Positions 1 through 64,000 of a stretch of DNA of 64,000 nt are shown here, piece after piece. The DNA is from Eucommia ulmoides (lineage: Eukaryota; Streptophyta; Magnoliopsida; Garryales; Eucommiaceae). Every line of letters starts with the position of its first letter. The stretch's first letter is position 1. The position numbers were made by a program, and so were the translations under genes. The stretch is taken from contig CM028338.1 of the NCBI GenBank assembly GCA_016647705.1, positions 15,212,240 through 15,276,239 on the forward strand, given 5' to 3'. The notes under the pieces were generated by a model. It was not told the DNA's origin and searched no databases. It saw only the letters and a program-made list of their open reading frames with translations.

Positions 1-200
1 GATTCGTTTACTTCATAAGGGGATTTAAAGACGAACTAGCCTCAACCAAACTATTTGATGAACTCAACGACATTTCAAATAGAACAACAAAAAATCGAAA
101 GAAGAATATGAATAAACTACATAATCTAAAAATTAGAAAAGGACAAGAACTTTTGTGAATGGCAGAAGTGATCTTTTGTCTCTCTTCTCTAAATCGTCAC
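1..200. other. unassigned AT-rich flank
   Basis: No open frame, repeat end or motif was recognised here. It is the outer flank of the SIRE LTR that begins at 201, so it is either older host DNA or part of an element cut off by the window edge. Confidence 0.4.
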
Positions 201-2581
201 TGTTAACCCAAAGAGCTACCCAAGAGGTTTGGTGAATTGGGTAGTTACAAAATTTAAACAAATAAATCTTTCAACACTTAATATCGAATAATTAATTTTT
301 TCTAAATCAATTATTAACTTTGTTACGTAGCGGATAAGTGTTTAACTAGGTGCACACCTAAACATAATTTAATGAAAGTAAAGAATACAACACACCAAGA
401 TATATCCTGGTTTAATAAGGTAGCCTTGCCTAATCCAATCCCCCCGAGCTCCATGGAGAGTCGCAACCTATAAACTTCTGATTCCATTACCAAGTAGGAT
501 CTAAACCCTTACAACTCACGATTATTTTCTTAGGCTCAAAATCAACATTTACAATTATCATTTTTCCCAGGTTCAAGAAGAACCTTATCTTTTTACCAGG
601 TTTAAGACTAACCTAATTCTATTATAAGAAGAATCACAACCTAATCTTTTACCAGGCTAAAAACTAACCTCAAAATTCTCTCAAGTTTCATTTTCATAGG
701 TAAGGATTAAACCCTTACAATTCACTCAAAAATCACAATTCAATTGCAGCGTGAATCAAAACCTAGTTCTTTTCTAGGGAAAAGAATAACCTAACATTTT
801 TACCATGACAACGATCTGACCCTAATATTTTTCACAAGAAAAATATTGAAACCTAGCTACAATGACACACCATCCCAAACGTGTCTAATCTGCTCAAACT
901 CACAAATACAGAAAAAATATGAATTGTTTCCCACTAGGAGCTTCTACCACCCCAATGCAGATATACTCAATTAATATCCCGAAAATTACTACATGACAGA
1001 TACAATTGAAGAAAATAATATATGATTAATAAACAATGTGGGTAGCACAATTTAGAGCATGTAATCAGATAATCAAATAAAATCATTTTAAAAAGATTTT
1101 TTAGGCTTTCAAGTTTGAAAACGATTTTCTAACAATCTCATATCCAAGCAATCAATTATAATATGAAATCAAAACAAATTACAATAGCTTGGAAAGATCT
1201 CATCAGAAAAACACCAAAGATTGAAACATAATCGCAATATAGCACAAGTTGGTGACGCCAAATCAAGAGCGCATTAGGTCAAGAACTTTAGAATGATTCT
1301 CTCATGAAAATCTAAGCGAAAATATCTCTCTTACAAAAGCTTTGAACTAATGTTCTTGACGTAATTACTCTTAATCCCCGTAAGTTTATTTTTGTAGACC
1401 GATAACAAGCCCTGCAACAACTACTTTTCAAAAGATATACCTCTAAAAGGCACTCTTAGACCCCATATAATAATGTTTTTTTATTTTTTGGGTAATACTT
1501 TTAAAAATAACTTTTAAATCTCTCAAATAACTTGTAAAATTCCAATTTCAATCGAAAATATAGGAATTGTTTATCTACTTAAATTAAAAGAATCATAAAT
1601 TACGTAAACCAAATTAATAGGAATAATTAAATAGATGTACCATATCTTTAATAAGATCAAATCCCTCAAATCTCTCCCTTGGAATCATAAAAAAATGGAT
1701 AGCTTTTTATCGAGAGACCAAGTTTCTCGAAACCACAACCGAAATAGTCCAATGACTGATCCCAACAATTTGGTTGACTGAATGAAACAACACTGAAACC
1801 AAGCCAAACCTTAAACGCCAATTGGTTTTTCAAAATACCCCATTCGGTTGATCGAATGATTCAAAGGCCATCCAATGCCAAACCTTAAATTCAGTCGTTT
1901 AACCGAATTCCCTCATTCGGTCAATCGAACACTAAAGGTTAATTTTCAATTTTGCTCCGAAAAACTCACCGCCTAAAATGATTAACCAATTTTCTTCAAC
2001 CTATTGACTGAATGCTACAGAGCCTCACCCTGCCAAAAACATAAGCCTAATCGGTTGACCGAATTCCTCCATTAAATTGACCGATTGCTTTATAGAGGTA
2101 ATTTCATTCAATTCTACTCCAAAACACACTATTTGATTCAGTTGGCCAATTATTTTTCTTAGTTAACTAAATTGACCTAAAAATACACCTTTTTATACTT
2201 TAGAGTTTGTTTTCCAATTAGGTCAGTTGTCAATTTGATTTCACATAAGAAGCACATATCAATTATTTAATTAGAATCCTAAATTCTACCATTTCAATAT
2301 CAAAACACACATAAATATTACTTGTTTAACAGTGTCATGTGTGATCCTAATTTGAGTTGCATTAAGAGTATATAAATAGAGAGTTGTTTTCACCTAATTT
2401 CTTTAAGGTCTTCAACAATCTTCATTCTTTATTGCGTCCATCTTTGCACCCTTAACATTTTTTTATGATAACTTCATCTTAAACAACAATTTGGAACACT
2501 TTTTTGAAATACTCAACAAAAACATTAGTTCCACAAAAAAATATCAATACTTAATTGTTCATCAAAACTTCGAGATTAACA
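201..2581 (-). mobile_element. SIRE-type Ty1/copia LTR (element A)
   Basis: This is an LTR in minus orientation. It begins TGTTAACCC and ends GATTAACA on the plus strand, so it has TGTT...AACA ends. It aligns by eye with the LTRs at 3554-5629 (plus) and 59124-61129 (minus): the same start reading 'ttttgatgaacaatt', the same downstream blocks and the same end near 'ccaagaggnnnggtgaattgggta'. A purine-rich tract follows at 2582-2595 when read on the minus strand, which marks this as a 3' LTR. At about 1750-2160 it carries repeated short motifs of the form TTCGGTTGACCGAA. It is longer than the other two copies and clearly old. Confidence 0.8.
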
Positions 2582-2640
2582 ATCTCCCTCTTTTTGATAA
2601 TGACAACTAACTTTGATGTTTTCTTCAATAAGGAATGTAA
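2582..2640 (-). mobile_element. polypurine tract and 3' internal scrap of element A
   Basis: Read on the minus strand this ends in AAAAAGAGGGAGAT directly before the LTR, a typical polypurine tract that primes plus-strand DNA synthesis. The sequence next to it matches the corresponding place of element D (61130-61180, shared 'aactttgatgttttctt'). The rest of element A's internal region is not present; it stops where the fold-back repeat begins. Confidence 0.7.
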
Positions 2641-3553
2641 CCACGATCCGCCTAAACCCTCCAGGTATTGACACATTAATAATTGGTCCCTCTCCGTTTG
2701 AGCGTTTCATTTTAAACCCTCTATGTATCAGTACATTTTTATTTGGTTCTTCTATCAAAAAAACCATCCAAACTAATATAATTGTGAGGAAAAATCGTCA
2801 TTTTATATTATTTCATTTTTTAATATTTTTTTTCTTTCCTTTTTCTTTGACCCATCTCTCTCATGCTCAACACTTTCTTTCTCTTCCTCTCTCCCTTTTT
2901 CTCTCTCTCCCTCTTCCTCTCTCCATCTCTCCACTGGCCGGAACCACCCCATAACAGGGGGTGAACGACCCCCTATTATGGGGGTGAAACACTCCCGTAA
3001 CAGGGGTGGCACCCTCTGTTTTTCACGGGGGTGGAATCTCCTTTTAAGGGGGTGTTTCACTCCCATAACAGAGGGTGAAACACCCCCTATTTCAGGGGAT
3101 GGGACCCATTATTACGGGGGTACACTCCTTGTTTTTCACAGGGGGTGTCATCATTTTTTAAGGGGGTGTTTCACCCCTCATAATAGGGGGTGAAACACCC
3201 TCTGTTTCGGGGTGCACCCCCTATGAAAAATAGGGGATAAAAACACCTCCTTCAACTTCCGGCCGGAGGGGTAAAGAAGAGAGAGATGAGGAATAGAAAG
3301 AGAGGGAGAGAGAGATGATGAAGAGAGAAAGAGAGAGAGAAATGAGCGAGAGATGAAAAAAAGAATAAAAAATCATTTAAAAATTAAGAATATGTAAAAA
3401 TTAAGGATATGAAACAATTTCTGTAAATTAAATGATAATTTCACATCATATAAATTTCTTATGAAATCATGCAAGAATGAGATTATTTTACCACTTAGTT
3501 GAATAAAGATTAAACGCTAATCAATTATGCCCTAGAATCAACCTCGTTCTTAC
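2633..3553. repeat. fold-back (long imperfect inverted repeat) element
   Basis: A CT-rich left arm (about 2800-2945) is matched by a GA-rich right arm (about 3255-3400). Both carry the core GGCCGGA/TCCGGCC-like inner end and AT-rich outer ends with 'gtgannnaaa...cat' similarity. The arms flank a G-rich core (2940-3240). To the left, 2640-2760 holds two related copies of a 'taaaccctc..gta..nacatt' unit, a pattern common in plant MITEs. No coding capacity was recognised; open frames here follow from the low-complexity sequence. A non-autonomous DNA transposon of fold-back or Mutator-like type is likely, but no clean target duplication was found. Confidence 0.5.
2940..3240. repeat. G-rich core of short hairpins
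   Basis: About 300 bases are built from variants of GGGGGTGAAACACCCC and its reverse complement GGGGTGTTTCACCCC, each a 6-base stem around a 3-base loop. They alternate with runs of four to five G or C. Many stems are possible, between neighbours or within one unit, and the G runs could form quadruplexes. The base composition is strikingly unlike the AT-rich surroundings. Confidence 0.65.
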
Positions 3554-5629
3554 TGTTGATCCTAAGATTTTGATGAACAATTAAGTATTGATGTTTTGGT
3601 GAAATTAATGTTTAATTGAAGTGTTTCAGTGATTTAAAGTTCCAATAATGAAGACATCAAATTAAATGGTTGCTAAATTAAGATGTCAAGATGATGAAGA
3701 AGAATTAAGAGTTTGAAGAAATTAGGAAAAACAACCCAGGTGAATCTTAACTCTTAAATATCCCATTTAGGAACACACACATGGCACAAAATGTATTTTA
3801 TCTTTTATGTGTGTTTTGATTAAGTTAAATTATTTGCTCCTATGTGAAATAAGAATAAATAAATTTGAATGTATAAAATAGAATATAAGAATATTAGTGG
3901 AGCTAATTAAGAGAAGAAAGTGATTAAGGGGGCGAAATCGTAAAAGAAAATGAGTTAAAAATATATTCAGAGAAGAGATCCAGTGACAGCAGTCAACTGG
4001 TGAGTCGACCGGTGAAAAAAGGTTGAACTCTCTGAATCAAGTAGTCGACTGATAGATTGACCGGTGAAAAAATAAAGAACTCTCTGAATCGATAAGTTGA
4101 CCGCACGATTGACCGACGAACTTTATTGTCTAGAACCTGAATCTCCCAGTCGATTGGGTAGTCAACTGAACGCACTGTTTCAAGATACTGTTTGATCCAA
4201 AATTATATCCAAAAGTAGTTATTTTTTATTAGGATTTGAGAGAGATTTCGAGGATATTCTCTATATTTAAAATATGATTCATATACTAATTAAATCCTAT
4301 TAATATGGTTCATTAAATATTAATGTTTCTCAATATGGTACTTGAAATAGATTCTATACTTATTTATTAAGATTGAGAAATACTTTGGGGGTTTAATTGA
4401 AAGATTTGAAAGATGTTTTTAAGTGGAATTGAAACTAAATGAAGTCCTTATGATATAAGGGGTCTATAAGAGCGTTTAATTGTCATGACACAGGTAAACT
4501 AGTCATTATAAGGCTGATTTCATATTCCTATATATAGACCTGCGAATTTTTATTTATGACTAATCATTCTAAGAGGGAGAACTCATATATTATCAAAAGA
4601 GATCAGATTATATCAATTTAGTAAGCTTTTTTAAGAGATATCTTATTGAGAATTGAGTGAGCTTTTCTAAGAGAATCATTTGCTGATCATTGCTGCTTCC
4701 GATTTGAAGTTAGATACGATTTTCTTTCGGTGGATTTAGGGTGAGATCTTTCTAAATTGCTTATTATTTATTTGTTGATTTTATATTTGAAAATTGATCT
4801 TTGAAATTATTTCTGATTTTTGAAGAAAATATTTTTTATAAACAATTTCTTGAATCTAATTACGTGCTCCAATTTGCTACCCATATCTTGTCAAAATTAG
4901 ATTTTTGTATCTCACATATTTCTATCATTAGTTGGGATATTAATTAAGTTATCGTTTATCTGGGGTGGTAAAAGCTCCAATTGAGATTTACTTCTTATCA
5001 ATTTTTGTATTGGTGAGTTGTGACAGGTTAAATACCATTGAGAGTATTTAATCAAGGGTAGTCGGGTTTCAGTCTCTTCCTGTAACGAGATTGAGGTAGT
5101 GATTCTTCCAGAATAAGAATTTTGTTTTGATTGATTTGTAAAGATTCCATCCTTACTTGTGAAAAGGATCGTTGGAGTGTTTGTGAGAGGTTTTGATTCT
5201 TGAGCCATAGTGTTAAAAATGATTAAGTTATTCTTTTGCTTGTAAAAGGTAAAGGTTTTTCCTTAGCCTGAGAAAAGGATACTGTAAAGGTTGATTCTGA
5301 ACCTGTAAAAGAATCGGTGTATGGGTTTAGTTCCTACCTTTAAAAGAATCTTGGTTTTAGTGGGTGCGACCTCCGTAGAGCTTGGGGGACTGGATTAGCC
5401 AAGAGTAGCTTAGTGAACCAGTATAAATCTTTTGTGCGCTGCATTCTTAATTTGTTATTTTTGTTGTTTGGGTGTGCACATAGATTGATAATATTATTCC
5501 ACTGTATTATAACGATAATAATTAATTTAGGGTAAAAATTAATTATTTGATTTATTCAAGTTTTATTTTGATAAGTTTTTTAATTATCCAATTCAACCCC
5601 TTTCTTGGGTATTCTACTGGGCCAATAAT
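3554..5629 (+). repeat. 5' LTR of element B
   Basis: Begins TGTTGATCCTAAGATTTTG and runs to the primer site at 5631. It matches the LTR of D along its length. A TATA-like TATATATA lies at 4529-4536, a plausible promoter position. At 3985-4180 there is a cluster of short palindromic motifs (AGTCGACT, GTCGACCGG and variants) alternating with repeats of 'gaactctctgaatc'. The exact 3' end is uncertain by a few bases. Confidence 0.8.
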
Positions 5630-5630
5630 T

Positions 5631-5644
5631 TCCATTAGAGCTGG
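5631..5644 (+). promoter_or_regulatory. primer binding site of element B
   Basis: TCCATTAGAGCTGG sits directly after the LTR and resembles the common plant site TGGTATCAGAGC, complementary to initiator tRNA-Met. The same leader, followed by TTTAGCTCA, is seen in antisense in element C at about 11740-11761. Confidence 0.6.
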
Positions 5645-5678
5645 TTTAGCTCAAATTATTTTGCTAATCAAGATCACA

Positions 5679-7060
5679 TGGCACACATAGTAGGCACACT
5701 AGCTGAGGGGTAGTCTATGCACCGACCACCCTTGTTTGCAAGTGGAAGTTACTCGTTATGGAAAGACAGGATGATAGCCTTGCTTCAGGCTACAAATTAT
5801 GACGTGTGGCTAACAATCGAGGATGGTCCATTCATTCCAATGGAAAACGGAGTTGAGAATAAGAAGGAACAACCCACTGCTTCCGATAAGCAGAAACTCT
5901 CTATTAATTCTCAAGCTATCAATATTCTCTTTTGTTCTTTAGATGCTAATGAGTATTCTAGAGTTTCGGGTTGTAAATCCGCAAAGGATATGTAGGATAA
6001 GCTATAAGTCACCTACGAAGGGACAAGTCAAGTAAAGCAGTAAAAAATCAATGCACTTATGAGAAAATTTGAGCTGTTCAAGATGAAAGAGAATGAATCG
6101 ATTCATGAGATGTATACTTCATTCAACACCGTATGCAACAATATGAATCAACTTGGAAAGCCATATTCCATGGAGGATAAAGTACGAAAGGTCCTAAGGT
6201 CTTTGACAAAAATATGGGAGTCAAAGGTGACGACAATCAAGGAAGTCAAAGATCTTGGAAAATACGATATTGATGATCTCATTGGAAATTTGATGACTCG
6301 TGAATCGGAAATTAAAGGTTACGAGGATGATACCGAAAATGGCAAGAGGAAATCCTTGGCACTAAAAGTTCAAAAAATTGAAGAAAATGATGACAGTGAT
6401 GATGAAAGTCTTGATAGTGAGCAAAATAAAAATGTATTACTTCTCACAAACAATTTTAGAAGAATGACTCGGCGCACATTCCATGGAAAAAGAATTCTCA
6501 ACATGTCCAAAGTCGAATGCTACAGCTATCGTAAAATTGGTCATTTTAAAAATGATTGTCCCGAACCGAAGAAGGATAAAGAAAAGGAAAAGAAGAAAAA
6601 AGAAAAGAAAAAAACAAAGAAGAGCAAGAAGAAATCAATGAAGGCTACTTGGGATGATACCGATTCAAGTAGCTCAGAAGAATCAAATAGTGATGATACG
6701 TCCATGCTTGCATTAATGGCCACTGGTGGTGAGGTAACCGATTGATCAAGTTCTTGTCCTTTAAATTTTGATGAATTGTTTGATGTTTATCAAGAACTTT
6801 CACATGATTATAAAAACCAGTCTTCTAAAATAAATGCCCTTCAAAGTACAATTAACGCATTAAACGAGCAAGTGGTGGACTGCGAATCTGAAAACAACGG
6901 GTTGAAATCAAAATTGATGGATTTGCAATCAATTGTTCCCAAATTCATTGGCGGTGAAAATAATTTGAAAATACTTTTGGGAAGTTCACGTGGAGTTTTT
7001 GATAAAGCCGGTGTTGGTTTTCAGAAAAATCTTAAACAAATATCAAGGATCTTGTGAAAT
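5679..7060 (+). pseudogene. SIRE gag remnant (element B)
   Basis: Translated segments match SIRE-type gag. The N-terminal part reads RPPLFASGSYSLWKDRM, followed by a stretch with SKINALMRKFELFKMKENES, then a region with 'VRKVLRSLTKIWESKVT'. A zinc-knuckle region (CYSYRKIGHFKNDC) lies near 6515, and a very lysine-rich and then acidic/serine-rich tail near 6570-6730. After this comes a coiled-coil-like segment (6776-6960). In the family, gag builds the particle and binds RNA. Broken; no function expected. Confidence 0.85.
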
Positions 7061-7254
7061 GTTTTAAATGTAACATTGTGGGGCATACTATTTGTAGATG
7101 ATTTACAAAAATATCTAACTGTAGACAAGTTTGGGTTCCAAAAGGAACTAAAATTGTCCCGACTAACAAGATCGAACCCACATAGGCTGAGTACCACTTA
7201 GGAACTATTTGAGGTGCTTCTTGCAGGTTATTTTAAAAGCATCAATAAGTAAGG

Positions 7255-8970
7255 ACAAATGGTTCCTGGATAGTGGTTGTTCTCGACACATAACGGGAGA
7301 TAAATGAAAAATTTGCATCTTTGACACCAAAAGATGGAGGTCATGTGACTTTCGAAGACAACGCAAAGGGTAAAATTATCAGTATAGGTAATATCGGTAA
7401 TGGTACTACTATGATTAAAGATATGTTACTAGTTGATGAACTTAAACATAATTTGCGTAGTATTAGTCAACTATGTGGCAAGGGCTATAATATTATATTT
7501 GATTATGATAGATGCATCATTAAGAATAGTCATGATAGTAGTATCTTACTAATTGCATCACATTTTGAGAATGTGTATACTTGCTCTTTTGATGATTTTA
7601 ATTCTAAAAATCTATCTTGTTTGAATGCTTTATCTAAAAATAGTTGGTTATAATATAGAAGACTTGGGCATACTAGTATGGAGTTAATTTCTAACTTATC
7701 CAAGAAGAGTCTTATACGTGGCCTACCTGATTTGAAATATGTGAAGGATAAAGTATGTGATGTATGTCAATTAGGCAAGCAAGTTAGATCATCATTTAAG
7801 AAAAAGATGCACATGTCCACGTCTAGATATCTTGAATTATTTCATCTTGATTTATTTTGGGCCTAACTCTACTGCTAGTTTTGGTGGTAAGTTTTATGCA
7901 TTTGTCATAGTTGATGATTCTTCTAACTTACCTGGGTATATTTTTTTGCAAAGGAAAGTAAGGTTGCTTCCGTTCTTGCTAAATTTTGTAAACGTGTTCA
8001 AAATAGGAAGCAATATTCTATTATTAACATTCGTAGTGACAGAGGAAGAGAATTTAAGAATGATGAAGTGGTAAGTTATTGTGATGAGCATGGTTATGCT
8101 CACAACTTTTCTACACCAAGATCACTGCAACAAAATGGTGTAATGGAAAGGAAGAACATAACGCTTCAAGAGATGGTCAGAACAATGTTAAATGAAAATC
8201 GCCTACCAAACTACTTCTGGGCCGAAGCAGTAAGTACCGCTTGTCACATAGTAAACTAAGTATCAATTTCGTAGAGGGTTTAATAAAACCCCATATGAAA
8301 TCTGGAATGGTAAGACTCCTAATATTTTCTATTTTAAAGTCTTTGGATGCAAATGTTTCATTTTGAATGACAAGGATAATCTTGGTAAATTTGATGCTAA
8401 ATCTGATTATGGGATTTTCCTTGGATATGCTACAAATAGTAAGGCTTATAGAATTTATAATAAACATACTTTAGTAGTAGAAGAAATAATGCATGTTGTT
8501 TTTGAGGAAGCTGATCCATTCTTGTCGAGAAAGGTTTTGGATGATGATGATGCATATATCTTAAATAACCAAAACCAAGGTAATGATGTACCAAAGGAGT
8601 CTCAACAAGAGGAGGAACCTAAGAAGAAGGATTCGACTTTGCCAAGAGCCATAAAAAAAGTACCAGGGCATTCAATTAAAGAAATCATCGGTAATTTCGA
8701 AAAAGGTATAAGTACTCAATCTTTTCTTAGGGATATAATTTAACTTACTTTCTTATCTCAAATTGAGACTAAAAATATAAATGAGGCGTTAATTGATGAA
8801 TCTTGGATTTCCGCAATGCAAGATGAATTAGTTCAATTTTAGAGGAACAAAGTGTGGTGTCTTGTTCCGAGACCGAATTTTCATCTAGTTATTGGCACTA
8901 AATGGGTATTTAGAAACAAAAAAGATGAATCTGGTATGGTAACCAATTAAAGGATTTATAATTTGCGAAT
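7255..8970 (+). pseudogene. SIRE pol remnant: protease, integrase, RT start (element B)
   Basis: The protease region shows WFLDSGCSRHITG near 7259, with the copia aspartic-protease signature. A pre-integrase zinc-binding segment follows at about 7640-7860 with CDVCQLGKQ. The integrase core end is seen as QNGVMERKNITLQEMVRT near 8130 and FWAEAVSTACHIVN near 8215. The integrase C-terminal region has GYDIFLGYATNSKAYRIYN-like sequence near 8410. The first part of RT starts at about 8760. The order protease-integrase-RT defines copia. Several breaks; truncated at the right. Confidence 0.85.
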
Positions 8971-8973
8971 TAA

Positions 8974-10043
8974 CGGCTCGTTTGGTTGAACGGAATGGAA
9001 TGAGGGTAAAATGAAATGAAAGAAGTAATGGAATAAAATTGTCAATAGAATTACTATTTCATTCTCTTGTTTGGTTGGTTTGGAATGAGGGAAGGAATAG
9101 AATAGTGAAATATTTTCTCATTATACCCTTGTAAAATTATTATTTCATTCTCTTGTTTGGTTAGTATAAAATGAGTTAAAGAATGGAATGAAATAAAATA
9201 AAATTCTCATTATGACCTTATTACAAAATTTTATTATATTTCACTATTTCATTCCTTCTCTCATTTTATTATATTTTACTATTTCATTCAATTTGAAATT
9301 TCTGTTCTCTAATTTCTGTTTCTATTCTCAATTTTCAGTTTCTATTCTCTAATTTTTGTTTCTGTTCACAATTTTCAGTTTCTATTCTCAATTTTTCGTT
9401 CTCTAATTTTCTGTTTTTGTTTTAAATTTTTAGTTTATGTTCTTAATTTTTTGTTTCTGTTCTCAATTTTCTGTTTCTGTTCTTAATTTTCAGTTTTTGT
9501 TCGCAATTTTTAGTTTCGTTTCTCAATTTTCTATTCTCTAAATTTTTATTTTTTTCTCAATTTTTAGTTTATATTCTCAATTTTCTATTTTTGTTTTTAA
9601 TTTTCTTTTTTTGTTATCAATTTTTAGTTTCCGTTCTCAATTTTATGTTCTGTAATTTTATATTTTTATTCTCAATTTTTAGTTTATGTTATTAATTTTT
9701 TATTTCTGTTCTCAATTTTTTGTTCTTAATTTTCTGTTTCTATTCCCAATTTTCTTTTCTCTAATTTCTATTTATGTTCTCTAATTTTGTTTTTGTTGTT
9801 AATTTTTAATTTTTGTTCTCAATTTTCAAGGGTTTAAATACAAGGACTATTATGTAATTTACGATGTTGATTTCATTGGGTTGGAATCTCATTCCAACCC
9901 ATCTCAAATGGAATCTCATTGCTTCCTATTTCATTCTAATGGAATCACAAAAATGATTCCATTGGAGAACCAAACAATGAAATAGAAATCGAGAGCGAAA
10001 TGTGATTCCATTCTGTCCCGATTCAGGCCAACCAAACATACCA
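8974..10043. mobile_element. Tourist/PIF-Harbinger-like MITE
   Basis: The ends are inverted: CGGCTCGTTTGGTTG on the left and TGGTATGTTTGGTTG (reverse complement of the right end). They are flanked by TAA on both sides (8971-8973 and 10044-10046), the three-base target duplication typical of PIF/Harbinger. The subterminal parts, rich in 'ggaatggaatgag' and 'attccattctg', are also inverted. No transposase frame is visible. The middle is filled by a T-rich tandem repeat. At 1070 bases it is long for a MITE, mostly because of that repeat. Confidence 0.6.
9290..9830. repeat. T-rich 20-21 base minisatellite inside the MITE
   Basis: A degenerate unit close to GTTTCTGTTCTCAATTTTCA repeats head to tail roughly 26 times, with frequent one-base length changes. 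It lies between the two subterminal halves of the MITE and appears to have expanded after or during the MITE's own amplification. Confidence 0.75.
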
Positions 10044-10046
10044 TAA

Positions 10047-10536
10047 AGGGCAACGAAATGCAACCTAATTGTGTTGGATAAAAAATGAGGGCAACTTTTA
10101 GCTACCGAAAAGTGTACACCCTAGTACACATCATGACGTCGTATTGGACATAATCCTGACAAACAAATTATCATCCCCAACAAACAAACAATTAATTCAT
10201 TAGTCGATACCAGATTCATTAGTAGAGAGCAAGTGAACATATATTTATCAATTATTCTCAAAATCATGCATGATCACAAACTAATTCGAAGCAATTTTGA
10301 TCCTATAAACCAATTAATTCAGATTAAGTCATCTCAAGTAACATGTTTCTTATAATCGTTTTACTGTTTAAAACAAATATTAACAGATGCATGATATGAG
10401 TAATATAAGAAAATTTGAAACAAACATGTTATAACACTTTAAGTAAATGTGATTCTTTGAATCACCATGCAATGTTTCTAAGATAACAAATAAGCACATC
10501 TTTTACTATAAGTCTTAAAAATCATTACCAACTTAT
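10047..10536. other. unassigned AT-rich stretch
   Basis: No coding frame or repeat end was recognised. It lies between the MITE and the minus-strand copia-like remnant C and may be a decayed part of C or of B. Confidence 0.35.
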
Positions 10537-11761
10537 CTATTTGGCAAGTTGGATGCCTCCATATTTAACAAATTTAATGAATTTAAACTTCGAAGGGTTT
10601 TTAGTACCTCTTATATCTTTAGAGACGACTTTGCTTTTTACCTCATTTGTATAAACGATTGATTTTGATGCACAATTTCTCTTAGCCTGTCTGTATCCTC
10701 TAAGCCTTTGATTATTTTCATTTAATTCAATGATATTTCCATTTGCACGTGTCACTTGTGGCTTCCTGGTGATATCCCATCCTGACTTTGGTAAATCTTT
10801 TCTGTTTGCACGTGTCGCTTCTGGCTTCTCTATAACTTCACATCTTGGTTTTGGTACATTTTTTTCGCTTTGTACGTATCGCTTGTGGATTCTTGGTGAC
10901 TGCTCGTCTTAGTTTTGATATAACCTCTTTGTTTGTTCTTTCCGGTCTGGTCCCGACATTATGTAACTCCGCACAAGAAATTTGCATAGTTCTTTTTGGT
11001 ATCCATTTCATTTTGGATCTATTCTTTTTGGACATAAACTTAGGGTTCCTGAACAGACCTAATACTTTAAAATGTCCAACCTTATTGCTCCACTTCGATT
11101 GATTATCATAGATAGCACGAGAAGTAAAACATGAATAATTTCTAACAATAACAAACTTACAATCATTTGCTTGTGATAAAGGATGAGATAATGAAACATA
11201 TCCACTTCCATCGATTGTTTTTCAGGATGGAGAAACATTCTCAGAATCTCTTAAAACAGGCTTGAGGTCGGATTTTGATTTTTTAAAACTTTTCTTAAAT
11301 AAATCGATATTTAATTCAAGATCTAACATTTTCCTGGAAACCATGTCAAAATAATTTTTTAACTCTTTTTTTATTTTCAAGAAAATTCACTTTAGAAAGC
11401 AAATTATTTATTTCAAAAACGACATCCGAAAACTATTTTGTTCCACAATAGTCATCTAGATATACTTTAGATTTCCGAACACTTTTTCTTCCATTTTAAA
11501 AACAATCAATTTTTCTTTTCAAACTCAAGTTTTCTTTAGCAAAAATAAATGTGAGAGAAAGTAAATTTTCCATGACAATATGGACATTTTCATCATCATC
11601 ATCTCCATCACTACCACTAATGCTATAAGAATTATAAATAACATTATCATATATGGATCTATCACCTTCAAGATAGGATACACAAAAAAACATTTTCTAT
11701 GGTGTGTACCACATGATCAGTTTAGCTAGGATGTTAAGTCTACTGAGCTAAAACCAGCTCT
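10537..11761 (-). mobile_element. copia-like gag-region remnant (element C)
   Basis: On the minus strand the segment starts with a primer site at its right end (TATCAGAGCTGGTTTTAGCTC, at about 11741-11761), the same leader as SIRE element B. Gag-tail-like frames follow: an acidic run (GDDDDENVHIVMENLL) followed by a lysine-rich helix-like segment, and a later segment with KMKWIPKRTMQISCAE, recalling the 'WVPKGT' stretch downstream of the zinc knuckle in SIRE gag. No LTR is attached because the Athila-like element G1 begins right at the primer site. Broken; family call tentative. Confidence 0.5.
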
Positions 11762-11766
11762 GATAT

Positions 11767-13135
11767 TGATAGGTGTAATTTACCTATCTATTTACAAATC
11801 GAACTTGTTAGTTTTGGAGTACGTTTATTACGTTTTATTATGTTTTAATACGTTTTTATGTATTTTTGTATAATTCAGGTGTGTAGGGTGGTAAGGCATG
11901 AAAACAGATCATAAATGATCAAATCAGATCAAGAACGGTGGGAAAACAAGTATAAAGGCAAAATTCAGAACTGCAGCCCACTGTTGTGGCGTTAAGACCA
12001 CAGCCGCGACGGTCAATATGCAGAGAAGGCCAATATGTTGTTTAACATCCACTGCCGTGGCAGTGAGATCCACCACCGAGGCCGTGACCCAACTGACATA
12101 CTCACCGCCGCAGCGATTATTCTAAACAACTATTAGATATTTATTTAGATATTTTTCTCTCTATTTAAGCCCCTTTCCTCTCGTTTTCTCTCAAACCCCA
12201 GCCATTAGAGACCCTTAAGGTCTTAGGATATTTTAGAGAGTGTTTTGGGGAGTGCTCAACAATTCTGAAGGAGAAGAACACGTTGCGAAGAAGGAGAAGC
12301 GATCATTGAACTGTTTTAGCAGAAAATCTCCGGACTATGTCTAAGTTCTTTCATTTCTCTATTTATTTTCTTAATCAGTAGTTTTTTGAGCATGTTTAGC
12401 TCATTTATCATTGTATAAATGGTTATGGCCATGAGCTAAATGGATTTTGTCTAGGAAATAATATATTTTATGAAATCGTTATTTGTTTGAGTTGTGTTTC
12501 GTTAATGGTTGTTCTTCTCTATTTCAATTGTGTTTATCATTATTCTTTGATTATATGCTTGTTTAGATATAGAGAATATGGGTTTTGACACTCGAGAGAG
12601 GTAACCCCGAATTTGGACTAAGGTAAACACAATGCGATGATCTAATAACCCGGGAGAGAGTTAGAAAGTGTGTAATCAATGACATTGGGGAAAGACTCAT
12701 GTGTCTTAGTGTCGTTAAGATGTTGAGGGGGACTTATTCATTGATGTGAAGTCGCATATTCACTAGTCTTACACTCGGGAGAGGTGGCGAGTGAGTTTAC
12801 GATACAGAGATTATCGGATAGGTCGAACACCATTATTCTAAACTAAATGTGACCAAACACATTTGTTGTAAATGAAGTTAATCCCTAGATAATCTTTTCC
12901 CCTAAATATCTTAATATAGTATTAGTATAATTAGATAAATTAACTTAATATTAGTATTAATTAATTATAAACTCATTTTTTATCGCCTAAATAAAGTTAG
13001 GTTATGACAATCACGGTACTCGATAATAATCTCAACCAATCCCTGTGAATATGACAACCCCTACTCATTCCCATCTATACTAAAATTTGACTTGTACACT
13101 TGCGGTGAAAGTGACGATGTAATATTCCGCCCCCA
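11767..13135 (+). repeat. 5' LTR of G1
   Basis: Begins TGATAGGTGTAATTTACC and ends CCCCCA. The start is shared with the LTRs of G2 (TGATAGGTTG) and G3 (TGATAGGTGTG). Around 11980-12120 it has repeated motifs such as CCACTGCCGTGGCAGTG. From about 12580 it contains the block conserved in all three families, with 'acactcgggagaggt' repeated at about 12590, 12650 and 12775 and the stem-loop described under findings. Confidence 0.8.
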
Positions 13136-13141
13136 AGTTTT

Positions 13142-13159
13142 TGGCGTTGTTGCCGGGGA
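13142..13159 (+). promoter_or_regulatory. tRNA-Asp primer binding site of G1
   Basis: TGGCGTTGTTGCCGGGGA differs by a single base from TGGCGCCGTTGCCGGGGA, the complement of the 3' end of plant tRNA-Asp, and starts a few bases after the LTR end. Similarity to the tRNA stops about 20 bases in, as is normal. This is the usual primer of Athila elements. Confidence 0.85.
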
Positions 13160-13269
13160 TTATGTTTTAGATTATTGTTGATATTATGAGTAAATAACTT
13201 GATTTTAATTTATGTTTTTCTTTTGTTTATAACTTTGTTTGTTTGTAGTTTTATTTTTATTTCTTATGC

Positions 13270-13960
13270 AAGGTACTTGGAGATGTTAGATCGACAAGTA
13301 TTGATGCAATTCTTTCAGCAGGATTCCTAGCCGTTTTATAGTGCTTGGGATCGATACAAGGAATTTCTATTCCGATTTCTGAACCATGGTTTCCCGAGGG
13401 AATGTCAACTCATGAATTTCCTTAACAGGCTACAAGCCGCTACTAGAACGTGGGTGGAAGGAGGACACGGTACCACCTCTTTCTATGAACTAACTGTAGA
13501 TAAAGCCTTTTGGTCGTTTGAGAAATTGGCGGCCTTTGATTATCAGAGTTGGAATTATTCACCAAGTCACCAAAACTTGGGGGATTGTTTCAATACTACG
13601 GCACCATGGATTGACATCCAGAGCCAATAGGAGGAGTCTTCCCCCAATCTGGAAGAAATATTCGTTACTGTCATAGGGGAGACTTAGTGAGTCTTCAGAG
13701 AGACGAATGACTGGATTAATGAGTATGAAGATTGTCTTGACAATAATGAGACGATTTGCACTAAGATCGATGCAACTATAACATCTTTGCAGATGCAAAT
13801 CGGTTATCTTATCTGCTTGATTGAGGTCGAGTCAGACGCGGTGGCACTGGGAGATTCACAAGTTACATTTAGTGAAAGCCACTGTGATGAGCCAGAAACG
13901 AGCGAAAGGAGCTTGGGAGAGTTCAACTATGATTATCTGAATAAGATGGAAACCCAAGAC
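13270..13960 (+). pseudogene. gypsy gag remnant (G1)
   Basis: A frame around 13290-13620 reads like the second half of an Athila/Tat gag: an 'FFQQDS..FYSAWDRYKEF' segment, then TRTWVEGGHGTTSFYEL, then AFDYQSWN. This corresponds to the retrotransposon gag domain followed by the segment that in G2 reads 'EAYELLEEM'-like. A helical stretch near 13730-13830 (CTKIDATITSLQMQIG) matches the 'LETQIGQL' helix of G2 gag. Broken. Confidence 0.6.
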
Positions 13961-14590
13961 TAGATCAACAATTGTGATTCTTCACCCTTGGAGATCCAAA
14001 TTTTGATGCTACCATCGATCCTAGACAATCACATCTACAAGGATCCGATGTAGCTCACTTGTCCTTCGCCGCAAGTAGCAACGTTCCTTCATGCCCACCA
14101 AGTACATAAGCCGGTGAGGCGTGTTGTTGAAAGATCGAATAAAGAGACGTACGTAGTGTTGTATGACACGTACTACGGGCGAAAATTGCTCTTTGATGAA
14201 CACTTCTCCATGTCGAGCTGAGGATAATAAACCATGCGCTTTTTGGGAGGCAACCCAAGTAAAAAATAAGTTCAATCTGTTACAGCTGATTTGATTTGGA
14301 GACGAGATTCTCTCACCTCCCAGGTACGTGTTCTAAACCCCTTTCGTCAGCATACTTCATTTCTATATGTGAAATTGATGATTGGGCTATTGAGGACACT
14401 GTCCGTTTTAAGTTTGGTAGTGATGTGTAGTATGTAGTATGTTAGTATTGTTAGTTTATGTTGTTTTATTTTTATTGTGTGCATGTTTGTTTAGGTTAGA
14501 TGTTGTTATGTGCTGAGTTTTGACTTCATCTAGGCCATTACCCAAGGATGAGTCTGTCCCTTGGTTATTTATTGAGGTCGAGCTTAAAGC
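13961..14590 (+). other. Athila 3' noncoding part (G1)
   Basis: This stretch aligns in short blocks with the 3' part of G2 (about 33120-33600): 'ctcacctcc(c/t)aggta', then 'gttttatg..tgtt'-rich DNA, then 'ggccattac' and 'ttgaggtcg'. Similarity stops at about 14590, where an unrelated LTR piece begins. Confidence 0.55.
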
Positions 14591-14594
14591 TTAT

Positions 14595-15492
14595 TCTTAA
14601 TATTATTTTCCCTAATCGATTATACAACAACACAAGTGGATTATCCAAAGTTCAATCTATTTCAAAATGGTTTCCAATTGTTCGCCAATTTCATGAATTT
14701 TTTAAAATACCCAAACTTTAGGGTAAAAATGGAAATTCCTTAATACTTTCGATTTACCTTGTTTTTTTGCCAAATTGAACTTTGAAAACCAGATTTGACA
14801 AATGAATTTTTTTTCGATATTTATTTCAATCTGATCAACATAAATTTTCATTTTGACCCCAAAATCGTCTTTTGACTTTCTGAATCTCAATTAGAGTTTT
14901 GATTTGAGTTTTTTAATAATTAATCCTTTTAAAAGATTTGATAAAGAAAATTTTGAATCAAAATTGGTCCTTGTTAAATGACAATTTGATGTTTCTCAAA
15001 ATTTCAATTAGGCCCCTAAATTTTCTATTTAGACAAAACGTCTCAATTGGTTTATTTGGGGGCCCAATTGGGATTATGAGACTTTTATTTAACTTGTTTT
15101 AAGATAATATGAATTTTCCAAAATTTAATTTTGGACTCCAGGTTTAAATGTCAACATTTAAAAATTTTAATTTAGTCCCAAATTTTTTCAAAAGAAACAA
15201 TTTTGATTTAAAATCCTTAATTGGATAATCTTTCGATTTAATTGGCTTTCTGAGATATTAATTTAAACCTTAGAGACTTAATTTATTATTTCAAACCTCC
15301 AATGAAGCCAATAAGATTCCAATTGCAAAATTCAAGTTTGAATTAATTCCTGAAACCTTCGAATCGATCTTTAATTTTCATTTGGATATTTTCAAAATTC
15401 ATGAGTAATTGATGTGGTAAAACTTTATCATTTTTTATTATTTATTTTTTTGGAAATGTCATGCATGAGCGGGACAAAATGTGGTGTCTACA
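14595..15492 (-). mobile_element. gypsy LTR fragment with TGTAGACACC end
   Basis: The right edge, read on the minus strand, begins TGTAGACACCACATTTTG. This is the start common to Tat/Ogre and related gypsy LTRs and is shared with G4 (37755). The body is rich in 'caattaggcccctaaatt'-type wording often found in such LTRs. Only this one LTR-like piece is seen; its left boundary is not defined. Confidence 0.55.
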
Positions 15493-16423
15493 TAAGTAAT
15501 ATTTTGTTGTGTTGATAGATCGATTTAGTGAATCTTAACTAAAATAAATCACATTTTGTTAGATGTAATTGATTCGGTGAATGTTCGATAAGTAATCTTT
15601 TTACCAAAAGAATAATAAATATGGATATCAAAATAAAGAAGATGAAATGCACATTAAAATTGTATTTTTTTTTAATTTAATCAATTATGAACTTTCATAA
15701 AATGAATTTTTTTACTAATATTTATTTCCATAATTGGTGATTAAATAAGAAAAATTTGAGAGAGTGGAGAGATAATAAGTACAGTCATTCACTAATTTGT
15801 ATTTTATTAACCTACCCGTCTATCAAACTAAACAATAAAAAACTCTTTTTGAGTGCCTAAACGATTTTATTTTACTAAAAAATAACTGCAATTTTGTTGA
15901 GTTCAGGAATAAACCATGTAACAAATATATACTGTCATTTGGCCACAATTACCTTTGCTTACTAATTTCGGTGCTACCTTAATAAACTGATAAGATTGGA
16001 TAAGATTTTCTTTTACTAAAAAATAACTGCAATTTTGTTGATTTCAAGAATAAGCATGTAACAAATATTTATTTTCATTTGGCCATGATTACCTTTGTTT
16101 ACTAATTTGGGTGCTACCTCAATAAACTGATAAGATTCCTTCATCTCCACGATTAATGGACCCCTCCACTTGCAATTATGATAAGGAAACAGCAAACGCT
16201 TAGCTCAGATTTGGAGGAGATGACAACTTATTATGTTCCATATCTGGTTTTATTATTATTAGGGTTCTAATCATAAAAATATTGTAAATAGTAAAAACTA
16301 CATACATAACATTGAAGAGTAAAAAATATAATTTAATTAATCACTAGGAAAGTAGAAATACAAAAAATTTTGGGTGAAATTTTTTTTTACCAACATTTTG
16401 TAAAACGATCTTGTCTGTTTGTT
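15493..16423. other. unassigned AT-rich DNA with a local duplication
   Basis: No coding frame or known element end is visible. The only structure is the 141-base direct duplication listed separately. This is a candidate for relatively undisturbed host intergenic DNA. Confidence 0.4.
15871..16139. repeat. 141-base direct tandem duplication
   Basis: Unit one starts TTTACTAAAAAATAACTGC at 15871 and unit two repeats it from 16012. Both run through 'catttggcca..attacctttg.ttactaattt.ggtgctacc' to 'aataaactgataagatt'. Identity by eye is roughly 90 percent, with a small extra stretch at the end of unit one. Confidence 0.85.
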
Positions 16424-16740
16424 CACTATAAGAAAAGAGACATTCAATTACGATAATTTTGCCGACGACTTGAATATCGTCGCTAAATTGTTGTTAGGCT
16501 ACAAAATTAAATGTTATAGGTAAAAGTGGTGACTTATGGTAACAAATCAAAATTTCGTCGCCAAATACTATGATTGATTGGGCGATAAAATTTGGATTTC
16601 ATAGTTATTTCCCATGGTCATTGGTAGGGCTAAAATAAACAAAAAATAAAATTGTAGCCAAAACAAATCTATAGGATAAAACCTTTGGCTACGACAATGT
16701 TTCATAGCCAATGAATTGCATCTGGCTCAAAATGAGTAGA
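16424..16740 (+). mobile_element. CACTA (EnSpm) transposon terminal region
   Basis: CACTATAAGAAAAGAGAC at 16424 matches the classic plant CACTA end (CACTACAAGAAAA). It is followed by subterminal repeats of the form 'ccgacgactt..cgtcgctaaatt' and 'cgtcgccaaata', the arrangement in which the transposase binds. No opposite end and no transposase frame were found downstream, so this is a terminal fragment or a strongly rearranged copy. Confidence 0.7.
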
Positions 16741-16989
16741 TTTTGATGGTAGTGGTCGAATTTGAAAGCGACATAGCTCGGTGAAAGTTCGACTCTGGTC
16801 AGTAAGTCTCTCTCTCTCGCTCCAGATCTATATACCTCTAAATAGATCTGAAGCGACGATTTGGATCTTGTTGGTAAGGCGCTCTCTCTCTATGCTTCTC
16901 TCGCAATTTCTCTATGAAATCCTTACGATCGACAATGGCTATGGGCCTAGACGAGGTCCGACAGTTGTCATATCTTAGATTTGTCGCCG
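16741..16989. other. unassigned, CT-rich
   Basis: Contains runs of 'tctctctct' and a short B-box-like GTTCGACTCTGG at about 16787, with an A-box-like TGGTAGTGG about 40 bases before it. This could be the tRNA-like head of a SINE or the 5' part of the LINE-like unit that follows, but it is too weak to assign. Confidence 0.3.
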
Positions 16990-17647
16990 CCTCCTATGCT
17001 CTCTATGGAAAATGTGATTTGCATCTCAGGTATATCTTACGCAGTGGTATGGTTAGCCTCTGCCTTTTTTATTCTTATTTCTAGGTTCTTGTAGATTCAG
17101 TTGCATCTGAATACTTGAAGGGTCCAGAATTGTTGCTCTCTTTGTTTACATTCTACAATAGTAGCTATGATGCTTAGCGTTGTCTATGGTTTGATTCTTC
17201 TAGTTCCTTTCAACTGTTGCTATTAGGATCTAGGTTTGGTATTCTTGTGCAGGCACGTGTTTGCTTTGCTGTTTGGTTTTCTCATTGTTTGAGGTTTTGT
17301 GTTTTGCTTGGTTAGCTGCTGCATTTCCATCTCTCTGGGTGCAGACAGTGTTTTGGTTTGCTTTTGTATTCTTCTGTGATATTCTCTTTCAGGTTTTTGA
17401 TTTTGGATTAGGCCTGGACGTTCTGTTTGCTGACTTCTCTATTAGCTTTGTTTGATTATTCCATGACTAGTGTGTTCATGTTGGTTAGGTTGTTGTATAG
17501 GCAGTCTTATTTGGTCTGTTGTTTTACTCCTCTTTGTTTGAGGATGTTTTATTTTGTATGGTTGGTTTAGTCCTTGTGTATCTTTTCTTATGTATCTCTT
17601 GGGGTTTTTAATTCCCCTATTAATGAAATATTCCTTTAAAAAAAATG
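16990..17647 (+). mobile_element. LINE-like 3' tail
   Basis: The segment is T/G-rich and ends 'ggggtttttaattccccta' then 'ttaatgaaatattcctttaaaaaaaa'. This is the typical wording of the 3' untranslated end and short A-tail of plant L1-type LINEs, usually left by 5'-truncated insertion. No reverse transcriptase frame is visible, and a convincing target duplication was not found. It could instead be the 3' end of a decayed host gene. Confidence 0.4.
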
Positions 17648-17879
17648 TATGAATTATTTTTTATCTTACTTGATGATCTTAATTTGCTTGATTTTCAAAG
17701 TTTTATTTTGGAAAACAAGAGAGGAAATCATGTATCGTTTTACTTTATATTTTATGTTTTTCTTCTTATTTTCATATTTTACCCAAATTTGATTTTTTTA
17801 ATCATATTAACACTATTCTTTAAAATTCAACCATACCTATTCCTAAGCCATCACTGATTACTTTTCATACATGGTAGAT
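17648..17879. other. unassigned AT-rich DNA
   Basis: Nothing recognised. Confidence 0.35.
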
Positions 17880-18908
17880 TAAGTTATGTTTTATATTCTG
17901 ATGTGGGGGAGATTCTTGCCTATGATTTGTAGCAGTTGATGATGAAATGTTGGGTTATAACTGCCAGGAAAACCTGACCCGAAAGAAATGATCCAAAAGT
18001 TAACCATGGGCTGACTGCGCTAATGGCCCAAAAGGTGATGTATTTGATCTACTAAGGAGGCCCAACCACGCTTGGGCTGATCCGATGTAAAACAAGGTCT
18101 CCGAATTAGAGGCCTAATTATTAGCAAAAAAGACGACAGGTCAACATCAACAATTACGTAATCTCACCTACCCCCATGTACACAAACATGATTAAAGTAA
18201 CATCTCGTAATGGGAGCACAAACAACATTCACAAAAGTTAAATATGGAACGTGAAGAGAATCATGGAGGGACGGTTACAAGGTGAAACGACTTATATATA
18301 TGGAAGGGAAACAGGTATTGTCGGACACAACTCTTATATTACAATCTTAAGATTTTTTCACTTATCGAATAACAGTCTGACTTATTCTCACGTTGAATGT
18401 TCTTTGGTCGACACCACACCAATATCTCCCTCAAAACTAACTGGTTTTACAGGTTGGATTATAAGTAGCAGAGGTTTTTGGCACATGAGAAGCTGTTACA
18501 CGTACTGGATATTTTTTTAGCAACATCACATTCTATGACCTGTATTTTATGTTATCACCAAGACGAAACTCCAACCTTAATTATCTACATTCAATAACAT
18601 GTAATACATTATCAAATTTATTTAGATCAAATGTTATTATTATTGGATGGAGAATTTGTGGGAGGCATTTATTTATACAAGTGATGATGCTCGGAAGAGA
18701 ACACAGGACATGTCAGCTTTTGACATTGGGTAGGTGTAACGCTAGCAAGCCCACTCGCGGTGCATTCTTTTACAGGAACTAAACCGAGAGAAAGTGAGAT
18801 AACCACCACTGCCGTCCATTATCTTCCCATTCTCTGAAGTTAATGCAATCTGATGAGGAAAAATTCGACTAGAAGACACTAGGATGTTGTATGTCCTCGA
18901 ACACGTGA
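17880..18908. mobile_element. unresolved LTR-like stretch left of G2
   Basis: The wording is LTR-like ('gggctgatccga', a TATA-like 'ttatatatatgg' at about 18290, 'ctaactggttttacaggttgg'). At 18728-18840 it shares about 110 bases with 36389-36500 on the far side of G2 ('ggtg(t/c)aa..c(t/c)agcaagccca', 'gagaaagtga(g/a)ataac', 'ccgtcca'). It therefore probably belongs to the older element into which G2 inserted, perhaps the LTR of copia element E. Family and ends are not certain. Confidence 0.4.
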
Positions 18909-18913
18909 CCGAC
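18909..18913. repeat. target-site duplication of G2, left
   Basis: CCGAC directly before TGATAGGTTG, repeated directly after the right LTR. Confidence 0.85.
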
Positions 18914-20190
18914 TGATAGGTTGAAAATACCTATCTATTTCTAAGCCAACTTTGGTAGTGTTTGAGTGTTTTAGTAATATTTAATTGCGTTTATGTTTGT
19001 TTTGATGTAAATCAGGTGTAGGGATATAATCGATTGATAATAAAGCAAAACGGTGGGAAAGCGGTGAAAAAACGATGAAAAGGATCAAAAGTTTAATGCA
19101 ACAATTTCACCGCTCCAGTAGTCAAATAATAGAGAGTGGCCAAACTTTCTAGTCACTCACCACTGCAATGGTGAAATGGCAGAAGGCCCATCGCTGCAGC
19201 GGTTACAAGCCACCTGTGTTTAAGATATTTTTGGATATTTTAAGCCTTGTCTTATACCCCTTTGCTCTCCCACTTTTCAAGAACGTTCAACACTTGATCT
19301 TAACCTATTTTTGAGAGCTTAAAGAAGAGATTTCATATTTGGAGAAGAGGAAACATTCCCGGATCGGTCTTTGGCGAAAGTGGACCACTCTACTCTAAGA
19401 TTTGTCGTTTCTATCTTTGTATCTAAACATTTTATCTTGAATGATGATAAATATCTCTTGTTTTAATGTTTGTATGGTTGAGATCATGGTTGGATAGATA
19501 TTGTCTAAGGGTTTATTGAGTACATGTATATACACGTTTGATTAAATACACGTTTCTGTAACAGTTGTTTGTCTAAATCCAATTGTGTTCACCATTTTAT
19601 TACAATCTTAATATGTTTGTCATGGTATTAGGGTTGTTTTGAGAATATAGAGTTTGACACTCGGGAAAGATTACCCCAGATTCGGACTAGGGTTAAACAC
19701 ATTACGACGATCTAATGACTCGGGAAGGTATTAAAAAATGTGCAATCCATGAGGTTGGGTCAAGACTCATGTGACTTAGTGTCATATAGACATTGAGGGG
19801 GACTTCGTTATTGACGCGAAGTCACATATTTGCTCACTTTACACTCGGGAGAGGTAGTGAGCGAGTTTATGATACTTAGATTGTTGGATAGGATAAACAC
19901 CGTTATTCTAAACTAAACAAATTCAAACATGTATTAGTGAATAAAATCAATCCTTAGATAATCTATTTTATTAGAATTAATCTAATAGTTGTTAGGTTAA
20001 TTTAGTTTTTCAAATTAGCAACTCAAACAATTCTTGAACCGTGTAGATAATATAAGACTATGTCGATTGTATTATTCAATTAATCCAAACACCTTTCCCA
20101 GAGGATGACATCTGATCGTAAGATCCATTATATTAAAACTTGACCTCGTGTACTTGCGAGTTAAATCAATGCGTGAAAAAGTCGCGTTCA
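18914..20190 (+). repeat. 5' LTR of G2
   Basis: TGATAGGTTG...GCGTTCA. It contains palindrome-like motifs around 19120-19205 (for example CACCACTGCAATGGTG and ATCGCTGCAGCGGT). The conserved Athila block starts near 19650, including stem-loops at about 19801-19823 and 19832-19862. Confidence 0.9.
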
Positions 20191-20196
20191 AGATTT

Positions 20197-20214
20197 TGGC
20201 GCCGTTGCAGGAGA
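20197..20214 (+). promoter_or_regulatory. tRNA-Asp primer binding site of G2
   Basis: TGGCGCCGTTGCAGGAGA, close to the complement of the tRNA-Asp 3' end, six bases after the LTR end. Similarity stops after about 19 bases, in contrast to G3, where the whole tRNA is present. Confidence 0.88.
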
Positions 20215-20339
20215 TACGGTGTAGTGATTTGGTTGATATTACTACTAAGTAGTTGAATATTAATCCTGACAATTCTTTTATTTGATATTGTTTCAATTTG
20301 TTTTCGAATTTGTTTTATTTGTTGTCATCAGGCAGTGTA

Positions 20340-21972
20340 TGCGCCGTAGTAGAAGTTTAGAATTCTTGAATCTTAATCCTGAGATCGAGTGTACCTTGAG
20401 AAGAATAAGGAGAGAGAGAAAAAGACAACTTCAAGCCATGGCCGACAGAGGAGATGATCATATGCCACATCCACTGCCGATTCCACAGGCACTACCGCGG
20501 TACCCTCTGGAGCCAGAAGTTCCACAACGGGTCCTTAGGGACTACTATCAACCCGTTATGTTTGACAATTACTCAGCAATTCGGAGGCAGCTGATTCAAT
20601 CTAATAATTTCAAGTTGAAACCTGCCCTGATTAATATGGTCCAATAAAACCAATATGGTGGGAATCTCCACGAAGATCCGAATATCCATCTGGCTACATT
20701 TCTGGAAATATGTGATACAGTGAAAATCAACGGTGTTGCTGAGGATGTAATACGGTTGAGGTTATTTCCATTTTGACTTCGTAACTGAGCATGGGGTTGG
20801 TTCTAATTGGTTCAATCAGAAAGAATCAACAATTGGAAGGACCTTGCTCAAAGGTTCCTTACTAAGTTCTTCCTGACTTCAAAGACATTGCAGCTAAGAG
20901 GTGAAATTGCACAATTGCACCAAAGGGATTTTGAGCCATTATTTGAAGTGTGGGAGAGGTTCAAAGATCTATTGCGTAAATGCCCCCAACACGGGTACCA
21001 AGATTGGTTTTAAACCCAACTATTCTACAACAGGTTGGATGGCCAAACAAGAACCATCATTGATGCCACCTCGGGAGGAACGTTGTTATAAAAAATCACG
21101 AATGAAGCTAATGCGCTACTAGAAGAAATGGTGGCCAATAATTACCAATGGCCAAACGAGAGGAACACAAGACGAAAGGTAGCTTCAATTCATGAGGCTG
21201 ATCCTCTTGCTACCTTATTGGCCGAAGGCTCAAAACTCGCATAACAAATAGTTTCATTTTTTACTAAAGAAGCTTCGTCGAGTCATGAAGCGAAAAATGT
21301 TGCAAGTAGTTCACGACCAAGAGTTGATAGTGAGTTCGAAGAGTGTCCCTTCGTCAACAATCGGGCTTATACCTTTAGGCCAGCCACCAATATTCCGTAT
21401 ACAAATAATTAGAACACGTTGCGACTGCCTCCCAGTTATGGATCACAAGCTCAAGGATATCAGTCTACGCAACAAAACCATCAAATGCAACAAACTCCGA
21501 TGGAAAATCAAAAGATATGCTTGGTTCATTTATGAAGGAGACTCAAACAATTATGCGTGAGACGCATAACTGGCTCAACAAACATGAGACGAGGCTAGAC
21601 ACGATTGAGACCACGTGTACCAACACGAATGCCACTGTGAAGTTGTTGGAAACTCAAATCGGTCAACTTGGAAATGCGATCCAAGAGAAAACCAAGGGAA
21701 ATTTTTCAAGCAATATGGAGACTAACCCAATGAAGTGCAAGACAATTACACTAAGGAGCGAAAAAGAGGTCAAAGCAATTAAGACAATGGAGGAAGAGCT
21801 GGGAGTGAATCGTGATGTTGAAAATGATAAGCAAAGAATGAATGTTGAAGAGAAAGTTGATGAAAAAATTGATGAAAGAAAAGAGGAGAGAATTAAAAAG
21901 AAGATAGAGAAGAAAGTTGAGGAGAAAAGTAAGCCATTCAAATTAAAGGAAAGAACGAAGACCAAAGGGTGA
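20340..21972 (+). pseudogene. Athila gag remnant (G2)
   Basis: The start codon at 20340 (MRRSRSLEFLNLNPE) is the usual Athila position. Visible parts are an arginine-rich N-terminal segment, the NNFKLKPALINMVQ stretch before the capsid domain (about 20610), a capsid-like region with LQLRGEIAQLHQRD and WERFKDLLRKCPQHG (20890-21005), a helical LETQIGQLGNAIQEK (21640) and a very lysine/glutamate-rich tail to 21972. In the family this builds the particle. Broken. Confidence 0.85.
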
Positions 21973-22960
21973 TTCATGGAAGAATTACATTTCCGAACAA
22001 TCCACCGATTCTCACCACACCCTTATCTTATCGGCAAAGGTTCCAGAAGAAGAAGTTGGATTCTCAATTTGAAACATTTCTTGACATCTTCAAGAAAATT
22101 CATATTAACATACCTTTTGCGAATGCTTTGGAACAAATGCCCAACTACGGGAAGTTCTTGAAAGACATTATGACGAAGAAGAAGAAGTTGGAAGAATACG
22201 AGACGGTTAAGATGATAAAGGAGTGTAGTGCTATACTTCAAAGAAAATTGCCTAAAAAGTTGAAGGATCCTGGGAGTTTCACAATTCCGTATACTATTGG
22301 GAAATCTCACTTCTACAAAGGACTATGTGATCTAGGATCTAGCATCAACCTAATGCCATCATCCATTTACTAGAAGTTGGGACTTGGTAATGCGAAGCCA
22401 ACTACAATTTCTCTTTAAATGGCGAATCACTCGTTGACCTATCCGAAGGGTATTATTGAAGTTGTCTTGGTGCAGGTGGACAAGTTCATTTTTCCGATAG
22501 ACTTTGTTGTTTTAGAAATAGAGGAGGATCGAGAGATTCCAATCATTCTTGGGAGGCCTTTTCTTTCTATAGGAAAGGCGATAATCCACGTGCATAACGA
22601 GAATTTGACGTTAAGGGTGAATGAATATGAGGTTAAATTCAATATTTTCAAGACTATGAACTTTCCAGATGAATGCCCAAAACGCAACCGGGTGGAATTT
22701 TTTGACTCATTAGGGAATTCTTTTATGAAAATGTGGATCGGGATCCATTAGAGCATGCTATCAAAATTTCTCTCAGTTTTTGGGATTTTGGTGAGAAGGG
22801 CTCAACCACAAAAGATGGTGTTGTTGACTACGTTATATCTATGGAAGCTCAACCTAAAGACAGAGAGGATTCAATTCAAGTAGCCATGATTGAAGATGAA
22901 GTTAACTCTCCTGAACCATCAAATCTACCTTATGGTGTATTAATTCTCAAGTAATTACCG
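21973..22960 (+). pseudogene. Athila protease region (G2)
   Basis: Frames show a LEEYETVKMIKECSAILQ segment, then the retroviral-type aspartic protease region with CDLGSSINLMPSSIY (about 22325) and IPIILGRPFLSIGKA (about 22535). This is the spacing usual for Athila, where the protease lies between gag and RT in the polyprotein. Broken. Confidence 0.82.
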
Positions 22961-22999
22961 GATCACCTTCAGTATACTTTCTTGGGGGAGAACTTAACC

Positions 23000-23561
23000 A
23001 ATCCGATAATCATTTCTTTATTCTTGACTTAAATAGAGGAACACAAGTTGCTAAATATTCAGAAAAGGCATAGATCCACCTTCGCGTGATCTATTTTTTA
23101 TATCAAAGGAACTAGCCCTATAATTTGCATGCATAAGATCTTGATGGAGGACTCATTTAAGCCTTCCATTGAGCATCAGCGAAGGCTAAATCCAACGATG
23201 AAAGAAGTGATTCGAGCGGAGATATTGAAGCTCTTGAATGCTAAGATTATTTATGATATATTGGATAGTGAATGGGTGAGTTCGATGCAAGTGGTGTCCA
23301 AGAAAGGCAGAATGACAATAGTAAAAAATGAGAGGAATGATCTTATTCCTACACGAACCATTACTGCATGGCGAGTGTGTATCGATTATAGAAGATTGAA
23401 TAAAGCTACTCGGAAATATCATTTTTCTCTACCATTTATTGATCAAATGCTAGATCGTCTTGCCGGCTATGATCATTACTACTGTTTTGATGGCTATTCA
23501 GGATACAATCAAATAGTCATTGCATCAGAAAATCAAGAAAAGATAACCTTCACATATCCGT
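23000..23561 (+). pseudogene. Athila reverse transcriptase, part left of G3
   Basis: Contains the segment before the RT palm (PSIEHQRRLNPTMKEVI) and CIDYRRLNKAT near 23375, followed by FDGYSGYNQIVIA near 23490, which corresponds to the RT motif holding the first catalytic aspartate. The region is interrupted by G3, and the rest lies from 28622 on. Confidence 0.88.
23557..23561. repeat. target-site duplication of G3, left
   Basis: TCCGT before TGATAGGTGTG; the same five bases follow the right LTR at 28622-28626. Confidence 0.9.
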
Positions 23562-25429
23562 TGATAGGTGTGAAAAACCTATTTATTTCCAATCCGAATT
23601 GGTTAGTTTTCGAATATGTTTATAGTTATTTTTATTATGTTTTAATTAGTTTTTATACTTTTTGTATAAATCAGGCGTGTGGAGCAAAAAGATAGGAAAC
23701 TGGAGCGAAAATGATGAGATCGAACCGAAGGCGAGTTGAAATTACGGTGGATAAACAAGCAAGGAGGCAAAAATATAAAGGAAGCCCACCGCCTAGGCGT
23801 CCAGACCTCCGCCTAGGCAGTGAAGATGCTAAGAATGACAAAAGGCTACTGACAGCCCACCGCCTAGGTAGGAAATTCCTCTGCCTAGGTGGAAACCCCA
23901 GTAGAAACATTTCTAAGTCCACCGCCTACTTCTTCGCCTAGGCAGTCACCAAACCTGCAAAGCCGGTACAGGTGCTGTAACTTCAAGGCTATTTTGGACT
24001 ATGATTAAATCCTATTTTGGAAATACTCAAAACATGTAAGTTGTATATCGTTTTCTTATCTTTCCATAGGTTTTTGAATCACCTAAATCGGAGTTCTGAT
24101 AAAGAAGTTACAGCCAAAACAACATTTCAAACCTGAAGTAAATTCGCCTAGGCGAATTTTTCTGCGCCTAGGCGAATTTCTGGCAGAAAGTTAACCGACT
24201 TAACTTCGCCTAGGCGAAAATCCTGCAGCACACCCTTGATATTTATTAGATATTTTGAGATCTTTTGGAGATATTTTTTTTCATTCTCTCTAGCTCTCTT
24301 CTCTCTCTTGCATTTTTGAGCCCCTTAGGCTATAGTTAAGCCAAGGGTTAGGAATTTTAGGTGTGGAGCTCGCATCCCGAAGTGGGGAAGACGGAGAATC
24401 GATCGTGGAGCGTTCTTAGCGGTTTACCTTCGGACGAGGCTAAGTTCTTCGATTGTTTTTCCTTATTTCTTTATCTTAGGAGCATGTGAGCATGTTTAGC
24501 TCGTTATTTTCTTGTATATGCAGCTATGGCCCCGAGTTAAATATGGATTGTAGTAGGGATTAACATATATTTATAAATACGTTGTTTGGATAATTTCGGT
24601 GTTTCGTTTATGATTGTTCTTCATAGTTTGATTGTATTTATCTTATTGTTTGTTTATTATGCTTGGATTGATAAATGGAGAATACGGGGTTTTGACAAAA
24701 CCCCGGATTCGGATTACGGTAAACAAACGCCACGATTATATAACCCGGTCGGGGTTCGAATCGTGGATAATCGATGACGTTGGGCAAGACACACGCTACC
24801 TAGGGTCGTAAAGACGTTGAGGTGGACCTCTTCGTTGGCTCAAAGTTGTGTTATATTTCTCGTCTTACACTCGAAAGAGGTGGGAAGGAAGTTTTAGAAC
24901 GGAGATTGTCAATAGGGTAAATACAACGCGATGATCCAATAACCCGGGAGGGAGTTGGATTGTGCGCAATCAATGACGCTGGGTGAGACTCACATGACCT
25001 AGGGTCGTAAAGACATTGAGGGGGACTTCTTCGTTGACTCAAAGTCATGTATTCTCCCATCTTACACTCGAAAGAGGTGACGATGGAGTTTACGTACCGA
25101 GGTTGTCAAATAGGTCGAACAACGTAAACGCGAGTAAATCGGAATCGAACACGTATTTGTAAACACGTTAATCCCTATAAAATTCTTCACCCTAAAACAT
25201 ATTAACATAATAGTGTAGTTAATTTAGGATATATTAGTATTAGTTTAATTAATTAAATACATTTGTTGTTCGCCTAGATAAAATTAGGTCACGACAAACG
25301 CGGTATTCGATAGTAACAACAACAATCCCTGTGGATACGATAACCCGATCTTAACAATCACACTATACTAAAACTTAGACCTCGTATACTTGCGAGTGTA
25401 AGTAGCGGCCTGTTTTTCCCGTGCTACCA
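23562..25429 (+). repeat. left LTR of G3
   Basis: TGATAGGTGTG...GTGCTACCA. Features seen: about eight copies of a GCCTAGGCG-type palindrome (23790-23945 and 24145-24215, including TTCGCCTAGGCGAA); a perfect 10-base hairpin at 24685-24705; an 8-base inverted pair CCACGATT/AATCGTGG (24730-24737 with 24759-24766); and two successive copies of the conserved Athila block (about 24690-24905 and 24906-25125). The block duplication explains much of the extra length relative to G1 and G2. Confidence 0.92.
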
Positions 25430-25439
25430 AGTTTTTTTG

Positions 25440-25511
25440 CGCCGTTGCCGAGAATCGAACCCGGGTTACCCGCGTGACAGACGGGAATACTCACCACTAT
25501 ACTACAACGAC
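25440..25511 (-). tRNA. complete tRNA-Asp(GUC) copy in primer-site position
   Basis: On the minus strand these 72 bases read as a full tRNA-Asp: GTCGTTGTAGTATAGTGG start, anticodon loop CTGTCAC (anticodon GTC), T-arm CCGGGTTCGAT, acceptor end CAACGGCG. The length is that of plant tRNA-Asp without CCA, and acceptor, anticodon and T stems all pair (some G-U). From memory it differs from the canonical plant sequence at about four sites, all transitions. It begins exactly where G1 and G2 have their 18-base primer site, a few bases after the LTR end, in the orientation expected for a copied primer. It is therefore best read as a reverse-transcribed primer. The internal A and B boxes of RNA polymerase III are still recognisable. 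No T-run terminator follows closely on the minus strand. Confidence 0.93.
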
Positions 25512-26753
25512 CCACATCCCTAGGCGGGAAAATTACCCCTTGTTGTTTTCGAAGTCAAGGGTAATACCCATGCATGTGTGATTCTGTGTGCTTGACTATG
25601 CTTTTTGGTAAAAATTATTGTAGATCCTAATTTGCACGGGGACATAGACTCAATGTATTTCTATTCAATTGATTTGAGGACGATTATCGATTAATCAAAT
25701 TCATGACACATTAAGGGTTCTAGAACTTGATTGAAGGGAAGCTTGAGGCGAAATCCTAGGCGAGGTAATTCAGGAGATGTGATTTAGGCAGTCGTTTTGT
25801 CACTTGAGCCTTTTTAAGCCTACCTTGTTACATGTTTATCCCTCGTTACCTTGTCGTAGCCTAAATGCAAATTCAATTCAGAACACATAAACCAATACCA
25901 TAGCCAATTGAATTCCTTCTAGTCCTTAATCGCTGAATTTAAAGGCACATTTGAGTGAATCAAGTTAGCCGTTGCAAAGGCTTCTTGATGTGAGCGGTTG
26001 GGTTTAAGGCGAACTTCTAATTGGTTCGGTATTTGAGTACTCACTTGTCGTTTTTCATTTGTATTTCGCACACCCCTTCAATTGTAACAATCAAATAAGT
26101 TTGGGGGTGTGTTCGTTGAAAAAAAAAAGAATCAAATGTAAATACGGTTTTTTATTTCCGTTTCTTTTGACAAGTGAGTACGTCAGTCTTAAATGCATGT
26201 TTAGGATTGTTCCCAATCTTTCTATGGGAATTCAAGAGTGAATGTACCAAGCGTTGAGTCTTGGGTAACGTTAAGTTAACAACGTTAACCTATTTTTCTA
26301 TTCCGAAATTACCCTTAGCCAAATTAACCTTAACCGAACCAAGTCCTAATGATCTTCATGAGTTACTAAACCTACATTAGTGGAGAGTGCACCCCAATCA
26401 GGCTTATGGTAATCCTTAAGTCATGAATTTCGTTGGTGGATAATCCAATCCGATCGTTGTATAATTATATTATTGAGTCTTGCACTAACACGTTCAAAGG
26501 ATCTAGAATAGCGTTCACCATTATTGCATGTCGAAATTCTAGAACATTAAATGCTGTGTGTTACCGCCTGAACTCGATACTACTGGCGGTTGTTGAGGGA
26601 ACAATAACTAGGTTGTTAGAAGAAGTCAAAACTCGCATGTTGTTATGTTTAGATTGTTTTAGGTTCTTTGTTATTTATTTCCGTTTGTTGTATTTTTCAT
26701 TTCAGTGTGTGTGTTTAGCTCGAGGACGAGCCAAATTTTGAGTTTGGGGGTAT
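25512..26753 (+). other. G3 interior: Athila 3' noncoding DNA and polypurine tract
   Basis: The stretch aligns in order with the 3' end of G2 (about 33560-34810). Shared points are 'gggtaatacccatgcatgtgtg', 'catagactca', 'gaggcgaaatcctaggcgaggta', 'gtgagc.gttgggtt', 'aataagtttgggggtgtg', 'ctacattagtggagagt' and 'gctcg.ggac.agc.aaatt'. No protein domain is recognised. It ends AGTTTGGGGGTAT directly before the right LTR, a polypurine tract. It begins directly at the 5' end of the tRNA copy, so everything between primer site and 3' noncoding region is absent. Confidence 0.85.
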
Positions 26754-28621
26754 TGATAGGTGTGAAAAACCTATCTATTTCCAATCCGAATTGGTTAGTT
26801 TTCGAATATGTTTATAGTTATTTTTATTATGTTTTAATTAGTTTTTATACTTTTTGTATAAATTAGGCGTGTGGAGCAAAAAAATAGGAAACTGGAGTGA
26901 AAATGATGAGATCGAACCGAAGGCGAGTTGAAATTACGGTGGATAAACAAGCAAGGAGGCAAAAATATAAAGGAAGCCCACCGCCTAGGCGTCTAGACCT
27001 TCGCCTAGGCAGTAAAGATACTGAGAACGACAAAAGGCTACTAACAGCTCATCGCCTCGGTAGGAAATTCCTCCGCCTAGGTGGAAACCCTAGTAGAAAC
27101 ATTTCCAAGTCCACCGCCTACTTCTTCGCCTAAGCGGTCACCAAACCTACAAAGTCGATACAGGTGTTGTAACTTCAAGGCTATTTTGGACTATGATTAA
27201 ATCCTATTTTGGAAATAATCAAAACATGTAAGTTATATATATTTTGCTTATATTTCCATAGGTTTTTGAATCACCTAAATCGGAGTTCGGATGAAGAAGT
27301 TACAGCCAAAACAAAATTTCAAACCTGCAGTAAATTCGCCTAGGCGAATTTTTCTGCGCCTAGGCGAATTTCCGGCCGAAAGTTAACCGACTTAACTTTG
27401 CCTAGGCAAAAATCCTACAGCACACCCTTGATATTTATTATATATTTTGAGATCTTTTGGAGATATTTTTTTTCCTTCTCTCCAGCTCTCTCCACTCTCT
27501 TGTATTTTTGAGCCCCATAGGCTATAGTTAAGCCAAGGGTTAGGAATTTTAGGTGTGGAGCTCGCATCCCGAAGTGGGGAAGACGGGGAATCGATTGTGG
27601 AGCGTTCTTAGCAGTTTATCTTCGGACGAGGCTAAGTTCTTCGATCATTTTTCCTTATTTCTTTATCTTTGGAGCATGTGAGCATGTTTAGCTCATTATT
27701 TTCTTGTATATGTGGCTATGGCCCCGAGTTAAATATGGATTGTAGTAGGGATTAACATATATTTATAAATACATTGTTTGGATGATTTCGGTGTTTCGTT
27801 TATGATTGTTCTTTGTAGTTTGATTGTATTTATCGTATTGTTTGTTTATTATACTTGGATTGATAAATAGAGAATACGGGGTTTTGACAAAACCCCGGAT
27901 TCGGATTACGGTAAACAAACGCCACGATTATATAACCCGGTCGGGGTTCGAATCGTGGACAATCGATGACGTTGGGCAAGACACATGCTACCTAGTGTCG
28001 TAAAGACGTTGAGGGGGACCTCTTCGTTGGTTCAAAGTTGCGTTATATTCCTTGTCTTATACTCGGAAGAGTTGGGGAGAGAGTTTTAGAACGGAGATTG
28101 TCGATAGGGTAAATATAACGCGACGATCCAATAACCCGGGAGAGAGTTGGATTGTGCGCAATCAATGACACTGGGCAAGACTCACATGACGTAGGGTCGT
28201 AAAGACGTTGAGGGGGACTTATTCGTTGACTCGAAATCATGTATTCTCCCGTCTTACACTCGAAAGAGGTGACGGTAGAGTTTACGTACCGAGGTTGTCA
28301 AATAGGTCGAACAACATAAACGCGAGTAAATCGGAATCGAACACGTATTTGTAAACACGTTAATCCCTATACAATTCTTCACCCTAAAACATATTAACAT
28401 AATAGTGTAGTTAATTTAGGATATATTAGTATTAGTTTAATTAATTAAATACATTCGTTTTTCGCCTAGATAAAATTAGGTCACAACAAACGCGGTATTC
28501 GATAGTAACGACAACAATCCCTGTGGATACGATAACCCGATCTTAACGATCACACTATACTAAAACTTAGACCTCGTATACTTGCGAGTGTAAGTAGCAG
28601 CATGTTTTTTCCGCGCTACCA
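26754..28621 (+). repeat. right LTR of G3
   Basis: Same length as the left LTR and colinear with it throughout, including the GCCTAGGCG palindromes and both copies of the conserved block. It ends GCGCTACCA and is followed directly by the target duplication. Confidence 0.92.
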
Positions 28622-28626
28622 TCCGT
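28622..28626. repeat. target-site duplication of G3, right
   Basis: TCCGT immediately after GCGCTACCA, the end of the right LTR. Confidence 0.9.
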
Positions 28627-29215
28627 ACGGAACATTTGCCTACTATCGTATGCCGTTTGGTCTTTGCAATGCACCGGACACATTTCAATGTTGTATGATG
28701 GCAATTTTTCGGATATGGTGGAAAACATAATGGAAGTTTTCATGGACAACTTTTCGGTCTTCAGTTCTTTCTTCGAGAATTTCTTGTACAATTTGGCGCT
28801 TATTCTCAATTGTTGTGAAGAGAAATACCTAGTTCTCAATTGGGAGAAGTGACATTTTATGGTCAAGGAAGGGATAGTCTTAGGTCATTGAGTCTCTTCT
28901 AAGGGGCTTGAGGTGGACCGAGCCAAGATTGAAACGATCAAGAAACTTCCACCTTCGATCAATGTGAAGATAGTCCGAAGCTTCTTGGGCCATGCCGGCT
29001 TCTACTGGCATTTTATCAAAGATTTCTCAAAGACGATGAAGCTGTTATGCCATTTGCTCGAGAAGAAAGCTCCATTCGATGTTGATGAAGCTTGCTTGGA
29101 AGCTTTCAATGCGATGAAAGAGAAGTTGATCACGACTCCTATAATAGTCGCTCCAGATTGGAACGAGTCATTTGAAATAATGTGCGATGCTAGCGACTAT
29201 GTGGTTGGATAGATT
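28622..29215 (+). pseudogene. Athila reverse transcriptase, part right of G3
   Basis: Begins at the G3 target duplication. It shows YRMPFGLCNAP (about 28645) and the following palm/thumb region, then a connection segment with KTIKKLPPSINVKIVRSFLG-like wording (about 28930) and FYWHFIKDFSK. The RNase H start motif MCDASDYVVG lies near 29180. It belongs to the same element as the part at 23000-23561. Confidence 0.88.
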
Positions 29216-29560
29216 TTTGGCCAAGGCAAGGAAAATATCTTTTGATCTATCTATTATGCAAACAAGAGTTTGAATGATGCCCATGATTATTACACCACAA
29301 CCGAGAAAGAGATGTTGGTTGTTTTTGCGTGCGATAAGTTCCAGTCTTACATTATAGGATCCAAGGTGATCGTCTATACGGATCATGCCGCCATCTGGTA
29401 CTTATTTGCTAAGAAAGATGCCAATCCACGTTTGATCAGGTGGATTATCTTGTTTTAAGAGTTTGATGCGAAAATACGAGATAAGAAGGGGAGAGAAAAC
29501 GTTGTTGTTGATCATTTATCACGACTTATGCAAGAGGACGTTAGTGATGATTCCTGTATC
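29216..29560 (+). pseudogene. Athila RNase H remnant (G2)
   Basis: Contains [17 protein letters not shown] (about 29292), [17 protein letters not shown] (about 29372) and, near 29510, the 'DHLSRL' end that marks the RNase H-integrase border in gypsy elements. In the family this domain removes the RNA template. Broken. Confidence 0.85.
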
Positions 29561-30855
29561 ACGGAAGTATTCCTGGATCAACAATTGTTCAAAGTTGACA
29601 CCAAACTTCCATGGTTCATAGATATCATCAACTATCTAGCATGCAAGGTGTTGCCATTGGATCTTTCAAGTGCCCAGAAGAAGAAATTCCTATTCGATTC
29701 GAGGCATTATGTGTGGGATGAGCCATTGTTGTTGAAGAAGTGTGCTGACCAAGTAATCCAAAGATGTGTTCCGGAGGAGGAAATGGCTAGTATTCTATGC
29801 TATTGCCATTCATCACCATGTGGCAGGTACTTTGGAGCGACATAGACAGCCGCTAAAGTACTTCAGCCATGTTTTTACTGGCCGATATTGTTTCGTGATG
29901 CTTATAATTTTGTGAAAACCTACGATCGATGGCAACGGGTTGGCAACATATCAAGAATGTATGAATTTCCATTGACGTTCATTCTTGAATTGGAACTGTT
30001 TGATGTGTAGGGTATAGACTTCATGGGGCTGTTTCTGTTGTATTTCAGTTAGGAGTACACTCTACTGGTAGTGGATTACATGTCTAAATGGGTCGAAGCT
30101 GTGGTGATGCCTACTAATGATGCCAAGGTGGTTATAAAGTTCCTTCAGAAGAATATCATGACACGGTTTGGGACACCTCGAGCCATTATCAGTGATGAAG
30201 GGACCCAGTTTGGTTACAAAATGTTTAATACTTTGTTAACAAAGTATGGGGTAAGGCATAAGGTAGCGCTACCATACTATCCATAGACAAACAACCAAGC
30301 CAAAGTGTCCAACTGTGAGATTAAGCGAGTTTTGGAAAACACGATTCATTCTAATCGCATAGATTAGGCGGTGAAGTTGGATGATGTGTTATGGGCATAC
30401 CGCACGGCCTTCAGGACACTGATTAGCATGTCACCATATAGGTTGGTATTTGGTAAGGCATGTTACTTTCCCATGGAGTTAGAGCACTGTGCCTACTGGG
30501 TGATCAAGAAATTGAATTTCAATCTAAATGCTTCGGGTGAACAACGTCTCCTCCAACTCAATGAGATGGAGAAATTCTGAAATGAAGCGTATGAGAATGC
30601 CAAGTTTTACAAAGACAAGACAAAGTGGTGGCATGACAAGAAAATAGTTAGAAGGGAGTTCGTCTTGGGCCAGCAAGTTCTGTTATTCAATTCTTGGCTA
30701 AGGCTCTTTTCCAAAAAAATTAAAGTCCCGATGGTCTGGACCATTCCGGATCAAGCATGTATTTCCATTCGGCTTCGTCGAGTTGGAAGGCGATGATGGT
30801 CGCATTTTCCAAGTTAATGGGGAGAGGATTAAACATTACTTTGGAAACAAATAAT
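29561..30855 (+). pseudogene. Athila integrase remnant (G2)
   Basis: The N-terminal zinc-binding region lies near 29770-29960. The catalytic core shows DYMSKWVEAVVMPTND (about 30075), GTPRAIISDEGTQF (about 30170) and VALPYYP (about 30265), then [13 protein letters not shown] (about 30380). The C-terminal segment ends near 30855 with GRIFQVNGERIKHYFGNK. It follows RNase H, the order that defines gypsy. Broken. Confidence 0.87.
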
Positions 30856-31154
30856 GAGTTGTAGAGACTATCTCCCTTATTGACGATTGAGGTAGAATTT
30901 GCAAGTCCAGTTGGGGACGGTAAATCAAGCGCTAAATCAAGCGCACTTTTTGGTGTAAAACCTAGGGTATGATGTTCGCCAGCCTTTTGATAGTAAGTAC
31001 TTTTTGGAGGCCGGAATGGTATCGGAGCGTGTTTGAAGGTTATGTGAGGAGTTTGGATATTCGGAGTAGTGTTTCGTTCATGAAAACGTTAAAGTAGAGA
31101 AGTGGGAGCGAGTGGTGTGAAGCCTTGTTGTGAAAAAATTCAGAAAACAAGAAA

Positions 31155-31310
31155 AACTTGTAGGGCGACCACCGCTGCAACGGTCGCCAGAATATCAGTT
31201 GACATTCTGGCGTTCCACCACTGCAGTGGTGAAACGACCGGTGCAGCGGTAAGATAACTGTATGACCACTGCAGTGGTGAACTTACCGCTACAACGGTGA
31301 TGGCCCTGTT
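31155..31310 (+). repeat. palindrome cluster downstream of pol (G2)
   Basis: Within about 150 bases there are five motifs of the same kind. They include CACCACTGCAGTGGTG, a perfect 16-base palindrome at 31216-31231, and ACCACTGCAGTGGT, a perfect 14-base palindrome near 31264. The others are degenerate CCGCTGCAACGGTCGCC, CCGGTGCAGCGGT and CCGCTACAACGGTG. They match the motif type found in the LTRs of the same element. Confidence 0.8.
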
Positions 31311-31926
31311 CTGATTTAAGGGGCGTCGCTTCATTAAACCGCCGCAACCACCTCTTAATAACCCGAAACCTCTCAAAATTCTCGTCCCAAATGGTTTCCA
31401 AGTCCCAAATCCATCATTTCATTTTCTTAATCATAGTTTTTTCACCACAAATCATCCACCAAAAATCCATTTTCACCCACCAATTCGAATTCTAGGGTTT
31501 GAGGAATGAAATGGGCGATTTCAACCATTTTCAACTGTTGGGCACTCATTTTTTTTTTGGAAAGTAAGTAGATTTGCACCTACATTTCATGAATGTGTTC
31601 AAATCTTGAGTTGATTTCCATGTTTTTATCATGATTGATTGAATTTGATTAATTCTCATGAAACCCTAGAAAGCCTATTTTACGATTTCTACATGACATT
31701 GTGCTGTTGGGTCAATTTTTGGTGATGACCTGTTGTTTAGGGATGGTATAATTGTGTGATGCAAGGCTTGATGCCAAATTGTTGAAATTTTGATGAAATC
31801 GTTGTAATTGGTGTGCGCGCATTTGGGAAACTTCATGTTATTAGCAATTAGTGATTGTTTGGTTACATTTTTCTTGTTCAGTTGTGATTGGGTAGTTGTG
31901 TTTTGTGTCTTGAATTGATAGGGACA

Positions 31927-33120
31927 ATGCCTAAAAGAGCCGCCTCTAAATGACCAAGGGGAGAAGGATCCGGTTCACAATCCGGTAGTGCCGCTTCCGA
32001 CTTCAACTCAACCAGTTTTGTTTCCAAACAAGCTGAAGAGCATTTTAAATTATTTGAGTATAAGTGGGTTTGCATTCGGCAGCATGGGTTTGTGTCCTTA
32101 GACGATATTTCGGCCGAGTTTTCGAACGTAATAAGGAGTCGAGGTTGGGAGCAGTTTTTCCAAACACGATCCCTAGGCGATGTTGCTTTGGTCCAGGAAT
32201 TTTATGCAAACTATGTTGAAGGTCAGAACAACTGGACCAGAGTCCGGACTCGTCCCATAATTTTTGGTCTAGACAGAATCAATGAAATTTTGGGATTGGT
32301 TGCTCTGGTGAGACCTCAAGGGGCAGATGAAGAGCACGAACCAAGCCTAAATATAGTCATCCGGGCCCTAACCACCGACAATGTCTAATGAACACATATT
32401 GGGCTGGGTCTCACTAACTTTCCATCAAAGTTCTTAAATCCAATCCCGAAGATTTGGTACCACTTTATTTGCTTAAGCCTCCTCCCGATGTCTCACTTAT
32501 CCGACGTCTCAAAAGATCGTGCTGTGACGCTTCAAGCTATTCAGACGGGAAAATCGTTGAATATTGAGTTCCTTATCTATTTGTCAATTCTACATGTCGT
32601 CCAAACCACAAAGGCTGGCCTACCCTTCCCATCACTTCGCACTGAACTTTTCAAGAGGGCTGGTGTGGTGATCTCCGGGGATAGTGCTTGCGTCCCCATT
32701 AAACCTCTGCATCTCCCAATAATGAATCAATTATGGAAAGACGAGGTATAAGGCCCAGGAGAACAAGAAGAAGGGCCAGAAGAAGAAGAAGAAGGGTCGC
32801 CTGAGGCCCCAGTTATAGAGGCTCCTGGCCACCCAACGATCACATTGGACGAACTTCATCAAGAGATCCAAGCTCTTCGAATGGACGCCGCCGTTCTTCT
32901 CCACGAGCAGTGTAATATCTAAAATAAAAATACCGAACTCTAGATATTCTTGGACTAATATCTTCACTAGCAGGATCAAGTTCAACTGTACTTTGGCACT
33001 CAAGCTGGCTACGATATGAAGGACTTCCTGCCAATGCTGCCATTTCTGCCACACCTATTGCAACTACCACACAATCCATTCTGTCGCAACGGTGATAGAG
33101 ACAACATCCTTCCAAGTGGA
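31927..33120 (+). pseudogene. second reading frame of Athila (3' ORF) remnant
   Basis: Starts with ATGCCTAAAAGAGCC at 31927. The protein segments resemble the 'putative plant transposon protein' region found 3' of pol in Athila-type elements: a basic N-terminus, FKLFEYKWVCIRQHGFVSL near 32040, then GWEQFFQTRSLGDVALVQEF and RPIIFGLDRINEILGL. A later acidic segment (EGPEEEEEGSPEAP) lies near 32770. The function of this ORF is not established; in some Athila elements the region has been compared with envelope genes. I see no clear signal or membrane segment here. Broken. Confidence 0.65.
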
Positions 33121-33123
33121 TCG

Positions 33124-33155
33124 TAGGAGGTGAGACTTGAAAGTCTCACCTCCTA
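33124..33155. repeat. perfect 14-base hairpin after the 3' ORF
   Basis: TAGGAGGTGAGACT is followed by the loop TGAA and the exact reverse complement AGTCTCACCTCCTA. A partial counterpart, with 'ctcacctccca' and the same following 'ggta.(c/t)gtt', stands at the equivalent place in G1 (about 14300-14330). Confidence 0.85.
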
Positions 33156-34810
33156 GGTATATGTTCGGTACCCATTATTGTCATCATTACTATATTCTGC
33201 TATTGGGTTCGCTAATGAGTCAATGTGGACACTGCCTAGTTCAAGTTCAGGGGGATGTATTTTGTTTTGTCATACAGAATGATTAGGATGGATATGTATA
33301 TTTTTTTTGTATTGTATTGGGATAGTTATGTTTAGTTTTTGTTATGGATGCTTTATGTATGTGTAGTTTTTATGCTTTGTAGACATTTTTATGAATGTTG
33401 TAGACTTTAAAGTTTAAGTTTTTAATCCAGTTTTTGTTTATGCATGTTTTGAAAGCTTAGTGTAGTGTATGTATGTTAGTATATAGAATTAGAATAGATA
33501 TGTTTATGTATGAAGTAGTAATTACGTGTTGAGTTGTTGAGTTCGTCTGGGCCATTACTCGATGACGAAAATCATCCCCTAATTGTATATCGAGGTTGGG
33601 AGTAATGCCCATTCATGTGTGTTCTGTAATCTTGGCATGTCGATTAGGTAAAAGTCATTTTGATCCTAAATTGTACGATCACATAGACTCATTGTAAAGT
33701 TATTCAAATGATTTGACACCGATTATTCAATAATAAGTTCATGACACTTCTAAGGAACCTAGAACTTGATTGGGGGAAACTTGAGGCGAAATCCTAGGCG
33801 AGGTAGTTCATGAGACATGATTTAGGCTTTCATTTTTATCACTTGGGCCTTTGAAGCTTACCTTGTAAATTTTTTATCCTTCGTTACCCGAAGCTTATAG
33901 CCGTTTCAATTCTAAACATATATCAAATACCTGGGCTAATTAAATTTTTTCCAAACCATTGTCGCTGAACCTAAGGCACAAATTGAGTGAAATCAAGTTA
34001 GCATTTGTTAATGTTACTTGAAGTGAGCAGTTGGGTTTCAGACGAACTTTTTATTGGTTCAGTATTAGAGTTCTCACTTGTCATTTTCTATTATATTCAA
34101 ACACCCCTTTAATTGTACAAATCGAATAAGTTTGGGGGTGTGGTTTCTTATCTTTAAAAAAAAAGAATATAAATAAATAAACATTATGTAAATATAGTTT
34201 TATTCTCGTTTCTTTTGACAAGTGAATACAAAGTTCTTAAATATTTGTTCAGGGTTGTGTTTTAAATGTTTGGGGTTACGAGAGTAAATGAGCAATAATG
34301 TGTTTGTGGCTTGGGTATTGTTGAATTATAATGGTCACTTGTTTTCTATTCCTGAGATACCCTTGGCCATTTTGTAAAAATTGAAACAAGCCCTATTGAT
34401 CTTTTTCAACTTCCAAACCTACATTAGTGGAGAGTAAAACTCAATTGAGCATATAGACTTCCCAATCCTTTACGGTTTAAGTCATAAGCTTAGTTACTGA
34501 ATAATCTAATCTGGTGTTTGCATAGTCGTATATTTGAGTTTTCATGCATACACTTTGAATGGATCTAAAATGGCCTTTACTGATATTGAGTGTTGAAATT
34601 CTAGAACACCACTTAGTGTGTTTTATTCTTGAACTTGATTTGATTAGGGGCCGTTGAGGGAAGAACATTTTGGTTTCTTAGGTTGAACTTGGAACTCACA
34701 TGCTGTTACTTCTTGTTCGTTTATGTTTTTTTGTTTTTAGTATAGTAGTTTTAGTTTATGTGTTAGAGTGTTTTGCTCGGGGACTAGCAAAATTCCAAAT
34801 TTGGGGTATT
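33156..34810 (+). other. 3' noncoding region and polypurine tract of G2
   Basis: Long T-rich noncoding DNA, colinear with the interior of G3 from about 33560. It ends 'ggggactagcaaaattcc' and TTTGGGGTATT directly before the right LTR; this purine-rich end is the expected start of plus-strand synthesis. Confidence 0.8.
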
Positions 34811-36132
34811 TGATAGGTTGAAAATACCTATCTATTTCAAAGCCGAATTTGGTAGTTTTCGAGTGTTTTAGTAATATTTAATTGTGTTTATGTTCATTTT
34901 TATGTAAATAAAGTGTAGGGACGTAATCGATTGATAATCAAGTAAAACGGTGGGAAAGCGGTGAAAAAATGATGAAGAGGATCAAAAGTTTAATGCAATA
35001 GTTTCACTACTATAGTGGTCAGCCCACTGCTGCAACGGTGAAACAATAGAGAGTGGCCAAACTTTTTGGTGCTCACCGTTGTAGCGGTGAGATCCATCGT
35101 TACAACAGTGAAACGACAGAAGGCCCATCGCTGCAACGGTCACAAGCCAATTGTATTTAAGATATTTTTAGATATTTTGGGCCTTGTCTTATACCCCTTT
35201 CCTCTACCATGTTCCATGAATGTCTAACACTTGATCTTAACCTATTTTTGAGAGCTTGAATATGAGATTTCATATATGGAGAATAGACAACTTTCCCGAA
35301 TTAGTCTTTGGTGAAAGTGGACCACTGTACTCTAAGATTTACCCTTTCTATCTTTGTATCTGAACTTTTTATCATGAATGATGATAAATCTCTCTTTTTT
35401 TAATGTTTGTATGGTTGAGAACATGGTAGGCTAGATAGATATTATCTAGGGGTTGATTGAGTTCATGTATATACACGTTTGATTGAATACATATTTCTTT
35501 AATGATTGTTTGTCTAAATCCAATTGTGTTCACCATTTTATTAAAATTTTAATAATATTGTCATGGTATTAGGGTTGGTTTTAAGAAAACGGGGTTTGAC
35601 ACTCGGGAGAGGTAACCCTAGTTTCAGACTAGGGTTAAACACATCATGACGATCTAATGACCCAGGACGGCATTATAAAGTGTAGAATCCATGAGGTTGG
35701 GTCAAGACTCATGTCAATAAGTGTCGTATATACATTGAGAGGGACTTCAATGTTGACGCAAAGTCACATATTCGCTCACTTTAGACTCAGAAGAGGTAGT
35801 GAGCGAGTTTCTGATACTTAGATTGTCGGATAGGATAAACACCATTATTGTAAACTAAACGAATTCAAACATGTATAAGTGAATAGAATCAATCCCTAGG
35901 TAATCCATTTTATTATAATTAATCCAATAGTTGTTAGTTTAATTTAGTTTTTCAAATTAGCAACTCAAACAATTCTTGAACCGTCTAGATAATATAAGAC
36001 TATGTCAATTGTAGTATTCAATTAATGCAAACACCTTTCCCAGAGGACAACATCCGATCGTAAGATCCACTACATTAAAACTTGAACTAATGCACTTGCG
36101 AGTTAAATCAAGGCGTGAAAAAGTCAAGTTCA
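34811..36132 (+). repeat. 3' LTR of G2
   Basis: TGATAGGTTG...AAGTTCA, colinear with the 5' LTR. It has more copies of the palindrome-like motif than the 5' LTR (about 35005-35150, for example GCTCACCGTTGTAGCGGTGAG). It also carries both conserved stem-loops (second at 35773-35805, 8 paired bases). Confidence 0.9.
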
Positions 36133-36137
36133 CCGAC
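36133..36137. repeat. target-site duplication of G2, right
   Basis: CCGAC directly after the terminal CA of the right LTR. The pair fixes both LTR ends to the base. Confidence 0.85.
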
Positions 36138-37754
36138 CCAAGAATCCCAGAATCGATCGGTTGAATGGGCCTATTTCCAACCATCTCTATGGAAAAAGAA
36201 TCGAGATATGTGTCACTTACCATAACAGTATCCAAATAATTGACGAGGAGTTACCAAACTAGTCTTCTCCCCTCATATATAAAGGTTAGAATCCAACAAG
36301 TCTGAGGTATGTAAGATCATACGTTCAATCCTGTGCAAACTTTCATTAACTTTCTCTTAGCATCCCATACTGATTCTCATATCATAGGTGCAATTCCAGC
36401 AAGTCCACCCATGGTGCACTATTTTTTAGGAACCAAACCAAGAGAAAGTGAAATAACATCTACCGTCCATCACGTCTCCAATCTCAGAAGTTGATGTGTC
36501 TGGTGATCCATTTCCAAGCATCATCTACAAGTATAAATAGTAAATCATGAAAAATGAAATCCTACGTTATGACCTAGAAATACTATTAATTGATTGCACA
36601 TTTATTCTCATTATGTAGTAATATAATCTTAGCTGTTTAATACTCCCCCATAAACTTGGCTATCTAGAGAGACAAGATTCGACCGTCAAAGATGAAAATA
36701 GGTTTTGTCAAGTCCTTTAGTGAATATGTCTACAATTTTATCCTTATAAGGAACAAATTGGACTCGATGTATGCCAGTAAGAATGCGATCCCCTATGAAG
36801 TGGCAGTCAAATCCAACATGCTTAGTATGACCATGAAAAATATGATTTCAATCTATGTAAGTAGGGTTGAGATTATCACATGGTAAGATGATAGGCGTGG
36901 AGATAGAAAATTACAACTCCTGAAGCGGATGAAGTACCTATATAGATTCGGTAGAAACGTAAGCAAGAGATTGATACTCTGCTTCGGCACTAGAGCAAGA
37001 GCCAATGGATTATTTTGGCTATCCAAGAGATTAGATTGGAGATCAAGAGAAAAAACTAGTGGCAAAGCAATGAGAGTCAAGACAACCTGCCCAATCAGAA
37101 TTAGAATACGGATTGAGGTTTAAGGGAGTAGCATTGCACTGAAAAATAAGAGTAAAGTCTAAAGTCCCTTTTAATTAGTGAAGCAACTGTTTAGAGGTTA
37201 TAAGATGATGCGACCGAGGTTGACCCATGAACTGAGCAACATGATGAACAACATTGGCAAAGTGAAGTCTGGTGAAGTGATATATTGCAATGAGCCAAAC
37301 AATTGTTAATATTCAATGGTATCAGACAAGAGATCCCCGATATGTGATGATAATTGAGTTTTTACACATACAGGGTTTGCAATCTCTCATAGAAAAGTTG
37401 CAAGAAGATCAACAATACACTTGAGCTGATAGAGGTGTAGACGAGTAAATGAGAGAGTTGCTTCAAGGTCCATAAAGAAAGATAAAGAACCAAGGTCATT
37501 GAGCTCAAACTGCTTGATAAGAGTGGTGATGAACAATGAAACTAGAGATGGTTGATTGCTAGTAAGGATAATGTTGTCAATACATAAAAGAAAAACTATA
37601 ACTACAGTATCAAAGCAATAGATAAATAAAGAGTGATCCACACAACAATAGGTAAAATCATACTATTATAGGAAAGTGTTGAGACATTGAACCCAAGCTC
37701 GGGGGTGCTTGTTTCATATATAAATAGGGTTTCGTAGATGAGAGACATGATGAT
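36138..37754 (-). mobile_element. Ty1/copia remnant E: RT, RNase H, start of 3' LTR
   Basis: On the minus strand, 37641-37387 shows IIL-containing RT sequence ending DLGSLSFFMDLEA, a copia RT hallmark region. 37080-36680 matches copia RNase H ('SSAEAEY', 'HTKHVGFDCHFIGDRIL', 'KIVDIFTKGL'). A purine run (TATGGGGGAG) near 36655 marks the polypurine tract, and 36138-36650 is then LTR. It is interrupted on the right by G4 (starts 37755) and on the left by G2, so it is older than both. Lineage differs from SIRE. Broken. Confidence 0.75.
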
Positions 37755-40648
37755 TGTAGACACCGGATTTTACCCAGTTAATGTCGAATAGAAAGTACAA
37801 GTTCAGATAAAGTTTAAATTGAGGTTTAAAGAAAATAAATTTCTACCTTAGATCATATTGGATACTTCAAAAAACTAGAAAAAGACATAAAACAACATAA
37901 AACTGTTAAATATGATTGAATTTGGTTAACTAAAAGTTTCGAGTCAACCTCAAAATTACTAAAGTTAAGGGGGACTAAAATTACATTATTAGAGGTTGAT
38001 TTCTATGAAATCACCTTTAATATGATTAAAAATTGGTTACTAGCCTTTAATTTAAGGAAATTTCACAAATTACTCTTGTTTGCCGTTTTCACCCCTGGAA
38101 CATTTACTATCACCGATTTTGTCTTTTTGACACAAAACATACTTCTTTAAATTTTTGTTTAAAACATTAATCCTCCATAAATTAGGACAAAGACCTTGAT
38201 CAAACCAAGGAAACTATCATGGCAAGTCTAAATTACCCAAAGTAACTGAGACTTAAGACTCGGTTCGAAACCAACCAAATCGAAGTCATCATGACTGGTA
38301 TTCAAAGCCCATCACATCAAGGGCCCCATCATGTATTTAATGACTCATTTAATGAGAATTAAATTCCAAGATATTTCCAATATATTTCCTACTAAAATAT
38401 CTAAGGTAGAAACCTAGTTACTTGTAAAGTAACTATCAGTTCCAAATCCAACAGATTCGATTTGCCTCAAGTTATTCATTAAATAAGCCATCAAATCAAC
38501 CTCGATCAAGAATTAAATGCTTGAAATAAAATAGGGAGACTAAATTCAAAGAACCTAGATATTTTGATCAAAATATCTTAGGGAAACCAATTTACTTGAA
38601 ATGTAACTAAACGGTTACAAGACTAACCAAACCAATTCTATACTACCAAAGAGCATTCAATGCCCATAAAATCAAGTGTCATGATCAAGCATTAAACACA
38701 AAATGACACATGAAGACTGCATGCATTGAACTTCCAAATCATTAAATGTAATCTAACTAAAATAGTTCGAGCAACTAATACTTAGCAAGCATACCGAACC
38801 GAAATGTATCACATCATGCATGAAATGCCCCATGTGCAAGCCAATCATGAGTAAGGATTGCTAATGATGAACAATCATTAGCAATGATGAGTAATGATTT
38901 CCAATCATTACCTAAGATATTTTGAGATTTTGTAACAATTACAAAATCTTATTGAATCTTCCATATTCGTCCAAAACCATTAAACTACAAGATATCAAAT
39001 GGTTACGCCTATACCATACAACCCCTAAGAAGTAGAATATGATACCCTATGAATTAGCTAATGAGGAAGGTCCCTGAACCTAGAAATAGGTAGCTTGTTT
39101 TCACAATTTAAAGGGTTTAATCCAAAGCTTTCTCTCTCTAGTCTCAAATTTCTCTCTTGGGCCTAAGGAGTTCTCAAGCCTTCTATTCCAAAAACACCCC
39201 AAAATTCTATCAAAATACCTTCCTAAAGGTGTTCTTAAGGATATTGGGGGAAGATCTCAAGTAGTTGTCGATGAACGATCGAGAACAACCGAGAAGATTC
39301 AAATAAGGAGAATAAGGAGATCACTTAGGGAAAGACCACTCCCCTAAATTAGGTAAGTCTTCTCAAAATCCCTTCGATTTTGACTTAAAATATGGTTATA
39401 TTACTTGTATAAAGCACATTTGTTTAGTTCATAGATTCATATTCCATGTACATATTATACATATCAATAAAAAGTGAAAAACGTCGAAAACATGTCAAAA
39501 ACATTAAAATAAGTCAACAACATCCAAAAATATGTCAAGACCATCAAGACCATTAAGAACATGTCAAGAACACGACAAAAACATCAATCACACCATGAGT
39601 TGTACATAACATCTTTGACTCTCTCAAGAACATATGAAACCGAACTCTAAAAAAACTCAAATCAAACCTCTAATTACTAACTGCAAGCAACTAACTACTA
39701 ACAACTAACTTTACATGTCTGCAATAATCTAGGTCACAACCTAGAACTAAGTCATCAATCTTGTGGACTGACACCATATATATATAGAGGTCCTTCCTTT
39801 ATTCTGAATTTTTAGCCACAAGATATATATACTACCCCGTTGAGACCCTTGTGGCTAAAAATTCAAAATAAAGGAAAAACTTCTATTCCTTTGGGGATAT
39901 GTGTGTATCTTCTTCAGAAACATTTTCATTTTCTGTAGTTATGAGTAGGGCTCAGACATAAACTATATATTTTCTTTTCTTTTTTAAACTAATAAATTAA
40001 ACATAAAGTAAGTTCAGTTGGAGTGTTCTTGACAAAATCAAAAGTAAATATCCACATATCATCGGTGTAGGCAACCCACGTACAGGTTCAATCACTTGTT
40101 TAAATAAAAAATTCAAAATTAGTTTCATTTTATATGCTTCATTTGTTGCTGCTGATAGACAGTAACTTTTATTTACTTTCCTTACATTAAAAATGCATAA
40201 AAAGACAAAAACATAAACATAGGAAATATTTTGTTAAACAAAACGAAAGGAAATTATTTGGACTTTGTTTAAATGTGAACATCTATTTAGACTGAGGTAC
40301 CGTCTTCAGACAGGAGTTTCAGGGTGCTTAACACCCTCCTCAAGAATAACTGACTCCCGATAAAAGGCCAAATATGTTCGAGTAAAAACTTAGGCCATTT
40401 CAAACAAAAATGAATTTCTAAATTCTCGAGGACGTAGCATATTATTTAATCTCTTGCTAGGTAGAGACTCATTTTCTAACATAAATCTTGGCCCAAAGAA
40501 CATTTTAAAATCCAGTGCCCAAAAAATCCCATGAAAACTCGTTTTTGAAAATAAATGGATTTTGAATATTTCAAGAGGGAGAAATGAAACTTTATTTTGT
40601 TCTTATTCCCATTCTATACTTCTTCTGCTTTCAAAAAATCTGAGGTCC
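37755..40648 (+). repeat. 5' LTR of G4
   Basis: Begins TGTAGACACCGGATTTTACC and ends GAGGTCCA before the primer site. The last 380 bases align with 53175-53593 ('ggtgcttaa.ac..tc', 'aa.aactgactccc', 'agactcatt'). The middle is AT-rich with short direct repeats such as 'catcaagaccattaagaacatgtcaag' variants near 39480-39600. Confidence 0.72.
39794..39876. repeat. 29-base near-perfect hairpin within G4 LTR
   Basis: TTCCTTTATTCTGAATTTTT and the following AGCCACAAG pair with CTTGTGGCTAAAAATTCA and AAATAAAGGAA, with one mismatch and a loop of 25 bases. This could be a tiny fold-back insertion or a secondary structure proper to the LTR. Confidence 0.85.
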
Positions 40649-40653
40649 ATCGG

Positions 40654-40671
40654 CTGGCAACACCACTGGAG
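40654..40671 (+). promoter_or_regulatory. primer binding site of G4
   Basis: TGGCAACACCACTGGAGA lies five bases after the LTR end. It resembles the TGGCGACTCCNCTGGGGA site usual in Tat/Ogre elements (tRNA-Arg type, from memory). The equivalent site of G5 is at 53599. Confidence 0.65.
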
Positions 40672-41391
40672 AGTTTTGAGGGTCAAGCCTAGTTGGAGTC
40701 TAAATCTATTTTTACGAATAACTAAAACCCAAGAAATATGTCTTCGGATTTAAAAATAAATGATTCCCTTTAAAAAAAAAATTAATAATAATTTTTTTTC
40801 ATGCTTTGTTTACATACTTGCTTGCACGTATTTACTGTCTTTACATGTCTGCAATTACTTTACTGTCTTTAAATATTTGCATTTAATTTACTATCTTTAA
40901 AATTTTGCATTTACTTACTGTATACTCTCTTCAATGCACGAGTACCACTTTGCATTGCATGTCATGAGAAAAACCCAAAGTCGCAAACCTCTTAGGGATA
41001 GAGAGGATTGCAGTAGGGGCTGAAGTCGTGTAATTTGGTCACGCCAACCTAAGCTCCAAAACCCAGTAGAATAGAGAGAGGAGTTAGTAGAAGCAAGACC
41101 GGTTGATTTATCCCCTACGATCTGGCTTCGAAACTTGCCTCGCTTGGATCACCAACCAACAATGGATGTTCCCTTGGGGAGGATGCCAAAAGTTTGAAGA
41201 TCTAGGAATCAAAGCTTTCTTGAATGCGTTAATAGAAAATCCATGAACCACATATAGTGAGCTTATAATAAAATCCTATTGTACTTAGGAAACTCTCTTG
41301 GAGAGAGATATTTATATTGTTGTCAGTATATATGATTGCCCTGAAACCATGCAAAAGAGGACCTCTAGGACTAGTAAAGAGTGAAATAGTA
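40672..41391 (+). other. leader of G4
   Basis: Noncoding leader. It shares 'gagggtcaagcctag' and 'tcaccaaccaac.at.gatgttcc' with the leader of G5 (53620-54060), confirming a common family. Confidence 0.6.
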
Positions 41392-42229
41392 ATGATAATA
41401 TATCAGCTGCACTAACAGATTCGTCACAAGTTTCAGTTAGCCTAATAACAAGGGTAAGAGTTACAAGATTCAATGGAGCACTTAATGGGCTAATTTAAGA
41501 GATATGGGTTGAGTCTACCATAGTGAAACCCAAATTAGGCCTAAAGAATGATCATGGTCTAATCCCTCTTATAAAAGCAAGAGAATGGGCTTAGGCATAA
41601 ACCAGAATGAGCCTAGGTATAAGACCCACGAAATTTCAAAAAAAATATTTTATTATTTAGTCTTTTAATTTTAATTTAGGTTATTTATTTGATGAATTCT
41701 AATGCATGACTGCCAACTTGTCTTTTTCTTTTTAGATTAGGAGTGCAAGGTAAGATAAGAAGCTTCTTTATTCTTTCCTTTGTCTTTCTTTATTTTATTC
41801 TTGTGGTTGCAGGTACTATTCATTATTACTATTCACACGCACTATTTACTAGCTAGGGTTTTCCGTTAGTGTTGGGTACCTATTTAAGAGAGTTGTATCC
41901 TATGGGAAAAATACATTACTTTGATTAAAATAATTGTGAGAGTTTTCTCTTTAGTTCTTTAGAGAACTTTTCCTTAACTTATTAAGATTTCTTGTGGCGT
42001 TCAATCTCTATATCTTTGGTTCATGATTCGTAATAGTCATTGGGTCAAGATCATTACTTATACCATATGCTTGCGTTTCGTTCATAAAAGTTGGGTCAAG
42101 GTAATCAATCCTAAATTTTGTATTTTTACGTTTTTACTTTTCCTTCATAAATCTAAATTTAGTTCGATCCTCGTGAAGAAACCCTAAGTTGGTTTCGGGT
42201 CTCACTAATTCTAGGTGAGGTTTACATCA
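41392..42229 (+). mobile_element. solo LTR of gypsy family T inserted in G4
   Basis: Aligns along its length with the LTR at 51790-52602 (start TGATRA..., 'gcacttaatgg.ctaattcaagagat', end 'cgggtctcactaat...ggtgaggttt.catca'). It is flanked by AATAG on both sides (41387-41391 and 42230-42234), a plausible five-base target duplication. No internal region is present, so it is the product of recombination between two LTRs. The start is uncertain by three bases. Confidence 0.8.
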
Positions 42230-42234
42230 AATAG

Positions 42235-44600
42235 CCAATTAAGAATTGTCATTTTCTTTACCTATGATCCTTGTCACAGTCTGAAAATTGTTCAAAAATC
42301 AATTTGACTATTGAACAAGCCATGGGATGGAATAATGAAAATCCTTATTATGACTATAGGATGCTTTATTAGACTTGAAAACATCGTTTTGTCCGAACTC
42401 AGGTCTTGCTTTAGTTTGAGGTCGATAATGACAAAGAATTGATATGAGATTTCCATTCGTCCAAATAAAAAGTGTCAATTGAGTCTGTAAAAGAAAAAAG
42501 CACCCTATCTATGGGGTAGTCGTGTCAAAATGTGATGTGATTTTAAATTATAAAATTTGGAATTAATGAAAATCTCATCTCAAACTGAGTAATGGTCAAA
42601 TTCAAACACCTTTGTAGGCAAATAATATTGACTTAACTGTTACTTAGTTAGGAAGATTGCTCCATGTAAGAAAACTCTCATCTGCTATTCACTAGTTCAC
42701 ACTCCTGCACAAACACGATAGCTTATCCAAATAGAAGACATAGAGGAACAGTCGAATGAACCTATCGGGGTAATCTAATTAAAGGAAAACATAGTCTCAC
42801 TAAAACAATCCGTTAGCCAGTTTTTTGAGAGTTTGTAACAACTCCACTATTCTCAGCAAACCCTGTAGTCTGAGTTCAAACCCAGGATCTCATAGAACTA
42901 GTAACTAACCATTCGCCTTCTAGTTCCTAAGGCCCTATCCCAGTTATACTAGAAACTAATGACAGATTCAAAAAGAAGGTGTAAAAGAAATATGAAAAGA
43001 CATCCCTACTTACTGAGACATTACTGCAAATGGAAAAAACACTCCAAAAAGTAAAGAAGACAGAATCAGGAACCAATGCTCGATATCTCAACTTATCTTC
43101 TATACCTCAAATGAAATTCCCTGACAACTTTACCATGCCCACATTCACAAAGTATGATGGATCAGGATGCCCAGATTGGTACTTACAATGTTATAAGAAT
43201 GAAATGGGGGGTTTATATCCATAACGAAGTGTTCGCCATTTAGATTTTCCAACAATCATTAGATGGGCCTACTACTGGTTGGTATTCAACAATATAATAT
43301 TCAAAGGTAAAGACATTACTTGACATAGTCAAGATTTTTAGTGAACAATATGGCTATAATTAAGAGGTTTCGCAAAACAAAAGCTATTTCCAAACCTTAA
43401 CTAGAAAGAGTGAGGAAAGTTTCTGGGAATATGTTGTCTAATGGAAGGATAGAGCCACACAAGTAGTATCACCAATGAAGGTGGCCGAGGTGGTCCAAAC
43501 GTTTGTCGAGGCTCAACCTCACCCTTACTACGAGCCTTTATTGAACACACTCAATGGCCTATTCTCCAATGTAATCCTTCGAGGGCAATATATAGAAGAT
43601 GGTGTTGGGACTGATAGAATTCAAAAGCTGACAGAGCATAATAATAAGAGAGACAGACCTGAAAAGAAAGATCCCGAAATAGAAATGATAGGCCAAGGTT
43701 AAAGACGTCAACCGAACATTCAACCTTAGTACAAACCTCAATAGCTAAATCCTCCAAAATATAAAAACCAAGCCTTTCAAAAATCAAGACCACCTCAATT
43801 TACACATTTTCTAGCTCTAGCATACAACCCATATCCATATCAAGCTCCTTATAAAGATCTGCCAGAACCTCCAAACTCGTTTAACTATCTACAAAATTTC
43901 AGACCCAATCCATTTTTTAGAGGACCAAGGCAGTTTGCCCCTCTCCCTATAACCCTTTCTCAAATCTTCGAGGAATGCGTTAAGAATAAAATGCTTGTAC
44001 CTATACCCCAAAATCACCTAAACCCTCAAAACACATCATTTAATCCAAACTAATTCTATGCTTATTACTTTGGAACACCAGGTCACTATACCGACAATTG
44101 CTACTCGCTGAAACACAAAATAGAAGACCTTAGACAAGACAAGGTGATATACTTTGCAAAAAATGGGGAGACATCTCAACCCAAATATTAACAGATCCCA
44201 TTACCTAAGCATCATAACTCATCTCTAACTGTCAACATGGTTGAAAGAGAATGGGAGACCAATTCCAATGACTATAGTAATATATGAAAAACTGATCCCA
44301 AACCAGTAGAAGTAGTATGGGTAGAAGCCAAAACCTGCCCTAAGGCCTACTGGGTAGATATGTCCGTTCCCTCTTGGGGAAGAAGTGATAGACCAATCTC
44401 TAAAACTAGCTAGGAAAGTGAGTTCAAGGATGAAGATAATTAAGGAAAGGGACCCATGATAGATGAGGATTTAGAACTGACAAGGGGAAAAGAAGAAACA
44501 TCCCAAGAGCGAAAAGAGTTAGACCAGATATGGATAGAAATTGGTACGTTGAACAAAAATGTCACTGATATAGCAGTCATAGTTGGGAAAGTCTAAAATT
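42235..44600 (+). pseudogene. Ogre-type gag remnant (G4)
   Basis: Recognisable segments are FPDNFTMPTFTKYDGSG (about 43115), as in the Tat/Ogre capsid region; VAEVVQTFVEAQPHPYYEPL (about 43478) with a following 'YIEDGVGTDRI' (about 43590); and a zinc-binding-like FGTPGHYTDNCYSLKHKIED near 44070. Broken. Confidence 0.75.
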
Positions 44601-44899
44601 TATATCAACTGCCCAAGAAAGAATTTTCGAGAAGCACACTATCACTCCCACATAAGAAGAGATTCAACTGCATTTACCGAAGTCAAGATAACCAATAGTA
44701 CGAATCAAACCAAGCCTTGAAAATATTTTTTGCAAAATAATTCCCAGACTAAAATATATTATAGAACCCTTGGTAGATGACCGAGCTACCAATCCAAGAC
44801 AATTCTTGGATAAACATGGTCGATTGTGGCTTCATGAAGTTAAACCTTGATAAAGAATAGGATTCAGGAGTTTCTCGCCTCACCACACATCCACAAACA

Positions 44900-46490
44900 T
44901 TTTGAAACCCAATAATAATTTGACCTAAAACCATCCTATCCTTAGAAATGCCAAAGAAAGAACCAGTGAAAATTTTGAAATAAGTACCTTGGAATTACTC
45001 TAGAACAATAAAAACCAATACCGTAAAGACAGAAGACCAAGTAGGTGAGCCTAGAGGTTTTACTCGAAATGGAACAATCTTTGTCGCTCCAAACTTGCTA
45101 AAAGTACTAGATGAATAACCCAAGGGTATCCCTAATAAAAGTGTCAATGAGGAAAAAGTACAAGAATTATCGGAGGTAGTAAAGAACAACGAGTACAAGA
45201 TCGTCGGACAACTAAGCAAAGCGCCGACACATATTTCGATATTATTGTTGCTAATGACCTCAGAAGTACATCAGAATGTGCTCTTGAAATTCCTTAATGA
45301 GGCTCATGTACCAAGCTCCATATCACAGGATTATTTCACTAACATAGTAGATAATATTCTCAGTACCAATCTCGTTACCTTCATTGACAATGGTATACCA
45401 TCTGAATGAGTTGGGTATATCAAACTACTCAACATATCTGTGCAGTACCGAGATTTCATCCTCTCCAGATTCCTAGTAGAATATGGATCCGTGCCTAACA
45501 TATGTCCTCTAAATAAGCTCAAGAAAATAGGGGTATATAATGATCTAATCCGAACCACTATTATCACCTTTGGGCTTTCGATGGTGAGAAAAGAGAATCT
45601 ATGGGAGAAATCATACTACCAATCGTCATAGGCCTGGTTACTTTTTAAGTGGACCTACAGGTTTTAGATATACTAGCTGCCTATAACTGCTCCTTAGAAG
45701 GGCTTGGATACATTTGGCAAGGGCAGTTCTCTCATCGCTCCGTCAAAAAATAAAAATCATCTTCGAGTACAGTATTATTACCGTCTACATTGAAGAATAT
45801 CATACCATCTACCGAACCCCAATTGAGCTTGTAATAGTAGCCGAGCATGTCGAGTAGGCAGCGTCTTTCTAAGCCTTTGACATTACTAATGCCTTATATG
45901 TTCGAGAAGGGAGTCTACTGCCAACACCTAGACTATCCACTGCCACCATCATGTTAGCCACTTACATGAGAATCATGAACTTCGACCCAAAGATAGAAAT
46001 TGGTAAAAGGGAAGCAAGAATACGATCCTTGCTAATCAAACAAAAACTTGACAATTATGGACTAGGGTATGTTCCAAGCCTAAATAGGGTATTCAAAAAA
46101 TAACTTGGGAAGAATAAAGAATTGAGGATGATTTCTAATATCTGGGTTATCTTTCCATTCGCTACTAGCATAATACGAGCCAAGAAAAAGAAAAAAAAAA
46201 AAACAAACCTGACTTTTTGGTAATATCTTACCATGCCAAGGCTAACCCCCCACGACTGTAGTCAGAAAACATATTTTTCATGACCAACAAGGAAAGGAAT
46301 GACGTCGGAGTAGCGGAACTAGCCAATAGCCTCATCAATTAGAAATCTCATCCAATCCCTATTCGACGAGGACTTCGGTAATCAAGAAGCAGCCGTAATA
46401 TCTCCTATCTGGTTAGCCATCAGATAGTCGAGATTATATTATCTCTAGATCCTTTTAACTTTTTGAAATTTATGTTTTTGTATTGTAGTA
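44900..46490 (+). pseudogene. Ogre-type protease and linker region (G4)
   Basis: The protease region runs near 45150-45650. KIVGQLSKAPTHISILLLL, VLLKFLNEAHVPSSISQDYF and VEYGSVPNICPLNKLKKIG correspond to the Ogre protease, where the active-site DxGSS-like motif precedes 'LNVMP'. A linker with poor similarity follows. Broken. Confidence 0.7.
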
Positions 46491-46547
46491 CTGGTTATGC
46501 TAAGAAAATAACATATTTAAAATCAGGTTTTATATTTACTTTTTCAG
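46491..46547 (+). promoter_or_regulatory. candidate 3' end of the Ogre intron (G4)
   Basis: A T-rich tract ending TTTACTTTTTCAG at 46547 precedes the RT part and fits a 3' splice site. The opposite-strand copy has the same arrangement (TTTATTTTATAG). Ogre elements are known to splice an intron between protease and RT. The 5' splice site was not located with confidence. Confidence 0.45.
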
Positions 46548-47160
46548 TAGCCCAAATAATCTTGCATATAATCCATATATAATAATGAAAAATATCTTCC
46601 CAACAAGTATAATTTAGATAAGGAAATAAATCGGGAGCTAATGGAAATCGAAATAGAAGAAGAACTTATTCCCGAGAACACCAAAGAAGTCCGAAGTGAG
46701 AACTTATTCCCGAGAACACCAAAGAAGTCCGAAGTGCCTTACAATGATTCAAAGAATGAACTATTCCAAGTCAAGGTGAGATCAAAATATTAAATCTAGG
46801 ATATTTAGAAAATCCAAGGGAAACGAAGATTGAAAAATCGATTAGTAGCCAAGAAAGAGAAGACCTGATGACCTTGTTAAAGGAATATTAGGATGTTTTT
46901 GCATGGTCCTAGGATGAAATGGCAGGACTATCAACCAATATAGTGACACACAAGCTTCCCATCAAGGAGGAAATCAAACCTATCAAGCAAAAACTTTGGA
47001 AGATGTGACCCAAGTCAGCCTGAAGGTCATAAAGAAAATTGTGAAACAGTTTGAGCTCGCCTCATCGAAGTCTGTACTTACTGCGAGTGGTTGAGCAATA
47101 TAGTACCAGTAACTAGGAAATAAGGAAGGATTCGAGTCTATGTTGACTATGGAGCTCTAA
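46548..47160 (+). pseudogene. Ogre-type RT start (G4)
   Basis: The wording corresponds to the RT N-terminal region of Ogre: an acidic segment followed by an FAW-like 'FLHG' region, then 'IPIK..KP.KQKL', then the palm entry with SNIVPV and RVYVDYGAL near 47150. It stops there, at a junction with an oppositely oriented RT. Broken. Confidence 0.7.
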
Positions 47161-48545
47161 TAGATATTTCGAGGATAGTGATGTATTTGAACAACAATCT
47201 TCCTTGTTGGGGTAGTACCAGGATAATAGGGTTCAATAGATAGGCTTTGACTTTCTCCAAGGCATCCCGACATTCTTTATTCCATTTCCCGTTCAATTCT
47301 TTTCTCAGTAGTTTGAAGATCAATTCGCAATTTGATGTCAGTTGCGAAATAAAACGAGTGATAAAATTCACTCTCCCAAGGAAACCACAAATTTTCTTTT
47401 CCATTCTAGGTGCAGGAATTTCAACTATAGCTTTTATATTTATAGGTTTAATTTCCATCCCTCGACGATTCACTATGAATCCTAGTAGCTAACCAGATAC
47501 TATTCCGAATGCATACTTAGTCGGGTTGAGTTTTACTTGGAACTTTGGTAGGCAGTTAACATTTTCTTCAAGTGTTCTAGATGGTCTTCATCTTCTACTG
47601 ATTTCACTATCATGTCGTCTATGTTTACCTCCATTTCTTTGTGGATCATGTTGTGGAACAAGGTGGTTAAGGCTCTTTGATAAGTTGTTCCTGCGTTCTT
47701 AAGTCCGAATGACATAGATCGATAGCAGAATATCCCCCAAGGCATCGTGAAGGTGGTGTTGTGCTTATCTTTCTCGTCGAATTGGATCTAGTTTTACCCA
47801 GAGAATATGTCCACAAAGGATAAAATCCTATACTTTGCAGTATTGTCCTGGATGATGTAGATATTTGGCAGTGGGAAGTCCTCCATCAGGCTTGTTCTGT
47901 TAAGGCCTCTATACTCAACACAGACCTAGATTATTCCGTCCTTCGTGGGTACTGGCACTATACTACTTAACCATTTACAGTAAGTAAAGACTTCGATGAG
48001 GTGAGCTTCGAACTGTTTCACGATTTATTCCTTAACTTTAAGGCTAATATCGGGTCGTATCTTCAAGAGCTTCTGCTTGATCGGTTTGACTATCTCCTTG
48101 ATGGGAAACTTGTGCGTCATGATGTGAGTTGATTGTCCTACTATGTTATCATCAGACCATGCAAAAACATCCTGATATTCCTTTAGCAGGGATATGAAGT
48201 CTTCTCTCTCTTGGCTATTAATCGACTTCTCAATCTTTGTTTACTTTTGATTTTATGGATCCCCATGTTCACTATTTTAGTCTTGTCTTGACTTGGGATC
48301 GGTCAGTCATCGAATCTTTCTTAGGCTCTTTGTACCTCCTCGGTATTCTTAGGAATAAGATCATCTTCCGTCTTGATTTCCAATAACTCCTAATTCATTT
48401 CCTTGTCTAAATCGTACTCGTTGGGAAAAGGCAATTCATTATTAAATGGATTATATTCAATTTTATTTAGGCTCCTATAAAATAAACACAAAAGTCTGAT
48501 TTTAAATATGTTATTGTCATGGCATGTCTAGTATTGTAGTATAAA
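47147..48545 (-). mobile_element. second Ogre-type RT segment, opposite strand
   Basis: Read leftward from 48545, the sequence has the intron-end-like tract, the RT N-terminal segment, the palm with SMSFGLKNAGTTYQRALT (about 47710), VNIDDMIVKS (about 47620), and the RT-RNase H connection with ICGFLGRVNFITRFISQL (about 47375). The first 600 bases resemble 46480-47160 in reverse complement, so the two copies form a large inverted repeat. It ends where the T-family LTR begins. Broken. Confidence 0.8.
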
Positions 48546-48577
48546 AAGAATTTTTTTTTTTAAAAAAGTGCCTAGAG

Positions 48578-48874
48578 ATACAATTAAGAGAGTTTTCTCT
48601 TAAGTTTTTCAGAGAACTTTTCCTGAACTTATCAAGAATTTCTTGTGGCTTTAAAACTCTGTATCTTTGGTTCGTGATTTACTTATAATCATTGGGTCAA
48701 GGTTGTTACTCTATATCTTTGGTCCATGTTCCATTCATAAACATTGGGTCATAGTAATCTATACTTTAGTTTCTGTATTTTTATTTCATTATAAATCTGA
48801 ATTTAGTTCAATCTTTCATGAAAAAACCCTAAGTTGGTTTTTGGTCTCACTAAACCTTGGTGAGGTTCGCATCA
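48578..48874 (+). repeat. T-family LTR, 3' part
   Basis: Matches the last 300 bases of the LTR at 51790-52602 ('gagagttttctcttaag.t.ttcagagaa', 'atttcttgtggc', 'cattgggtcaagg', end 'ggtgaggttcgcatca'). The 5' part is absent. Confidence 0.8.
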
Positions 48875-48876
48875 TT

Positions 48877-48896
48877 TTGTATCAGAACAAGGTTCT
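48877..48896 (+). promoter_or_regulatory. primer binding site of T element
   Basis: TTTGTATCAGAACAAGGTTC resembles TGGTATCAGAGCNAGGTT, complementary to initiator tRNA-Met. The second copy at 52603-52622 is TTTGGTATTGGAGCGAGGTT. Confidence 0.65.
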
Positions 48897-49518
48897 AAAT
48901 CAGGTTCGTATCCTTTTATTTTTCATTCTTTAATGCTGATTCCTTTCTAAAAAAAAAATCTTGCTCGAATTATACCATTAAATCTGGTCCAACTTTGTTT
49001 AAAGTATTGTGCGTTTTTTTTCATTCTATTCAAATCTAGTCAGACCTTTAGCAAAATGCGGTGCACTTTTGTTCGGGTCAAATCTCTTTTTTAAAGGTTG
49101 TTGAATTTCATTATTTAAAAAAAAATTGAAACAAAAAAACAAAAGAAAAAAAAAAAAAAAAAAACAGTAACGAAATTCAATACAAGAAAAAAATAAATAA
49201 AAAATCCAGCTGCCATATTGAGATTTAAATTCTTCTTGTTCTATTCCGTAAGCTTATCTTGTGTGTTCTTGTTCACTTTGCTTTTGTCATAAATACCATT
49301 CGTAGTAAATCAATTTATTGAGTTTGGATTGTCATGAGAAATTTCTGATTGAAATTGGTTAAGTTTAATAAAAAGCTAAAAGAGTGAACTAGAGAGTAGA
49401 AAAAGGCAAGAGTGTTAACTCATTAGAGGGTAAAAGCCAAATTCGAGTGAAACACGAGTGTAAGTGCCATCAATCTTGAGGGAAAAACGGGAGAGAGTGT
49501 TTGTGAGTTTTTCTAACT

Positions 49519-50640
49519 TTGTTTTGCAAATTATTGAACATATCTCAAGAAACAAACAAAGGTTCATCCAATGAAGCCCTAGAAACATTAAATTTCAAAC
49601 TTTTCTTCAAATCCTTGGAGCAAAAATTTGAACACTTGAACTTCCAGTTTGATAAAGTGCAAGACCGACTAGAGAAAGTTGAGTCTAGTTCACAAAGGGG
49701 CCAGCCCCTAGAACTCCTAATATGCAATGAAAATAGAGGAATCCTCGTAGGTTTGACTATGAAGATGATTATAGGGATGACCTAGATTAAGAGGATCGCA
49801 TCTTAAATGTAAGCTTGGGCAGATTTGGGTATGGATATGTGAATAGAAGACATAGGTATAGGGAGCAAATGGATAATAACTTGGGAAGCATCAAGATGAC
49901 GATTCTGTCATTCCATGGGAAGAATGACCCTGAAGCAAACTTGGAGTGAGAGAAGAAGGTGGTGTTGATCTTTAAGTGCCACAACTACTCCGAGCATAAA
50001 AAGGTAAAACTTGTGGTAATTTAATTTCTTGAATATGCTATAATATGGTGGGATCAACTTGTGATGAATTGGAGAAGAAACCATGAGAGGCCTATTGAGA
50101 CGTGGGCGGAAATGAAGGCCATCATGAGGAGGTGGTTTGTCCTTAGTCACTACTATAGGGACTTGTACCAAACTTTACAAAGCCTTACTCAATACTATCG
50201 GTGCGTGGATGATTACTACAAGGAGATGGAGGTTTCCATGATCTGGGTTAATATCAATGAAGATAGAGAAGCTATAATGACAAGGTTCTTGAATAGGTTA
50301 AACCGGGAAATTGCTAACATGGGGGAGTTGCAATACAACATGGAGTTGGAGGATATGGTGCACATGGAAATAAAGGTGGAATAGCAAATTAGAAGGATGG
50401 GAACTCAGTCATTTTAAAATTTAGGCTCATCTACTTCATGGAGGCCTAATAGGAGAAGAGACGAATGAGTTGTTTCTAAATCTAAAGCTGAACCATCGAA
50501 CATAAGAGATGACATGCCCAATGCCAACAAAGGTAAAACCAAAACCTAAACTCGTAATCTTGATATTAAATGTTTTCGTTGTTTGGGAGTAGGTCACATC
50601 ACTTTACAATGCCCAAATAAAAGGACTATTATAGCACATG
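49519..50640 (+). pseudogene. T-family gag remnant
   Basis: The capsid-type region shows RPIETWAEMKAIMRRWFV (about 50090), YYKEMEVSMIWVNINEDREA (about 50215) and RFLNRLNREIANM (about 50285). A zinc knuckle CFRCLGVGHITLQC (CX2CX4HX4C) lies near 50575. A short coiled-coil-like segment lies at 49590-49690. Broken. Confidence 0.82.
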
Positions 50641-50699
50641 TTGATGGAGAGATGGAAACCAAAAGCGAGAATGATGATAACCAGATGCTACCGCATGGG

Positions 50700-51780
50700 G
50701 AGGCTTGTGACGGTGATATGGAGTACTCGGTGGAGGGTGAGATACTTGTGACTTGGAACAAAAAATGTAGAATATTTTTCATACTAGAAGCCAAGTTAAC
50801 CACACGGTATGTAGTATGATCATTGATGGGCGGAAGTTGTACTAATGTGGCTAGCACTACTTTAGTAGAAAAGATGAGTTTACCTACCTTGAAACACCCT
50901 AGACCGTAAAAATTGTTGTGGTTGAATAATTGTGGGAAGGTTTGGGTAATTAAGCAAGTCTTAGTTTCCATTTCAGTTGGGAAGTACAAGGATAGAATAC
51001 TTTGTGATGTTGTTCCAATGCATGTAGGATATACATTGTTGGGCAGGTCATCGCAATTTGACAAGAAGGTTTTCCATGACGAGTTCAAGAATAGGCATTC
51101 CTTTATCAAGGACAATAAAATAGTTACTCTTGTGTCGTTGACTCTAAGACAAGTGTATGAGAAACAAATGAAATTGAAAAGAGAATGAATTTTTAAAAAA
51201 AATTGTGAGACTGAGAATTCAAAAAGTGACCAAAAAAAGAGAGTGAAAAGAGAAAAAAAAGTGTGAAAAAATGAGAGAGAGAGAGAGAGTGAAAAAAATG
51301 AGAGAAAAACAAAAAAACAAGTCAGTTTTTATGCTAAGGCGAGTGATGTCAAGAGTTTATTTTATACAAATCATCCTATATTTGTACTCTTGTACAAAGA
51401 GACTTGTTTTAATACTAACAAAATTGACAAATCTTCGCCTAGTGTTGTTTTTTATTTGTTGCAGGAATGTAAGGACATGATTCCTAATGATGTGCCTAGT
51501 GGATTTCTACCTAATAGAGGGATTTGGCATCAAATCAATTTTGTGCCCAGTGCAACAATTCCTAACCAACCCGCCTATTGGCATAATTCGGATTAGTGAA
51601 AGGAACTTCATAGGCAAGTTGAGGAGATGATGGTCAAAGGACACGTAAGAAAAAACACGAGTTCGTGCTCGGTACCAGTGCTATTTGTGCCTAAGAAGGA
51701 TGGATCTTGGGTAATGTGTGTTTATTGTAGAGCTATTAACAAAATTATGCTAAAGATTCGAGGACGAATCCTTTTGAAGG
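50700..51780 (+). pseudogene. T-family protease and short RT start
   Basis: The protease region has SCTNVASTTLVEKMSLPTLK (about 50838) and VVPMHVGYTLLGRSSQFDKK (about 51012), ending TLRQVYEKQMKLKRE (about 51145). The pol linker shows MIPNDVPSGFLPNRGIWHQI (about 51478). The RT entry is PVLFVPKKDGSWVMCVYCRA (about 51675). Almost immediately after it comes the element's 3' end with a purine tract (GAAGGGAGGGGGAA, about 51776), so most of pol is absent. Confidence 0.8.
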
Positions 51781-51789
51781 GAGGGGGAA

Positions 51790-52602
51790 TGATGAGAATC
51801 AATGATCACCATCCAATGATTCGTTACATGTTCCAGTTAGGCCTATTATTAGGCAAGATAAAAGAAGATCAAAGTAGCACTTAATGGACTAATTCAAGAG
51901 ATTTGGCCTAAGTCTACAATGGTGAAGCCCAAATTAGGTGCAATGGAAGATCAATGAGTAATCTATCTCAAGGTAAGAGAATGGGCTATGCATGAACTTG
52001 AATGGGCTTGGGCCTGAGACCTATGAATTTTCAAACCATTTATTTTATTTATTAGTCTTTTAATTTTTAATTTAGGTATTTTAGTTGATGATTTGTAAGG
52101 CATGATTGCCAATTATACTTTTTCTTTTTAGACTATGAGTCTTTTCCTTATTAGATTAGGAGTGAAAGATAGGATAGAAAGTTTCATTTTCTTTTGTTTC
52201 CTTCCCTTGTTGCTCTGGGATTCCTTGTTTCTATAGGGTTTTACTTTGTGGTTTCCTATTTAAGAGCCAATATAGGCTGTGAATTTTAGACATTACTTTT
52301 GATTAATATAATTGTGATAGTTCTCTCTTAAGTTCTTCAGAGAATTTTTCTTGAACTTATGAATAATTTCTTGTGGCATTAAAACTCTGTACTTGCGTTA
52401 CATAATTTACTTATAATCATTCAGTCAAAGTTGTTGCTTCATACCTTCGGTTTGTATTTCATTCATAAACGTTGGGTCAAGGTAATTTATCTTTCAGTTT
52501 TTGTATTCTCATTTCATTACAAATCAAAATTTAGTTCGATCATTCGCGAAGAAACCCTAAGTTAGTTTCGGGTCTCACTAATCCTTGGTGAGGTTTGCAT
52601 CA
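51790..52602 (+). repeat. full T-family LTR
   Basis: TGATGAGAATCAATGATCACC...GGTTTGCATCA, preceded by a polypurine tract and followed by a primer site. It is thus bounded like a 3' LTR on its left and a 5' LTR on its right. Confidence 0.82.
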
Positions 52603-53165
52603 TTTGGTATTGGAGCGAGGTTCTAAATCATGTTCGCATCATTTTATTTTTCGTTCTTTAATATCCATTCCTTCCTAAATTTTTTTCTTGATCGAATTAT
52701 ATCGTCAAATCTAATCCGACTTTGTTTAAAGTACTGTGCATTTTTTTTTCTATTCAAATTTGGTTAGATCTTTATCAAAAATACAATACACCTTTGTTCC
52801 TGTTAAATCTCGATTTTAAAGGTTGTTAAATTTTATTATCTTAAAAAAAAGGAAAAAAATAAAAAATAAAACAGAAACAAAAATTCTTCTTATTCTATTC
52901 CATAAGATTATGTTGTGTGTTTTTCTTGTTCACTTTGCTTTTTTCATAAATCTCATTCTTAGTGAATCGATTTGTTGAGTTTGAATTGTCATGAGACATT
53001 TTTAATTGAGATTGGCTAAGTTCAATAAATAACTAAAAGAGTGAACTAAAGAGTAAAAAAAGGCGAGTGTGAGCTCATAAGAGGGTAAAAACCGAATTTG
53101 AGTGAAACACAAGTGTAAGTGCCACCAATCTTGAGGGAAACACGTGAGGGAGTGTTTGTGAGGTC
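52603..53165 (+). other. second T-family primer site and leader
   Basis: Aligns with 48875-49507: 'ggttctaaatca.gttcg', 'catgaga.attt.t.attga', 'gtgaact.agagagta..aaaggc', 'aagtgcca.caatcttgaggga', 'ggagtgtttgtgag'. It stops at 53165 against the G5 LTR fragment. Confidence 0.78.
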
Positions 53166-53174
53166 ATACTGGGG

Positions 53175-54080
53175 GGACATTTTATAAAATACAAAAAACA
53201 AAATCCTACTTTATATAAAAAAGGAGTTTCATAATAAGTAAAAAAATATTTTGAAAATAAAATAAAATATTCAGACTCAAACTAATTGAATATAATTGGA
53301 TGTAAGGTATAATTTTCGAACGGGCATCTTGGGTGCTTAATACATTCTGAGGGTAATCAACTCCCAATCTCTTCTAAAAGAATCTTTGGTTTGACTATCA
53401 CCTAGCCCTTTTTTCAGTTGATTTCTAAAAATTTAGTTACCTAACACACTAATGAAACCCAATGCTAGGTGGCGACTCATTTGTTTAAAAATTCGCCCTA
53501 ACTACTTTTCCAAGAAAATTGTCACTTTAAAAAACCATTCTATTTACGGTTTATTATTTCATATGCCTTTAAAATTTTGAAAAGCAAGGAGCATCAGTTG
53601 ATGACTCTGTTGGAGGATAGTTAGAGGATCAAGCCTAAAATGTCCAAACATGTGCAAAAAATCCAAGTACAAATTTTATATTTTATTTTGTTATATTTTC
53701 CTTCCATGAAAATATGCGTGAGTTGTGATGGGTTTTTCTTTTTGTATATAAATTTCTTTCTCTCTCTATATATTTCTTCTTGTACATATATCTCGTTTTC
53801 CCTCTCGGCATTATTTTAATATTGCACACTATTCGAAGCACGAGCACAATTATGTAGCATCCATATTGTCCCAAATGATGATACCTTTTAGGACTAGATA
53901 GAGGTTTCAACTAGATGACAGGCCGTGCTGGTTTATTCGTCAGAATAGGCATCGAAAACACCTCACTCATATCACCAACCAACGATAGATGTTCCTTCGT
54001 GATTCTAGAGATTTTAAGATCTGGGAAACGATGCCTTTCTAGGATGCATTAAGTCTATGTGTTTTCTAAACCCTTATACG
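53175..54080 (+). mobile_element. Tat/Ogre-type LTR end, primer site and leader (G5)
   Basis: 53175-53593 matches the last part of the G4 LTR, including 'taggtggcgactcatttg'. The primer site TGATGACTCTGTTGGAGG is at 53599-53616. The leader with 'agaggatcaagccta' and 'tcaccaaccaacgatagatgttcc' runs to about 54080. No gag or pol is recognised after it. Confidence 0.65.
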
Positions 54081-56650
54081 GCATGTAAGATAACTTTACA
54101 TATTATGTGTGCATTAATGATGTGTTAGAGAGTTTTAGAACCAAAAACATTTAAAGTTTTCAACACCAGCAAGGAATCAAGTGGCGGAAGAATTTCCATA
54201 AGTCTCACACAACATGATCGCAATAATATGTTAACTTCCTTTAGTTCAGACAATAAATTTCATACGGATGGAAATGTTTTCGCCAAATTACTTTGTTTTC
54301 CTGAATAGTCAAAACCAGAATGGGAAACCTGAAACTTGAATAGATCTAGGGTCCCCTTTAACTCACATAGACCAATATGTTGACTTGATTTAAATGATCT
54401 AAAGAAGATTTGGTCATCGAAGAGTGAATCATACTAGAAAAAAAAAGGCAAGAAAAGGGAAAAAATAAAAGAAAAAAAAGGGCTACCAAAAAAGCTTCCA
54501 TGGTTTCTCTCCCAAATAAGATAAAATAGTTATAAATAGAAAATAATATTGACCTGTGACCCTAAATTAAGTGGTATACTTGCAATCTGACCAAAATAAA
54601 ATCCCACAATTCAAACAATACTCAACCAAAATATATCACCACCTCTCTAACAAATACCTTAGAATTACCTTCTTGTTCCTAAATCAAGTAGTACCCTGCA
54701 CTTTCACAAAAAATTAGAACCATACCACATCTTATTACCTTGAATTCTCAACAGCAAATACCCATATTTCCAAAGCCCAAATTTTCACATTTGACATCCT
54801 ATAATACTATCATATCCACACCAAATAGCCATAAACCATCAATTCCCTATCTTTAAGATAAACTTAGCCAACCAAATGAAGGATTTCGGCCAATCCGATG
54901 ACGAAAATTTAATCACTCCTAAACTTTGCAGGAAGACACCCTTCTATTACAAGTCAAAGTTTGACTCTAGGGGTACCATTTGGGAACTTGATTTATATTC
55001 TTTTGGTGTGCTGAGATTTATTTTTTAATAAAATTGGAAAAACTTCTAAAATTCACCTCTCCATCCAGTTAGCCAACTAGATGGTGGAGGACTTTCTTTA
55101 TAGACGGCTTAAAGCATTCAATTAGTGATATTGTGTTGAATAAAGTATATCTCAAATGTTTAATACTTATTTTTCAAATATTCTTAAATTGTTTGTGTTC
55201 CATCTAAGTGTTGAGAATTAACTTGACCATAATGAATGTGGTTTTTATACTAAAAGAGACTTTGATCTAAGATGAAGTAAAGCAAGATGACTTGTCTTAA
55301 CTTAAAAATAAAATTGAGTGGGAGAAGTTTGAAAGGTTGTATCCTTTGACCTTGAACATCTCCCAATTGAAGAATGTTGCCAAACTCTGTCCACTATCAA
55401 GGAATCAATTCTTTAAATCCCTGAATTTTCTACTCTAACCTCATCAACTAGGAATACATGCTTCCTGAAAATCAATTAGACTATCAAAATGGAATCAATA
55501 TCATACCATATTTTATCTTCTACAAACTCTTGAAACTAGTCAGAGCAGTGATCGAACCCAAATAATCCAATGGCTAGGCAATTTGTCAAAAACCAAAGCC
55601 ATTACCCAAAAAAAAAAATACAACAGTTAGGCAATCCGTCATAAAAGAAAGCCACCACCACAAAAATATTTTGATAACGAGATATTTGTCCATTATCTAT
55701 AATAAAATAAAGCTGATTCTCGATAAAAATGATTAAAAAAAGAAAAGAAAAAAAAAATGATTAGCTAATTGCGGATCTGGGTAATTTGACTACTAAGTCA
55801 TAAGGGTGTTTCAACACCTAGTGAGTTTGGCCAACTAGACTAAGATCATTGCTCAAAACTCACTACATGGATTACTTAGGATTCCATGATGCCATAAAAA
55901 AAGGAGGGGGAAGAAATAAGAATAATGATGATGATGATGATGATGATGATAATAATAATAAATGAGAAGCATATTTCTTCAATTACTCAAATTTCTCATC
56001 GTGGAAAGAATGGTTTGAATACTCATTAATTGAAGGGTTCATCTTGTGATATTTTTGAGAAAATCTTGATTGTTATCGAAATAATACTTGTAAATCTCAA
56101 ATCAAATCAATATAGAAATCATATCAGGTAAAAACGAATATTTGAATTAATAAATTTCAACCTTTTGTGCGTGTTTTGGCTAATTAACGTTGTAGGAGTT
56201 AATTGAAATACAACGAATAGAGTGATTTAGATTCCTAGTATCAGAATTAATCCGAGTAGTTAAGGGACGAGAAAAATATGAAAGACCAAGATAAGTTTGT
56301 ATCACAAAAGTAAGAGTACACTAATCTTTTCAATATTCTCAATGAGTAAAAATAAATATCATTCATTCAAAAAGGAGGAAAAGACCTCAAATGACAAACA
56401 TAGCTTGAAAAAAAAAAAACATGAAAAATATAGCAAATCACCCATGGATAACTAATATTTTCTTCGTAAAAAATTATATGAATGCTTTCTTGTTGCATAA
56501 ATTCTTCCATAGGTCAGTCATCTTTGTCCTACCTGATAGGCCATTTTCTTTTCAGATATCTATTAGTTAAATGAGCCATATGTGCTAACCTCACTAACCT
56601 AAGGGGTCTCCTCTTAGGGGATTCTTTTTTAACAATGCTAATTCGAGACA
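54081..56650. other. unassigned AT-rich DNA
   Basis: No open frame with recognisable protein content, no element ends and no tRNA-like folds were seen. There is a short trinucleotide tract at 55924-55962. It could be decayed transposon or host intergenic DNA. Confidence 0.4.
55924..55962. repeat. ATG/ATA trinucleotide microsatellite
   Basis: About nine ATG units run into four AAT units. Confidence 0.9.
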
Positions 56651-56830
56651 CTGGCTGGGGCACATTTCATACCTTGTTTATTCACTTCTTGCTCGATCCA
56701 TAAAGTGAGGGCACATTAGATAGTGTTTCCATATGGCTGGAGCACATCTTATAAGGTTTGTTTATTTTGCATTTTGCGTACCATTTCAATCCTCCCTTGC
56801 TACAAGCTGAGAGGTATTCTTCACAGCTTC
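56651..56830. repeat. short direct repeat before the minisatellite
   Basis: 'ggctggggcacat' at about 56653 and 'ggctggagcacat' at about 56733 each lead into 'ttgtttatt'. The spacing is about 80 bases. Confidence 0.6.
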
Positions 56831-56904
56831 CTTTAATCGTTATTTTTTCTTTCCTCCAAATAAACATTGCTCTTCATGAGTATTCGTTTCTTTGATAAGT
56901 ATAT

Positions 56905-59120
56905 TACCTCCCTATGAGAGTCTTTGATTTGTCCATCACCTCCGAGTGAGTACCTCTTCTTTTCTCATTGTGTCCTAGTGGTATTTTTGTTACATCCATT
57001 ACCTACTAGAGAGTGTATTTGCTTTGTCCATTTCCTCCTAGTTAGTGTCTTTGTTGCATCCATTACATCTTAGTGACCATCTCTAACACGTCCATTACCT
57101 CCTAATAATCATTTTTGATACATCCTTTACCTCAATGTGAGTTATTGTTGTCACCACCTCCATGTGAGTGTCCCTTTTACAATGATTACTTGTCCTTACT
57201 TCCCGGTGAACGACCTTCTCGTGGTTGACTCCATACTTGCATTGCTTGTGAGTTCTTATTATTTTTCATTACTTCTCCATTGCAATGTGTCTCCATAAGT
57301 TTCTTTTATTTTACATTGTCTATCCGTTAATAACCTTCATTTAATGTTACCTCTCCGCGAGTGGTTTTTTTTGGGTTTTTTTTTTTTTTTTTTTTTTATA
57401 TTGCCTCTTCATGAGCGTGCTTTATTTAGCATTGTCTCTGCATGAGACCCTATTTTTTTATTCATTGTCTCTCTGTGAGTGTCTTTTATTTTGTATCTCC
57501 TCTTCATGAGTGTCATTCATTTATCAGTTCCTCTCAGTGAGGGCCCTTAATTTTGTATTGCCTCTTTGTGAGTGTCCTTCATTTAGCATTGCCTCTCCGT
57601 AAGAGCCTTTTTTTTCTTTTTCTTTTTTATTATTATTATCGCTTTGTGAGTGCCCTCAATTTTGTATTGCCTTTCTATGAGTGCCATTCATTTACCATTG
57701 TCTATCTGTGAGTACCTTTCTTTTTTGCATTGTCTCTCTATGAGTGTCCGTCATTTTGCATTGCCCCTTCATGAGTGCCCTTCATTTAGCATTGCAAATC
57801 TGTGAGTGCCTTTATTTTTCACATTGCTTCTTCATGATTGAATTTATTTAACATTACCTCTCCGTGAGTTCCTTTGATTTTGTATTGCTTATTCGTGATT
57901 GCCCGTCATTTTGCATCACCTCACCGTAAGTTCCCTTCATTTTTGTATTGCCTCTTCATGATTGTCCATCATTTGCATTGTATCTGCATTATGGCCTTTT
58001 ATTTTGCAACGCCTCTCAGTGAGTGCCTATCTTTTTTTATTGCCTCTCTATGAGTCCCCATTATTTTTATTGCCTCACTGTGATTTCCCTTAAGTTTGTA
58101 TTGATGCTTTGTTGGTGCCTTTTATTTAGTATTGCTTCTCTTTGAGAACCTTTTGTTTTTCATTGTCTCTCTGTGAGGGCCTTTCTTTTCACATTACCTC
58201 AGAGTGCTTTCATTTTTTGTTGTCTCACCGTGAGTACACTTCATTTCGCGTTGTCCCTCCATGAGTGCCCTTCTTTTTTGCATTGCCTCCCCATAAGTGC
58301 CCTTCATTTTTCATTTCCATTATGTGAATGCCTATTATTTTGTATTGTTCTCCATGAGTGTCTTTCATTTTTTATTGCCACTTTGTGCGAGACCTTTATT
58401 TTGTATTTTTTTCTCTATGATTGCCCTTCTTTTTGTATTGCCTCTCTGTGAGTGCCCTTCATTTTGCATTGTATCTCAATGAATGTTCTTCATTTAGTAT
58501 TGCCTCGTCATGATTGCCCTTCTTTTTTTCATTGCCTTTCTATGAGTGTCCTTTATTTTTCATTGGCTAGCAGTGCGTGCCTTTCATTTTAATTGGCTCT
58601 CTATGAGTGTCTTTCATTTGACATTAGCTCTCCATGAGTGCCTTTAATTATGCATCGTCTCGATATGAGTACCCTTCATTTAACATTTTCTTTTCGTACT
58701 GCTCTTCAGGTTTGTATTGCCTTTCTGGTAGTATATTTCATTTTGCATTCTCTCTCCATGAGTGTTATTCATTTTGTACTACCTCTTCGTGAGTGCCCCT
58801 AATTTTTCATTGTTTCTCCATTAGTTCCTTTCACTTTGTATCGCCTCTCCGTGAGTGCTCTTCATTTAGCATTGTCTTCCCATAAGTGCCTTTTATTTTT
58901 TCATTTCCTCTATATTATTGCCTTCCTTTTGTATTGTCTCTCCATAAGTGTCCATCATTTTTCATTGTTTTTCTGTGCATGACTTTCATTTCATATTTCC
59001 TCTCCGGGGTTGTTTTTTATTTTGTATTACCTCTCCATAGATGCCCCTCATTTAGCATTACCTCTCTGTGAGTACCTTTCATTTTACGTTGCCATTTTGT
59101 AAGTGACTTTTGTTTATCAT
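56905..59120. repeat. 31-base minisatellite array, about 70 units
   Basis: A degenerate unit close to ATTGCCTCTCCGTGAGTGCC followed by CTTCATTTTGC repeats head to tail for 2.2 kb. The first part (to about 57200) uses a variant with 'tccattacctcctagtgagtgtctttgt'. Open frames within it encode only the repeated 'LHECPSF'-like string and are not genes. The array ends directly at the SIRE LTR of element D. Confidence 0.9.
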
Positions 59121-59123
59121 TGT

Positions 59124-61129
59124 TGTTGGCCCAGTAGAGTATCCAAGAGGAGGGGTGAATTGGGTAATTAAAAATTATCAGAATAAAAGACAATAAATCA
59201 AATAATTAATTTTAATCCTAAATTAATTATTATCTTTATATCACAACGGAATAATATAATCAACTAAGTGCACAATCAAACATAAAAAATTAGCAAAGTA
59301 AATATAGCAGCACACAAAGAATTTATACTGGTTCACCAAGCTACTCTTAGCTAATCCAGTCCCCCAGGCTCCACGAAGGTTGCACTCACTAAAATCAAGA
59401 TCCCTTTAAAGGTAGGAACCAAACCCTTACATCGATTCTTTTACAGGCTCAGACTCAACCTTTACAATATCCTTTCCCCAGACTAAGGAAGAACCTCTAC
59501 TTTTTACAAGTTAAAGAATAACCTAATTCTTTTTAACACTAAGGCTCAAGAATCAAAACCTCACAAAACACTCTAACTATCCTTTTTCCTAGGTAAGGAT
59601 GGAACCTTTACAAAATACTTAAATCGCAATTCTATCTAGAAAGAATCACTACCCCAATCTCTTTACAGAAAGAGACTAAAACCCCAGCTACCCTTGATTA
59701 AATACCTCCAACAGTATTTAACCCGTCACACTACTCACCAATACAAAATGATAAGCAGGAAATCTCACTCGGAGCTTCTACCACCACAGATAAATAATTA
59801 ATCAATTAATATCCAGGTCTAATGATAGAAAAATAAGATTTTGACAAGATATGGGTAGCAAAGAGAAGCACGTAATCAGATTCAAGAAATTGTTTGTAAA
59901 AATATTTTCTTCAAAAATCAAAAACAATTTCTAAATAAAAATCAAATAATGCAATGAAAGAATATAATTGAAAAGATCTCACCCTGAATCCACAGAAAGA
60001 ATGATTAGAACAATGTAACTTCAAATTCGGTTGCAGCCAAGATTAATAGCAATTGATCTTCAAGATTGTCTCTCGGAAAAGCTCACAATATTACAATATG
60101 ATGACTCTCATAAAAGCTCAAGAATGATCTTAACTTTTTTGCTCTCTCAATAATGATTCATTTTTAATATAAGAAATTCGCAGGTTAATATACAGGATTA
60201 TGAAATCAACCTTCTAATGGCTAGTTTATATGTGTCATGACAATTAATAGCACATATAGATCCCTTATATCATAATGACTTTATTTATGTTCAATTCACT
60301 TAGAAAAAGCTTTCAAATCTCTCAATTAAACCCCCTAAATATTCAATGAACCATATTAATAGGATTTAATTAATATGTGAACCATATCTTAAATATAGAA
60401 AATATCTGCGAAATATCTCTCAAATCCCAACCAAAAATGGCTACTTTTGGATATAATCTCAGATAAGTCAGAATCCTAAAATCGACTAGTCGATTAGTAG
60501 ATTCAGGTTGTAGCCCAAGGCGTTCATCGATCGACCTGCCTATCGACCTGTAGATTCAGAGAGTTTGTTTTTCTTTCACTGGTCGACCTGTTGATTGACT
60601 TGTAGATTCAGAGAGTTCGGCCCTCATGGCCGATCGACCTGTCGGTTGACTCAGAGATACAGGATCTTTCAGCTACTTAGTCCGATCGATTTATCAGTAG
60701 ACTGATGTCTTCTCGATCTTTCACATTTTTAACTTATTTTCTTTTACGTTTTCGCTCCTTTAACCATTTTCTCATCTAAATTAGCTCCACTAATATTCTT
60801 ATATTCTATTTTAGTCATTTAAAATTATTTCTTTTCAAATCACATAGGAGCAAATAATTTCAATTAATCAAAACACACATAAATAATAAAATACATTTTG
60901 TGCCATGTGTGTGTTCATATTTTGGATATTAAGAGTTAAGATTCACCTGAGTTGTTTTCCCTAATTTCTTCAAACTCTTAATTGTTCAATAACTTCAACA
61001 TCATCATTTAGCATCCATTTAATTTGCATCTTCATTACTGGAACTATAAATCACTGAAACACTCAACTAAAATGTTAGTTCCACCAAAACAGCATTACTG
61101 AATTGTTCATCAAAATCTTAGAATCAACA
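59124..61129 (-). repeat. 3' LTR of element D
   Basis: On the minus strand it begins TGTTGATTCTAAGATTTTG and ends CTGGGCCAACA; 2006 bases. Palindromic motifs lie at 60480-60700, including AATCGACTAGTCGATT, a perfect 16-base palindrome at 60480-60495, and several ATCGATCGACC/GGTCGACC variants spaced by 'gtagattcagagagtt'. Confidence 0.85.
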
Positions 61130-61148
61130 ATCTTTCCATTTTTTATGA
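61130..61148 (-). promoter_or_regulatory. polypurine tract of element D
   Basis: On the minus strand TAAAAAATGGAAAGAT stands directly before the LTR start, the same place as in element A. Confidence 0.65.
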
Positions 61149-61319
61149 TGACAATTAACTTTGATGTTTTCTTTAAAATAAATATAATCAATAATGCACA
61201 AATAAAAAATACTTAATAAAGCACAATTTTAAAAATACTCCCCCAAAATAAAATATCACTACTTTCTCCCCCTTTGTCATCTTCAAAAATAAAATTTAGG
61301 GAAGGGGTATCACACATGT

Positions 61320-62770
61320 AACTTACTCTAGGCAAACATCCTTATGCCTAGCCATACCCAAACCGTGAATGATTTTCACAAACTGATCTTCCGCTAGTAG
61401 TTTGGTAAAAATATCAGCAAGCTGGTCAGAGGTATCAATATACTCAATAACAATATCCCTTTTTCTGAATGTGATCATGAATAAAATGATGTCTAATCTC
61501 TATGTGCTTAGTTCGTGAGTACTGTATAGGATTCTTACTTAGACAAATAGCACTTTTATTATCACAAAAGATCGGGACCTCCTCCATACAAATTTCAAAG
61601 TCATTTAACTAATGTTTAATATATAAAATTTGAGCACAACATTTACCAGTTGCCATGTATTAAGCCTCAGTAGTGGATAAGTCTATAGAATTTTGTTTCT
61701 TGCTTAACCAAGAAACCAAAGCATGTCCTAACAAATGACATGATCCACTTATATTTTTAACTCAACTTTGCAAGCGGCAAAGTCAGCATCGGAGTAAGTT
61801 AACAATTTAAAATCACTCCCCCTAGGATACCATAATCCTAGGTCAATCGTCCCCTTTAAATAACGAAAAATTCGCTTAAGTGCAGTCAAGTGCGATTCTT
61901 TAAGACAAGACTGAAATCTAACACAAAGACAAAGACTGTATATAATATCAGGTATACTAGTAGTTAAACACAATACACTACCAATCATACCTCGATACAT
62001 TTTTTCATTAACGCTTTTGCCCATATCATCTTTTTTTTTATCTTTGTAGTTGTTGCCATGGGAGTTTTGTACTCTTGAGCTCCATCCAAGCCATATTTCT
62101 TTAGCAGCTCCTTGGTGTATTTAGCTTGGTTTATAAATATCCCTTCTTTGGTTTGCTTAATTTGCAATTCAAGAAAGAAATTCAGTTCTCTTATCATACT
62201 CATTTCAAATTAAACCAGCATTATCTTAGCAAACTCTTGGCAAAGATCCTTATTAGTAGATCCAAAAATGATGTCATCAACATATACTTGTACTAATAGG
62301 ATATCAGAATCAGTTTGCTTTACAAATAGTGTTATATCACAAATAACCCTTTGAAAACTATTTTCGATGAAATATCGGCTAAGTCTCTCATACCAAGCTC
62401 TCGGAGCTTGTTTGAGCCCATACAAAGCCTTACGAAGTTTAAATACATGATCGGAAAATTTATCACTTTCAAATCCCGGGGGTTAATCCACATAAACTTC
62501 TTCGGCTAGAAAACCATTTAGAAATGCACTCTTTACATCCATTTGATATAGCTTAAAATTATGTGAACATGCAAATGCAAGTAGCATTCTAATTGCTTTT
62601 AGTCTAGCAACAGGAGCATAAGTTTTATCATAATCAATTCCTTTATCTTAATTATAGCCTTGTGCCACTAATATTTCCTTATTTCTTATTACCATACCAG
62701 ATTCATCCTTTTTATTTTTAAAAACCCATTTAGAACCAATAACTGGATGAAAATCCGGTCTCGGAACAAG
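61320..62770 (-). pseudogene. SIRE reverse transcriptase and RNase H remnant (D)
   Basis: Reading leftward: the RT palm with MYGLKQAPRAWYERLSRYF (about 62420) and LLVQVYVDDIIFGSTNKDL (about 62295), carrying the YVDD catalytic motif; then FFLELQIKQTKEGIFINQAKY (about 62170 leftward); then GSVLCLTTSIPDIIYSLCLC (about 61975) and DFKLLTYSDADFA (about 61810), the RNase H entry. The rest of RNase H runs to about 61320. Broken. Confidence 0.87.
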
Positions 62771-62799
62771 ACACCACACTTTGTTCCGCTCAAATTAAA

Positions 62800-63420
62800 C
62801 TAATTCATCTTGCATTGTGAAAATTCAAGATTCATCAATTAATGCCTCATTTAAGTTTTTAGGCTCAAATTGAGATAAGAAAGCAAGATTAATTATATCC
62901 CTAAGATAAGATCGAGTACTTACACCTTTTTCAAAATTACTGATGATTTCTTTAATTAAATGTCTTGGTAATTTTTTTATAGCTCTTGGTAAGGTCGAAT
63001 CTTTCTCCTTAGGTTCCTCCTCTTGTTGAGACTCCTTAGGTACATTATCACCTTGGTTTTGGTTATTTAAGATACTTGTATCATCCTCATCTAAAACCTT
63101 TCTCGACAAGAATAGATCAGCTTCTTAAAAAACAACATGCATTGTCTCTTCTACTACTAAAGTATGTTTATTATAAAATCTATAAGCCTTACGGCTAGTC
63201 GAATATTCAAGGAAAATCCCATAATCATATTTAGTATCAAATTTACCAAGATTATCCTTGTCATTAAAAATGAAACACTTGTATCCAAAGACTTTAAAAT
63301 AGGAAATATTAGGAATCTTACCATTCTAAATTTTATATGGGGTTTTGTTAAACCCTCTACAAATTGATACTCGGTTTACCACGTGCCAAGCTGTAATTAC
63401 TGCTTCGGCCCACGAAATTC
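62800..63420 (-). pseudogene. SIRE integrase C-terminal region (D)
   Basis: Matches 8250-8790 of element B in reverse complement. It includes the IFNDKDNLGKF-like segment near 63260 and the acidic linker KVLDEDDTSILNNQNQG (about 63100) that joins integrase to RT. Broken. Confidence 0.8.
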
Positions 63421-64000
63421 TCAGCATATTTATTTTATTTATTAGTATTTTAATTTTAATTTTAATTTAGGTTATTTATTTGATAATTTGTAAGGCATGA
63501 TTGCCAATTTAGTCTTTTCCTTTTTAAATTTGGAATTTGTCATTTTTTTTAGATTAGGAGTAGGGTTTTCTTGTGTCTATAGGATTCCTTGCTCCTCTAG
63601 GGTTTTCTCTTAGTTTTTATTGTGGTTGCACTCTTCATGAGGTACTATTCATGACTGCACTATTCATTATCCTAGGGTTTTCTTTTATTGTTGGTCACCC
63701 ATTTAAGAGACTTGTATTCCATAGGAAAAATATATTACTTTTTTATTAATACAATTGTGAGAGTTTTCTCTCTTAAGTTCTTCAACAAACTTTTTCTGAA
63801 CTTATCAAGAATTTCTTGTGGCGTTCAAAATCTATACCTTCAGTTCGTGATTCACTTATAATCATTGGGTCGAGGTTTGTTCTCTTTCATAAACGTTGGG
63901 TCAAGGTAATCTATCTTTCAATTTCTGTATTTTTAGTTTGTTAAAAATATGAATTTAGTTCGATCCTTCGCGAAGAAACCTTAAGTTGGTTTTGGGTCTC
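63421..64000 (+). mobile_element. T-family LTR running off the window
   Basis: Matches the LTR at 51790-52602 from about 52025 on ('tttattttatttattagt.ttttaattt', 'ttgtaaggcatgattgccaatt', 'aatttcttgtggc', 'cgaagaaacc.taagtt'). The first 230 bases of the LTR are absent, so it abuts element D without its proper start. Confidence 0.8.

Follow-up and report, generated by a model that had tools for sequence, protein, structure and literature searches.

A short LTR retrotransposon of Eucommia ulmoides, here called G3, and at least 75 further places in the same genome very probably record plus-strand strong-stop DNA that ran past A58 of its tRNA-Asp primer, the complement of the tRNA being contiguous with LTR, spacer and primer-binding site (PBS) and ending at or before nucleotide 1. 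G3 lies within the window, by which we mean the whole stretch of 64,000 nucleotides that was analysed (C14:15212240-15276239 of a searched genome of 946,670,599 bases in 391 contigs), and is nested in another element, G2. The features on which the analysis rests are the following.

13142..13159, plus strand: ordinary 18-base PBS of element G1
18914..36132, plus strand: G2, the Ty3/gypsy element holding G3, with LTRs at 18914-20190 and 34811-36132
20197..20214, plus strand: ordinary 18-base PBS of G2
23557..23561: left target-site duplication of G3, TCCGT, the same 5 bases standing at 28622-28626
23562..25429, plus strand: left LTR of G3 (TGATAGG...CTACCA), 1,868 nt
25430..25436, plus strand: spacer between LTR and PBS of G3, AG followed by a T run
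25437..25454, plus strand: PBS of G3, complementary to the last 18 bases of tRNA-Asp, 15/18 matching
25439..25511, minus strand: complete tRNA-Asp(GUC), antisense to G3, found by ARAGORN and Rfam
25455..25511, plus strand: read-through part, complementary to the tRNA between A58 and nucleotide 1 inclusive, 54/57 matching
25512..25527, plus strand: 16-nt filler between the tRNA 5' end and the 3' region
25528..26753, plus strand: 3' region of G3, which in relatives lies between the coding part and the right LTR and which aligns to G2 from 33567
26754..28621, plus strand: right LTR of G3, 1,868 nt
28622..28626: right target-site duplication, TCCGT

G3 is thus a short element with two LTRs of 1,868 nt, which align to each other without gaps (102 differences, K2P 0.057), and a 5-bp target duplication; since it carries both, it integrated as an element, as the first-pass annotation of this DNA had supposed of the read-through product. 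Its internal part measures only about 1.3 kb and consists of spacer, PBS, complete antisense tRNA, 16-nt filler and the 3' region, the last closed by a G run just before the right LTR. The 3' region is homologous to the last 1.2 kb of the internal region of G2 (71% identity), so that relative to G2 about 8.3 kb between the PBS and 33567 are missing. The breakpoint at 25528 is sharp: from there on a relative, L027, shows 94.5% identity for 200 nt and it differs upstream, and at least 25 genome places, among the 40 scored of 3531 candidates, match G3 at 98-99% starting exactly there. With two LTRs and a target-site duplication, no coding capacity and internal sequence from an autonomous relative, G3 is LARD-like; its largest internal frame fragment (104 aa) gave no Pfam match. 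Within the LTR, a palindromic motif around CGCCTAGGCG is frequent, and a segment of about 200 nt occurs twice (24715-24916 / 24913-25114).

The insertion of G3 splits the reverse-transcriptase region of G2, the older element. The coding region of G2 is in pieces, with remnants in the order gag, RT, RNase H, integrase and Transposase_32, and Pfam placed Retrotrans_gag at 20807, RVT_1 at 23090 (below the Pfam cut-off), RT_RNaseH at 29246 and rve at 30053. This gene order and the tRNA-Asp PBS point to a Ty3/gypsy element, likely Athila-like, although Athila ORF-1 (PF03078) was not among the Pfam matches of the G2 fragments searched. G3 is likewise likely to be an Athila-like Ty3/gypsy element. 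Elements of the Athila, Diaspora and Calypso group, as described in parts of PMC1142308 and PMC6317226, also combine a long LTR, a tRNA-Asp PBS separated from it by a few bases, and large non-coding regions; the tRNA-Asp PBS is described for Diaspora in PMC1142308, and in the same portions of the two papers the Diaspora PBS comprises 18 complementary bases only, unlike the site in G3.

That G3 carries a real copy of the tRNA, far above chance, is confirmed by several approaches. ARAGORN found a single tRNA in the 64-kb window, tRNA-Asp with anticodon GTC at 25439-25511 on the minus strand, and Rfam RF00005 matched 25440-25511 on the same strand over positions 1-71 of 71 with 54.8 bits, again as the only tRNA of the window. 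Compared with a canonical plant tRNA-Asp sequence, G3 shows 15/18 matches in the PBS and 54/57 in the bases that follow, whereas G1 (13142) and G2 (20197) both match at 16/18 and then at only 11/57 and 10/57, respectively; the runner-up 57-mer of the window reaches 29 matches. Both the complete antisense tRNA-Asp(GUC) behind the left LTR of G3 and the PBS-length matches of G1 and G2, each noticed at first pass, were found again by these means. The first-pass annotation had missed the short internal region of G3, its nesting in G2, the 16-nt filler and the comparable junctions elsewhere in the genome. One of the three misses of G3 beyond the PBS agrees with the sequence most frequent among the host genes (15 exact genes), and the CCA complement, TGG, is altered in its own PBS. 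The spacer is AGTTTT in G1 and in the LTRs of the same family L028 and L029, and AGATTT in G2. L029 and L028, found in the 200 kb that follow the window on its right side, carry ordinary 18-base sites; the final 100 nt of these related LTRs show 89% and 83% identity, respectively, and no second tRNA copy was detected in those 200 kb. As a separate observation, both show, within about 100 nt of the normal PBS, a second copy resembling an LTR end and PBS, as if duplicated.

A functional tRNA gene in G3 was considered and rejected, since no T run stands shortly 3' of the tRNA: it has no near Pol III terminator, the first T4 in the sense direction being 66 nt downstream. The folded tRNA strand was not clearly more stable than its shuffles (z = -1.06; 30 of 200 as good). 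Taking the divergence of the LTRs as a clock, 2.2 changes would be expected in the 57 tRNA bases, and three are seen against the canonical sequence or two against the commonest host gene; in the PBS, 1.0 change is expected and three are seen. The age of the tRNA copy thus weakly fits that of the insertion. Scans of viral contig and genome contig collections with tRNA-Asp patterns gave 0 matches, and a protein search with the frame across the G3 junction gave no candidate.

The genome was searched for similar junctions in two ways. A query of 311 nt across the G3 junction gave 43 matches among the 40 scored of 3531 candidates; within that scope the only full match was G3 itself, and at least 14 others had the LTR end followed by a match reaching deep into the tRNA. 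With a 38-base pattern made of LTR end, spacer, PBS and the first 11 bases past the PBS (up to 3 mismatches), we found at least 75 places beyond G3, including the 14, and none with the reversed control; G3 itself is too diverged for the pattern and stands outside the 75. The junctions that were read are those of 74 of the 75 places (the one left out is on C17) plus G3. All this evidence consists of integrated copies in one assembly, and about 0.3-1.2 kb of sequence was read at the places other than G3, the one element in which both LTRs and a target-site duplication were seen. Ordinary sites in the same LTR context number 2,689 (up to 1 mismatch over 29 bases) and read-through places 13 (up to 1 mismatch over 38 bases), which suggests a ratio of roughly 1 in 200, a crude figure given that the pattern lengths differ and some places fit both.

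In a strict alignment of the 75 junctions, the tRNA copy ends at positions ranging from base 26 to base 75, counted on the antisense strand, with eight ends at base 71, seven at base 55 and six at base 75, that is, at the first nucleotide of the tRNA; these six represent five distinct junctions. The sequence joined to the tRNA was assigned to the classes below by short BLAST matches to three window elements and to the LTR end of the locus itself, so that single assignments may err.

Inverted LTR: 31 of 75 junctions
Direct LTR: 12 of 75
Internal element sequence, direct: 11 of 75, including G3
Internal element sequence, inverted: 6 of 75
Second LTR end with its own PBS: 3 of 75
No recognised element sequence: 12 of 75

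Such a number of places with LTR plus tRNA, occurring in related LTR families, could also result from one read-through event whose tRNA-bearing product amplified and then decayed into many forms. We regard this as very improbable: shared sequence past the tRNA would then be expected, but LTR ends (CTACCA, CCACCA, CGTACA and others), tRNA endpoints and partners differ between places. When the first 60 nt past the tRNA were compared, a comparison that very diverged shared junctions might escape, ten similar pairs appeared, nine of which have a common partner and different tRNA endpoints; the tenth, a tandem pair, is the only whole junction seen twice. The first-pass annotation had expected an amplified lineage to appear as many insertions with the same junction, and no such lineage was seen, since the G3 junction occurs once (40 of the 3531 candidates scored); on these grounds, differing endpoints and partners and a unique G3 junction, an amplified tRNA-bearing lineage was rejected. 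The same annotation had held that copies of this LTR family without the tRNA would speak for a chance insertion beside a tRNA gene. Most copies do lack it, yet separate read-through events are not refuted by this, because the other junctions are events of their own and the tRNA-gene alternative fails its own test, given below. The tandem pair (L042, G000:C5:35807917-35809102) consists of LTR end plus complete antisense tRNA repeated 495 bp apart, with the same truncated LTR after each of the two copies.

We compared the junctions with the host tRNA-Asp genes to get insight about the source of the tRNA sequence. Allowing up to 3 mismatches, the genome contains 30 full-length matches, of which 15 are exact; four of the 30 are junction places, and of the 26 gene-like places that remain the flanks of 20 were read. 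None of these 20 genes encodes CCA and all have a T4 run within 25 nt on the 3' side, whereas 57 of the 65 junctions counted retain the CCA complement, TGG, unchanged. Beyond the tRNA, the sequence of the copies that reach nucleotide 1 (six, five distinct) matches no gene 5' flank in register above shuffles. Since the CCA complement is present at the junctions, CCA is absent from the genes and gene flanks are lacking, the template was likely the mature tRNA annealed at the PBS and not a gene. Among the full-length matches we also noted a cluster of six within 3 kb, some of them altered (G000:C9:2965855-2968659).

Capture of a genomic tRNA-Asp gene, by recombination or by a template switch through a gene transcript with the 18-base PBS as homology, would account for the near-perfect tRNA sequence, the host has many such genes, and the 16 nt after the tRNA of G3 have no known source. 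It is nevertheless extremely improbable in view of the missing CCA, the T4 runs of the genes, the absence of a gene 5' flank and the widely varying tRNA endpoints, and the capture of such a gene next to or within the element was rejected for the lack of CCA in the genes and their unrelated flanks. As to the filler of G3, its best in-register match to the host gene 5' flanks is 7/16, equalled by 99 of 300 shuffles, and a tRNA-gene flank as its source was rejected because the match is no better than shuffles. Thus, with LTR, spacer and PBS in normal order, TGG retained and no gene flank past nucleotide 1, the proposal made at first pass of read-through to the tRNA 5' end is upheld, and the comparison with host genes that it called for disfavours a chance insertion by a gene.

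The biochemistry of such a product is known from other retroelements. In PMC13191261, plus-strand strong-stop synthesis is described as stopping before m1A58, so that an 18-base end pairs with the minus strand, and the modification as a block that makes plus-strand transfer precise; synthesis on an unmodified tRNA proceeds to the tRNA 5' end in vitro, mutation of the m1A58 methyltransferase leads to plus-strand synthesis past A58 in cells, and the full read-through product, according to the same source, cannot be used for transfer. Reverse transcriptases frequently misincorporate opposite 1-methyladenosine, according to parts of PMC7472051. At the junctions, the position opposite A58 carries the correct T in 63 of 65 cases and A in two, where 0.8 would be predicted from the mean rate of substitutions that are neither C-to-T nor G-to-A; the count covers 65 of the 75 rows, the ten others having gaps, a duplication or a doubtful alignment, and changes at this position are slightly disfavoured by the search pattern. 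Because of the misincorporation just mentioned, a column as clean as this fits a primer without the modification, and an under-modified primer, as suggested at first pass, is compatible with these data, which are no proof of it.

We propose that reverse transcription read past A58, sometimes as far as the first nucleotide of the tRNA, on a primer that would have had no m1A58 block or with an enzyme that may have passed m1A58 accurately. The tail beyond the PBS could not pair with the minus strand, and normal second-strand transfer would then fail; the free 3' end may have been extended or end-joined elsewhere, to an LTR end (giving the inverted junctions), to another LTR or within the element. 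For G3, a forward jump would have joined the tail through 16 nt of filler to the 3' region, a single event that may have both inserted the tRNA and removed about 8 kb, producing a short non-autonomous element.

The 31 inverted-LTR junctions are informative in this respect, since 18 of them can be aligned to the upstream strand of the locus itself. In these 18, microhomology measures 0-5 nt and filler 0-11 nt, and the start of the inverted copy falls within the LTR end, the spacer, the PBS or the tRNA. They fit a snap-back of the same strand and also end-joining, and priming cannot be told from end-joining here because the microhomology is short or nil. Alternatively, genuine read-through DNA may have been joined at its linear cDNA ends by ordinary end-joining in the nucleus, reverse transcriptase taking no part in priming; filler (16 nt in G3 and up to 11 nt in the 18 inverted cases), scarce microhomology and the 12 of 75 partners that are not recognised element sequence would speak for this. 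We consider this the lesser possibility, though a substantial one, since 63 of the 75 partners are element sequence and 31 an inverted LTR, as fits events inside the particle, and since G3 has a clean target-site duplication and so was probably joined before integration.

A related question is whether G3 acquired the tRNA and lost its internal region in two separate steps. Gain of the tRNA with no large deletion does exist, as L080, L101 and L104 rejoin internal sequence 76, 36 and 24 nt, respectively, from the PBS start (G1 or G2 as reference). Against this stands the position of the deletion end, 16 nt from the tRNA 5' end: the chance that a breakpoint placed independently over about 8.3 kb falls at most 16 nt away is about 0.2%, and two steps are in our view improbable, although less so than gene capture or an amplified lineage.

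Further sources were considered for the 16-nt filler. Alignment with the corresponding place of G2 was no better than with shuffles and L027 looked unlike it by eye, and an origin as part of the 3' region was rejected for want of resemblance to either. The filler holds a 9-mer, CCTAGGCGG, which recurs five times in the window, always in the G3 LTRs. The alignment of the filler to the G3 LTR was equalled by 39 of 1000 shuffles, 205 of 1000 random 16-mers of the window and 29 of 500 GC-rich ones, and the likeness to the LTR motifs is suggestive only.

Some known systems resemble these junctions. The HIV-1 product P1, obtained with unmodified primer, is likewise a plus strand that copies the tRNA past A58 to its 5' end, but in PMC13191261 it is a biochemical or cell-culture product, unable to serve in strand transfer, whereas the copies described here are integrated, joined to other sequence and found in a plant Ty3/gypsy lineage. 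The primer over-extension sequence of lentiviruses and spumaviruses (PMC13191261) also matches the tRNA past the 18 PBS bases; it adjoins the PBS and allows transfer after slight over-extension, while here up to 57 extra bases are present and are absent from most family members. In cqgypsy_1, of the Osvaldo lineage in Culex quinquefasciatus, a whole tRNA directly follows the 5' LTR in place of a short PBS, and the part of PMC3286476 concerned reports CCA ends on the tRNAs, from which its authors infer copying of mature tRNA. The same part describes a head-to-head dimer of two different tRNAs with a flanking 26-nt LTR duplication, in one family; here there is one antisense tRNA, in register with the PBS, with 75 further junctions, and no direct repeat longer than 6 nt surrounds the tRNA in G3. 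The biochemistry of read-through was already known, and a genome-wide set of its inherited products was not found among the open-licence PubMed Central papers searched.

Dozens of inherited sequences look like failures of the m1A58 block, nearly each with its own endpoint and partner, and as a set they form natural data on how often the block fails in plants, on the fate of the over-long end and on whether short non-autonomous elements arise in this way. More tentatively, and with somewhat more doubt than confidence, we suggest that failed second-strand transfer after primer-tRNA read-through is a recurrent source of rearranged and non-autonomous plant retrotransposons, the over-long plus strand arising from a tRNA-Asp pool partly without m1A58 and leading either by snap-back to inverted LTR-tRNA-LTR structures or by a forward jump to deletion of the coding region in one step. 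If this were true, the tRNA scar at the PBS would make read-through events countable in any genome and would reveal the past modification state of the germline primer tRNA. The scar (LTR, PBS and tRNA past base 18) is easily searched in any genome.

Other features were observed in the window. About 43 degenerate copies of a 31-nt unit (consensus TGAGTGCCCTTCATTTTGCATTGTCTCTCCA) stand in tandem at 57647-58968, and an AT-rich array with units of about 20 nt lies at 9288-9826, near copia-like coding remnants that include a gag at 6044 and an SH3-like domain at 8255. The copia gag protein of the window gave 19 matches, and the named ones were all from flowering plants (8/8). Near the window ends, the stretches 3554-8942 and 59123-63412 are related at 75-90% identity in inverted orientation, and they are probably two copies of one element inserted in opposite directions.
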